A stretch of DNA of 64,000 nucleotides. It comes from Antedon mediterranea. Taxonomy: Eukaryota > Echinodermata > Crinoidea > Comatulida > Antedonidae. Position numbers and translations under genes: made by a program. The DNA is taken from the NCBI RefSeq assembly GCF_964355755.1, contig NC_092675.1:26576412-26640411 (forward strand), read 5' to 3'. The notes under the pieces are model-generated. The model searched no databases, was not told the origin of the DNA, and saw only the letters and a program-made list of their open reading frames with translations. This document shows positions 1 to 64,000 of this stretch, piece by piece; position 1 is the stretch's first letter; each line of letters begins with the position of its first letter.

Positions 1-26
1 GTTAACGCAAAATACAGTTTGATGGT

Positions 27-2783
27 TTATTTTAAACACTGACATACTTGTTCAAATATTGTTTTCATATCTGGAGTGTTATTATCAGCAATTTTATATG
101 ACACTATATTCTGCATTGCATATGGAAGATCACAGCCTTGTAATACAATCGGTAAAAGACAACTAAACCTGCGCCAAAGAGTCTCGAAAAAAGCTCTGTC
201 AAGCAACCAAGAAGTTATTGAATCTTCGAGAAGGTCTATAGAAACTATAGCGATGACATAACTACTATTATATATTAAACTAGCGTAACTCCTGGTGATG
301 TCTTCTCCTAAACGTTTATTTTGTTTCAGAGTACATATTCTAAAACCGTTTTTGGTAAGTCGGTGGAGTAACTCGTTACCAATGACGTCACCATCACCAA
401 TTGATAACAAAAATGCATCATCTAGGAAGAAAGTAAATTATTAATTTTAACAAGTCATCAATTTTAATTTTTCCTTAAATTACAAAACCATAAACCTAAT
501 GCCTTTACTACTTACATCTTTTTGCTAAATTAATTGCAACAGAAGACTCGGTCGTTTGTGTTTCTTTGTCATGTGATTCGGCGTTCTAAAAATATAATCG
601 TATTATTTATCATTTAATAATATCTATATCATTTGGTATAAAAATATGTACCTAACAATTTAGAAATAGACAAAACTGATGCACGGAACAGCCATCAATT
701 CGAAGTTAATTGTACGCAGATGTTATTTTTATAGTCTTGTTTCTTTCCTTAAGTGCTTGAAATGGAAAGAAGAAATAACAATTTCAAGTGGTAAAAATCA
801 ATCAAAGACAACCGGGAATAATTAGCGTTATTGTGACTGTTTAAGCGTGGTTCCCACTACCGACGCAATACAAGGACGTAACGCAACGCAAGTGAATTGA
901 CCAATCACAAGCGATGTCTTATTCGCTTGTGATTGCTAACTGTCTATAACTTCGCTTGTCATTGGTTAAAACGCTTGAGTTGCGTTTACGTCCTTGCGTT
1001 AGGTTCTAGTGGGAACCAAGCTTTAGTGTCTGTTCCTTGGAATTTTACAGTTGTTTTACCCACTTCGAATACTTACCGATTCCAACATACATGTACAATT
1101 TATTCTACTGATTCTATTAGTTTTATTCACACACTTGGAGCAAAATGGCAGTAACGCTGCGTAACTCTTCTCTGGCAGACTCGATTCTGGTGGATGTGAT
1201 AGCCGTCTCTGAACGAGTTCTTGAGAAAGTATCAAATAATTGTCTGTACCGCTTGGGCAACTAGCAACAGCACTTAGTTGCGGCCTAGAATGTAAATTGT
1301 AATTATGTAAATGTTGATCTGTGTTTCCCTGGATAAGTGTACCTAATGTATCTTTTTCCGGAATGATATTTTCAGACTGCTGAGAACTATTTAGATTTTG
1401 TTTCTCCTCTTCTTTACATAAATATGATTCCGTTGTGTCATCGGATAAGTTAGCACTGCGATTTCCATTGAAGTATTTAAACTCGGTCCCAATTGATACA
1501 TCTTTTGATCTAGTCTTAAAATTTTGTCTCTGTAATTTGAAAGAAAATAAAATCAGAGTAGCATTGAGTTTATTAAAGGCACATGAGTTTTTAAATCATA
1601 ATTACATCAGTCTACAGAAAAACAACATAATAAACGAAATTCAGAAACATAATTTCATCACCCCAATATTAACGATTTGATTTGAATGTTAGACACACAC
1701 ATTACTTCTTTGCACGTATTTTAAGGAGATGAGTTTTTTGTTATTCGTAAATTTGTTACATACCTTTGAACTATTTTCTTCTATAATGTTAAATACTATA
1801 TCTTTTTTAAGGGACATCACATGTTCAAATGCACGGTTAGCAACCTACGAAAGCAACCAAGTTCAATTACTGGTACAGTATAGCATTATCATTAAGACGA
1901 TCAGACACACGTGAGAACAAAATTAGGGATAATAAATAAATTAAAAGGAAACATTATACGGCTCTTTCCAACTTGTTTGCCGGATACAATATGTAAACAT
2001 ATGACAGAGAAAGCATAACACATTCACATTTTATTTACGACTTTCTGGGTTTATAAAAATAATGCTTGTTATGTACATCCTTCAATTGTAGTAGAAGCAG
2101 AATATTACAAGAAACGAAAATAATGCAACATAACAAACCAACATGTCTTAACTGCTCCTTTTGTTCTTTTTTCACAGAGGACCAAAGTGGATGACTAGGC
2201 AGTTTTTCGTCAATATATCTAGAAATGTTTTACATAAAGAACATATAGGCCTATATGAAAAATACAATATTCTCGTATTTTATGAACTTTATTAAGTAAT
2301 ATATTATACCTATACTTCTATATAAATGACGTTAGTCAATCAAAGGCATTTTACTGTGATGAGTTAATCTATAATATTCACCGTCACAGTCTGTTCTTAC
2401 ACACTTCTGTGTAAGAAGTTTAGATTTTAATACTTACATACAAATCCTGTTATACAAAACAAATTTTTCATCGTTTAAGTGTGGCTTCAACTTGTTTGCC
2501 TAGAAAAACACATTTATTCACTAAAATATAGTACAGGTCAGTACTTAAACGGGTTTTTAATTGAGTTGTTCATGAATCCCCATCATTGAAATAAGTGAAT
2601 CCTATTATGGAAGATTGGAATACCAACTAAAAGTTCTTTAGCAAAAATTCTTTTTAACTTCATCATCAGCTATATACGTAGAACGCCTAACTAGACATAG
2701 TTAGGCTACAAATGCATGTCAATTGACAACTTCGTAATCTTTAGTTATTGTTAAAACAAAGTTATTATTATTATTATTAGTGG

Positions 2784-2817
<34 letters not shown>

Positions 2818-3785
2818 TATTGCCAAAAACCAGTTACAAACAAACAAAACACAGAAACTAAGGGAGTAGGCAGGAACCTAAAAGTGAACCTAATCACTAT
2901 AACAAGAGTTCAGGTTCAGTACTCCCAAAGTAACAACAATGATATAAAATAAACTATATAAAAATATTTAAAAAACAAATAGACGAATCAACCGAGTCAA
3001 TATAAAATAAACGGATAAAATACATAATAGTCGATTCAACAAAGTTAATATAAAACATGTGATTTAAGTGAATTTAAAAATATTTGAAAACTGTCTAAAA
3101 TTAAAGAATTTTTAATCATTTCCGGTAATTCTTCCCACAACCTAGGGAATATATTAATAGCGGAATGATGAAGACAATTGGTTCGAGCATAGTGATGAAT
3201 GAACTTAAGTGTATCAAGGTGACGGCCATTAACAACTATAGATTGACGAACACTACTACAATCAACCGTTCCAATAAGTGATTTACAAACAAAGGATAAC
3301 AGAAGATAATTTCTTCGATTAGATAGTGTAGGCCAATTTAGCCTAGTAGCCCTTCACTGGACTGCCTCGATACGTTCCGTAAGTTTTTTGGTTCGAGGTA
3401 ACCACGCTGGGACACCATATTCAAGGATGGGGACAATGAGAGCTTTATAGAGTGAGAAAATAGCTGAAGGGGATGATCCTCCTGCAATACTAGGTACTAA
3501 TATTATTGTACGTATACCTAAGTTAGGCCGTTTCGATTTTTTGTCTGGAAAATCTCAAACAGTATACGTATGAAATGCCGTGTGTGCCAAATATGTATCT
3601 TTAAAATATTTTAAAAGTTGAAATTCAGTCTAGAACTTAGACTAGATTACCTTTGATAACATGGCAGATGCAAACTGAATACACCCATCAATGCTTGAGA
3701 GTTTTTGAACTTCTATCTTTCTAGCACGATCCAATAGAATGTTATAGCGGGAGACGCAATCCGATGACGTGGGTGCTTTGGCCAT
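27..3785 (-). CDS. TIR-domain protein with N-terminal AMSH/USP8-type (MIT-like) domain, 7 exons, ~423 aa
   Basis: Exons in transcript order, minus strand: 3785-3651, 2499-2438, 2218-2143, 1844-1764, 1529-1077, 585-516, 421-27. They total 1272 nt and all junction phases agree. The stop is TAA at 29-27. Residues about 14-118 form a helical domain. Its pattern (VLYNRICIYIDEKLPSHPLW, then a Lys/Glu-rich helix with EQLRHVANRAFEHVMSLK) resembles the USP8_dimer domain of AMSH/STAMBP and USP8. Residues 119-292 are a polar, probably disordered linker. Residues 293-423 are a TIR domain: box 1 YDAFLLSIGDGD spans the last junction, followed by LGEDITRSYASLIYNSSYVI and a W..FF region. The position of the catalytic Glu in NAD-cleaving TIRs (SxWCxxE) appears to be Arg, so adaptor signalling is likelier than NADase activity. 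The third exon's donor (GTTGGT) is weak. A polypyrimidine tract and AAAG acceptor lie just upstream of the start, so a 5' untranslated exon is possible. Confidence 0.75.
841..1024. mobile_element. MITE, GGTTCCCACTA inverted ends
   Basis: The ends are imperfect inverted repeats (AAGCGTGGTTCCCACTA on the left; TAGTGGGAACCAAGCTT on the right). The similarity continues inward through ACGCAA...AAGGACGTAA on both arms. Flanking TTA on each side suggests a 3-bp target, as in PIF/Harbinger-type elements. It lies in an intron of the TIR gene, just 3' of the exon ending at 1077. No coding capacity is seen. Confidence 0.75.
2683..2704. other. Perfect short palindrome
   Basis: GCCTAACTA and TAGTTAGGC form a 9-bp stem around GACA, inside the first intron of the TIR gene. 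No function can be inferred. Confidence 0.5.
2755..3505 (-). mobile_element. Non-LTR retrotransposon 3' fragment (reverse transcriptase C-terminus), inactive
   Basis: The minus strand from about 3500 to 3060 reads as the C-terminal end of a Jockey/CR1-like ORF2. It has the ALIVPILEYGVPAW motif, a TKKLTERIEAVQ segment, and closes with IFPRLWEELPEMIKNSLILD. One in-frame TGA follows EAVQ, so the copy is dead. Beyond the coding part a 3' UTR runs to a (TAA)n tail with GGCAATAAATAATAATAA at about 2760-2825, typical of CR1/L2-like 3' ends. The copy is 5' truncated at about 3505 and sits in an intron of the TIR gene. Confidence 0.8.
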
Positions 3786-6090
3786 CCCAGGTACCTCAAT
3801 TGAAATAAATCCTTTCAGATAAAAAAAAATATTAACCCAACATTTATCAGCTTATTTTCATAATATAAGTTAAATATGACTTCTAGTGATTGTTCGTTTG
3901 TTTGTACAGTTAAATTAATTGCAATAAGTGAGAGATTAAGAGATTAAATGGAGGTCGGCAAGAAAAATCTTACACCGATTATACTATACTATATTTCCTC
4001 TATAGCTGAAAGAATTGAAATCGAACGAGTTCATAACACAGAAGAAATCCTATTATGTTCTTATACTGAGATTCCCTCTTTTTTTTTTAGTTTTTTTTAA
4101 AAATAAACAGTAACTGTATTGGAAAATGCGTCCGTATCTCTAACATTGTTCCATGGACCAAGGCATATGCCTACTCTACCATAATAATTCATTCAGTATG
4201 GCAAGAATTGGTAACAATTTCCAAACCTTTAATGGGTAAAAAAATGGTATGATTAGGTAATAGGCCTCGGAACAACAAAGCAAAACTGTTCTAGTGTAAA
4301 CTACAGCTACACTCAATTGACTTTAACTACAATACTTCATATACAGTGCACTCATCAAAATGAAATCAATGGATTTTACCCTATATAGCATGGAGCTTTA
4401 TAGTTGTTGGAAAGGTTGATGCAGCTTAAACAATGCCGATTAGTTGTCTTTCCTAAAGTGTAATTGTGGCTTATATTCCGCAGCGAAGTGTAGGCCTACA
4501 CCAATATAATATACATTGAATTATTATAAGAGGCGGATGTGACGACAGTCGATTAATGTTCTAAAAATAAGTGAGTCCACACAAGTAACAACACAAGGGT
4601 ATTGTTAATGGTAGATCAACTGAAGAGGTATACATCTAAGTTTTTGTAGTTTGTTTAGAGTGGAAAACCCGTATTCTAAATACAGTACAAACAGGTAATG
4701 TAAGAATAGTTAAAATATCGGCGGGTTTATTTAATATTTGTTACTGCTATAAAGGCAACAGTATGCCACTACTATGAAATATAGGTCCGCTCTACAAATT
4801 ATGAGAGATGATGATCCATTTTTCTTCTTCGTATAAAAAACACCCATATACCTATTTTATTTTCATAAACTTGTTAAGGTTCATTTAAGTGATTTTTTTC
4901 AGGTGGTTCAGGATGGTTGTAGTTAAACATAATTAAAAATGGTATAAAATGTTATAATTAACAATGAGAACATGCTTTGAAGTTTTAGTTTAAGTTTAGT
5001 TTAAGTTGTTTTAAAATGATGTTGTTATGTGTTAAATGTGTCGTAGGGCCCCTCATAAGAGCAGTTTTTATTATTACTGAGAGGGCTACCCTACTAAAAG
5101 AAAACGAAATAAATAAATAAATAAACTTGTCCGAATGAGACATGAATCCAGTACGTGTAGCCCAATTGTTTAAGTAATAATACCGTATCTCTAATTTGCT
5201 AACAATATTGATTGGGACTCAATTGAACGTACCTATACCTAGGCCTACCTAACAAATGTCTGATTTAGTTTTGGTTACCTTTACTATTGACACGGCCAAT
5301 ACTCTCTGTTGTAAGTAATGAGCAAAGAACTTATAACACAAGAATCTCCTGTTCTTCAATTTGCATTCAAAACACAGTATCGGAAGTACAGGGTTAAAAG
5401 GTCAAACTGGGCGACGCCATTTCACAGCATGGAGCAGCGCCCCCTCCAAACTAGGAAATCAATTACTCTACCCCCCTAGAGTATTAGCAGGATCCCCTCT
5501 ATGATTTTGACTTTCTAATTTGATGCGGGCGCCCTACTCCATGGCTCACAATGGCGCCACCCATAGCTCTATTCTATCCCACAATGCCTTTCGAAATTGT
5601 TACGCGCTTTGGACGAACAGGAGATTCTTGTGTTATAAGTTCTTTGGTAATGAGTCATTTCGTTCGAGACACAAGTTTAGAAACGTAGCCAGCCTCATTT
5701 CTTTACGATTTATATACTCTGATCAATGAATTGTTAACAGGATAAATAACTAATGAGCGCCCTCTGGCCTTTCTACTGCGGGGTATATTTAAACGAAAGT
5801 ACATTAAATACGTCTATATATTGTACACATAGTCTAATAGTCTTTCTTTAAAAGGTAATCTTTTAATATGTTGAAACTTTACCGTATGATATCGTATTTG
5901 CGGTGTCAATGTCATTTGGTGTTCGGCACTCTGCGTCCCGGTTTTAGCTTACACTGAGCTGTAAACAGGAAAAGATATAGAATACACCACGCCTCTTGCG
6001 GAACTATTGATTTCTCATTAGTTGAAATGACTGGAATACAGTATTAAGTAAGTAAAGAAAGTCGCTGAATTTTGGAATCATCACTTTAAA
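3786..6090. other. Intergenic region between two divergent genes
   Basis: This 2.3-kb spacer separates the TIR gene (minus) and ACSL (plus), so both promoters are expected here. Apart from the MITE at 5323-5646 I see AT-rich sequence, A/T homopolymers and no convincing exon. An AATAAATAAATAAATAAA run lies near 5107-5125. Confidence 0.5.
5323..5646. mobile_element. 324-bp MITE with 32-bp perfect terminal inverted repeats and 8-bp target duplication
   Basis: The left arm 5323-5354 begins CAAAGAACTTATAACACAAG and is an exact reverse complement of 5615-5646. The direct repeat GTAATGAG flanks both sides (5315-5322 and 5647-5654). The interior is also weakly palindromic: a GGCGACGCCATTT...CAGCATGGAG stretch mirrors CTCCATGGCTCACAATGGCGCC. 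An 8-bp duplication fits hAT-type transposition. The identical arms and target duplications point to a recent insertion. It has no transposase ORF. Confidence 0.9.
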
Positions 6091-9000
6091 ATGGCAATGT
6101 AAGTACAGGCTAAATATGCCATTAGTTGTATTTCTGTTTGATTCCACTATAGTATTCAATGAAAATATAGGCAAAGTTACTATAAGTACTGGTACTGGTA
6201 TAACCCTTCAATAATGATTATATTACCGACATAAATATTAAAGTTACATTGATTACAGTACTGTATTGTAATGGTTCCGTGTGCGTTGTTTCTTCACATA
6301 ATTTAATCCTCGTGTACTTAAATTACAAAATCCTTAATTGTTGGAAACATGTACGTGTGCCGGTGCGCGCTGTGCGTAAGTTAGTTACGTTTGGGCAAGT
6401 GGGTTATAATTACTTTCGTTAATTAAAAAACACCGTTGTTTGATAATTGTTCACATCGTCACTGTTTAATTATTGCTAAATACAATTTGAAACGAGTTTC
6501 TATCCAGAATGCCTATAAAGAAAGTTCATCACATGATATTTCCGTGAGATTCATCAATCTCCTTGACCTACGGCCTTTCTATAACAATAGTTTCTCAAGT
6601 TTAAAGCCTAGCTCTTTTTGTGAATAATAACATACAATCAGACCGTTTTACTATTGTTATAATAAGGAACATGCAAATACACGGATCATGCAATCCTCAG
6701 TGGTATTAGGCTATTATGAAACATTCGACATATGGTTTAATGATAATAGCCACTTAATGGAAACTATAGTTACTTATTGCAACTATGTATTCTTGGAGTT
6801 TTTGTGTGTATTAGGTTAAAGTGAACGTTTGGTGTCACCCAGGACAAGTTTCGATGAGAATGTATAGTTCCCATCGTTTTGAAGGTCGGAACATAGGGTG
6901 ATGAGTGGTATCCCTGGAAAGGAAATTGTTGTTCACTGCTTAAATTTTTATTAAAAGACGTAACGTATGACAAACGATATTTATTTAGGTTTATGTACAG
7001 TATTTTGTTTACTGCGGCTCCGTCTATAGAAAACAAATATAAGCCTAATATTGGCATCACCACTTCAGTTTGCATTTCCCCACCATCCACCATCCTTCGA
7101 TTACGCTGTAAAATATTAGGCCTACAACAATATTACACAAGCGAAGTGAACATTTCATTTGGGGTACACAACTGGCTAACGACAACATGAGTGCACTTAT
7201 GTCAAATTAGACTTGTGTGCATAGGCCTATGAGTGATCATATGACACTTACCACAATTATGTATAGTTTAATGCATAATAGTTGCATACAAACTGTGGAT
7301 CTGTAATTGGCTTGCTTGGTGGTTAACATGCTTGCCTTCTAATCTCAAGGTCCACGGTTCAATCTTGACCTAGAGTAGGGTTGTAACTGACGACTCTTTC
7401 AACTCCACTCAATAAGCCTCAAATGAGACTTAGTTTATAGGCCTAAGCATGATAAATTATAAAATAGTTTATCCATCCTGTAATTGGCGAGTTACTCGCT
7501 TTTGGATGCGTATGAATAAAAAAAATACCCGTACTGTTTGTCTGTAGTTATACCGAAAGGTAGATATGGGCTTACTGTATATTGAAGAAACAAAACCGCA
7601 TATTATATCAATCTTAATAATTAATTGTAACTCTTATTGTTTGTCATCAGTTGTGACAAGGCAGGTGTACTAGAAGTACGTGAGAAACTGGGTTTAAAAG
7701 ATGTTGATTTTCTACATCAATCCAAGATCTTGCCGGTAAGTATTATCATTCAAACATAACACCATGAGATAGGCCCAAAGAAGTCAATTTAGATTAATGA
7801 ATTAAGCGATCAGAAACTTGGCGAAATACTTGGAAAAATACAGAAGCGACAAAATACAGAAGCTATTTTATTTTTTGGATATTAAAAATCAAATATTTTA
7901 ATACACTTTTACGTCATCAATAATTCGATTTTGTTTTTAAACTGTAATAGTTATAGTTTGTAGTATTTTGAAAATTTATTGTGGGCGCTATCATGCAAAA
8001 GAACACATTCTTATACATAGTAAAAGAAATAAATTCAGATTCAAATTTATATTCTCATCCATTTATGGAAATTCAATTGCTTTTGTTAAAAATTACTAAA
8101 TTGAATTTTAATTGAAACTACATTACAATAAACACATTTGATATATACAAAAACAATAAATATAAAATATTATATAATAACTATTTACAGTAGGGCCTAT
8201 ATTTCACTTATAATTTTCATCGTTTGTAATTGTTGTTGCAAGTTTAATGGCTTGTGGAAGGAAGGAGAAACAGAAAGAACTAAGTAAAAGTAAATAGAAA
8301 TATTTTTAGGGAGAAGAAGGCATACACATCAACCCAATGCTTGATGGTCCAGATGATATAATGACGCATTATTACGACGACGTCCGAACACTCTACGATG
8401 CTTTTCAACGCGGTATTCGGGTCTCAGGTTTGTCATCATCATCATTCTCTCCTTTTTAATATTAAAGATTTATTGTCCCCTAAAAACATGAAAATAAACA
8501 TTAATAAAATCAGACTTTGAATAGATTATTTTGTAGCTTTAATAAAGTTAATCGCTTTCTGTAAAAAACAAAAACTAAAACACAAAAAAATGTTTAAGAA
8601 TTAATTTTTCAGGGAGACAATACATCTTTAAATCATTTAGTATAGGCCTAGTCTTTATTGTTTCATGTTGTCTAAAATGGACTGAAACAATTGTTTTGAC
8701 AATTATGTTTAAAAGTCCAGAAATTAGAATTAAAAAAAACTTTAATTCAGTTGTACCAATTTCAGTTAGAACTCGGTATACATATTTACAAGTCTGTGTC
8801 AGAAAGACTCAAAAGGTTATTATATTATTGATTAAATATGTTTAAGATGTCCCTTACTATTGCTTTAGATAACGGACCTTGTCTTGGATGTAGAGAACCT
8901 GGAAAGCCATACACTTTCATCAGTTATAGTGAGGTTGGTATGTTCGTGCTTTTTAACTACGTATGATTACCAATCATAACCATCAGGTTTTATCAACAGA

Positions 9001-12000
9001 TAACATTTCGCATTATATAGGCCTACACCACAGAAGATATACCAACATTAAAGTTGATTCCTATATTGAATAGTTCCAATTTGTGAGCGATGTTGTACAA
9101 TAAAACCATATCGTTTATCAAATGGCTATACTATCCTTTCTAAAAGTATTTGTACGATCGTTTTTGTTGCTGTTTTGTTGCTTTTATAGGTATTCGAAAG
9201 CTCATAGACTAATCAGTTAAGTCAAATAATGACAAACCGCTGATGTGTTTATCGCTACTTATCTACGTGTGTACCTACTTAACAAGTTTATATGTTTACT
9301 CTGTGTTTTGTTTTTTTATAGGTATTCGAAAGATCAAAGAACTTCGGTTCTGGCTTAATAGCCAATGGATGTAAAGCGAACGCTGAAACCTTTATCGGTA
9401 TTTACTCTGCGAATTGTGTCGAGGTAGGGCCTACGTGTCGTAGAATATTGAAAACAGTGTGTTTTTATATGAATATAATATGTCAACAGTGGCGCTTCAT
9501 ATCTATCTATAGGGCCTATGTGTCGTACATCGACATTATCAGTATGTTTCTCTCCCATGCCTTCTTACCAATATTTCTCCTTTTCCTCATATGGGTATCA
9601 TCATCTAGGCATTCTCTGTTATTATCTTTATTGCTATCATAGTTTTGGTGTCGCCATCATAGTTTTGGTTGTCGTCATCATCATCGTAATTAAAATCATC
9701 GCCTCCATATATTTGGGTGGATCTAGGGAAGAGGCACTAGCGTGCTCTCCATCCATTTATCAAGTTGTTGATCATCATCACCACCACCAGCATCTAAAGC
9801 TCTGTCTACACTATCAAACTGAATGTGACAAATGTGATGTGCCCATAATATGGACATGATGTCATACCACTACTATATTTGGAGATATAAAACTACCATG
9901 TTTGGGTACATCACACTTTCATCATCATCAACATCACATACAAAAACTAGTTTGATAGTGTAGACAGAACTTAAGTCGTCGTCGTCGTCATCGTCATCGT
10001 TGATTAATCCACTTTTTCTTTCATAATTTCATTTTCTAATGTCCACCACATTAAAATCTTCATTACCATGTTGCGTGTTAACGTTAAGTATAATACACTT
10101 GATTCCAGTGGATATGTACTGAGCAAGCATGCAACGCATACTCAATGGTTATAGTTCCTTTATATGACACACTTGGACCAGAGGCCTGTAAATTCATCAT
10201 AAACCAAGGTAAGTAATTCGTATGACATTAGTGTAATATCTGAAAGAACATCACCACATACCGTAATATAAACATTTGAAAAGAGCAATTTTCGGTATGA
10301 CATTCATTCGTCCTCAACTCTACACAAGTTAAAACATACATTACAACAACAGTAGGCCTACAACTTTAAGCTCTGTCTACACTATCAAACTAGTTTGAAA
10401 AAAAAAACCAGTGTGATGTACACTGTATGGTAATGATGTACTCAAATATGGCAGTGATGTACTCAAATATGGTAGTGATATGCTAAAAAATGTAATGATA
10501 TGACATCATCATGTTTATATATGGGTACATAAAGTGTTAGACATAGCTTTAAACGAATGAGTGGATCTCTCCGTTGTTAATTAAAGGTTAATTTGAACTT
10601 GAACTAAACAAAAACTAAAATATGGTAATAAGCCTTTGATATAAATGGTTACATCTTGTAGTATCACAACCTGGCCCACCAAGAGACTGGCTCCCACTTT
10701 ATAAGCTAAACGTTATGTATAGTACTATCATACAGCTTCTAGGCAAAAAGTTCGTGAATTGTTAAATATCTGAAACTTCTAAAGTTGGGGAAAATATATA
10801 TTATATATTATCCTCCTATATATGTATTTTTTAATTTTCTATAGCTGAAATTAAGGTAGTTGTTTGCGACAAAGAAGAACGATGCAGAAAACTGTTGAAA
10901 CAGGCATCCAAGATGAAATCACTTAAATGTATCGTCGTTGTAGAAGACGTTAGTGATGAGGTTAAAGAAATTGCGCAAGGTTTGGACATCAACCTTCTCA
11001 GTTTTGCTGATGTTGAGGTAGGCATTTTGTTCATTTGGATCCAAGAATGGTAAACATACAGCATTTTAATTTTGAATGTTTACCATTCATAGTACTTAAA
11101 AGTACTTGTTATTGTGAACAGTTTACAATGTAAAGTGCTTCTCCATCGTCTCCACGTCCCACCCACTATTCGAAGTCTTGGTTATGCTATCATGTTAAAC
11201 CAAAGTCAAAGATTTATACTACAATTGTTTCATACTGGTTGTTTTTGTATAGACATGCCATGGCATAACAACTTATAAGGCTGAAAAAAATACACCCTAG
11301 AAGTAAACCTTTAATCGCCTGTCAGACAAGATGAAAATGAAGCACATGATTACTGCTTGATTTTACTGCTTATTATACCAAATTCACTGTACAAATATTA
11401 TCAAAAACAGTGTGTGTGTGTCAACAGTGACGCAATATATCCATCCTCTGGCGTTTATAGGTGTATATAGGTGTACCGTTAACGCATAAAAGTACTCAGC
11501 ATCGTATAATTTCCACTACACAAATCAAAATCAGTAGGCCTAGACTCAGACTCCATAGACTTTATAGAAATAATATTAAGTAGGTTACACGTACATTTCA
11601 TTGATTCCCCTTATACTTTCACACAAGCAACTATTTCAAATATATGTTTATTATTTGTTAAGTTATTAGGAAATGTTAAGTTCCTTTTCTTCTTTCTATT
11701 TAAAAAGATATGATCTTTTACTTTCATTTTTTATATATCAGACTTCTGTTCAACTCATAAGAAAATCTACGATCAAAGGCATGGTTAAAACAGGCATTCA
11801 AAATATTACAATAACGCCTCCGCACTTAATCTTCTTCATGTAGGCCTATGTATGAATAGGCCACAAACAACAAAAACATATAAGTTCTTAACTGATTAGA
11901 AAAATGTTAAATATTTACCTACGCCACGCTCTTGAAACTCGTCCGTAGGTCAACAGGATCAATATCCTGGGTTTATAAAGCGCCTCTAAGTACTGTACAT

Positions 12001-15000
12001 TACCTCGGTCATTTTTGGTCAAACATGTATGGAAATACTCCCATAATTCAGCTAGTAATCAATTGTGTCTTGCCCTTACCAGTACCCATTTGTGCACCTG
12101 ATTGGAGAGAGGCAAACGGAAGTGTCTTGCCTAAAGAATATGCGACGAGCGTTGGATTCGAACCCATGATCTCACGATCATAAACGTCCAACACACTGTG
12201 CCACACGCATTACTTTAGCAAATCGTAGGCGACTTATTATGTGATATTCACTTCATTTCAAATAGTTTATTTAGTAATGGGAACGAATACAAGATAGCAA
12301 TTGAACATCATGTTACGTTTTTGTTTTTTAGAAAACAGGAAAAGAATCCCCGCAAGACGTTGTGGTAAGTTATGGTATCGAATCTTGGAGTTTTTGATTT
12401 CAAATCGAATCTTAACTCTGTATCTTTTAATTAACAAAACAACGATCCAATAATGTAGTACCATACCTCGTGCACTGTTTATACATGATATTTTTTATTT
12501 ATAGTATATCATGTTCTAGATTGTATTGTATTAATGCGATATTTCGTCGTAATCATGTGTGAAACAAAACGATTATTGTGACACGGGTCGAAAGTATACT
12601 ATTTTCTTAATATTATACTTATAAACCGAAAGTATCTATTGAAGAAAAGTGCATGACATATATGTGATGTCAGTATTTTCTTCACATGCATGTTGTCAAC
12701 CAAAGTCTTTTATATAATGAAGAGAGTCTGGTTATGTAAATATCAACTGTTTTTTATATTGTTTTCAGCCACCAACGTCAGATGATCTGGCTACCATTTG
12801 TTACACAAGTGGGACCACGGGGGACCCTAAGGGAGTGATGGTCACACATGGTAATATTATAGCCTGTTCAGCTGGCTTTATAGCACAAACTGGGGTAAGT
12901 AGAGGATAAAAAAGTAATTTAAAATGTGCTTATTATACATAATCACAATACACATTACAATGTTACGTAATAATGCACAATAACGATTTGATTATACACA
13001 GAAATAATTTGAAAAGTGACTTTTACTACAATAGCAATACAGGTACATTGTATTATTTACAATGTACATACAAATTAGACACCGAATACTCAAGTAAGAA
13101 TTTTTATATATAAAATTACAGAATCATTCATCACCCGTACCTTTTTAGAATGATATATCCTGCATTTTTTAATATGTTTAACACTTAACAAAGACATAGC
13201 GTATTATAAAGTTAAAAGTATTCTGTGATTATTATTAACAATGCACAATGTTTTTGATACGAATCGTTTGTTATAATTTGCATCTATTAGCCTATGGAAG
13301 CTTCAATGCAGCTAGAGAAAACGGTGCCTTTGATATTTCACGGCCTCTGTCTTTGTCGTGTGTGTGGAGGTCTACTACTAGGTGATCCATTATTATTCAT
13401 GATATGCATTAACCTTATTTGCAATTTTACAGAAACTATTGTATTTTACTCCCGATGATGTATATTACTCGTATCTTCCACTGGCACATATGTATGAACG
13501 ATTTGCAATGGTAAGAAACAAAATATTGAGTCCAGAAACAATGCACATTTGCACACTTTTAATTTTAAGATTCACCAAATCACTTCACATACCAGGGGGC
13601 GGTCGCAGGAATATTTTAAGAGGGTTGCCCAAAGAGTCCAGGGCTGTAGACACTGAGTATTTGAGCCACAGGACCCCTATTGTGTGGCCTGTGTTGAAGC
13701 GAATTGTTAAATGACACCCCCAGATGGCCGCAAAAAATTCATGATAAATGGAAAATAAAATATTTTTTTTTTACGCAAAGTTCATATGTGAATGCTTGAC
13801 CCATTAGAGGTAATCGCCGATATAATTTGTGCACGGTATAATATAATAATATACATATTGGTGACTGCTGTGCATTCTGCCAATTTACAAATTATTATTC
13901 TCTTCCAAACCGGACTTTATATGGATATTTTATACATGAAATGGGATTTAAATTTTAATTTAGTGGCATTTAGTATTAAATTAAGGGTGTTGCCGGGGCC
14001 ACTAGGTCAACAACCCTGGGTCCCGCCCCTGCATACACAAATATAATTTGATTATCATTAGTAGATGCTAGTTAGCTTATACTTTAAAGGTCGATATATA
14101 TATCTGCAGACATCACTTTGACGTATTAGCTGTAAAAACAATGTGTATAAAGAATCAATGTAGACCTACACCCCAACGCATCCCTAATTATGTATTCATA
14201 TTCTGTTTCTTTTTTATTTCCAATTTTGTCTTTAAAATAAAGACAAACTTTTTCATGCATGGTTCAAGTACAGGATTCTTCCAGGGAGATATCAAATTAA
14301 TGACGGATGACTTATTAACATTAAAACCTACATTTATGGCATGTGTTCCCCGTGTGATGAACCGTGTCTACGACAAGGTAAATGCTATAGTATTATAGAA
14401 ATGGTTTTATAATTTTGAAAGAATTTGTTTCGTAATGCACATATTCTTTGTGATTATATTCTACAAGAAACCACCACATAAATACGCCTGGTCTGCTCAC
14501 AAACAACAAGTATACATTTAATAATGTGAAAATACTATGCTGCTGAAGTATTGTATTTTTAACAGCGAAGAGGCGTCAGTAAATAATATCAAAACATCTG
14601 TATTTGAATTGACTATTCCTTAGGTAATGGCAAGAGTCCAGGACAGTAACTTTATTAAAAGATGGATGTTCAGCTTTGCAAGTACCATGAAAGGCAAGGA
14701 ACTAGAACGGTAAGAACTTCTTGAGAACTGAACTCTTAGCTTAGATTATTAAAGCTCTGTCTACACTATCAAACTTTATGTGACAAAAAATGTGTCCTTA
14801 ATATGTACATGATGATGTCATATCACTACCATATTTAAGCATATCACTAACATATTTGGGCACATCACACTAATTTGATAGTGTAGACAAAGATCGAGTA
14901 TAATTGACAAACAAGTCATAAACACTTTACTGGATGTGAGAACTAAACAATTAGTGAAAGATAAAAATACTCGCTAGAATTGGTTGTGTATTTTTTTAAA

Positions 15001-18000
15001 TGAATTTGAAAATACAATTTGTTTAATTTTTTTTTATGCAGGGGAGTCGTACGAAATGATGGTATATGGGATGGCGTCTTTAAGCAAGTTCGGGTAATAT
15101 TTTTTTATAAACATATTTCACATTTTTAATACTATAATTATATCTAGTTCAATCTCAAAGAGATTATGCTTGTAGAAACTGATTATGAAAGTGCATAAAC
15201 AATCTACATTTTAAAAACATTATTTATCTTGGAAGAATTTCATATGGTCGTGGAATAGGTATTAAATAAAATTTCTTTTGAACAACCAAAAATAGTATAA
15301 GCGAACTTACAGTACGTTTCGAAACCTATCAGGTTTCATAATCAACAGCACTGCGAATAATGTCAATTACTTTTAAGTAATTGACATTTAAAAATGTGGT
15401 TGTTGTTGTAAAGAAATAAAATGTCTTTATTGAATTTCTACCTCAGGATTCGTTAGGCGGTCGAGTTCGTGGAATGACAGCAGGTGCTGCACCAGTCTCC
15501 GCTGAAGTTAAACGATTTTGGCAGTGTTTCTCCGGTGCCTTTGTAAGTAAATCGAGCCATTCACTAAACAATTATTGATTGTAGTGACACCAATGAAGAA
15601 CTTCTTCTTTGATTTCTTTTTCTATCAAGGCACTTCGCCTCTTTTCTGAACAATGGCTGTTGTTTAATTCTGAATAAGACTATTTTCTAACTATTCTTTA
15701 ACTTTTAAATTTACTATTTTGTAACATTTTAGAAAATATTTTTAGAATTTTACATCGACTTTTGTATCCAGCGACATAAACTGGCCTATGATATAGGATA
15801 TTTTGTAAGCCTAAGAAACTTCTTATATTCTTCACAGCTTGTGGAAGGGTTTGGCCAAACCGAAGCTACATGTATCTCTACTCTAGCCTACCCAGCGGAC
15901 AACAGCCTAAACCACCAAGGTGCACCAATCTCTTCCTGTATGATGAAGGTTGTAGATGTTCCAGAAATGGAATACTTTGCTAAGAATGGACAAGGAGAGG
16001 TGAATAATGGAGTCATCAATCGTTACAAAATAAACATAATTTACTTAATAATAATTGTTGAATTAATAATGATGTGAATCACGATTAGAATTGTTTTCAT
16101 TTCACCCTATATGCCTTTCTTTCCACCCTATAGACCTTTCTTTCGTTCTTTCAAACTATTTTCCAAATGTTACTGCATGCTCTGTACAAAAGTGGTTACG
16201 GAATCGACCGATCATTTTCAGAATCATTATTTACAAAACCAATAACCTGTTAATGAAAACGAAAATCAAATGAATAATAATGTATTTCTTTTGATAACTT
16301 GAATATAGATTTGTATGAAAGGACCAAGTATCACAAATGGCTATTACAAGAATGAAGAGAAAACGAAAGATGCATTTGACAATGAAGGATGGCTTCATAG
16401 TGGCGATATTGGAGAATGGACAGAAGTAAGTAACTCTGTGTTTGACCACAATGTTGTTAATTAATGGTACAATATCGGAGGAAAGCGTTTACAGCGCAAT
16501 TAACTTCATGAATGTGTCATTAAATTCTCTCTTGCTTCTATCATTTTAATGATCTTTATTTCTGATAAATTATTTGTTTTTGTAGTGTGGTCAAATTAGG
16601 ATTATTGATCGTAAGAAGAACATTTTCAAGCTTTCGCAGGGCGAGTATGTGGCGCCAGAGAAGATCGAAAACGTCTACCTACGGTGTGAGTACGTCTCAC
16701 AGATATTCGTCCATGGCGAAAGTTTACAGGTAAAATTGTGATTATTGTTTTAATAAAAATAAATTTACCTTTGATTTGTTCATTAGGATTCATATTATAT
16801 ATGATTTACCAAATCAGTTACATACTTAAAAGTTATGTATTAATGTTTCAGTCGTGTCTCGTAGCCGTTATTGTTCCAGACCCAGATACTTTACCAAGAT
16901 TGGCAACTACACATCACGTGGAAGGAGACTACGAAGCAATGTGTCAAAGTTCGGTAAGAACAGAAATAATATTTCAAATATATTAGTATATTATACTAGT
17001 TATGCTTATGAATATTCGGTCAAAAAGTTATTAATGTCTTCTACATCCTATTTTCATATTTTTTTTGGAAATTTAAAGTTTTATATTTTATGGAATTGTA
17101 ACTTTTTAAAATTGTTTTTATATGAATTTTAACTTTTTTCAATTTAATTATAATGTGATGCTTGAATGCAGGCATTTTGTAAAAAATTGTATTCTTTGCA
17201 TTGACTCTTCAAGTCAGATGTAGGGCCTACAGTTGTTGCTACCCTCGTGAAACAAAGTTAAATGAATAATAAATAAAATCTAAATTCTGACAAAATAAAA
17301 CTGACATTCAACTGACTCAAACTCCGCTCTGAAATGTCCAATGACAGATTCGGTTATTTTTTTTGTAGGTTATGAAGGTCGCCATTCAAGATGAACTGCG
17401 TAAACTAGCCAAAGAATCCGGCTTAAAGTCATTTGAACAGGTTTGTACAGTCAACAGTTCTGCATAAAACATTTATTTTTATTTTATTTTATTCATTTTG
17501 GCAATAAACATAAAATAATAATTACAACAAAAAAACCATAGAAATATAAGACACGACACTTTAATAAAGTTCACATAATAAATAATATTTCTAAAAAGGT
17601 TGATCAAGATTCAAGTGATCAATTTTTTGTGATATACCAAAAAGTGAAGTGAATGCTTCAATTGGTTATGTGTGAACAATCTTTAAGCTCTGTCTACACT
17701 ATTAAACTAGTTTAACAAAAAAAAGTGTCATGTGCCCAAATATGGTGGTGATATGTTCAAATATGGTAGTGATATGACATCATCATGGCCATATATGGCC
17801 ATATCAAATTTTGTTGTCACATAAAGTTTGATAGTGTAGCCAGAGATTTAGACTGACCCACTATATTGAACCTCGAAATAATAAATGTCTTAATTACCGT
17901 AAGTAAATGTAAACATTATTGTTATCCAGATCAAAGCTGTACATATGACGTCAGAAGCGTTTAGTATTGAGAACCATCTATTAACACCAACGCTGAAGTC

Positions 18001-18076
18001 CAAGAGACCAGTACTAAGAAAATACTACAAAGACCAAGTGGAAAAGATGTACGAAACACTGAATGCAAAACAATAA
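6091..18076 (+). CDS. ACSL: Long-chain-fatty-acid--CoA ligase, ACSL1/5/6 type, 20 exons, 666 aa
   Basis: Exons: 6091-6098, 7651-7735, 8310-8427, 8869-8933, 9322-9423, 10109-10208, 10845-11017, 12332-12364, 12769-12894, 13433-13510, 14243-14377, 14624-14709, 15042-15093, 15447-15542, 15838-15999, 16309-16425, 16586-16729, 16852-16953, 17369-17440, 17930-18076. They sum to 2001 nt. The enzyme activates long-chain fatty acids to acyl-CoA using ATP. Visible signatures are the P-loop [11 protein letters not shown] (residues 240-250), GFGQTE (423-428), the FACS motif GWLHSGDIG (500-508) and [29 protein letters not shown] and DNGPCLG point to the ACSL1/5/6 branch. The N-terminus ([17 protein letters not shown]) has no hydrophobic anchor, unlike vertebrate ACSL1/5/6; alternative first exons are possible. 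The 8-nt first exon is supported by phase, Kozak context and a GTAAGT donor. The acceptor of 14243-14377 and donor GTTGGT after 8933 are weak, but phase and homology fix them. Confidence 0.93.
7305..7440 (+). repeat. tRNA-derived SINE-like sequence
   Basis: TGGCTTGCTTGGTGGTTAAC resembles an A box and GGTTCAATCTTGAC a B box, with spacing as in a tRNA gene; a non-tRNA body follows. It lies in the first ACSL intron. It belongs to the TGGCTTGGTGGTTRACATG family also seen at 19640-19715 and 60550-60640. It is not an intact tRNA. Confidence 0.6.
9183..9206 (+). pseudogene. Partial duplicate of an ACSL exon start
   Basis: TTTTATAGGTATTCGAAAG duplicates the acceptor and first codons of the real exon at 9322. 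It then diverges, with an in-frame TAG. It sits about 130 bp upstream in the same intron and could act as a decoy acceptor. Confidence 0.5.
9797..9972. mobile_element. Foldback MITE family M1, copy 1
   Basis: The left end AGCTCTGTCTACACTATCAA is the inverted complement of the right end TTTGATAGTGTAGACAGA. The interior carries ATATGGACATGATGTCATAC and ACCATGTTTGGGTACATCAC blocks shared with the other copies. Flanking TAA suggests a 3-bp target. It lies in an ACSL intron. Confidence 0.8.
10366..10556. mobile_element. Foldback MITE family M1, copy 2
   Basis: It begins AAGCTCTGTCTACACTATCA and ends in a decayed GTTAGACATAGCTT arm, flanked by TTTAA on both sides. Relative to copy 1 the interior is inverted (ACTCAAATATGGTAGTGATATG), as expected for a foldback element inserted in the other orientation. 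It is in an ACSL intron. Confidence 0.75.
11955..12215 (-). mobile_element. tRNA-derived SINE (family S1), full-length copy
   Basis: Read on the minus strand it has a tRNA-like head (GTGTGGCACAGTGTGTTGGA as A-box region; B box GGGTTCGAATCC at about 12154-12165). A conserved body follows (TGCCTCTCTCC..CAGGTG, ATTATGGGAGTATTTCCATA), then a 3' tail GGCGCTTTATAAACCCAGGA. The same family occurs at 21488-21800 (plus) and truncated at 42430-42615 (minus). It lies in an ACSL intron. Confidence 0.8.
13587..14031. mobile_element. Probable MITE with CAGGGGCGG-type ends
   Basis: The left end CAGGGGGCGGTCGCAGG and the inverted right end CAGGGGCGGGACCCAGG match imperfectly. CATAC flanks both sides. It has no ORF of its own. 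It lies in the ACSL intron between the exons ending at 13510 and starting at 14243. Confidence 0.6.
14752..14897. mobile_element. Foldback MITE family M1, copy 3
   Basis: Left end AAAGCTCTGTCTACACTATC; right end TTTGATAGTGTAGACAAAGA. The interior has the shared ATGATGATGTCATATCACTA and ATATTTGGGCACATCACACT blocks. It lies in an ACSL intron. Confidence 0.8.
15359..15384. other. Perfect hairpin in ACSL intron
   Basis: TGTCAATTACTT and AAGTAATTGACA form a 12-bp perfect stem around TT. It may be the core of a small foldback repeat; no function is assigned. Confidence 0.5.
17475..17625 (-). repeat. Retroelement 3' tail (minus orientation)
   Basis: (TTTTA)n is followed by TTCATTTTGGCAATAAACAT. 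This looks like the 3' terminus of a non-LTR element or SINE read in reverse and resembles the tail near 2820. No coding remnant is visible. Confidence 0.5.
17684..17852. mobile_element. Foldback MITE family M1, copy 4
   Basis: It begins TAAGCTCTGTCTACACTATT and ends AGTTTGATAGTGTAGCCAGA. The interior is in the same orientation as copy 2. It lies in the last ACSL intron, about 80 bp from the final exon. Confidence 0.8.
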
Positions 18077-19070
18077 AGAGGCAGTTAGGTACTAGACCAT
18101 CTAAAGCTCTGTCTACACTATCAAACTTTATGCGACAAAAAAAATGTGATGTGCCCATATATGACTAGTCTACATGATGATGTCATATAACTACCATATT
18201 TAAGTATATCACTACCATATTTGGGCACATCACACTTTTTTTTATCATCAAAATAGTAGAGCTTAAGTAACAAGAATGTATGATGATAAACGATGGCTCA
18301 ACACAGATATAAATTTAGTACTGTATAGGAATCTAATGTCATATTAAAATTAAAATGTATAGAAAATTCAAATACAGTAAAAAGAATTTTATGACTTGGT
18401 CCTTTTGTTTGGTTGTTACGTGTCAGTTTTGTAACGGGTTGCGAGATCACGCCCCTGGGGCATGCCCAAAATAGAAACACCACAATTATGTAATTTTACA
18501 AAATGTAAAAACAAACATGTTTTAATTCTGTTTATTTTCATTTATTCAAATTTAATTCATTAACTTGACATACTTAAATGAAAAACCCAAAAATACACAC
18601 AACATTACATTTACAAGAGATCTCAATATGGATGTGCATAAAATAATATAAACAGAAATGTGAAAATATTATATTCAAATTAATTTAAATTAATTAAACA
18701 TTTAAAACACATATCGGCAGTCAAAAACAATGAAATAAGTACTTTATTTTTATACAAATACAGCTGACAATTTCAATTTGTGATTTTTGATATTTTTTTT
18801 TTGCCAGCAATTCAATTAAAATCATTGTTAAAAAAAATGTACTGCCTCTCGTAAATCTGCCTCTAAAAATGCGCCTTACTTTGTGGTAATTTCATAAAAG
18901 CTCATATTCCCTTTATTGAAAAAAGACAAACAAGACTTGAAGAAAACCAAAATGGTATAACTACCCATAACATAGCGATATCTAAACCTACATTTTAAAA
19001 ATGAAAAGGATATTACTAGTTAATAGTAAACATTGTATTTAAATTTATATATTATGATTTAAAACTGTAT
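18077..19070. other. Convergent 3' intergenic region (ACSL/USO1)
   Basis: The 1-kb spacer holds the 3' UTRs of both genes. An AATAAA overlaps the ACSL stop codon (18072-18077); I see no clear later plus-strand AATAAA. On the minus strand, AATAAA (plus-strand TTTATT) lies near 18740 and 18913 and could serve USO1. MITE copy 5 occupies 18102-18265. Confidence 0.5.
18102..18265. mobile_element. Foldback MITE family M1, copy 5
   Basis: It begins AAAGCTCTGTCTACACTATC 26 bp after the ACSL stop codon, so it probably lies in the ACSL 3' UTR. The right arm has decayed to ATAGTAGAGCTTAAG. The interior blocks match copies 3 and 6. Confidence 0.75.
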
Positions 19071-22000
19071 TTAATTTTCATCTTCTTCTTCGTCTTCCTC
19101 CTCCTCATCATCATCTTCATCCTCAGTTACCTGAAAAAATAGATAATCAGAATTATACATTTTTATTTGAAAATTACTAAATTCAGAGATCAGCATCACA
19201 TGTAGTTTTTTTGATCAAGTAAATATTTATAATAGGCATATAGAAAATTTATACTACGACTGTATTGTGTGACATGCTGTACAGTACTATGCTGTTACGG
19301 TAAAATAACATATTTATAAACATGTGTGCATTTTGAAAGCAAGATACTTTATTATAACATTTTGGAATTCTGGATAGTATGTCCATTCACATTTAAAAAA
19401 AAATGTATTCCACCCATTAAAGTATATTGAAGCCACTCTGGTAACATAGCATGGATTTGAACCCACTACTCCAGGTTGATAAGCGAGTGTGTCAACCTCT
19501 ACTACCTCCACTACTGCTACTTTCATTTCATTTTCACAAAATCTAACAACAAATAAATTAATTCAAGTACAGGATGGGAAAACCATTCTTTGTAAACTAA
19601 GTTTCATTACAAAGGGGCTATTAGAAAAATCCAGGAACTATGACATGATTTGAACCAAGGGCCATGGGATTGGTAGGCAAGCATGTCAACCACCAAGCCA
19701 CAGTGCCACTACAATATGAAATAAAATACATTTGTTCATCTTCATGAAACATAATGTAAACTCTAAAAATAAAAAAACACATTTATGCCACAGCTAACTA
19801 CTAGCTATAATAGTAAACTAAAGGTAAACTACTAAGGGCCATTTTACACAGACAAGCGGTAATGGTAAGCGGAAAACGGCGTAGCTTGTCCCACGTAGAA
19901 TCCGTAGCTATCCTTAGCGGACCCCTAACATAGATTCTATATTTTTATTACTGTTACCGCTCATCTGTGTAAATTGCCCATTAAACAGAATTGCATCATT
20001 ACCTCTTCTCCTAGCTCCTTCAATTTACTTCTGTATTTCTCCACTTTGGCATCAGTATCCGTTAATAACACTAATAGGTCATCTAGTTCTTGTTTATTGT
20101 CTGCAGCTTCCTTTCTAAACTTCTCTTTCTCGTCTTCTACTCGTGTATTCGTATCTTTTAAATCACCGATTTCCTCTTCAAGCTTCTTAACTTGTGTTGT
20201 TAAACTTGAGCAAGTGTCCGTAACAGTTTTAAGTTGATTTTCTATGGTTTGGTTTGTACTGATTAGTTTTTGATTGTCTGAGCTTAGCTTACTATTGTGG
20301 TCCTCAGCCTGGGCTAGCTGGGCCTGGCTTTCTGAATGCTTGGCAGTTAAGGCTGCCTTCTCGGCTACAATGTTTGCATTGTCTCCACTAGGGACAGCTT
20401 CTCCCTGATGAAAAATCAATATTTTAGAAAATATAAATGCAGTTTATATTATATATATTCACTTTTAAAAAATATATATAATTCTACATGTTAATTTAGT
20501 ACAAAATACAGAGAATTTTTTATAAGTACTCCTTTATAGTAGTTTTGCCATTACAAAACCAGACACAGCATTACCAAAGGCATCCCTCCACCCACATTTA
20601 ACTCTAAGCAAAATTATGCACTACCGCCCTCTCTATACATCTTCATTAATAATTAATGGGTAATAAGCGCCAGAAAATGTGATGGTATTTTAAAACAACA
20701 TTTTGAGAAATCTTTTACAATGAAAAAACAGATAAACAAGAGTGAAAACAACCACTTTGAGTGGCAGTAATCACTGTGTAATATAATAGAAAGTTCATTT
20801 ACATAAAGAACAACTAGCACAAATAAATATTTGTCAAGAACATAAACTTACAGTCTGTGTTAATTGATTTTTAAGGTCAGTGCATTCGCCCTTTAACCTT
20901 TGCTCCTCATCTTTCTGAGCTGCTACAATCAATTTCAATTCATCAATTTCTTTCTTTTGCTCTTGTATTGATGATTGAAATTCAGAAATCTGATTTTGAT
21001 TTACTCCACTGTCATCAACAAGAACAACCTTGGCATCCGCAATTGTTAAGTCGTTTTTCTGTTGCAAATACAAAAATTAAAACATAGTGCAATAGTATAT
21101 ATGGCTATACAACTACTGGACAATAAATACAAAATAGATCTCCTTCATTCACCCTGTTCTGTGTGACAGTAACACATAATACATACAAAAACAATATAAT
21201 TAAAAACTAAACATAAAAATAACATTTAATCTTAAGTGACCCTCTTCAGTCCAGGATGACGATCAATACACTGAAAGACAATTCTCTACCCTTTTCAAAT
21301 AATATTCCAAGTTGAAATATCAGTACACAGGAGAAGCTCATCTCATACGAGGAAATGGGGGTAAAATAATCGTGCCTAAGGATACAAGTAATAAAGCAAA
21401 GATAGGTCTTGAACCAATGACTCTCACAATCTAGTCTGATATCCTTCACATCATGTCATACCACTCCCTATATGTACAGCATAGTAAAGTATAAGGGTGT
21501 GTGGAGCAGTGTGTTGGACGTTCGACCCTGATTGTGAGATCGAGGTTCGAATCCAACTCTCGCCGTATTGCTTATATCCTTAGGCAAGATACTTTACTTA
21601 AGTTTGCCTCTCTCCACCCAGGTGTATAAATGGGAACCTGGTTAGATCAAGACACAACTTTGCGCTGATTACTATCTGCATTATGGGAGTTTCCATACGT
21701 GTTTGAAAAAAAAAATGACTGGGGAAATAATGTTCAGCGCTTAGAGATTTCACAACATTAGGCACTATATAAATCCAGGATATTATTATTATTATTAAAG
21801 TATTTAAAAAATCATACTGCTGTTTAGTGATATTATGGCAGACTATAGTAATACCTGGAGCTGGGAGAAGGTGATAACTGTAAAATGATCAACATAATTA
21901 GTACAACATTGTGATGTACAGTGGTAGTAATAGGAGTGTCCCCTGAATAGGAGTTGATGATAGTGTTAAAATATATATTTCCTCTTGATTGCTTTACAAG

Positions 22001-23868
22001 TGTCCCGTTTAACAGTGAGCTCTACTGTTCTTACCAATTTTTGTATGACATCATCCTTCTCTGCAGTTTCCTTTCTAAGTGTTTCTTGACTATCTCGCAA
22101 CTCTTTTAATTCTGCTGCTATTCTTATAGCATCATCACCATTCCCCCCTATAAAAAATACAATAGCAATAATTAAACAACTACTAAAATTTGAAAAAAAA
22201 AAGAATATATAAAATTGACATTGATAATTATACTTTTCCGCCACTTTTCTACCAATGATGCAAAGACTACCCTTCGTTTGTGTGACGTTTACAATAAATA
22301 ACTAACTACAGTGGATCGCTAAACCCCCCCCCCCCCCCATCCCAATACCAAACACATGCCTTTTTCACTTGAGCTTCTTTGAATACTGTTCCGATGAGCT
22401 ATCATATGGGAGCTTCAAAGTGCTGGAGAACAGGGCAGTGTAAATGGTTTCTTTGCTTTTCTTCATTTTTTGGTTATCTTAAGGATATTTTATGGATCAT
22501 TTTTGTGTGTAAAGCACTACAAACATTGTATTGAATGCTATATAAGACTACCATTATTATTATTATACCAACCACACAAAAAATATATAATATAAGTCAA
22601 CTATGAAATGTATTGCTTTGTGGTAAAATCTCTTGAAAGAGTGTTCCTATGTTCCCTTGCATTCTGGTACGTCAGTCCCCAAGCAAAGGGATATTTAAGA
22701 AAAGAAAGTGCCTAATCATATGTAACTGCGATTAAAATAACTGCTTCGATCTTGGCCGTGTGCCAGACTGCTTCCTATTAGCAAACCTCAATCAATCAAG
22801 AGGCATTCAAGATATAATTCGCAAGGCAAACCGGCCTAGTTGGGTTGTTATTATTGAATTTGTTTAAAATATGTAATGAAAAGATTGCATACCTTGGGCT
22901 TTCATTAAGGCATACTGATCTTTAAGCTGTTGTATCTGTGAGGATTGTTCATTTAGCTGTAATTCAGCAGCTTTATGTTCCTTTTGTAGCGCTTCATGTC
23001 TTCCACGAAGCTCATTCAAATCATTATCCTACATTATATTATTAAAAAGTAAATTATTAAAACTGACAATTAAAAAAGAAATGAAAGAGATCACTATAAA
23101 AACATTTTCATTTCAGGCATTTTACTAGCAGAATATACAAAATATTAATGTATATATATTTTACAATCGCAATAATTTACAATAAGTTCATCTGATTTCA
23201 TAGTGAGGTATACCGACAGAATACATTACTGTGATGTGTAAATTGTTCATGGATAATAAGATTTAATTACAGTATTTAATATCTTTCTACAAGACTTAAG
23301 TGTAAATTTAAATTCTACAACACAATATGATAAAATACATAGAAACTGTGAAATTAATCACTTATTATATGCAGACGATCTTGTATTAATAGGAGACACT
23401 GTTAAAGGTTTACAGAGACTGATTAACATCTTGGGTAAATATTGTAATGAATGGGGATTAACTATAAATGTAGAAAAAAATAAAATTATTGTATTTAAAA
23501 ATGGGGGTAAACTAAAGATGTTTTAAAAAGGAAACTCAATTGAAATTGTTGATTCGTTTAAGTATCTTGGGTTGTATTTAGCCTAAATGGAAGGTGAAAT
23601 AATACAATACAGTAGATAGTAACTGTTGTCTAGAAAAAATGTATTATTTAAGATAAGATAAATCTTTATTGTCATGAACACAACAAGGTGAACATGAAAT
23701 TGGTTTTCCTTGATGCTTAAAAACACATACACTATATAAAACATATCAATACAATACAAGTTATATTTACAGAAGGAATACAAAAACAACTATCTTTGAA
23801 TGCAATGAATTCTAGCATCAAATGAAACTTTGCTAATGAATGGAACCATATAACAAATGACAATACAA

Positions 23869-23899
<31 letters not shown>

Positions 23900-26800
23900 G
23901 GCAATTCCATAGTGCAGAGGATTTTTTTCCATTTTTTCAAATTAAACCAATCAAACTATATTTGGTATCAAATTAAAGATTATTTTATAGAGAATTAGGT
24001 TATATGAAAAAAAAAAAATTAGCGCCTTGATATGATATGGAAAATTTGATTCAAAAATTGATACCTAAAAATGTAATGAAAATGAGAAATGTATGACCTT
24101 TTTCAGCTTCAGTAATAAATAATTAGAGTGGTGTAAAAAGTTAAAATCCATGTTATTTCAGTTTAGTACATAACATTTTAGACATAAGACAAAAAAAAAT
24201 TTCTGATTTTACGTTAATTAATTTTGGCCCAATAATAATAATGTATCATATTTTGTAATTCCGACACAAAAAAGTGTTTTTTTTTAGGATTTCTTATAAA
24301 ATAATTTCTGTAAAAAATCAAGACTAATGCAAATCAAGCAAGAGTATAGGCATTATATTATGATAATTATTGTTTTTAATTTTTTTTATTTCTTAAGTTA
24401 TTGAAGTTTAAAAACTGAAATTCCGTCACAAATCATTGGTTGCGGAATTACGTAATTCCACAACACTATTATTTAACATAGTATTGATGCAAAACCATTT
24501 TTTAAGCAACTTTTTCTTAGCATGAACACAGCTACCAGCAAAATGTGTACAAAGTTTATGTGGTTGTTTATTATTATGGATCTATGGCTTCTTTTGTTCG
24601 ATTTTTTTCTCAGGCCTAGGAACTCTAATAATTTATTTTGTTATTTATCACACCTGCCATTAACTAAATGCGAACAATGTCCAATGTACAGAACAAGCTA
24701 TTACATAACTTCCAGACTTTTCTCATAACTAAAACTTATTCATGTGACTCACTTGCACTCTCAGAATAATTCCCATTGTACAGAAAGAACAACTCCCATA
24801 TAGTACGGAATAAACAATTCTTTTTAAATGAAACAAATGAACCTATAAACGCACAGAAAGGAGATTTTGTTCTTATCAAATATACCATAGAAAGAAGCAA
24901 GAACATTTTTAACTATGTTGCAATAGTTGATGACATTCCTAAAGACAAACCAGAACTTAACATTATTCATTTATATAAGTTTGATAAAGAAGGGAAGATT
25001 TTTGTTGTTAAAGACTTGGTTGGGACTTATGGGATAATTAATAGAGATCAAATTGTATCTGTACTCCCAGCACCATTGATGGACTCTAAAGAAAGGTATC
25101 ACTTTAAAGAACCACTTCCACAAAGCTATGGGATAAAATGTTTTTTTGGAATACGGTCAATAGTCACTGTTAACTTAAACATGTAAATAACATTAATTCA
25201 ACTGTATAATTCCGTAATCATATTCATATTTCACCTAAATATCACAATACAATAATAGAAAATGTAATTTTATTCTTATCAGATATTGGTATGTGTTCAT
25301 TATTATATTTAGTAATATTTCTAATTCAAAATACTCTATATAATCCATATATTAAAACAAAATAAGTTCATATTTTTGTGATATTAATATCTGTTTTTAG
25401 AACCATTAGATCAAATGAAATAATGTTTTTTTTTTAACATTGCAACAATTTTATAAGACTGTTTTTTCTTAATATATTGTGTTTTGCCTTTAAAATTATT
25501 CAGAAACCCTTATTAAATAAATTTAAAGATGGTCTGCAGATTTCAATTTCAGAGGTAATTCCGTCACTGTAATTCCGTCACCGGACCATGTGTCAAATTA
25601 TTACTATATATCAAAAACTGAAACTTTTTTTTAAAAATAAAAACTTATGTTCAATACTACATTAAATAATGGCTAAATTTAATGTATTAATTTTTTTAAT
25701 TTCCAGTACAATTCAAAGAGTTTTAATGAAATGTTTAGTGGTAAAAATGAGGTGGTTTTTCGGCGAAATTCCGTCACGGTATATGTTTTATGATATTATA
25801 AAAAAATATGGTTGGTTTTTTAATTTTTTTTTTGTGGAAATAATTAGTAGAATCACTAGCTATTAAACTATTAAACTTGTTTTAAAATCTGCCTTAAACT
25901 AAAAAAGATACAAGGAATTAAAATGTAAAATTATGGAAAATGTGTAATTCCGTCACCGTGGAATTGCCCTAATAATAATAATAATAATATTAATAATATA
26001 ATAATAATAATAATACCTGTACTCTTATGATATCTTTATATTGTGTCACAATGTTATCATGATCTTCTACTGTCTTTTTGCTTTCAGCATCTTCAGCAGA
26101 CGTAACAGATTTACAAAGGTTTCCTATAGAAGTAATACAAACATTATACATAAAATTATTTCTTGTACATAAATTAGGTTTACTAGAATGAAGGGACACC
26201 ATCTAATTAGTGAATGTATGATGACCTCTCTGTGGCCGGATTGTGAAATTGTTCTAAAAAATACAATGGTCGCAATCACAATCGTAATCCTAACATAGCG
26301 GAAGGCTATACAGGTGCAAAAGTTGTTTAGGAGGGGATAGAACAAAAAATTCGGGTTTATGGTGCTATAATCATATTAGTTATTAGTAATATTATTTCTT
26401 TTGAGATATAATAATGCAAAGTTCCATTTCATTTTTTTTTTCAATTTTATTCCCTCCTTTTAGTCCCTTGTCATCTTTAGTCTCACATTCCTTTTAGCAG
26501 TCTTAAATAATGATTTTATTAATACAATTATTTTTCTCTCAAGAATCCATGTCTAAAATCTGAGGAATCGATTGACGAAGCATGTTTTAATGTCAATGCA
26601 TGCGCACAATAATTTAAGATTACATAACTAAAACAATTGGAAGCTCCCTAATATCTATGGCGATTTAACTGCATTTTACCTTCTAACTGTTTGTATAAAG
26701 ACGTAAACTCGTAGTCAATTAGTAAATGTTCAGGCTGTGTATATCGTAACTGAGGCTTCTGGGCTGCCATTGTGTAACTCTCGTGCTTCGTCACCGACAC

Positions 26801-29800
26801 TAGTTTTTCAACAAGCGATTCTAAGCCAACTCGTTTTGTAATTAAATTTCTAAGACTCTCACTGCAAATAAAAGTATAAACATAATTTTTAAGATTTAAA
26901 AAATTTTTTTTTTTGCGAGTTGTAATTATACAGGTAATATGGTTTGTGCAACATATTATTAGTATTTACACATTTTACACATAGGTCATAACAAGTAACC
27001 GTGTGAAAAATTGTTATTTTTCCACTTGAATTTTGGAATAAATAAATCAATTGGCCTCATATGTTTTGTAGAAAAAATTTATTGATTTTACCAACATAAA
27101 GTTGAAAATTACATATTTCCAAGAATCATATACCTTTGGTACTATCTTTTGTTGAAAAAAACAAAAAGATGAGGAAATGAGTCTAATAATTTAAAATTCT
27201 TAACAGTGTGTGCATTCAAAGGTTCCATTCTCACGGAATACAAATAATCTTTCTTTTGTAACAAAATGACAATAGTAACAAAGATAAGGGGTTTTTTAAC
27301 CTTGTATATCACATGTGGCATTATAAAGATGAACTTTACTTGCACTGTCATAGAAATATAATTACTGACATGGTATTTTTTGGGGATTTTCTTTTGAAAT
27401 TTAAACTTAAATTCTTGGAGATGCTTATATTTATTTCCGACTAGTCCTATTCCCTATGTTTATTAGATCTAATTTCACGTCACAAACTACATACAATGTA
27501 AAAATAAAGACTGTAATGGTCCTATTGCGATAACCTTTTTTTCGTCTTTAAACGGTTAAAAATAAGATTCTATAATTTAAGCTGCCTGCTATAAATCCCA
27601 ACATGCATTGTGCGCAGATTACTATTTTTGTTTTTCTTCTATGATTCACCCACTTTCCATTGATCATGAATGTCAAAAACAAAACAGAATTTTTTCAGCA
27701 AAAATATAAGGTTTTCCCCAGTCTGTGTTAACGGATTCTGGCAAAAACAATTAATGCAGCAAATAGACTACGTTAGGCTAGGCCTATGGTTAGCGTACGA
27801 TGTACATGACCTTCAATGAATATCTAGGATTTCAAATATATCAATAAAAAAAGCCTTCAAAATGCTATAAGTTATAAAAATTGCAATTGATTATGTGAGG
27901 CATACAAGTCCTTACCTTGTAAATGTGGCATTTGAATTATCATTAAAATGAACCGAGATTCCCAAAAGGAATGAACATAAGCCTTGAACTAGTGCCTCCT
28001 GTTCATCTACGTGCTCAGCTACTTGTGCCATAAGCTGTTTAATAATTAAAGAATATTATATCACACAAAGTTTTCCATTTTTTTCGCGCCGTTCCTTTAG
28101 GCAGTTATATTCAAGAGAACGGAAGCATTGGGAACCAGTTACCATGCGGTAGCTTATAGTTTACTACGGCTGAAAAAATGGGTATTTGGAAACTCAATGC
28201 ACGTCTGGGAAAAAATTGTGTCTATGAAAACATTTGCTGATATTATATTGAGATGCATGTAGACGGTAGTTATCGTGAGATGAGTAGTGTTGTTTATATA
28301 ATTCTTTTAATTGTTGTTTATTTTCAAGCCTTAATTCAATTTCATAGGACTGGAGATGTAAAACATACTATCTCCACTCTGTAATTGCATATCATGTCTT
28401 TAACAAAAAAAGGATACAAATGGCACATTGGCTGAATTAGCTAAGAAATGCGTGACAGCTAGCTGACAGTTGGCTAGCCATGAACAAAGTAACATCAGTA
28501 GGCCCAGTCTCGTTTGAACCTTAGCTGTTGGCTACAAAAAGAAGCAAATTGAAAATAAATTATTATTATTATTGTGGTTGCAATAAACTGTGTGTATTAT
28601 TATTAAAAAATAAATGAATGCATTCCATTTCATTTATTTCGTCAACAATAGAGAATGACAGGATTCCCAAAAGCGAACTAAATCAAATCAAGTGGGTCTC
28701 CAAAGCAAAACATAATCATCCAACAATAAAATACAAAATGACAACATTTAAAACAACGTGAAGATTTAAAAGCAGTAACTGCAGTAGAGTAATTTTGACA
28801 TGATTCTTTCAATGGAAGACTTCATTAACAACTTTGTCCAACAAATCATGATTCTATAGCATACCATATATTTGCATTAGATAAAAAATACAATTGCTAT
28901 TTTAAATAAATCCTCAACATTTAAATTGCAAAAAAACAACACCTTACCGAAGATAGCATATTGGTACATTGCTGTAAGAGAGACACTGAGGGATTGCCAG
29001 GGCCTGTAGCCAGTTGCACACGTAGAAGCTGTTCTTTCTGGCTTGGGTTGTCCTTCAGGGCATGTGCAAGAGCAACAGATGCGCACCAGTTGGACACAGA
29101 ATCCTGGCTAAACAGTCCACCGCATAGTAGCTGACCGGCTGTAACAGCAGAAGCTGTGCAACAAAGAAAATTTGGTAGAAAAGCATTTTTGTTATCGATA
29201 GAAAATATTATATATTTGATTGATCACTTTATTTCAGAATAAAATTCAATATTTATATACAAGCAATACAAAACGGCAAATCACACTAAAATAGGATTTT
29301 CTCCCATTTAGTGAAGGAATTTGAAGATCATAACAGATAGTTCGTAGTACACCTAACAAGATCATTTTAACTATTCAAAACTCTTATTCTACAACTTGCG
29401 GACATGCTCGTAAAAAGAGGGAACTCTCCTCGTGGAGAGAGTAGTACTCTTTGTTAAATAAACAGAAATCAACAACACAATTATTTAATAATTAGACTTA
29501 TATATATTTTTGTAATGGAAAGATGAACATTATGGCATGCAGCTATAAATATCAAATTTTGAATGTAAAAAATCACTGCCCAATCACTCTCCATTTTAAT
29601 TGTCTAAATTTTTGCCAATCTCACCATCTGCTGTGGCTGGTAAAAGAGTTGATATAATCTGTTCTTGTCCAACCTCATTCTTGTATAAGAAGCATTGAAA
29701 ACAGTAGAGTACGGCACAGCGAAGAACAAACGGTTGCTTTTCATTCACCATGGACATCACAAGCACAACAATTGCAGGCCTACAAAAAGTAATAAAGAAA

Positions 29801-32800
29801 TGTATTTCTCCTTTATTTTGGTACTAATCCCAGCTATTCTGATTTAAAAATAGCCATAAATGTGTAAAGCTAGAGAGAGAATTCACTATGGCAAAAAGTA
29901 ATAACAAAGAAATGTATTTCTCCTTTTAAATTTTGGTACTAATCCCTGCTATTCTGATTTAAAAATAGCCATAAATGTGTATAGCTAGAGAGAAAACCCA
30001 CTATGGCAAAAAGTAATAACAAAGAAATGTATTTCTCCTTTATTTTGGTACTAATTCCTGCTATTCTGATTTAAAAATAGCCATAAATGTGTATAGCTAG
30101 AGAGAGAACTCACTATGGCAAAAAGTAATAACAAAGAAATGTATTTCTCCTTTATTATGGTACTAATTCCTGCTATTCTGATTTCAAAATAGCCATAAAT
30201 GTATATAGCTAGAGAGAGAACTCACTATGGCAAAAAGTAATAACAAAGAAATGTATTTCTCCTTTATTTTGGTACTAATTCCTGCTATTCTGATTTCAAA
30301 ATAGCCATAAATGTATATACAGTAGCTAGAGAGAGAACCCACTATGGCTGCATCAGTCAGCCAATTAAATATGCTAGTTTGAACCTGCATCCACGAGCGC
30401 ATTGCAGATTGTTGAGCATATGAAGGAGAGCATAATCTATAGATATTCCTCATACGCGAAAATTTAAGTCATTTATAAAAAAAACATTGATTGCATTGCA
30501 TTAACAATACAATTTATAAAAACTGTTTATGTGGGTTTAATAATACTTATAATTAGTAACTTTATTAATATTACAGTTGACATTTTGAAGAGATCCCGTA
30601 CTGTTCTAGCTTACCTTGGTGGTGTTGACGGAGCGCTAACTGATGCAAAAAACTCTTGGTTTGTTTTTGATCCTCTAATAACCTCTGACACAGTATTTAT
30701 TGTCTGTAAAGAATAATATAAACAAAGGTATTATTTTATTTTTCAATTTACACAAATCTGTTCTACACACTTTTTTTCCCATGCAACATTCTGAAATCTG
30801 GGTAGTTAAGGAATTGACAGGAGCTATATCAATACCAATTGGGTTATAAGCATGTGTTGACATTTGTTGCTTTGTAGTGTATAGCATTGTATAATATAAA
30901 GTGGATTGCCATTTAGTTTGGTTTTTTCATAAATAACTTGGTGGTTAATGTGATTCAACCCTGACCTAATAAAAAGGTTGTACCTCAAGGCTGTGAATCA
31001 CCTTTCTGTCCTGAGCCTCAAATCAGAATTTTATAAGTACAATATTATAGTTTATTCATTGAGTGAACTTGCTGTTGGATGTAAATTAAGAAAAAAAACT
31101 CCTGAATCTTTATTTAATTTTTTTTATTTTTTATTTTATTCAATCGAAACCAACAGCGATAATTACCGCCACTAACAGGTTTGATACAAACAAAGCCAGG
31201 ACTGTTTAAAGCACCTTGATTGGTCCTAACATTGCTCAAGGGCTTCTCTCGTCCAGTGTGCCCACCTTGAGGAAAGGCATGAGCCAATACGTCTGAGGTA
31301 GATACTAGATGCAGGGGCTGCCATAAGAGTCAGCAGTGCTGATTTCAAATGCCTAACGGGACCCCAGCTCCATATACAGCACCCGATATTCCCAGATGGT
31401 CTCCCATCCAAGCTCTAACCAGGCCCAACGTTGCTTAACTTCGGTGATCTGACTAACGTGGTAAAGCCGTATTTTCAACGTGGTAAAGCCGTATTTTCAA
31501 CGTGGTAAAGCCATATGACTTGGTTTGCCCTTTCTTTTGAGATTTTCCAATATAAACAGGCCATAAAAAATAATACAAATTCTAGAGTCTATTAAAACAA
31601 ACCTCTGTGAGTATGTCAGCAGGCACACCACTAGCCATCAATATAGTGCACAACTGTTTCAACAGACCACATTGGTGGATCACTTTCTGACAAGTAGCTG
31701 TAGCTTGTTGTGGGTTGCTAGGCGACACTAAAGTCCGAACCACCTGAAGCATTGAATTTACATTGTTGACCTTCTGAGCTGACCATCCAACATCCAGACT
31801 TTTTGGTTCGTTGTTTTGAAGATCAAAAAAGGGGGCCAACTTTTGTACATACCTAAATAAAAATAAGTATAAGTACCATATTAGAATAATAATAAAATGC
31901 AGCATAGACATAGATATAATAATAAACATCTATATAAATTAAAAATTAAAAACAATTTGAAAAAAAAACTAATACTACTAATGTTCCACAAGTACTAAAA
32001 TACAAGAAACACAAAAAAAAGGCTAAAAAAATTACAATAGTATTACCTTCCTTCCTTGAAAAACGTCTGATTCGAACTGTTCTTTTTTAATAAATTAAGC
32101 AACAAGAGAAGACAATCTTCAACCACAATACCGCCCTCACTACCACCTTCCTCCGAGATAATTTCAATCAGCCTTTCAAATGCATTTTCAAAAGCTACAA
32201 TCTTTTGAATGTTTGCATTATTTTTTGTGAGTTGGACCAGCAAAAGTAGACCCTAAAAATATAAACAAAATAAAAAAATAAAACAATTTATCATGTTAAA
32301 TTACTAATTGTTCGTATGTTAATTAAATGTTTTCAATACACAGTTTTAATGTGGCACAGTATTCATAGAATGAAAGCAAATGGTCAAATCAATATAAATG
32401 GCAGTCCTTTGTTTTTAAGTAGAGTAAGTAAATCTTTATTCTCTTGGGAAATTCTCAAAAGCTCCAAAAAAAAAAAAGCTTCTGTAGGAAATGTTTTCCT
32501 CCTGCTTTTACGAAAGACTGAAATAGATTTAAGATAAGTGTACAAGTTATAATGTGCATTCTAACTACATATCTGTGTGTACTAGGCTGTGGCTTTAATT
32601 AGTGTTTGGTAAACAATAAACAAACAAGCTTACATCATTTCGTATTACTTCACGACTATCCGATAGCAGGTCCATCAGTTTTGATACACCCATTGGACTG
32701 ACCAGCACACACTGTTGAACTTGAGTTGACCGGTGGACTGTTAATGCGGTCAAAAGCTTAACTGCAGGCCATCGAACTTTAAAGTCAAACTCCTAATTTA

Positions 32801-35800
32801 TATACACAACATATAAATGAGTGAACAGATTAAAGCATAGGAAGGAAGAAGCACAATCTACATTATTTGAACAGAGTATATAATAAGTTGCAATCTGTCT
32901 CTACTCTTTGAATGTTAAATTAATTTTGTCTTTTGCTTGTGTGTCTGCAGATTAAAAGGTGGCAGCTTGGGGTGCGGGGTTAGATGCTGAGAGTTATTTG
33001 CCGCCATCTGATTTTATTTTCTATATTTTTGCCTCTTAGATTTCTTTAATCCCATATTAAATATATGATTTTCATTTTATTGAATATAAGACATTCAAGT
33101 TGTTTTCAAACATACCTCTAGTAGATCTAAAAGGAGTGTAACATTTTCAGGTTTTTTGATAAATATTTCTGTGAACTGTTCTCCAAGATGAGACTCATCT
33201 GCCTTCTTTACTTCACCATTGGAAAGTTCCTCTGAAACAATCAACATAACACTGGATTAAACTGACCATAAAAATTATAATCTGCACTTATGGTCAAATT
33301 AACTGACTACAAGTTAACTGACAATAGCCTATGCTTTGCCAAAGAATATAAAAATACCCTAATGGCACCCCTGTACCATAATAGACTAATCCGTCAACCA
33401 CAACCTTGTGTGGGCATTCCCCAACCACTCTCCCTGGCTCAACTTATCACTCATTCCTTTTCATATAAATAATCTCAGGGGAGAACATGGTCTATTTCAT
33501 ATTTTTAACAATTTTATATTCAATAAACCATTTTATATTTCTCCACATTTTATCAGCACAAATATTCTATGGACATTATGTTAGAATTGTCGTCATGTTT
33601 ACACAACTCACTAGTAAATTAAATGTTTTCATATTTTACCTTCATCTTCATCAACAGAGTTTGAAATAGTGTTATATAATGTATCAAGTGCATATCCCAC
33701 AATCTCTCCATCTGATCGATCGTTCAGTAGTACATTAATCAGAATTTCCATGGACTGTGTGCCCACTTCCAAACGGAAAGTCTATAGTAAATAAAATAAT
33801 TAAAAAAAACCATTATAGAAATTGCTGAACTGGTTTTAAAATAGATTCATAGAACACTAATTGAGTAGGTGAATAAAAGGAGGGTGGGGAGGGGAAAACC
33901 CCTGCTAAATTTTAGGGCATTAGGTTCAGTTCACACCTCTTCTCTATTTCAAAATCATCAATGGATACGGCACTGCTAATAGCAATTACAGGGACGATTA
34001 TTTTGGACAAGTCGTTTACATACTATACCTTTGACAAAGCTTTAAGTGCACGAACAGCATCGCGCCTGTCATCAAGTAGGGTAGATGACTGAACACGATC
34101 ACACAACTTGGAAACCTGAATTATAAAATAAATTTAAAAAAATGATGTTTATGATGACCCATTAATTTAATTCATGTCAGACATCCTTATCTAGAAAAAA
34201 AAACCAGTTTTTCTGGTTAGAGTTCTACGATTTCAATAGTAGGCCTCCTGCAGGCAGTAGGCCTAGGTAAAGTAGGGATTAGGTCAAGTTGAGCCGCCGC
34301 CATAAAAAAAACGTTATTTTCTATGAAATTTTAATGCTAACTTTTGCCATCGTTTGTTTTAATAATAGAAGTTTATTAAGAATAACGATGTATATTCAAA
34401 AGTTAATATCGCGGTTTTTAGTATAGGCCTATATTATTAAATATTACAATTAAAGAAATAATTATGGTCTAGGCCTGCCTAGTAGGCCTAAATACACGCA
34501 CTGCTGGACAATTTAAACCACATCAAACAGTCACAGACAGTTGTTGCGGTTGTCCACGTTCTGCCTTTCTTTAGTAGATTCTGCCAACTTCCTACGTCTA
34601 CTTTTTAGAGAAGATTGACAGACGATCGGGCTTTTTTTACGACGATCGTAAATAAGACGGCGTCCATTGCCATGGAAAAAACGATTATCACGATTGACAC
34701 ACCAATGCATATTTTATTTTAAGGGAATCCCCGGTCAGCAAAAACATGTAGCTGAACATCCGCCAAAAATGTTTAATCACCTTAAACAAACTGTATATGA
34801 TCATTTCACTGAATTATTTAATATAAAAAATTAATGGAAAACTCGTACATCATTATTGCACACACTATTAGTATTAATGCATATTTTTTTTTTATATAAA
34901 ATGGAAATCCTCGGTCAAAAACAAGTATGTTGAGGAAGTATTTGCCAAAATGTTTAATCGCCTTAAACAAACTGATCTGATTTCACTGAATTATTTAATA
35001 AAAAAATATAAATGGAAATGTTGGGTGAACCTAAGATCACGAAAACTAAGACCCAAGATTACCATTTAGTTCTCTTTTGCACCTGCCTTGTATTTTAACT
35101 CTAAATTTGTTAACCAACTTTATCCTGAATACCACACCTTAGAATTAGATGAAGAAGAATCTATAACAATAAAGTCTATAAATAAATTGATGATTTTATG
35201 CGAATTTCGCATACTCTATGTTCAATATAATATTTTGTTTCTATGGAATGCCAAAAGAACAACATTAATAGAGGGCCAACAACTATGTGGAATCCATCAA
35301 TTTAACTCATTTTGTTGTGCTAATCTTGTTCAATTCAATATACTAGAGGGTGAGCTCGCTTCGCTCGCTCCCCCTCTAGGAAGTGTAGACGATGGTTCTC
35401 GGAATGATAATGTTCTCCTTATACATTTTCTGTCGGTTACCATTATTGAAAATGCTTGACATTCGTAAAACTGAACTACTTTGTTTCACAGTGTTTTAGA
35501 TGATTAATAACATTTTAAAGTATAGTTTTTATTGTTTGGTAGGGCCCTTTGGGGAGGCGGAGGTCATTTGAGGGAGGTGCTTATTCGAGGGATATATGTT
35601 AAATTTTTTAGTTCTAATAATATGGTAACATTTATAATCAAATGAAATCCTCTCATAGATATGAAAAGTGGTAAAAACGAATAACAAATGCTTGGTAAAT
35701 TGCAGATAACAGTGCGGTGAATTCTACTACAAATAGTATAATTGTGTTATTATAAATATGTGGATGGACGTTTATTAGATAGTTAGGTTGTGGGGGGGGG

Positions 35801-37865
35801 GGGGGGTATTATTCAAAGTGATGTTTTATTGGAGAGGCGTTTATTCAAATGAATACCATCCTAATAATTATTAATACATTATTTAATTTAATCATCTTTT
35901 GAAACTAACTGCCGTGACAGAGTGGGCCCAAGAAAGAAGACATTACGACTTGCAACATGGGCAGACATCTCGGTCCTAACGGGACACAGGGAGATAGCCT
36001 ACAGTTATTCCTGCAAGCTTACTCAATAAAACTCAGCTATCGGGATTTCACTCGAAAAATGTCTTATCAAATCTCCCTATGTAATTTTATAATACTATTC
36101 CCCACAATATATTCTGATTCTTTATGGCGTATATTTAATTTGATCTTTATTAATTTGCAGTATAATTCCTATTATTTAACTACTGTACCTTCACACACGT
36201 GTGGTATGTTTTAAAATAAACAAAAAACTGAAATGGCTATGATTAATGGCCAATTTTTTTTTCGTCTTCCAAAGGGACACTGTATTGATTGATGGAAAGT
36301 GCCTGTTTCCAGTCACCTTTAGGGTCAAATCTATTATTTTAACTGCTCCCTTGTGTATAAAAGAGAGAAAATATTTGAAACTAAGGTGAACTTATCTTAA
36401 ACCCGGAAATTACTTTGACCGGGAAGAATTGAAATTGAGAGGAAAATCCAATGTTGAAATCATAAATGTTGTTAAAAAACTCTTTATAATATCTTCCTAA
36501 GATATAAATATGGAACAATAGCGTCGGCGTGCACACTAATGTTATCAAATCTACGTTTCGCGGTACATCTCGGATAGATAAGGTAGGTATCCAAGGCGGA
36601 GATTTGTACCGAAGTTTTTGCATCGTGCTCGCCTATGTCAGAATTAACCATAATTTATATATAGATTTTGTCACGGTCAATACAAATAAAATGTTAATGT
36701 TGATACTTTACAGGGTTTCGTTTAAGAATAAAATAGACAAATTCATCATATCCCCTTAGGTCGCCCTTATGACTATTGACTAGTCCTAGGGTAAGTAGTG
36801 ATGCTGATTTTAAGGTCGATTAATATTCTTTGAAAATAGAAAAGTACTGTATCAGCTGTAACATATATTACAGCATTTTTATTGACAAATTCTATTGAAA
36901 TTAAACGAGCAATTCACTAATAAATGCATTAAATGTAGACGCATTCCATCAAGTTTTTAGTCCTCTATTATTGTTGCTCTTTTGGCGCTCTATATAAACG
37001 AAAATATTGTTGGAAGTTGAGTATACGAAAGAGTGTGTGTGAAACGCGTTTTTATTTATGATGAAACCTACTATGTTTAAAATTGTGTATAGATAAGCTG
37101 TCGTATATCTTAGAATTTGTAATCTTATGTCTTGGGTCTTAGGTTTTGTGATCTTACAGTAGGTCTGGGGTCTTAGCTTTCGTGATCTTAGGTTTCGTGA
37201 CACCCTGGAAACGTTGTCTATTTAACACTATAGATGCATGTTGTTTTTTCAATATAATAAAAGGGGAATCCCGCGGTCAGCAAAAACATGTCAAGCGTGA
37301 TTCGACCCCACAGCCCTGCTGGCTTTTTGCTTTTAATACCAATAAAAATGTACATAACAGTAGAAAAAGGTAACAAAGTACAATCTTAACGCTCAAAATA
37401 CTCTGTTAAAAACTTAACACAATATTTCACTTCATATCGGTATGTAGGCATAGGCCTATATGAACTCAATTATATAAACTACCTAGGCTAGGCCTAGGCC
37501 AATAATGGAACGGATTTACAAACGATACAATTGGCTATCGGGCCCAACGATTAAGACTATTGGGCCCAAAGCCTAAGACGATATCGGGCACATACAAAAA
37601 TGGGCCCGATCGTCTCTATGATGCCTCGGATCGTCCTTGGGCCCCGATCTTCTGATCACCGGCAATAATTAACGCCCAGCTTAAACGTTCAGTCTTCTAG
37701 GCTAGCCTAGCTAGGCCTAGGCCTAGATACCAAACTAAAGCTTTCAATTTGATTTTATGGTTTTTGGTTTCATAATTCTAGAATAGGCCGAAGCCTTACC
37801 GTCTCTGCACCCGATGGCTTGAGCCCAGGATCTTGATTCCCTCCAAATATATTGAAAAAACTCAT
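19071..37865 (-). CDS. USO1: General vesicular transport factor p115 (USO1), 19 exons, 971 aa
   Basis: Exons: 37865-37800, 34115-34029, 33781-33640, 33231-33116, 32792-32634, 32252-32047, 31852-31603, 30703-30615, 29779-29625, 29153-28948, 28531-28418, 28034-27916, 26861-26680, 26123-26017, 23028-22893, 22147-22035, 21058-20852, 20404-20003, 19130-19071. They sum to 2916 nt, close to the roughly 960 aa of vertebrate p115. p115 is a peripheral Golgi tether acting in ER-Golgi traffic with golgins, Rab1 and SNAREs. Residues 1 to about 630 are the armadillo head (EIVGYALDTLYN, VAFENAFERL, GWSAQKV, LLKQLCTILMASGVPADILT, FVLRCAVLYCFQCFLYKN). Residues about 645-950 are coiled coil, including the HDNIVTQYKDIIR block. 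The last 20 codons give the acidic tail EDEDDDEEEEDEEEDEN. The start is set at MSFFNIFGG; an in-frame ATG at 37976 would add 37 residues unlike the family. The first intron is 3.7 kb and full of repeats. Confidence 0.95.
19425..19510 (-). repeat. tRNA-like SINE head, minus strand
   Basis: Read in reverse: GGTTGACACACTCGCTTATC, then TGGGTTCAAATCCATGC (B box). It lies in the last USO1 intron. It is not a functional tRNA, as no cloverleaf closes. Confidence 0.5.
19640..19715 (-). repeat. tRNA-like SINE head (TGGCTTGGTGGTT family)
   Basis: Read in reverse: CACTGTGGCTTGGTGGTTGA (A-box region), then CTTGGTTCAAATCATG (B box). It lies about 200 bp from the preceding tRNA-like head, in the same USO1 intron. 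Confidence 0.55.
19836..19980. mobile_element. Short MITE with GGGC(C/A)ATTT ends
   Basis: GGGCCATTTTACACAGACAA on the left mirrors the reverse complement of the right end, GGGCAATTTACACAGATGAG. The arms continue through GCGGTAAYRGTAA. At about 145 bp it ends only 22 bp from the donor side of a USO1 exon (20003). Confidence 0.7.
21400..21480 (-). repeat. Decayed tRNA-like SINE head
   Basis: Read in reverse: GTATGACATGATGTGAAGGA...TTGTGAGAGTCATTGGTTCAAGACC, a decayed A-box/B-box arrangement in a USO1 intron. Confidence 0.4.
21488..21800 (+). mobile_element. tRNA-derived SINE (family S1), full-length copy
   Basis: The head GTGTGTGGAGCAGTGTGTTG and B box GGTTCGAATCC (21544-21554) are followed by the body with TTTGCCTCTCTCCACCCAGG and ATTATGGGAGTTTCCATACG. 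The tail is GGCACTATATAAATCCAGGA then (TTA)n. It is about 310 bp, in a USO1 intron and antisense to it. Confidence 0.85.
22480..22570 (+). repeat. SINE/retroelement 3' tail
   Basis: TGTAAAGCACTACAAACATT...GCTATATAAGACTACC followed by (ATT)n resembles the 3' ends of SINE families with microsatellite tails. The head was not recognised. Confidence 0.4.
23281..23590 (+). pseudogene. Non-LTR reverse transcriptase fragment with YADD box
   Basis: The plus strand reads INHLLYADDLVLIGDTVKGL, then CNEWGLTINVEKNKI and, after a stop at KMF*, FKYLGLYLA. These are the catalytic YxDD block and the following thumb region of a LINE-type RT. Both ends are truncated and there is at least one stop. It is antisense within a USO1 intron and differs from the fragment at 2755-3505. 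Confidence 0.85.
23640..23720 (-). repeat. Retroelement 3' end (minus orientation)
   Basis: AAGATAAATCTTTATTGTCATGAAC resembles the A/T-rich 3' terminus of a retroelement read in reverse. Similar starts occur at 32415 and 38025. Confidence 0.35.
23899..25969 (+). mobile_element. 2.07-kb candidate DNA transposon with GGGCAATTCCA ends
   Basis: GGGCAATTCCATAGTG at the left end and the reverse complement of the right end, GGGCAATTCCACGGTG, are inverted repeats, each abutting an (AAT)n microsatellite. The motif AATTCCGTCAC recurs inside in varied form: near 24254, 24420, 25555, 25570, 25763, and next to the right end at 25945. This resembles subterminal transposase-binding sites. The element contains the ORF at 24776-25186 and no recognisable DDE domain. 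It lies in the USO1 intron between exons 26123-26017 and 23028-22893. Confidence 0.65.
24776..25186 (+). CDS. Element-borne ORF with GDFVLIKY-type domain (partial, no ATG)
   Basis: This is an open frame of about 136 codons inside the 2.07-kb element. It reads NEPINAQKGDFVLIKYTIER, then NYVAIVDDIP and VGTYGIINRDQIVSVLPAPL. The pattern GDFVLxKY...YVAxV...IxxVLPxP recalls an uncharacterised small beta-rich domain I associate with invertebrate transposon-linked proteins; I cannot name the family. The frame opens at a stop just upstream with no early ATG. A TACAG at 24779-24783 could be a splice acceptor, so this is probably the last exon of a transposon gene or a degraded piece of one. It is antisense to USO1. 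Confidence 0.5.
   Translation: MYRKNNSHIVRNKQFFLNETNEPINAQKGDFVLIKYTIERSKNIFNYVAIVDDIPKDKPELNIIHLYKFDKEGKIFVVKDLVGTYGIINRDQIVSVLPAPLMDSKERYHFKEPLPQSYGIKCFFGIRSIVTVNLNM
29780..30340. repeat. Tandem repeat, ~112-bp unit, 5 copies, abutting a USO1 splice acceptor
   Basis: Units start AAAAAGTAATAACAAAGAAA and contain TATTTCTCCTTTATTTTGG, CTATTCTGATTT and AAAATAGCCATAAATGT. They begin near 29781, 29893, 30008, 30119 and 30231. The first unit begins directly at the acceptor of the USO1 exon 29779-29625, so the duplicated unit carries the intron 3' end. Only the first unit keeps the TGTAG acceptor dinucleotide. Confidence 0.85.
31180..31515 (-). mobile_element. 5S rRNA-derived SINE (SINE3-like)
   Basis: Read on the minus strand, 31460-31374 is close to 5S rRNA: GATCACCGAAGTTAAGCAAC, GGGCCTGGTTAGAGCTTGGA, TGGGAGACCATCTGGGAATA. 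This covers the internal promoter (A box, IE, C box). A non-5S body of about 190 bp follows. Upstream, the 5S 5' portion TTTACCACGTTGAAAATACG is tandemly repeated three times (31515-31451). It lies in a USO1 intron. It is a retroposed derivative, not a functional 5S gene. Confidence 0.8.
34700..35025. repeat. Two tandem ~170-bp repeats in USO1 intron 1
   Basis: Both units share AATGCATATTTT, GGAATCCYCGGTCA, TGTTTAATC(A/G)CCTTAAACAA and ATTTCACTGAATTATTTAAT. The block GGAATCCCCGGTCAGCAAAA also recurs at 37262 and, altered, at 54557, so it is a dispersed family. Confidence 0.7.
35025..37210. repeat. Inverted-repeat-flanked transposon-like region in USO1 intron 1
   Basis: CCTAAGATCACGAAAACTAA near 35033 is mirrored by TCTTGGGTCTTAGGTTTTGT near 37131 and again near 37165-37200. 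Between them lie a GAGCTCGCTTCGCTCGCTC hairpin (about 35350), GGAGGTGCTTATTCGAGGG DNA-transposon-like sequence (about 35570-35850) and a long G run. I found no intact transposase. Confidence 0.4.
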
Positions 37866-38585
37866 CTTTCTACCAAGATGTTTCACCTTCTTTACGGTGT
37901 ATGTTGTGGATAAAAATGCCAGGTTGCGAACGTGGCGATCATATCCAGGCTGATGAGTATGCGCATGCGTAACCACTTTCCTACAAAACTTCTTTATAAA
38001 AATTATGCCTTAAATCTTCTTAAATATTCTTTATTCATCATCAAAAACGAAACATAACAAATACAAAATAGTCCTAATTTAGAAAGGCAAATAATAAATG
38101 CAAAGAAAAAACTTAAAGTGAACTTAAACGCAAACAAATGATACGATATTCGCATAATAGGCTTAGCTACTTCTTAAAATAGACTTTCGGCCCTATGCTT
38201 TTCATTTTTTCCGAGTTAACTAAAATGAAAAAATAATATCAAATATAGCACGAGGAAATGAATTAATTTAAACACTTTTTATGCTACAAAATCAAGAATG
38301 CCGATTATGCTCCTTCAAATTCATCTTCTACCTGAGTAAATTAAATCGGTATATATTTCTTAACCCTGTCATTAATAAACAACAACAAAAATACTCCTGC
38401 CGCCCTGATGAAGTTAGCTCAACGACAATTCTTTCTTTAAATGCCATTACATTCTTCTAATTTTTTGTTTAAAATATTCCCTCTTCTTATAATGTAATAT
38501 TAAATATGTGTTTAAAAAAGCTATTAAATTAGAGTATAACAATGACCGTAAGGCAATGTATTATAGTTCATGAACAAAACCTCTT

Positions 38586-40171
38586 CTAAACAGTCTTCTG
38601 AATCATACCGGACATTGCAAGCAAGAGCGTAGTTAAAATGGTAATAAACAACATTAGCATAAACGAAAAGAAATCCATTTTTTTTAATCGCCTCTTATCT
38701 GCTTCAAGTTTTCCTTTTTCTTTAATACTATTGTCAGCGACATCTTCTATCATTGGATCCATGTCTTGTCTAGATTGCAATTGCTATATGTAATAAAAAA
38801 AAAAAGGTATTACAACTAAAATGATAATCCGTATCGAATAAGTAATTGAATCATATATAGTATTACGATTACGAGCATGGAGAACTTTTCTAAATAATTC
38901 CTTCATGGATGATGATAGGCTTGATAATAAATTGTTGCATGCATCCAAACACGCGGAGTAACACAATTATTATTGTATATAATACGGTGAAGGTTAAGGG
39001 TCTTTCACACCTGTTCCGGTACGGCATTCCGGTCCGTCGCCGGCAAATCAAATCCGAACGTCAATTTTTCGTTTTCATGACGCTCCACGCGGCTACATAT
39101 ACGCCGATTCATATTATGCGCGTTTTCGATTTGATTTACCGACGCCGTGGGTATTTTTAGCTAGTATTAATTTCAAGATTTACTCAACATGTCTAACCTT
39201 TCTCATCCATATCTGTGCAGCCACTAAACTCGCTAAAGTAATTTGGGCAACTATAGACACAGTGATTGTAACAGCAGTAAAACAGTACAGAGCGTCTACA
39301 GATGCATCAGTTTTGATAAAAAATACTAGAATATTTAATGTTTGCTGTAGTCCAATCACTTGTAAAATTCCTTGAGATGTATGTTCGTAATCGTTTAGAA
39401 GGCTTAGTTCTTTACTCTGAAAGATACGTGTTTGACTTGAAATTATATCATTAGACGACATCTCAATCGTTATTTTATAATTAAAGAACATACATTTACA
39501 TTTTAACATTGATCTTCTTTATAGGCTTACCTGTTTTCTTTCCACCGGTTTTTCTTGGTTTAACAATCCTGTCTCTATAATTGGCCTAAGTGGAAAATAT
39601 AATATAAATTGTAGTCATTGAGTATCAGAATAAAGATGAAAAACGTTTCCTTAAAATTATTGAGTAGATACAGCAATTCATAGTCTTGTTATCTATCCTT
39701 TTTCTATTTTTGATTACACTTGTAGGCTAACTGTAATACTCTGTAGTATGTAGATATTAGACATATGATTTTTTTTTATTAACTTGAACGTCTTCAATTT
39801 CATTGACACACACTATGATATACCTAAAAAAACATAAGTCTAATGATAAGCATGAGTGAAAATGAATTCCAGCAGCATAATTATGCAGTTATTTTTTAAC
39901 TATTTAATATACGATTTTAAGGTATATAATAGACATACTTATAAGGTAATGCGGACCTTTTGTGAGCTAGCTCCCATTCTCAAATAAAAGCGCTCCACAT
40001 TTAACAAATTCTAGATCCGCTTCTGTTGTAGAAATATCATTTAATGCATATCTAGCTATTTATACAAAATCAATTTCTAAATTAGTCAATACAAAAGAAA
40101 TCCGAGGCGGAATCTACAACAATAACTTACTTTTTATCGTCACCAATATTATTTTCTTCTGAACCAGACAT
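38586..40171 (-). CDS. Ninjurin-like two-pass membrane protein 1 (170 aa, 4 exons)
   Basis: Exons: 40171-40131, 39585-39531, 39416-39198, 38783-38586; all phases fit. The N-terminal 32 residues are polar. Residues 43-65 (HTSQGILQVIGLQQTLNILV) look amphipathic. TM1 is about 74-101 and ends QIWMRK. A charged loop of about 40 residues follows, then LKKMDFF and TM2 (146-165, LFITILTTLLLAMSG). Spacing and patterns (Leu/Ile-rich amphipathic helix, S-I-V-x-Q-I in TM1, L/M-D before TM2, A-x-x-G at its end) fit ninjurins, which oligomerise to rupture the plasma membrane in lytic cell death or act in adhesion. The family call is inference from pattern. It is the array member nearest USO1, and near-identical to member 2 in the third exon, so their duplication is recent. 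Confidence 0.7.
38995..39160. repeat. GC-rich foldback repeat within intron of ninjurin-like gene 1
   Basis: GGTCTTTCACACCTGTTCCG...GTCGCCGGCAAATCAAATCC is mirrored by TTCGATTTGATTTACCGACG. A copy occurs at the matching place in gene 2 (43285-43465), so it predates their duplication. Confidence 0.6.
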
Positions 40172-40540
40172 GCTGAATTTGTAAACAAATGTGTTAAAAA
40201 AAACACGAGTTATTATCACATGCGACTCGTCATCGACAATTACTGAGTTACAGCATACTGATACGGGCAAACTGTTATTATTTTTATTGTGGAACCAGTA
40301 ACCCGGTAGTGAATTTGGATAAAGCAACGTTTGTGAATCGTTAAAAGACTCAAGGAATCGGATTAGGAAAACGGAAACACTATGATTATGAATCTAAAAG
40401 AATATCTCAAAGACACACTAATAAGTGAATATTTGTACTATAGGGCTTAGTTAACAATGAAACTGAAACTGGATAATGCACTCTACATATGACATAAGGT
40501 TAAAACATTGTTCCTCTTATTGGAGAAAGTGATCAGGCCT

Positions 40541-40725
40541 TTTTTTTTTTTTTTATTTCATTTCAACACATACAAAATACAAAATGAATAGATAAAGGTA
40601 ACGTAACTATTAAACAAATAAAAAGAAACACGATATAATACTCTCTCAAAAATAAGAGAGTAATGAAATAAAAGAAAAAAATAATGTATCGCAAAAATAC
40701 ACTTTATAATAATCATTTTGTAAAT
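40541..40725 (-). mobile_element. 185-bp retroposon insertion with 14-bp target duplication
   Basis: It begins with a run of T (poly-A of a minus-strand insertion) and is flanked by identical AAGTGATCAGGCCT at 40527-40540 and 40726-40739. The paralogous upstream region of gene 2 (about 46555-46580) has the uninterrupted empty site AAAGTGATTAGGCCTA. The insertion is therefore younger than the gene duplication. No head motif was recognised. Confidence 0.9.
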
Positions 40726-40859
40726 AAGTGATCAGGCCTACATATAAAAATCATCGTAAGTTTGTTTACATTATGCCTGTATTAACCTACATTAAAAATA
40801 AAACTAAAAATAAAATCAATTAGGCCTAAAGTAGCTCAATGAAGCAAGAAAAAAAATCC

Positions 40860-42435
40860 AAGTTTGAATCTCATTTCAGACCTGCTAGTTTTAAAAAAGA
40901 TAGGACAGAATGTTCACAAGCCGGTGAGCAGTCTTAAAGTAACAAGTAAACTTAAATTGCATTTTCTCTACTACTACTACTACTACTTGTCCAAAAAACT
41001 TTTTTTGTACAAGAGGCAAGAGTTATAATTTGTGATTTGTAATTTAAAAACATAATTAGATTTCATGTAATCTTTTCAATTTCACCCGTGTGTTTTTCGC
41101 GTTGCTGTTCTATTGTTAGTCGACTGAAGCTATTGTTAGTTGAAAGACTGGTTACATAACCTTTACACCAAACTCATATACACATGATTGTAGTGAAATT
41201 AGCCTAAATCACACAGCATTAAGACACACCACTTGTAGTGAAAATCGGGTCAAGGTCTGGCGGCCAATTTTGATTTGGCCAAGTATCGCGCTATGCGCGA
41301 GGGCTAGTTTGTTTGTATGTATGTTTGTTTGTTAGCACGATAGCGCCTACAGTTTTCAAGTTATCATTCTGAATTTTAAATTGGTGTATTAATAACTTCA
41401 TAAATAACTAAAATGATATTATTTTCAGACCGGCTGTTGTTAAAAGATACCGTAGGACAGAATTGTTCAAAAGCCGGCGAGCAGTCTTAAAGTAATTGTA
41501 CAAGAGGCAAGAGTTATAATTGGTGATTTGTAATTTTAAAACATAATCTGATTTAATGTTCACCTTTATTGATGAGAGTAGTTTAAAAAAGCTATTTCTT
41601 TTCAATTCACAGAGTTTGATTTTCGCGTTGCTGTTGTATTGTTAGTCAACTGAAGCTATTGTTAATTGAAAGGCTTGTTACATAACCATTACACCAAACT
41701 CGCATACACATGCTTGTAGTGAAATTAGCCTAAATCACAAACAGCATTAAGACACACACAAATATATATCAATATATATATTTCTTCCCGGAGAAATCTA
41801 TGTAGGAGAATGTTACAGTAGGCGGAGGTATGCACTCTTGGATCAGTGGCTTTCTAGTTCAACATGCTCCCCATCAGTGGATATATTTTGCCAAGTACCT
41901 CACTCAGTTTCTGAGTGCTTTCATTTGTCTGTTTGTTTGTTAGCAGGATTACTCAAAAAGTATTTACAAGATTTACCAAAATGAATGTACAGATAGATAT
42001 GTGGTCAAGGACCATTCCATTAAAGTTTGAGACCATTTGAAACCACGGTCCCAATTCTGGACCACTTTTTAGTATACTCTTCAGACCTGCTAGTGTTAAA
42101 AGATAGGACAGAATTTTTCAAAAGCCGGCGAGCAGTCTTAAAGTAACAAGTAAACTGAAATTGCATTTTCTCGAAAACTAATTGTCCAAAGTTCATTTTT
42201 GTACAAGAGGCAAGAGTTATAATTTGTGATTTGTAATTTTAAAACATAATTTGATTTAATGTGCACGTTTTTTTATGCGAGTAGTTTAAAAAACCTATTT
42301 CTTTTCAATTTATTTCATTTCTATTGTTAGTCAACTGAAGCTATTGTTATAATTGAAAGGCTTGTTACATAACCATTACACCCAACTCGCATACACATGC
42401 TTGTAGTGAAATTAGCCTAAATCACAAACAGCATT
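40860..42435. repeat. Three diverged ~350-bp tandem copies between array genes
   Basis: Each copy carries AGCCGGYGAGCAGTCTTAAA, TGTACAAGAGGCAAGAGTTA, TATTGTTAGTYRACTGAAGC and TTGTAGTGAAATTAGCCTAA. They start near 40880, 41425 and 42085. Spacers contain TTTGTTTGTTAGCA repeats at 41310 and 41930. The third copy ends where the truncated SINE at 42430 begins. Confidence 0.75.
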
Positions 42436-42615
42436 AATAATAATATCCTGGATTTATATAGCGCCTAATGTAATGAAACCTCTAAGCGCTGAACATTATT
42501 ACCCCAGTCATTTTTTTGGATCAAACACGTATGGAAACATACTTCCATAATGCATCTATAGTAATCAGCGCAAAGTTGTGTCTTGATCTAACCGGGTACC
42601 CATTTATACACCTGG
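42430..42615 (-). mobile_element. Truncated S1 SINE (3' part)
   Basis: Read in reverse it contains ACCTGGGAAAAGC-side truncation, CAGGTGTATAAATGGGTACC, AGTATGTTTCCATACGTGTT and the tail GGCGCTATATAAATCCAGGA followed by TATTATTATT. The tRNA head is missing. Confidence 0.75.
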
Positions 42616-42837
42616 GAAAAGCTTAAACGCTTTCTTTAAATTCCACACCACCAGTTCTTTCAATTTCTTGTTAATTTTAGGCCTATTTAAGTATTTCCCT
42701 CTTCTTATAATATATAATAATATGTACAAACCAGATGAACATTTTCAATCATATAATAATATGTGTTTATAAAAGCTATTAAATTAGAGTATAAAAATGA
42801 CAAGGCAATGTATTATAGTCCATGAATAAAACCTCTT

Positions 42838-45626
42838 CTAAACAGTCTCAATCAAACCAGAGAATGCAAGCAAGAGCGTAGTTAAAATGGTAACAAGCAA
42901 CATCAGCATAAACGAAAAGAAATCCAAGTTCTGTACTCGCTTCTTCTGTTTATTCTGGTTATTAACAATATCTCGCAGTTTCATGAGAGCGTCTACATTT
43001 AGTTTAGATTGTGATTCCAGTTTTTCTCGCCAGGCCAAGTTTCCAGCGACATCAGATTTTAATTTCTATGTAATCAAAAATTATTACAATTAATATAATC
43101 GTATCGAATAAGTAAATGTAATTGAACGTGGAAGACATGACATTATAGTATACGAGCATGGAGAAATGTTCTAAATAATTCCTCCATGGATGATGATAGG
43201 CATTTGAGAATAAGTGTATGCTTCCAAACACCTGGAGTAACACAATTATCATAATTATTATTGTATATAAAACTGTGAAGGTTAAGGGTCTTTCACACCT
43301 GTGCCGGTACGGCATTCCGGTCCGTCGCCGGCAAATCAAATCCGAACGTCAATATTTCGTTTTCATGACGCTCCACCAGGATACCTATACGGCAATTAAT
43401 ATGCGCAAGCAGCGTGAACAAACATTGACATTCGATTTTATTTGCCGGCGCTGTACGTATTTTTAGTTATTAATATCAAGATTTATTCTTTCTGACCTTT
43501 TTCTTCCATATCTTTGCAGCCACTACGCACGCCAAAGTAATTTGAGCAACTATAGACACAGCGATTATAACAGCAGTAAAATAGTACAGAGCGTCTACAG
43601 ATGCATCAGTTTTGATAAAAAATACTAGAATATTTAATGTTTGCTGTAGTCCAATCGCTTGTAAAATTCCTTGAGATGTATGTTCGTAATCGTTTAGAAA
43701 TTCTAAACCCTGAAAGATACGTGTTTGTCTGGAATTATATCATAAGACGACATCTCCATTGTTATTTTATAAAGAAAATACAATTACATTTTAACATTGA
43801 TCTTCTTTTTATAGGCTTACCTCCGTTTGTCTCTCCTTTCCTGTATTAGGCCTAATATAAAAATAAAGTGGAAAATTGATATGTGGTCATTGGATAACAG
43901 AATAAAGATGAAACAGGTTTCTCTAAAACTATTGAGTAGATACAGCAATTCATAGTCCTGTTATCTATCCTTTTTCTATTTTTGATTACACTTGTAATTG
44001 TAATAGTATGTAGATATTGGACATTATACGAAATGTTTTCATCAACTTAACTTGAACGTCTTCAATTTCATTGACAACACACACTATAATATAATATAAT
44101 AGACCTAAAAAACCATAAGTCCAATGATAAGCATTAGTGAAAACGAATTCTAGCAGCATAATTATGCAGTTATTTTTTAACTATTTAATATACGATTTCA
44201 AGGTATAGGCCTAATAGACCTATACTTAAAAGGTAATGCGGACCTTGTGTGAGCTAGCTCCCATTCTCAAATAAAAGCGCTCCACATTTAAAAAAACTCT
44301 AGATCCGATTCTGACTGAAAAAATATAATTTAATGCATATCTATTTACAAAATCAATTTATAAATCAGTCAATACAAAAGAAATCTAAGGCGGACTCTAC
44401 AACAATAACTTACGTTCCAACGTCACCAGTTTCATTTTCTTTTGGATCAGCCTTGCTGAAGTGGAAAATTGATATAAATTGTGGTCATTGGGTAACAGAA
44501 TAAAGATGAAAAACATTTCTCTAAAATTATTGAGTAGATACAGCAATTCATAGTCCTGTTATCTATCCTTTTTCTATTTTTGATTACACTTGTAATTGTA
44601 ATAGTATGTAGATATTAGACATTATACGAAATGTTTTCATCAACTTGAACGTCTTCAATTTCATTGACAACACACACTATAACATAATATAATAGACCTA
44701 AAAAACCATAAGTCCAATGATAAGCATGAGTGAAAACGAATTCTAGCAGCATAATTATGCAGTTATTTTTTAACTATTTAATATACGATTTCAAGGTATA
44801 GGCCTAATAGACCTATACTTAAAAGGTAATGCGGACCTTGTGTGAGCTAGCTCCCATTCTCAAATAAAAGCGCTCCACCTTTAAAAAAACTCTAGATCCG
44901 ATTCTGACTGAAAAAATATAATTTAATGCATATCTATTTACAAAATCAATTTCTAAATCAGTCAATACAAAAGAAATCTAAGGCGGACTCTACAACAATA
45001 ACTTACGTTCCAACGTCACCAGTTTCATTTTCTTTTGAATCAGCCATGCTGAAGTGGAAAATTGATATCAATTGTGGTCATTGGGTAACAGAATAAAGAT
45101 GAAAAACGTTTCTCTAAAATTATTGAGTAGATACAGCAATTCATAGTCCTGTTATCTATCCTTTTCTATTTTTGATTACACTTGTAACTGTAGATATTAG
45201 ACATTATACACATTTTTTCCATCAACTTGACCGTCTTTAATTTCATTGACACACACTATAATATAATATAATAGACCTAAAAAACCGTAAGTCCAATGAT
45301 AAGCATGAGTGAAAACGAATTCTAGCAGCATAATTATGCAGTTATTTTTTAACTATTTAATATACGATTTCAAGGTATAGGCCTAATAGACCTATACTTA
45401 AAAGGTAATGCGGACCTTGTGTGAGCTAGCTCCCATTCTCAAATTAAAGCGCTCCACATTAAAAAAAACTCTAGATCCGATTCTGACTGAAAAAATATAA
45501 TTTAATGCATATCTATTTACAAAATCAATTTCTAAATCAGTCAATACAAAAGAAATCTAAGGCGGACTCTACAACAATAACTTACGTTCCAACGTCACCA
45601 GTTTCATTTTCTTTTGAATCAGCCAT
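42838..45626 (-). CDS. Ninjurin-like membrane protein 2 (170 aa) with duplicated first exon
   Basis: Core exons: 43851-43821, 43709-43497, 43065-42838. The first exon exists in tandem copies; 45626-45586 and 45047-45007 both encode MADSKENETGDVG plus a split Thr codon and both splice in phase. Either gives 170 aa. TM1 is in the third exon (YYFTAVIIAVSIVAQITLAC) and TM2 in the last (LDFFSFMLMLLVTILTTLLL, then AFSG). It is very close to gene 1 in the third exon but has a longer loop. Family inference and caveats are as for gene 1. Confidence 0.7.
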
Positions 45627-46222
45627 GCTGAAGTGGAAAATTGATATAAATTGTGGTCATTGGGTAACAGAATAAAGATGAAAAACGTTTCCTTAAAATT
45701 ATTGAGTAGATACAGCAATTCATATTCAGCTGTTATCTATCCCTTTTCTATTTTTGATTACACTTGTAACTGTAGATATTAGACATTATACACATTTTTT
45801 CCATCAACTTGAACGTCTTCAATTTCATTGGTACACACTATAATATAATATGATAGACCTAAAAAACAATAAGTCTAATGATAAGCATTTGTGAAAACGA
45901 ATTCCAGCAGCATAATTATGCGGTTATTTTTTAATCTTATATTAAATATATTTAATATACGATGTTAAGGTATAATAGACCTATATTTCAAAGGTAATGC
46001 GGACCCTTTGTGAGCTAGCTCCCATTCTCAAATAAAAGCGCTTCACATTTAACAAATTCTACATCCGATTCTGACTGTAAAAATATCATTTAATGCATGT
46101 CTATTTACAAAATCAATTTCTAAATCAGTCAATACAAAAGAAATCCCAGGCGGAATCTACAATAATAACTTACTTTTTGTCGTCACCAATATTATTTTCT
46201 TTTGAACTAGGTATCCTGAATT
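43866..46222 (-). repeat. Four tandem ~590-bp copies of first exon plus intron
   Basis: Unit starts are near 43866, 44458, 45052 and 45631. Each holds intron sequence with GCGGACCTTGTGTGAGCTAG and AGCTCCCATTCTCAAATAAA, then a 41-nt exon with GTAAGT donor. Exon copies: 44454-44414 (start codon AAG), 45047-45007 (ATG), 45626-45586 (ATG), 46214-46174 (ATA). Gene 1 has a single copy (39590-40171). The outermost exon copy and its upstream flank match gene 1's first exon and promoter best, so it looks like the ancestral first exon, now without ATG. Confidence 0.85.
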
Positions 46223-46989
46223 TGTAAACTAATTTGTTTTAAAAAAACCAGTTATTATCACATATGCGACTCGTTATCGACAGTTACTGAGTTATACCGA
46301 TATTCACTGGTCACACTGTTCTTTTATTGTGGAATCAGTAGCCCGGTAGTGAATTTGGATAAAGCAACGTTTGTGATTGGTTATAAGACTCAAAGAATCG
46401 GATTTAGGAGAAAATGGAAAAACGAAAATGAAAGGATATCTAAAAAACACTAATAAGTGAATATTTGTACTTATAAGGCCTAGTTAACAATGGAACTGAA
46501 ACTGGATAATACATACTCTACATATTATGACATAAGGTTAAAAATTGTTCCTCTTATTGGAAAAAGTGATTAGGCCTACACACAAAAATTATGCCTGTAT
46601 TTAACCTACATCAAAAAAGAAAATCAAAATCAATTAGGCCTAAAATAGGTCAGTGAAGTGTGCGTCAAGCAAGAAAAAATCCTAGTTCAAATCTCTCTAG
46701 GAGAAGTTTCTCCTTTACATTTTACTCATTAAAAACAGAATAACTTGATTATAATATGACGATTCGTCATATTTTATATCGTAACGTGTGGTTTACTTCT
46801 CAGTCGTGGATCCAGAATGTGTTCTTCCATAAGTTCATGATATTAAGATATTAATTTATATAAAAATACATTTGAAAAAATCACATTAAAAGAGCATTAA
46901 GAAAGGAGGCAAAATTAGGTAACTTTTAACATTTTATTTCTTTTTTAAAAACATGGAATTGTGGCATCTCATTTAAGTCAATATAGTAT

Positions 46990-47132
46990 ACAAATAATGA
47001 ATGTTTATGAGTGTATGATACAAATAATGGCATGCGTTGAATGATGCAAAGCCGCGTTAATATTCATTCACCAAATTCCATTATTTGTACCATTACACGA
47101 ATATAAAACATTCATTATTTGTTTTATATAAC
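46990..47132. mobile_element. Small foldback element with ACAAATAATG motif
   Basis: The left arm TACAAATAATGAATGTTTAT...GATACAAATAATGG is mirrored on the right by CCATTATTTGTACC...AAAACATTCATTATTTGT. The arms are imperfect; the element is about 140 bp and has no ORF. Confidence 0.6.
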
Positions 47133-47819
47133 ATCTAAATAGATCATTTGAATCAAATAAAAGATAGCCCTAGCCAAGGCCTACATTTTGATTCACATTG
47201 ATTGAAAAAGTAACATTTGGTTTGTAATAATATTAATATTATATTAATGTTATATTTATATGGATTTTATAAACACACCTACTTTAGTGTTAATTATTTC
47301 AACAAACGATCAAACAATCATAGACCTAGCAAGGCTAAAACGTCTAGATACTCACAACGCGTCATCATAACATTCAAATCACGGTGAAAGTACAAAATAG
47401 GTGGCGCTGTTGTATTTCAAAAGCAAAAGTATAAAGCAAAATATTTTCCAAACGCGAAAAGATTTTTTTTCGTACACGAAGGCTTATCACCTCCACCCCC
47501 TACGCCCTAACCTATAAGGTGTAATGGTTTAAAACTTAACAATTTGCATCAATATGTCTATAAAGCTATAATTGTTGATATGGAACAAAATTAATGATGA
47601 ATAAAAGTGCATGGTAATTGAGCAACAACCGAGAGCAAAATCATCTTCCGTGATGTTAACTGCATCGCAGAACACATAGTTTCTTTACTTTTTAAACATT
47701 ATTTTTCATACTGTTTTCTATGATATGGCAGCATGCGTGTTATAGTTTGAATACGTCTACCTATTGTTGATGTAAACAGAACGGCTTTTTCATGTGGGTA
47801 TTTTTTCAGTCTGCATCAA

Positions 47820-49015
47820 GCTCATTTTCGTAGTAAACAACAAGGCCATATAGATGGCTGTAGTCGCGTGCTCAAGTTAGTGTTTACCAACCGACCGACC
47901 AACCGACCGACATAGTGAGCTGTAGAGCAAAAAAAAATGGCATGACAAGTTAAGAGCTCATATGTCGGCCATCCTGGAAACAGCACACATATTGAGGAAG
48001 CTGTTATGTCTCTAAGCTTCTTATTCCGTTTCCCAAGGTGAGACTCGATCTTGGTACCACCAAGTCATACACAACTGACTAAAAGTTGTAGAAAGATTCC
48101 TCCGTGTATTTACTATGCAGTAACATAGGCCTACCGCAATGAATTATAATTTTTTACTATGATGAAATATTAAAAAATGATGCACTGTATGCACTATATA
48201 CTATTAAATGTAATACATGAACATTTTAAGGAAGAAAGTTAATGGTAAGTTTGTTATTTCGGCCTATGAAAATGTCATAATTTGTTTGATTGTCAAAATT
48301 ATTCAAAAAAATGTAATATTCAATTAATGATGAATTAATCAACTTTTGTTCTCTTAATTTCATAATATATCATACATATGATACACTCAAAATAAATGTT
48401 CCCGAGCATTCTGACGATCTATATTAATTTTAAAATTTAGCATATTTTCACCATTTTGTTAACTTACACGTACGTGCGTAGCCTGTCATTTGTATAACGT
48501 AATTTCTAGTTGAAAACTGAATCAAATATGATGATATTATTAAAGAATGGTTGTAAAACAGAAATCGGGCAAAAAGAGTGCATATTAACATTTACCGCGC
48601 ACTCATGGCAATTTTTAAAAGCTTAAAATTGCCTGAAACGTACTCTTATTTCATCGAAAATAAATTTTGAACATTTTAAGCGCGCATACGCATGCGTTAC
48701 ATGCGCTACGCATGTAATTGTATTGCCATATGATGATTTATGCTTTGAAATTTATGAGTACCAAATTTTATTTAATTGTGATTCATGGTTGTGAAGATAT
48801 GACTACAAACGTGATTTCGTTAAATCGTGCGTAGACCGCGTAATTTTTGATTGCGCACCGTGAAAACATAACCACATCCTTCCCTGGTCATAAAAAGAAT
48901 ATACTGTGAAAAATTGACTTAGCTAGATGAAAGTGATATTAAGACAAAGCCATATACAAGTTAGTGTTTACCGACCGACCGACATAGTGAACTGTAGAGT
49001 CGCGTTGCACGCGAC
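47820..49015. repeat. Repeat pair GTTAGTGTTTACC(R)ACCGACCGAC
   Basis: GTTAGTGTTTACCAACCGAC...CATAGTGAGCTGTAGAG at about 47877 and GTTAGTGTTTACCGACCGAC...CATAGTGAACTGTAGAG at about 48961 are direct copies about 1.08 kb apart. Each is associated with TCGCGT(T)GC sequence. They could be termini of one element. Confidence 0.45.
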
Positions 49016-49083
49016 TGAAAACATGAAATATGCAAACCCGGACATGCGCACTTAGTAATTTGTAAAAGAGGTTTATGAGCATG

Positions 49084-50663
49084 TTACGTATGAATAGGAT
49101 CAATCACGCCAGACATGGCAAGCAATACTGTAGTTAGAATAGTTATAAACAACATCAGAAAAAGCGAACACAGATCCAGTTTTTTCAGTTGCCGTTTGCC
49201 TTGTTCAAGTTTGTTGTTGTCCTCATTATTGCTAGTGATGTTTTCATTGGTTTGATTCAGTCTATCTTGTTTAGCTTTTAATTGCTAGGAAGTAATCACA
49301 CATTATTAAAATAAGTATAAGGCATAGACAATGTTTACAAAGTAATATCTATGATTGAAGCGAGGGCATGACATGATAAAAAGTAATTGGAGAATAACTA
49401 ATAAACAAAAACACATTACAGCCTTCATCGTAGTTCATGTCCTAGCACTGAGCTTTTCATATTATATATATAAAATATAACATTAACTAACCTTTCGCAT
49501 CCATATTTTTGTAGCCACAACACTTGCTAATATGATTTGCGCAAGCATGGACACAGCAATAGCAACAGCAATCAAATAATAGAAAAAGTCGACAGTTAAG
49601 TCTGCTTTGACGAAGAAAACGAGTATGTTTAATGTTTGTTGTAGTCCAACCACTTCTAAAATTCCTTGAGATGTAGCTTCTAATTGGGTCATATTGGTTA
49701 TTTCTTCCTAAAAACAAATATGTTTGACAATAAATCGAAACTTACATCAATAGCATAATTACCGTACTTATCAGACTTACAACTGATCCAAATTTATCTA
49801 AAGTTGCGTTCTTTTTTTCCTGCAATTTAGCGTAGTCTGAAATTAGTTGAAATTGTATGCATGAGTGAATTTTATTGTAGATGTTAGCCAGGTGTTTTTA
49901 TTTTGTTTAAAACAACTACTTTTATGAAGTCGATCTATTCCTTTATTTAGAGAGTAATTTTAATTCAAACTCATTTTGTCAGAACAACAATTATGCTTCT
50001 GTTGATATAAAGTTTGCGGTACGCCACGTGTATTAGTTCTGAAAAGAACTGTTGAGTTTCTCTGAAGTAGAGAAATTATGCTTCTGTTTGTTATTCAAAT
50101 TTAAAAAAATAAGTACCGTAATTAAATTATTAACTAAAGTCTTGATTTGCATATTTCAAAATATATTACATTATTATTAGGCCTATTGTCAATTTGTTTC
50201 TTTTAAAATTACTTACTGTTTGTAATGATGTGATGGGTTGACTATTAACCACTCCTTCAATTTGGTCGTCACCGTTACCAACTGCTTCATCGAGATGAAT
50301 CTGGTCGTCACCATTACCGACTACTTCATGGTGACCAATTTGGCCGTCACCATTACCAACTGCTTCATCGAGATCAATTTGGTCGTCAACATTACCGACT
50401 GCTTCATCGAGATCAATTTGGTTGTCACCATTACCGACTGCTTCATCGAGATTAATCTGGTCGTCACCATTACCGACTACTTCATGGAGATCAATTTGGT
50501 CGTCAACATTACCGACTGCTTCATCGAGATCAATTTGGTTGTCACCATTACCGACTGCTCCATCGAGATCCATTTGGTTGCCACCATTAACAACCACTTC
50601 ATTGTTTTCGATCTGGTCGCCACCATTACCGGCCACTTCAACGAAATCACTGTGATCTTCCAT
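49084..50663 (-). CDS. Ninjurin-like membrane protein 3 with acidic 13-residue repeats (300 aa)
   Basis: Exons: 50663-50217, 49819-49781, 49707-49492, 49284-49084; all junctions are phase 0, total 903 nt. The first exon is unlike those of its paralogues. It encodes 149 residues dominated by about ten 13-residue repeats with consensus VGNGDDQIDLDEA, strongly acidic and Asn/Gly/Asp-rich. The core follows: TSQGILEVVGLQQTLNILVF, TM1 ending KIWMRK, a loop, LKKLDLC and TM2 (LFITILTTVLLAMSG). Ninjurins known to me have short N-termini, so this extension is unusual. If topology follows ninjurin, the N-terminus would be extracellular; that is inference. Unequal exchange of the 39-bp DNA repeat can change its length between alleles. 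Confidence 0.7.
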
Positions 50664-53400
50664 TTCTCTACATGCAATAAAAACATGTATATTTTTTAGT
50701 TTTAACTGCCCTATATTATTTATTATTATTATTATTATTATTGCCCTATTCGAATCGACTTCGATTACTTCGATCGTCTCACTACAGAATAATGTAAAAT
50801 ATTTCTTTCAAATCCCTAGCAATATATACTTTCATTGGATGGATGCTCATTCTGAATCTGTGTCACTTGAAAACTAAAATATTATTTTTAGGAAATACAT
50901 TTTACTACAACCACTGCACGCTCCCTTTAAATCCACGGAGCTTTTGCAATTCAGTTTTACTATTATTATCTTTATTAATGTGCTCCCTGGTTTCAGATAT
51001 TATGGATCGGCCAATAAAATTTATATTTAAAAACGAACTTACATATTTGCATCAATTGTCGTTTCTTGAGCAGATCTGAATAGGCCTATACAGTTCTGAT
51101 TTTGTATGATATAATAATAATATAAACGTACACTGTATCCGTTTGAAAAGGAGGAACTAATTACACAATGGTGTTGATCACTATTTAAAACAATACTGAA
51201 TTTTAAATAAAGGAAATGGCTACGTTTTTAATACGTCAGATCAGATTTTTTTTTGTTCAGGTAAATATGTGAGGTAACGCGATTACTACCCACCCCTAAA
51301 ATACCCTTGTTGTTTTCCCTTATCACACATGCAAACTTAAGCAAGTTATTTGACCAATTTCAAAAAATATTCAAACTGTCGCTTGACATTGGACGACTCA
51401 AACAGAAGTTATGGACGCGTAATACAGTAGGGCCTACACACGTTGTATGAAGGCTATTTTTTTTATCATCTTTATTCTAATTTACTCTTATTCAATACTG
51501 GTCCCTATTTACTGTTGCTGGAAATCCCAATGTATCCAATTGACGTACCGTACATAATATTAGCTATTATTTCAAAATATAAATCATTATTGTAAATTTT
51601 ATTGTATTATATTTCGCTTGGATTTCAACCAGTATACCTCTAGCACTGGTCATAGGAATCTTAAACACAGCCAGTGACTATGTGAGTTCATTTTTTTAAA
51701 ACTTTGTTTTGACATCCTAACTTTGTGATTTGATAGTAATACTTGATTTAAAAGCAAAACAAGCAATGCTGGTATTATTCAACACAAAGGTATTCGCGGA
51801 AGGACGGATGCAATTTATTTTTTAGGAACCTATCTTTATTCATATTTATTTATATTTAGACGTCATAAGGTTTCGTATTACGAAATATTATTATCTTCCA
51901 CCGTATTTCCAAATAAGTCGGTATAAAATATAATATTTCAGTTTAAATTATTTTATTAAAATCAGTTTTTGAACCGGAGGTATTTATTCTAAGAACCATG
52001 AATTCCAGGTGAAGTAAGAAGTTTCTATTTTGATCATTCATGATGGTTGATTATTTGAAATACAAAATGTCTTGTGTTAGATCAAGATGTAAGTAACCCA
52101 GATTATGCAACTGTACATCTTAACTAACTACCGCTAGTCATAAATGGAAGTCTCAAATCCAGAATTAGCTAGTCTCATTTTTCTTTTGCAAGAGTGTGAA
52201 AAACTATAAAAAAATAATAAAAATGTATTATAATTTAATACAGAGATTACATTTAATAAGGGATGCTTTGTCCATATCTTTTTAAAATTGATTCTCAACT
52301 TTATAACTACTCTCTAATATTAATTTCCCATCAATTTTGTTTGCAACCAACTTTTTAGTTGATGGACACAGTACATTACACAGCTTTATCTAAGAAAGTA
52401 GTAGTAGGTTTGGTATCAAAGAATAGAAAATAATTTCTGATAGAATGGTCTCACTTTCCATAATAGACTTGCCCCAAGTCTGTATTTATTGTCTTTTTTT
52501 ATATTTATTTGTTTTTATTTCGACCGCGATTTTTCTCTGAAAATACAGACTTGTGACTAATAGTAGAGCAGTTAACGCCATAAAAATAGCCAAGTTGTGC
52601 ACTTTATTACCAAAGCATGAAACTTTCCACAAAGGTTCTTTGATGTATATAGATTCAAAATATCGGGGGGTGCCAAGTGTCCAACGTCCGGTATGGTGGC
52701 CATCTTGATTTCAAAATGGCCACCATAAAAACAAAAAGTGTTCATATCTTGGCAACTATAAACAGTAGAGACTTGATTCTGGTGTTAAATTGTTCACAAA
52801 CCACATATTTCTATTTGCTCTAATGAAAAGTTTCGTCCAAAAATGACCGCAAATGACGTTTCTTCCAGTTTGACATTTGACCTCTTATCTGTATATCTCA
52901 GTAACTACTGATCATTTTCAATCGAATTTGGTGTCATTTTGTTCAGAATAGAGACATTTATATTTGTAGTAATGAAACATTTTCACATAAAATGACTGGA
53001 AATACAATTTATAACCTTTGACATATATAATTATGTGAACATACTGTATGTGGTTTAATTGGTATAAATGCACCTAATTTTTTTACCGAAATAAATGACA
53101 CGGAATTATTATTCTGAATTTTTAACTTTTGATGTGATAGGATAGGCATAAAGTATGACAGATCACTGAGCTCATCTATGCCAACTTGTTTGCTAAACTG
53201 TGATGATGTGTCAATCGTTTCTTCGTTGCATCTAAAAAAATGTACTCCATTTTTATGGTAATGGACCTTTGCTGTAAACCTTTCATCTAAATCCTTTTCC
53301 TCGATTTTCTCTAGTCATTGATTTTTTAGCAAAATCCGAACTAAATCAATTCGTAAAAGACATCTCAATATAATTATTCAAGTAATCCTCAAATTAGTGA
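50664..53400. other. Gene-poor AT-rich spacer
   Basis: It contains an (ATT)n run near 50722 and a palindrome ATGGTGGCCATCTTG/CAAAATGGCCACCAT at 52693-52726. The minus strand is open at about 53234-53015 (CNEETIDTSSQFSKQVGIDE... with a good TTTTTTTAG acceptor). I recognise no gene in that open stretch; it may be a remnant of a mobile element. Confidence 0.4.
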
Positions 53401-53519
53401 CATGGACCTACAATACTGTTCTGTACAAGACCTGTTTAGGCATCCACCTGTGGACTTTCACTTTAAAGGTCTTGGTTTCCTAATCATACAAGAAACAATG
53501 TCTAATTTAATCAATCAAA

Positions 53520-53995
53520 GTAGTGGGTCCAGACAAAGAAGGGGGTGTAAGACCATCCACAGACAAAGAAGGGGTTGTAAGACCATCCACATACAAAGAA
53601 GAGGGTGTAAGACCATCCACAGACAAAGAAGGGAGTGTAAGACCATCCACAGACAAAGAAGGGGGTGTAAGACCATCCACACACAAAGAAGGAGGTATAA
53701 GACCATCCACAGACAAAGAAAGGGGTGTAAGGCCATCTACAGACAAAGAAGGGGGTATAAGACCATCCACTGACCAAAAAAGGGGTATAGGACCATCCAC
53801 AGACAAAGAAGGGGACGTAGGACCGTCCATAGACAAAGAAGGGGGTGCAAGACCATCCACTGACAAAGAAAGGGGTATAGGACCACTTACAGACAAAGAA
53901 GAGGGTATAAGACCATCCACAGACAAAGAAGGGGTGTAGGACCATCTACAGACAAAGAAGGGGGTGTAGGACCATCCACAGACAAAGAATACCTG
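53520..53995. repeat. Minisatellite, 30-bp unit, ~15 copies
   Basis: The unit is GACCATCCACAGACAAAGAA + GGGGGTGTAA, with small variants (TATAA, TATAG, GACGTAG). Because 30 is a multiple of three and the unit lacks stops in several frames, long ORFs appear on both strands. They carry no start context, splice sites or domain and I do not call them genes. Confidence 0.95.
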
Positions 53996-53999
53996 CAAG

Positions 54000-55897
54000 T
54001 GGATACCAGCTCAATGAGGTTTATGCAATAAAGGAATTTGATGCATGATGATGATTTTTGCATTCGATATCCGCCACTCAGACGTGAGCATGGTTTAGGA
54101 TAATAATAAAATATATAGATAATATTCCATTATAAATCAATCTACCAGCCCTACAGTAGGTCTATGATGTACAATGACGATAGATGTGAGAATAATGTAT
54201 TGATAATAAAGGTGGACACGATTCTCAAAGAGGTACTGATATTTAAACATTTAGATATTTACGAACGTCGTATGGATGTTATGTGAGACTACTTACTTAA
54301 TTATTTACATTAAATGATTATTGTAAATAAAAAAATAAAAGATATTTTTTCAAATTAAAATCTATAGTATTGACGTACAGTATACGTAAATTATATACAT
54401 CGTTTCACAAAAACACGTGCAGGAGGCCTATACCTAGACGTTTTAAAAGTATGGTTATTAGTAATAATAGACGTCATCTTTACCTGGCCGGCATGGACAA
54501 CGATCGTACGTGTTTTGTCCATGATTTGACACACTAACTAAGTGCGTGCTTTTTAAAAAGGGGAAACCCCGTCAGCAAAATAACGCATTGTTAGAGGAAA
54601 CAGCTGCACGATTATAGAAGGCGCATCTCCAATATGGCTTATTCGGGGGTTTATTTCAGTAACTCGCCTTTTAACCAGCCGCATATAATGATCATTTTTA
54701 CTAATAGTAACAACTATTTTTAATCACACAACCGATTTATGACTTATGGGGGGATTAGTTTAGTAGTTTTAACTAAAGTATTTCTACACGACTTATTTTA
54801 TTTCACAGTGGTTGTTGTGGGTGGGGGGGGGGGGGCTGAGGGGTTGTAGGGCTCAGGAAGAAGCCGGCGAATGATAGTAAAATAGCGCAACTCTATACAA
54901 ATCAAAAAGTATGATCGTTTTTGTTGATTGCTGCTTGCTGTTTGAATACGCACGTCTATTATTCAGGCGATAGGCACATGTATACACCAATTTTTATAAT
55001 TGAGGCGTGCCATACATTAACAATATTGACGATTGTGGCGGCCGAAATGAACAATACATATTTTGTCCTTTTTGGCGTTTCATGATTTTAGGCGTTCCAT
55101 AACCGGCGGCCGAAATAACTGGCGGCCGATATGCACTGTGACCGTACATACCACCACCGACCGGCACACAACAGGCAGGGCTACACCGGCACACAACAGG
55201 GCTACACCGCCACAAAGAACAGGACAGGGTATGGATGGGTGGGAAATAAATTAAATTACCTCCGCATAATAAATGATCCATTCAATGTTTGATTTGCGGA
55301 GAAGCTAGCCTATCATATCAAGACGAGTTTTCATGTTCTTGGGAAAAATCCCATCAAATGTTTACCAGACTACTAGGCATATAAAATCATTTCTAGCTTT
55401 CAGAAACTTTCATCAATGTACCCAAGTACACATTGTCTAAACGTAATATAGCGCATGCGTATCGTCTTAGATGTTGAGTCTTTGAAATTCTGAAATATGA
55501 ATATTAAAACAGTGTACGAGTGAGTAGCCAATCGCATGCAGCTGAAACTAGTCAACCGGATAATCGTATGCACCAAGAATTCTTGGTGTCAAACCACGTG
55601 ACTTGTGCGTGTTTCCCCAGACGGAGTATCCAAATTCAAGTAATACGCGTATGAAACGCCATATGTGCAAAAATATTTATATTTTTACTAATATTAAGAC
55701 AAAACTCCGTCTGGAGCCCAGACTATTTCCATAACGAAACACATTTCATTGGTTGATAACTGAATTCACTAACTACTCTAGGTCTACGTATAAAACATTA
55801 TACGCCGCTTTTAATGTCAATGCACTAAATAAACGAATGTAACAATTTCACCACCTAATCTATCCATAGTCTATCATGCAATTTCCCGAGATATTTT
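54000..55897. other. Spacer with short repeats
   Basis: It holds GGGGAAACCCCGTCAGCAAAA (54558; related to 34720 and 37262), a G run at about 54822, and a GC-rich stretch 55030-55220 with three GGCGGCCGA and repeated CACCGGCACACAACAG. At 55617-55713 a small foldback has CCAGACGGAGT ends; its interior resembles 3536-3620. No exon was found. Confidence 0.45.
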
Positions 55898-58352
55898 TTA
55901 TTTCATCGGTGTTTCTATAACATGCGAAACATCCATCATGCCAGAGATTGCCAGCAGTATTGTTGTTAGAATTGTTATAAAGAGTACCAATAAAAGTACA
56001 CAAAAATCTAATTTTCGCAACCGTCTTGTAATTTTTTTCAAATCTTCTTTTCCTTTCTCGTGCGAGTCTCCTCCATCTGGGTTGTCAGATTCAATCTCTT
56101 TCTTTATGACTTCTTCGCACTGTGGATATTTAAAGTACAAAAGAACAAAAATGATAGGAGCGGGTGCAGGAGGTAACCTGGTATTATGTTGGGGTGAGGA
56201 AAGCACGAACGACCCTCAAGTACGGATCAAGGAGTGTTTTTATCGCAAGGTAAGGAACAAAAGTACGGATTGATGGATCGCAAGATTGATGCATGAAGTA
56301 CCAAAAGTACGGATGAGGGATAACAAGATTGAAGCACGAATGACTAAAACACGAGATTGAGGGATCACAAGATTAAAGCACGAAGGACCAACAGTACGGA
56401 TCGCAAGATTGAAGCACGAAGGAACAAAAGTACGGATTAAGGGATCACTAGATTGAAGCACGAAGGACCAAAAGTACGGATGAGGGATCACACGATTGAA
56501 GCACGAAGGACCAAAAGTACGGATAAGGGGATCACAAGATTGAAGCACAGATGACCAAAAGTACAGATGAGGAATCACACGATTGAAGCACGAATGACCA
56601 AAGGTACAGATTGAGGGATCGCAAAAATTGAAGCACGAAGGACCAAAAGTACGGATCACAAGATTGAAGCACGAATGACTAAAAGTACGGACTGAGGGAT
56701 CACACGATTGAAGCACGAAGGACCAAAAGTACGGATGAGTGATCACAAAATTGAAGCACGAAGGACCAAAAGTACGGATTGCAAGGTTGAAGCACGATGG
56801 CCCACAAGGATCTTGGTGTATAAAACCCCATGATCTTATTTTTGGGAAATTTCGCGACCCAACATTGCGTATTTGATACAGAAACAACCCCCCCCCCCTC
56901 CCAATTGGCATCATCTTTACAATGTTCTACATTTGTTCCTAATTTGCTGAAATTTCACATATAGATCCGTGAATATAAAAAGTTTCAGTATCGGAAACAA
57001 TTTCGCGACCTGATCAATTGTTTTTTCGCGACCAAAACATTGGGTCGCGACCCATAGGTTGCGGAATGGCGGTCAATAATAATCTCCCATCCACCTTATT
57101 TTGCCCTCTTTTCTTCTACTACGACGATTTATTGTGTAAACATAGTTTGTATGTAACATTAAAATGGACTTATTTGTCAGTGGAGAGAATAAGAAAAAAG
57201 AAAGACACGAAAACTAATCGTCATTATCAGAAGACGGCAATAGGCCTAATCAATCGAAGCTAAGAACTAACCTTTCGGATCCATATCTTTGCAGCCACCA
57301 AACATGACAGAAGAATTTGAGAAAGTATCGTCACAACAATGGTGGCTAATGTTGAATAGTATAAGGCGTTTACGTTCAAGTCTGCTTTCACAAACAACAC
57401 CGCAATATTAACCGTTTGCTGTAATCCCGCAACTTCTAAAATCCCCTGAGAAGTACTTTCGTGTTGGTTGAGAAGTGTTATCTCTTTTGTACCAATCGTC
57501 TTAAAACCAAAACAACTAATTACTATTATTCTAATATGTATTTATTGTGTTTTTAATTCAATAATTGATTTACTTTACATTACCTTATTGGGGGTTTGAG
57601 GCGTAGAATTACCTTCAGTTCTGAAAGACAAAAACGAACCACATTAACGTATTCAGTACCACTACACGTTATAAATCTATGTAATTATTCCTCGCGTTTA
57701 TGTCATTAAGTAGGAACAAAGGTTTAACGAGTTGTGTATTAAGCCCTGTCTACAATATCAAACAGCTTTATGTGACAAAAAAATGTGATGTGCCCATATA
57801 TGGACATGACGATGTCATATCACTACCATATTTGGGTATATCACTACCATATTTAGGCACACACTTTTAATTGTTGTCAAACTAATTTGATAGTGTAGAC
57901 ACCGAGCTTTAGAACCCTTACTCTGCAGTGACAAAAAACGGGGTAGGCCTACATAGGAAATGTTGGCATATTCAGTGTTTTAAAATACCCTCAGATCACT
58001 AACACTATTTATTGACATATTATTATTATAATACATCATTTATATTAGCGGAACATAATCATGAAAAGTCTGTCAAAACATAAAAGACTGAGCATGATAC
58101 AAATTAATTATACAAAATTATGATAATTTAAACAAAACCAATACCAAATGGTTCCATATTACCAGAATAATACACAATTTTCATGATAATGTCATCAAAA
58201 TGAATACAGTATATATGATCATCTTCAAAGGTAATTATTAAATAATCTAAATTATTATATTATTAACTAATTAATAATTATCTGATACCTTACGTTTTAT
58301 CCTGTGTAAGCCGACTAGATTCATCGGGTTGATTCGGAAAATCTTTATCCAT
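55898..58352 (-). CDS. Ninjurin-like membrane protein 4 (181 aa, 4 exons)
   Basis: Exons: 58352-58294, 57620-57584, 57499-57272, 56119-55898; phases fit and the total is 546 nt. The N-terminus is MDKDFPNQPDESSRLTQDKT, followed by a short Thr/Pro-rich exon. The core has STSQGILEVAGLQQTVNIAV and TM1 (LATIVVTILSQILLSCLVAA) ending KIWIRK. A charged loop, LRKLDFC and TM2 (LVLFITILTTILLAISG) follow, then a tail MMDVSHVIETPMK. The 1.15-kb intron before the last exon contains a minisatellite. The same four-exon layout and phases as genes 1, 2 and 5 show common descent. Confidence 0.7.
56200..56810. repeat. Minisatellite, ~40-45-bp unit, in intron of gene 4
   Basis: The unit is approximately AAGCACGAAGGACCAAAAGT + ACGGATGAGGGATCACAAGATTG, over a dozen imperfect copies. 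The 224-codon minus-strand frame of FGPSCFN-like repeats across it is an artefact of the repeat and lies within the intron. Confidence 0.9.
57740..57915. mobile_element. Foldback MITE family M1, copy 6
   Basis: It begins TTAAGCCCTGTCTACAATAT and ends TTTGATAGTGTAGACACCGA, with the shared GATGTGCCCATATATGGACA block. It lies in an intron of ninjurin-like gene 4, about 40 kb from the copies in ACSL. Confidence 0.8.
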
Positions 58353-60047
58353 TTTAATTACCAGTTCGACATTCGAGAAAGGTATGTTTCCTATATTAAA
58401 GTGTCTGTCATTTATACAATGTGAAAGGAAAACCTGCGATTCCTTCCCCATTAGTCCCGAAACAATCCCATCTTCCTGTTTCGTGTTTACAGTATTGGTT
58501 AAACATACTGTATTTCAATAGCAAATTAGCCTGTCATTGATGATTGTATTAAATTTATGTTATTGTGTGTTGGAATAGGGAAATTTTTGGATAAATACAC
58601 AAATGGTATAGCGTATAGTCAAAAATGAAATTATGAAAAGACAAACCCGGATGCAATTTACTTATGCGCGATATAAACCTAGGAGCGTGGTTTCATTTTT
58701 AAACAATTTTAGAATTCTTTATACATAAAGTCACGTGTTAAATATACATATTTCAAGAGTTTAGTTCATTGTCCAGAACCAGTTTATAGGCCTACAAAGC
58801 CTGATTTACTTCAGGATTATCGTTTGTCCAGTTTAAAAAATACCGAGTAGTATGTCCCTAACTAGAATAATGATATTATGGCTAAAAGTTATCGGTAATT
58901 ACTTGAAAGATTGCTGTTAATGATAGTGATATTATCTTATTTACGAAAATATTTTCTCGACTGATTCAAGATTCAAGATTCAATTTTATTTGCCAATTAA
59001 AAATGGAAATTATATGTGTATATTTTCAAACTTTTAAAATTCTAAAATGTATTAATAAAATTATTACTATAAAAAAAATATGTATGCATACTTTAGATAT
59101 ATTATCTAAAACAATAAATATTTTAAATCAACATATAAGAACAAAAGCAAAACTATTATAAACATTACTTTATACTGGCTCCAATAATTAGTTAAAATAT
59201 ACAATTGCTATAAAGTAGGCCTAATCTAATGTTACAACAAGCCGGCTAAATCAAGTATCCATTGCGTAATCAAATCATTATCTTCATCATCACTGTAATC
59301 GTCATCAATATTAGCCCTACATGATATTTTGTTCAAATTATTGGTATAAAAAGTTCAGTTCAGAACTATTAAACGAACGTCAAACCGCCGTCAATACATT
59401 GTACTTATATAAATCAAGATCTGAGATCTTAACAGTATGTATTTGTAGTACAAAAAATATAACAATATGTCTATAGCACATTTTATTTATTCTTTTTTTT
59501 AGTATAAAAATAAGTCAGCCAAAAAATGTTGCATTGCACAAATGTAAAATTAGTATTAAAGACATTACAAACAATTATACAAAAACATTGAAAAGAGTAG
59601 AATTACATTATTTACAATCACAATAAATTGCAGAACATCTAAGAACACATTTTTACATACAAGCAAGTTGGACCTACCCTAGAGAATATGGCCTACCGCC
59701 CCCACTCCGTACTACTTAAACTACAAGACAGGTTCGACCGAGACATACATAAATTGGGCTGTCTGGTTAGTTGATATTGTGAAGCATTAATTAGGCCTAA
59801 TTAATCGGGATTAATACAGTGGAGACACTCCTTTTGGACACCCTTATTACGGGAACATTTTTTGGGGGTCCCATATCTCTCTTTAGGGGTTATACTGTAA
59901 CTGTCATTGTATTTCGGTACAAAGGGTCAACGTCCGATTTATGCTGTTTTCTATGCCATCGAATCGTCACATTTCAACGTTGTTCAGTATGTTTTTTTTA
60001 ATTAAATTTAGATAGCATATTGATTGTGCTATTATTTAATATAAACA
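58353..60047. other. Spacer between array genes 4 and 5
   Basis: AT-rich. At 58970-59170 there is a retroelement-like 3' end (GATTCAAGATTCAAGATTCA direct repeats, then TTTTATTTGCCAATTAAAAA). No exon was recognised. Confidence 0.4.
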
Positions 60048-62148
60048 TTATGCCGTCACATTTGCCCCTACTCCATCAGGCATTGTAATATGATTGTTTG
60101 TTGTAGTTAAACCCGACATTCCAAGTAGTATTGTAGTTAAAATACCTATAAACAATACTAGAATAAATGATAACAGATCCAGTGTTTTAAGTCGCCGCAG
60201 AAGTTTACTACTTGTATTTATTTTGTGGCTCAATGGATTTTGCTTCAGCAGACGACTAACTCTGTCCTGTTCAGTCTAAAAAAAAAATTATAATTTGATT
60301 AAGTACTGAGAGATGTGACATGAGAACAATTTGATTATGATCATATTAAAAATAGTGCAGTAATGATATAAACAACATGGCACCCTCTTTTTTTTAAACA
60401 TATTTAATGAGGGTGATCCATCCAGCTATTGCTGATTATTAGGAACCCTCAGAGGTTCACAAGACAAACATATACACAAGATGCTCTACATAAACAAAGT
60501 CTTATTACAAGACTTTGGGAGTTGAGTTGCAATTTTGTCCTTAGAAAAAATTCTGACATGTGACGGGACTTAAACCTAGGACCCTTGGAGTAGTAGCCAA
60601 ACATCATAACCACCAAGCCACAAATCCACTCTGAACTATCCAATAAGTTCCTATTTTCAAAGCATCAGTACAATACCAAATAGTCATTCTGGCGAATGTA
60701 CATGAGGGCGGCCTCATTTTTTAGAACCACAACCAAGTTTAAATACAACAAATAAACAAACCTTGCGTAACCATACTTTTGTTGCCACTACGCAGGCTAA
60801 AAATATTTCTGCAACTATACACAAGTATATTGTAACATGAGTAGCTATAATAACCCAGGAACCATCAGTAAACCCTGCTTTGAGAAACAACACTAATATG
60901 TTGATTGTCTGCTGTAGTCCAACTACTTGTAAAATTTCTTGAGACGTATTTTCTAAATTACTGATTCCTTCCACCTCTTCAGTCTGCAAAAGAATAGACA
61001 TTCAATAAATAATTTAGGCCTAATGATGTACGACCCACAAACCCAAACAAAAACAACAAATTGTTATGTAATGTTTATTAAATAATACTATTTATGTTAA
61101 TATGAATGTACTATTATAGTATTTTCTTATACTACTATTTTAATTTTTTGAATACTATATGCCTACCTACTAAACTATACCGTAAATATTACGAAACACT
61201 AAAAAACTGAAGACGGCGAAAACTTAATTTGGTATTTTCTAGAAAGAGAGTGGACAAGACTTTGAGATGTTTATAAGCATCTCAAAGTCTAGTCCACTCT
61301 CTTAAACGGATCCCTAACCTAACCAGCCCACCACATTCCCCAGTACGGTACTTCGTATAAGGCCCGGCCTACACAGTACATCCCCTCTTTTATGGCACCT
61401 CTATATATGAGAGGACACTTTTACGAACGAAGTGGCAATAATAGTTTATGTTGTAACACAGCTATCACATATTCAAGGAACACTTTGTTTGGGTCCCGAA
61501 TGTTTTACCTTAGTAAGCTGTTGTATTTCAAAATGTTAGTTCAGTCATAACATACAGTGTGTTCTGATCTCTGATAGGCCTAAACTTAAATAAAATTGTA
61601 TAGGCCTACACATTACAAAATATAAATAAAATATACTCACAGCTATTGAATCCGATTCGTCAGTACTACTACCTTTACTACTCGAGTTCGAGTTATCATC
61701 GTTATTTTCATCATTATTGTTGTCAGCTCTGTTATGCTCCTTTCTACATAGAATAAACATCAAATAAAAAAAAAAAACATAAAAATACAAAATAAGCCAG
61801 GTATAAACATCGTAATTTTTCTAAATAATGCTGTTTAAAGAACAAAATATCGCTAAATTGTGCAGTAAGGTAAAAGGAATAAAAAAAAAAACTGGTCTCA
61901 CAACTGTTGCTTTTCTTGCCCATCCTATCAGGGTATGTGTTATTCAATTCGAACCGTAAGGGATCCGGATGAAATGGTGTGCCCTCCGCGGTTATGAAGG
62001 TGACGATTAAGATAATGTAAAAATCCAATAGTTGCGTGTATTTATACCGAGCCGTGTTCCTTAATTTTTCGGTAAAATGTATGGGTGAACGACCGGGGAA
62101 AAAACACAAATTTTGTTTAATTACTTACATTTCAGCTTCCACCACCAT
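60048..62148 (-). CDS. Ninjurin-like membrane protein 5 (190 aa, 4 exons)
   Basis: Exons: 62148-62129, 61743-61641, 60983-60762, 60275-60048; phases 2, 0, 0 at the junctions match genes 1, 2 and 4, total 573 nt. The first exon encodes only MVVEAE plus a split Ile. The second gives an Asn/Asp/Ser-rich acidic stretch (NNNDENNDDNSNSSSKGSST). The core is NTSQEILQVVGLQQTINILV, then TM1 (HVTIYLCIVAEIFLACVVAT) ending KVWLRK. TM2 (LVLFIGILTTILLGMSG) is preceded by LKTLDLL, and the tail is TTTNNHITMPDGVGANVTA. It is the most diverged member and the first in transcription direction. Confidence 0.7.
60550..60640 (-). repeat. tRNA-like SINE head (TGGCTTGGTGGTT family)
   Basis: Read in reverse: ATTTGTGGCTTGGTGGTTAT (A-box region) and TCCTAGGTTTAAGTCCCG (B-box region), then AT-rich body. 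It lies in the last intron of ninjurin-like gene 5. Confidence 0.55.
61244..61303. other. Near-perfect 26-bp-stem hairpin
   Basis: AAGAGAGTGGACAAGACTTT (+GAGATG) at 61244-61269 pairs with 61278-61303 with one mismatch, around the 8-nt loop TTTATAAG. It is in an intron of gene 5 and could fold in RNA. It may equally be a small foldback element. Confidence 0.7.
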
Positions 62149-64000
62149 TTTGTGCCAATTGTTCACGTTCGTGTGCCTACTGTTGGCTTATCGGTTTCAG
62201 TTACTTTTAAATAAAGGGAGCTAAAACCATATGATTGAATGATGATGATATGATGATTTATATATGCCTATTGACAGGAATACAAGGTCATTGTGATTGG
62301 TCGTCCTCACTTCACGTAATAGTAGAAGGAAATATGGCGCATGAGCATTACTTACATCACAGGGAAATAGTAGTGTATCTTGTTTTCTGTTGTATCAAGT
62401 ATAAAGGAAATTACCAAATAAAGTCATTCTCAATTAACTGTTACCTGATATAATAATGATCCTAAGAACCATTTTTGGATTTTCTGAATTTCAGTTTATT
62501 GAACACCTTTAATTGTATATAGTAGGTCCTAGACTGTGTTTTCACTTAACATTAGTATAAAGATAAATGTTTGGCACATAATATGGCGTTTTAAACGTAT
62601 ACTTGATCTCGACAAAAATGTCGATGAATTGAATTGAATTGAAAGATTGAATTGATTTATTATCGTTCTTTTTTAAATGTAAATTGCCATAATTGTCATT
62701 AATTTGAGGGATTCCGTAGCTATATTCAAGATTTATTTTTAAAAAATATTCGAGGGAATACTAGAAATACTTAGTATTTATAAGGAAATATCGGCCTTTA
62801 GACCATGCGCTTATTTTTCTTGAGACCACCAAACGCAATACGACTTTGAATTATACTTAGAATATTGGTTCAAATGCAAATGGAATAGTGGTTATTGTGG
62901 GCGGATGGATGAATAGGGAAACGGACAGGCTGGGCCTAACAATATTGTACAAAAAAGTATAAGTGAAATTATTTGTTTATTTACAACTAGAATAGTTGAT
63001 AGATGATTTGAGAGTTGAAAATAACAGATACGGTATTTCTGTGTCGTCAAAACTAATGTTAATGGTAATTGTCGAATTTATAGGGTTTAATAAGATGTGT
63101 GTGGCTATTTATAGACCACCATAGTACTGTGGTATAATATAGGCCTATTGAAATCTGTTCAAATGTGGCTCTGAAAATGAAACTAAGCATCTTCGGGCGG
63201 TAATTCATTGTGGTATTTCATAGCAATTTACTACTAATTTTGGCTTGAACGGATGAAGGAAATCATAATATTATATAGTTTCAATTTGAATGTTATTTTA
63301 TCTAATTTAGATTTTCATTTTCAATCAGGATGTGGTTGTATTTGTTAGGGCATTGACCATCTTGGTGGATGGGAGATTTATCAAATGTACTTACAAGAAT
63401 ATTGTGAATGTTGTGTTAGTTTCCGTCTAAGTGCATAATTAGCCTGGTTCAGTGTTCGCATCCGGGATACTGAAAGGTGATTTAAGGGATGGAAGGGGAA
63501 GAAGAAGATGATGATGTTTGAGAAAGGTTTAAAAATATTTTATAATAAAGTAGTAATAAACTTTACCCAACACCGTCACTAAGAAAAAGATGTTATTCAG
63601 ACTAGAGCACATATCTATACTTAAATAGCTTCCTGCATTGGTGAATGCAATTCTTGGAAAACTACAAACTATGATACTATTTATGTCTTTCTCAACAGGT
63701 GGTATCAGATTCAGGTAATATTGACGTAATATTGAGTCGGAAATATAATATTTTATTTCCTTCTGTTTTCATTTTAAATACAGTAATTACAGTTATCGAG
63801 TAGTCGACCGATGTTTAAATGTTCATAATTTAATTTCAACATAATATTTTTTATTTTATTTTATTTTATTCAATTTCCAGGTAACATACAAAAATCATAA
63901 ACAAGGTACGGCATCATTCAAAAAACAGAACAAAAGTACTATCAGCACCTGCGGGTACCAAAAGTGGATCAGTTCAAAAGAACATAACATTTATATAGCG
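62149..64000. other. Non-coding flank beyond the array
   Basis: AT-rich sequence with no exon I can support. From about 63845 a (TTTTA)n run followed by TTCAATTTCCAGGTAACATA resembles another retroelement 3' tail continuing to the window edge. The promoter of gene 5 should be just right of 62148. Confidence 0.4.

What the first reader, a model, noticed from the sequence alone, without database searches (positions are those of the whole stretch)
27..3785. Fusion of an AMSH/USP8-type dimerisation domain to a TIR domain
Seven exons join in phase from ATG to stop. The N-terminal ~118 residues resemble the MIT-like USP8_dimer domain of the deubiquitinases AMSH and USP8 (LYNRICIYIDEKLPSH against the family's LYxKYxxLxxEKLPxH pattern). 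No JAMM or USP catalytic domain follows; the protein ends in a TIR domain. This would connect ESCRT/endosome-type scaffolding with TIR signalling. I know of no described family with this layout.
Basis: partly seen in the sequence, partly recalled or inferred. Interest (0 to 1): 0.85.

Follow-up and report, generated by a model that had tools for sequence, protein, structure and literature searches.

The report
AMSH-derived ESCRT domain fused to TIR
An animal gene joins the endosome-docking front end of the deubiquitinase AMSH to an immune-signalling TIR domain, which suggests a protein that brings Toll-type signalling complexes directly to the membrane-sorting (ESCRT) machinery; we found no description of this combination.

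Summary
Seven GT-AG exons on the minus strand (3785-27) give one 423-aa frame. The N-terminal ~118 residues match Pfam USP8_dimer weakly (E = 0.0012, below the curated cut-off). The decisive evidence is from the same genome. Its single AMSH (STAMBP) gene, 5.5 Mb away on the same chromosome, carries introns at exactly the same alignment columns and codon positions as the window gene: three of three inside an intron-blind alignment (chance about 1e-6), and the fourth with the same phase. USP8 has a different pattern. So the N-terminus descends from the first four coding exons of an AMSH gene by DNA-level duplication, and exons 1-4 are real. The C-terminus is a true but divergent TIR domain (Pfam; shuffled-score z about 12 to TPR-TIR paralogues; the model's top PDB matches are all TIR). 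It lacks the NADase glutamate, so it is probably a scaffold and not an enzyme. No JAMM, USP, STAM-binding or clathrin-box part remains. Only two of five published CHMP3-contact residues are kept. Best reading: a TIR sorting adaptor whose localisation module is an AMSH-type MIT domain. Not shown: transcripts across exons 4-7, ESCRT-III binding, presence in other species. The papers searched describe no such architecture.

The parts
3651..3785 (-). Exon 1 (45 aa, ATG start, ends phase 0): start of AMSH-type MIT/USP8_dimer domain; intron at the same position as AMSH exon 1
2438..2499 (-). Exon 2 (ends phase 2): LYNRIC...; intron position and phase as in AMSH
2143..2218 (-). Exon 3 (ends phase 0): YIDEKLPSHPLW... 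core motif; intron position and phase as in AMSH
1764..1844 (-). Exon 4 (ends phase 0): last helix of the MIT domain; next intron phase as in AMSH
1077..1529 (-). Exon 5 (151 codons, phase 0 to 0): linker without a Pfam match, no STAM-binding motif, no clathrin box
516..585 (-). Exon 6 (70 nt, phase 0 to 1): linker end
27..421 (-). Exon 7: TIR domain (residues about 293-423) and stop codon

Best explanation
It is a single gene for a cytoplasmic TIR sorting adaptor. Its first four exons are a duplicated copy of the MIT-coding exons of AMSH; these were joined, through a newly acquired linker, to a TIR exon. The TIR domain most likely binds TIR domains of Toll-type receptors or adaptors. The MIT domain most likely holds the complex at ESCRT-III-bearing membranes (endosomes). 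The protein would thus place TIR signalling complexes at the site where receptors are sorted, or hand the receptors over to be sorted. Shown here: the gene structure, descent of the N-terminus from AMSH, the TIR fold, loss of the JAMM part, absence of the NADase glutamate. Inferred: ESCRT-III binding, receptor binding, direction of the effect.
For: Continuous seven-exon frame, best frame in each exon. AMSH of the same genome has introns at identical columns and codon bases (36/3, 58/2, 86/3) plus a fourth of the same phase; random placement reaches three coincidences in 1e-6 of trials. SW z = 8.6 with 0/1000 shuffles; hhalign probability 86%, E 5e-6. TIR: Pfam, z of 10-12 to TPR-TIR and other TIR paralogues, AF2 model pTM 0.70 with the top 20 PDB matches all TIR, best TM-score 0.73. 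Catalytic-Glu column is Leu. AMSH MIT binds 10 of 12 human ESCRT-III tails, CHMP3 at 11 nM (PMC9477494). AMSH and USP8 exist separately in the genome, so this is not a mis-assembled AMSH.
Against: No transcript evidence. Of the five AMSH residues reported to make polar contacts with CHMP3, only E72 and K107 are kept, Y80 is W, K88 aligns with Q (it is also not K in own AMSH) and E104 is M, so ESCRT-III affinity may be lost or altered. No recognisable output motif (TRAF6, RHIM, death domain). An AATAAA lies in intron 4 (sequence), though such hexamers are common at 33% GC.
Confidence: 0.55

Rival explanations
1. Two adjacent genes: a short MIT-only protein (exons 1-4) and a separate TIR protein (exons 5-7 or 6-7) with its own start.
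For: No transcript data; AATAAA within intron 4; reading through the exon 4 donor gives a stop after 24 codons.
Against: Exon 4 ends with a donor in the same phase as the matching AMSH exon; exon 5 is a 453-nt frame of phase 0-0 without an in-frame ATG near its start, flanked by strong splice signals; introns 4-6 are only 234, 491 and 94 nt; all phases fit.
Confidence: 0.12
2. The protein is a negative regulator: it binds TIR complexes without an output module and carries them into ESCRT-dependent degradation, or acts as a decoy.
For: No death domain, RHIM or TRAF6-type motif was found; the NADase glutamate is absent; MIT domains recruit cargo-processing factors to ESCRT-III (PMC9477494).
Against: The vertebrate sorting adaptors TIRAP and TRAM are also short TIR proteins and are activating; nothing here decides the sign.
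Confidence: 0.3
3. The MIT-like part has lost ESCRT-III binding and now serves only as a helical oligomerisation or linker domain.
For: Only 2 of 5 CHMP3-contact residues kept; 25% identity to own AMSH.
Against: The core (VLYNR, EKLPSH) is kept and AMSH MIT uses more than one surface for different ESCRT-III tails (PMC9477494).
Confidence: 0.25
4. A decaying partial duplicate (pseudogene) of AMSH that happens to lie in front of a TIR remnant.
For: Strong divergence from AMSH; a retrotransposon-like remnant sits in intron 1.
Against: All seven exons are open in frame at 25% identity to the source, with intact splice sites; a decaying copy this divergent would carry stops.
Confidence: 0.04

Closest known systems
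AMSH / STAMBP (JAMM deubiquitinase)
   Same: N-terminal USP8_dimer/MIT domain; same intron positions and phases over the domain
   Different: No coiled-coil exon, no STAM-binding motif, no clathrin box, no JAMM domain; a TIR domain instead
USP8 (UBPY)
   Same: Shares the Pfam USP8_dimer family
   Different: Intron pattern different, sequence similarity near shuffle level (z 2.3), no USP domain
TIRAP/MAL and TRAM/TICAM2 sorting adaptors
   Same: Work-alike: a localisation module plus a C-terminal TIR, no catalytic domain (general knowledge)
   Different: They use lipid-binding or lipidated segments, not an ESCRT-type MIT domain; the TIR sequence is not specifically close (z 1.5 and 1.4)
TPR-TIR proteins of the same genome (C1:17939900, C1:39848371)
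   Same: Closest TIR domains found (z 11-12)
   Different: Large TPR arrays in place of MIT; the TIR identity is only about 20%
SARM1
   Same: TIR fold
   Different: No SAM/ARM parts; catalytic Glu column is Leu; no sequence similarity above shuffles
PumA, a bacterial TIR protein that binds ESCRT-I UBAP1 and TLR adaptors (PMC5494471)
   Same: Precedent for one TIR protein contacting both ESCRT and TLR adaptors
   Different: Unrelated bacterial protein; binds ESCRT-I, not described with an MIT domain

Membership tests
AMSH/STAMBP family | N-terminal USP8_dimer/MIT domain | tested here: met
   Homology by intron positions and alignment; Pfam score itself below cut-off
AMSH/STAMBP family | C-terminal JAMM metalloprotease domain | tested here: not met
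   No JAB match in the 423-aa protein; the downstream DNA holds opposite-strand desaturase-like genes
AMSH/STAMBP family | STAM-binding motif PxV/IDRxxKP and clathrin box | tested here: not met
   Motif scan
AMSH/STAMBP family | CHMP3-contact residues E72, Y80, K88, E104, K107 | tested here: inconclusive
   2 of 5 kept, one aromatic swap; residues from PMC9313428
USP8 family | USP catalytic domain and USP8-type N-terminus | tested here: not met
TIR-domain superfamily | TIR sequence and flavodoxin-like TIR fold | tested here: met
TIR NADases (SARM1 type) | Catalytic glutamate in helix C | tested here: not met
   Leu in the aligned column
TLR sorting adaptors (TIRAP/TRAM) | Localisation module plus TIR that binds receptor TIRs | not testable with these tools
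   Architecture fits; binding needs experiment; no specific sequence kinship
TICAM/TRIF | TRIF N-terminal domain and RHIM | tested here: not met
   No Pfam match

The most novel reading that the evidence does not exclude
A previously undescribed class of TIR adaptor in which an AMSH-derived MIT domain binds ESCRT-III directly, so that Toll-type signalling is started or stopped on ESCRT-bearing endosomes by one covalently joined protein.
Probability: 0.4. Interest if true: 0.8.

Novelty: new variant of a known kind. Interest (0 to 1): 0.62.

Why it matters
In vertebrates the link between TLR signalling and endosomal sorting runs through separate proteins. Here evolution has fused an ESCRT-III docking domain to a TIR domain in one polypeptide. 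If it works as inferred, it gives a direct handle on whether ESCRT recruitment promotes or terminates TIR signalling. It is also a clear example of exon-level domain capture, in which the intron pattern shows descent where sequence profiles alone (E about 0.001) would leave doubt.

Tried and rejected
A copy of the N-terminal part elsewhere in the genome: none besides the gene itself. AMSH through Pfam JAB hits did not surface it; a human AMSH protein query did. USP8 as the source: rejected. SARM1-like NADase: rejected on the missing Glu. TICAM kinship of the TIR: no support above shuffles. Literature: no paper with both 'USP8_dimer' and 'TIR domain'; searches on STAMBP + TIR, MIT + TIR and ambulacrarian TIR repertoires gave no such architecture in what was listed; a survey of amphioxus TIR combinations (PMC2575513) does not mention ubiquitin, MIT, USP8 or STAM. 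Ninjurin identity for three short membrane ORFs in the window: not supported by Pfam.

Full report
The gene. On the minus strand, seven exons (3785-3651, 2499-2438, 2218-2143, 1844-1764, 1529-1077, 585-516, 421-27) join with GT-AG introns and consistent phases into a 423-residue frame. With a codon model trained on open frames of this genome, the frame used is the best of six in all seven exons and has no internal stop. Intron 3 has a non-optimal donor, GTTGGT; the others are close to consensus. Downstream lie two opposite-strand stearoyl-CoA-desaturase-like genes (recognised from their histidine boxes and sequence); upstream on the other strand is an AMP-binding (acyl-CoA synthetase type) gene. 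No other coding stretch that would extend the protein was found.

The N-terminal domain. Pfam USP8_dimer reaches E = 0.0012 for residues 1-128 (19.4 bits, cut-off 24.6), and the PDB search gives AMSH (2xze) at E = 0.03. This alone would be weak. The genome has one USP8 N-terminus match (C2:16044881) and one AMSH gene (C6:21071995 onwards, with an intact JAMM motif THPTQTAFMSSIDLHTH). The first four coding exons of AMSH were mapped: their introns have phases 0, 2, 0, 0, as do those of the window gene. In a Smith-Waterman alignment made without knowledge of introns (25 identities in 99 pairs; z = 8.6; 0 of 1000 shuffles as high), introns 1, 2 and 3 fall in exactly the same columns and codon positions in both genes. 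Random placement gives three such coincidences in about 1 of 10^6 trials. The fourth lies past the alignment's end with the same phase. USP8 has three junctions in other places and phases (read from the sequence), and its similarity to the window protein is near shuffle level (z = 2.3). Inference: the N-terminus was copied from an AMSH gene at the DNA level, introns included, not by retroposition. That AMSH sits on the same chromosome, 5.5 Mb away, fits but does not prove an intrachromosomal origin. The copy is far more divergent from own AMSH than own AMSH is from human AMSH (alignment), so the event is old or the copy evolved fast.

The TIR domain. Exons 6-7 score E = 1.1e-5 for TIR_2 and pass the curated cut-off for TIR (21.7 against 21.3 bits). 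An AlphaFold2 model from 16 own-genome sequences has mean pLDDT 75 and pTM 0.70, and all of its 20 best PDB matches are TIR domain structures, the first being the oyster TIR-STING (TM-score 0.73). The glutamate used by TIR NADases is Leu in the alignments, so an enzymatic role is unlikely. This inference rests on alignment in a divergent region.

What is missing. No JAMM or USP domain, no STAM-binding motif, no clathrin box, no simple TRAF-type motif. Exon 5 is a 151-residue linker without a Pfam match.

How it most likely works. Human AMSH MIT binds 10 of 12 ESCRT-III tails, CHMP3 with KD 0.011 uM (PMC9477494). Of the five AMSH residues named for the CHMP3 complex (PMC9313428), the window protein keeps E72 and K107, has W for Y80, Q for K88 and M for E104; own AMSH keeps all but K88, where the alignment is uncertain. 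ESCRT-III binding is therefore plausible but not assured, and may differ in partner or strength. With a membrane-locating module at one end, a TIR at the other and no enzyme or output module, the architecture is that of a sorting adaptor in the sense of TIRAP and TRAM, with ESCRT-III as the address. Whether it promotes or ends signalling cannot be told from the sequence. A bacterial TIR protein, PumA, that binds both ESCRT-I UBAP1 and TLR adaptors (PMC5494471) shows that the two systems can be bridged by one TIR protein.

Novelty. Amphioxus and other invertebrates carry many lineage-specific TIR combinations (PMC2575513), so a new TIR partner is in itself a known kind of event. The paper that surveys the human MIT proteins mentions no TIR, and no searched paper was found that describes an AMSH/USP8_dimer-TIR protein. 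Other animal genomes could not be searched here, so the spread and age of the architecture are open.

Limits. No expression data; the spliced N-terminal domain could not be folded; the species was not identified.

Noticed in passing
window 3045-3554 (minus strand): Intron 1 holds a broken stretch that reads like the C-terminal tail of a non-LTR retrotransposon reverse transcriptase (judged by eye; no convincing Pfam match), followed by an AAT-type microsatellite at about 2760-2820; this explains the long first intron.
   Followed up: partly
L008:1435-3336 (-) and L009:49-1896 (+), i.e. C1:17939900 and C1:39848371: Two long open frames with TPR repeats followed by a TIR domain; these are the nearest TIR relatives of the window gene.
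   Followed up: partly
L010:1258-1935 (+), C1:38760527: A divergent TIR protein with a motif that resembles TRAM by eye (FQEDVW...NVIPV); no specific kinship was tested for it.
   Followed up: no
window 39180-39518, 57260-57541, 60714-61001 (minus strand): Three paralogous short open frames with two hydrophobic stretches (GILQVxGLQQTxNILVxFxK...); no Pfam family.
   Followed up: partly
window about 19961-31929 (minus strand) and 14072-16077 (plus strand): USO1/p115 vesicle tether gene and an AMP-binding (acyl-CoA synthetase type) gene, confirmed by Pfam on single exons.
   Followed up: partly
G000 C3:5.55-5.66 Mb and C11:5.62-5.66 Mb: Tandem clusters of TIR domains, many of TLR type, in a genome with at least 69 TIR matches.
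   Followed up: no
window 53507-54010 and 50166-50807: Tandem repeat coding-like frames (DKEGGVRPST and GNGDDQIDLDEAV units).
   Followed up: no
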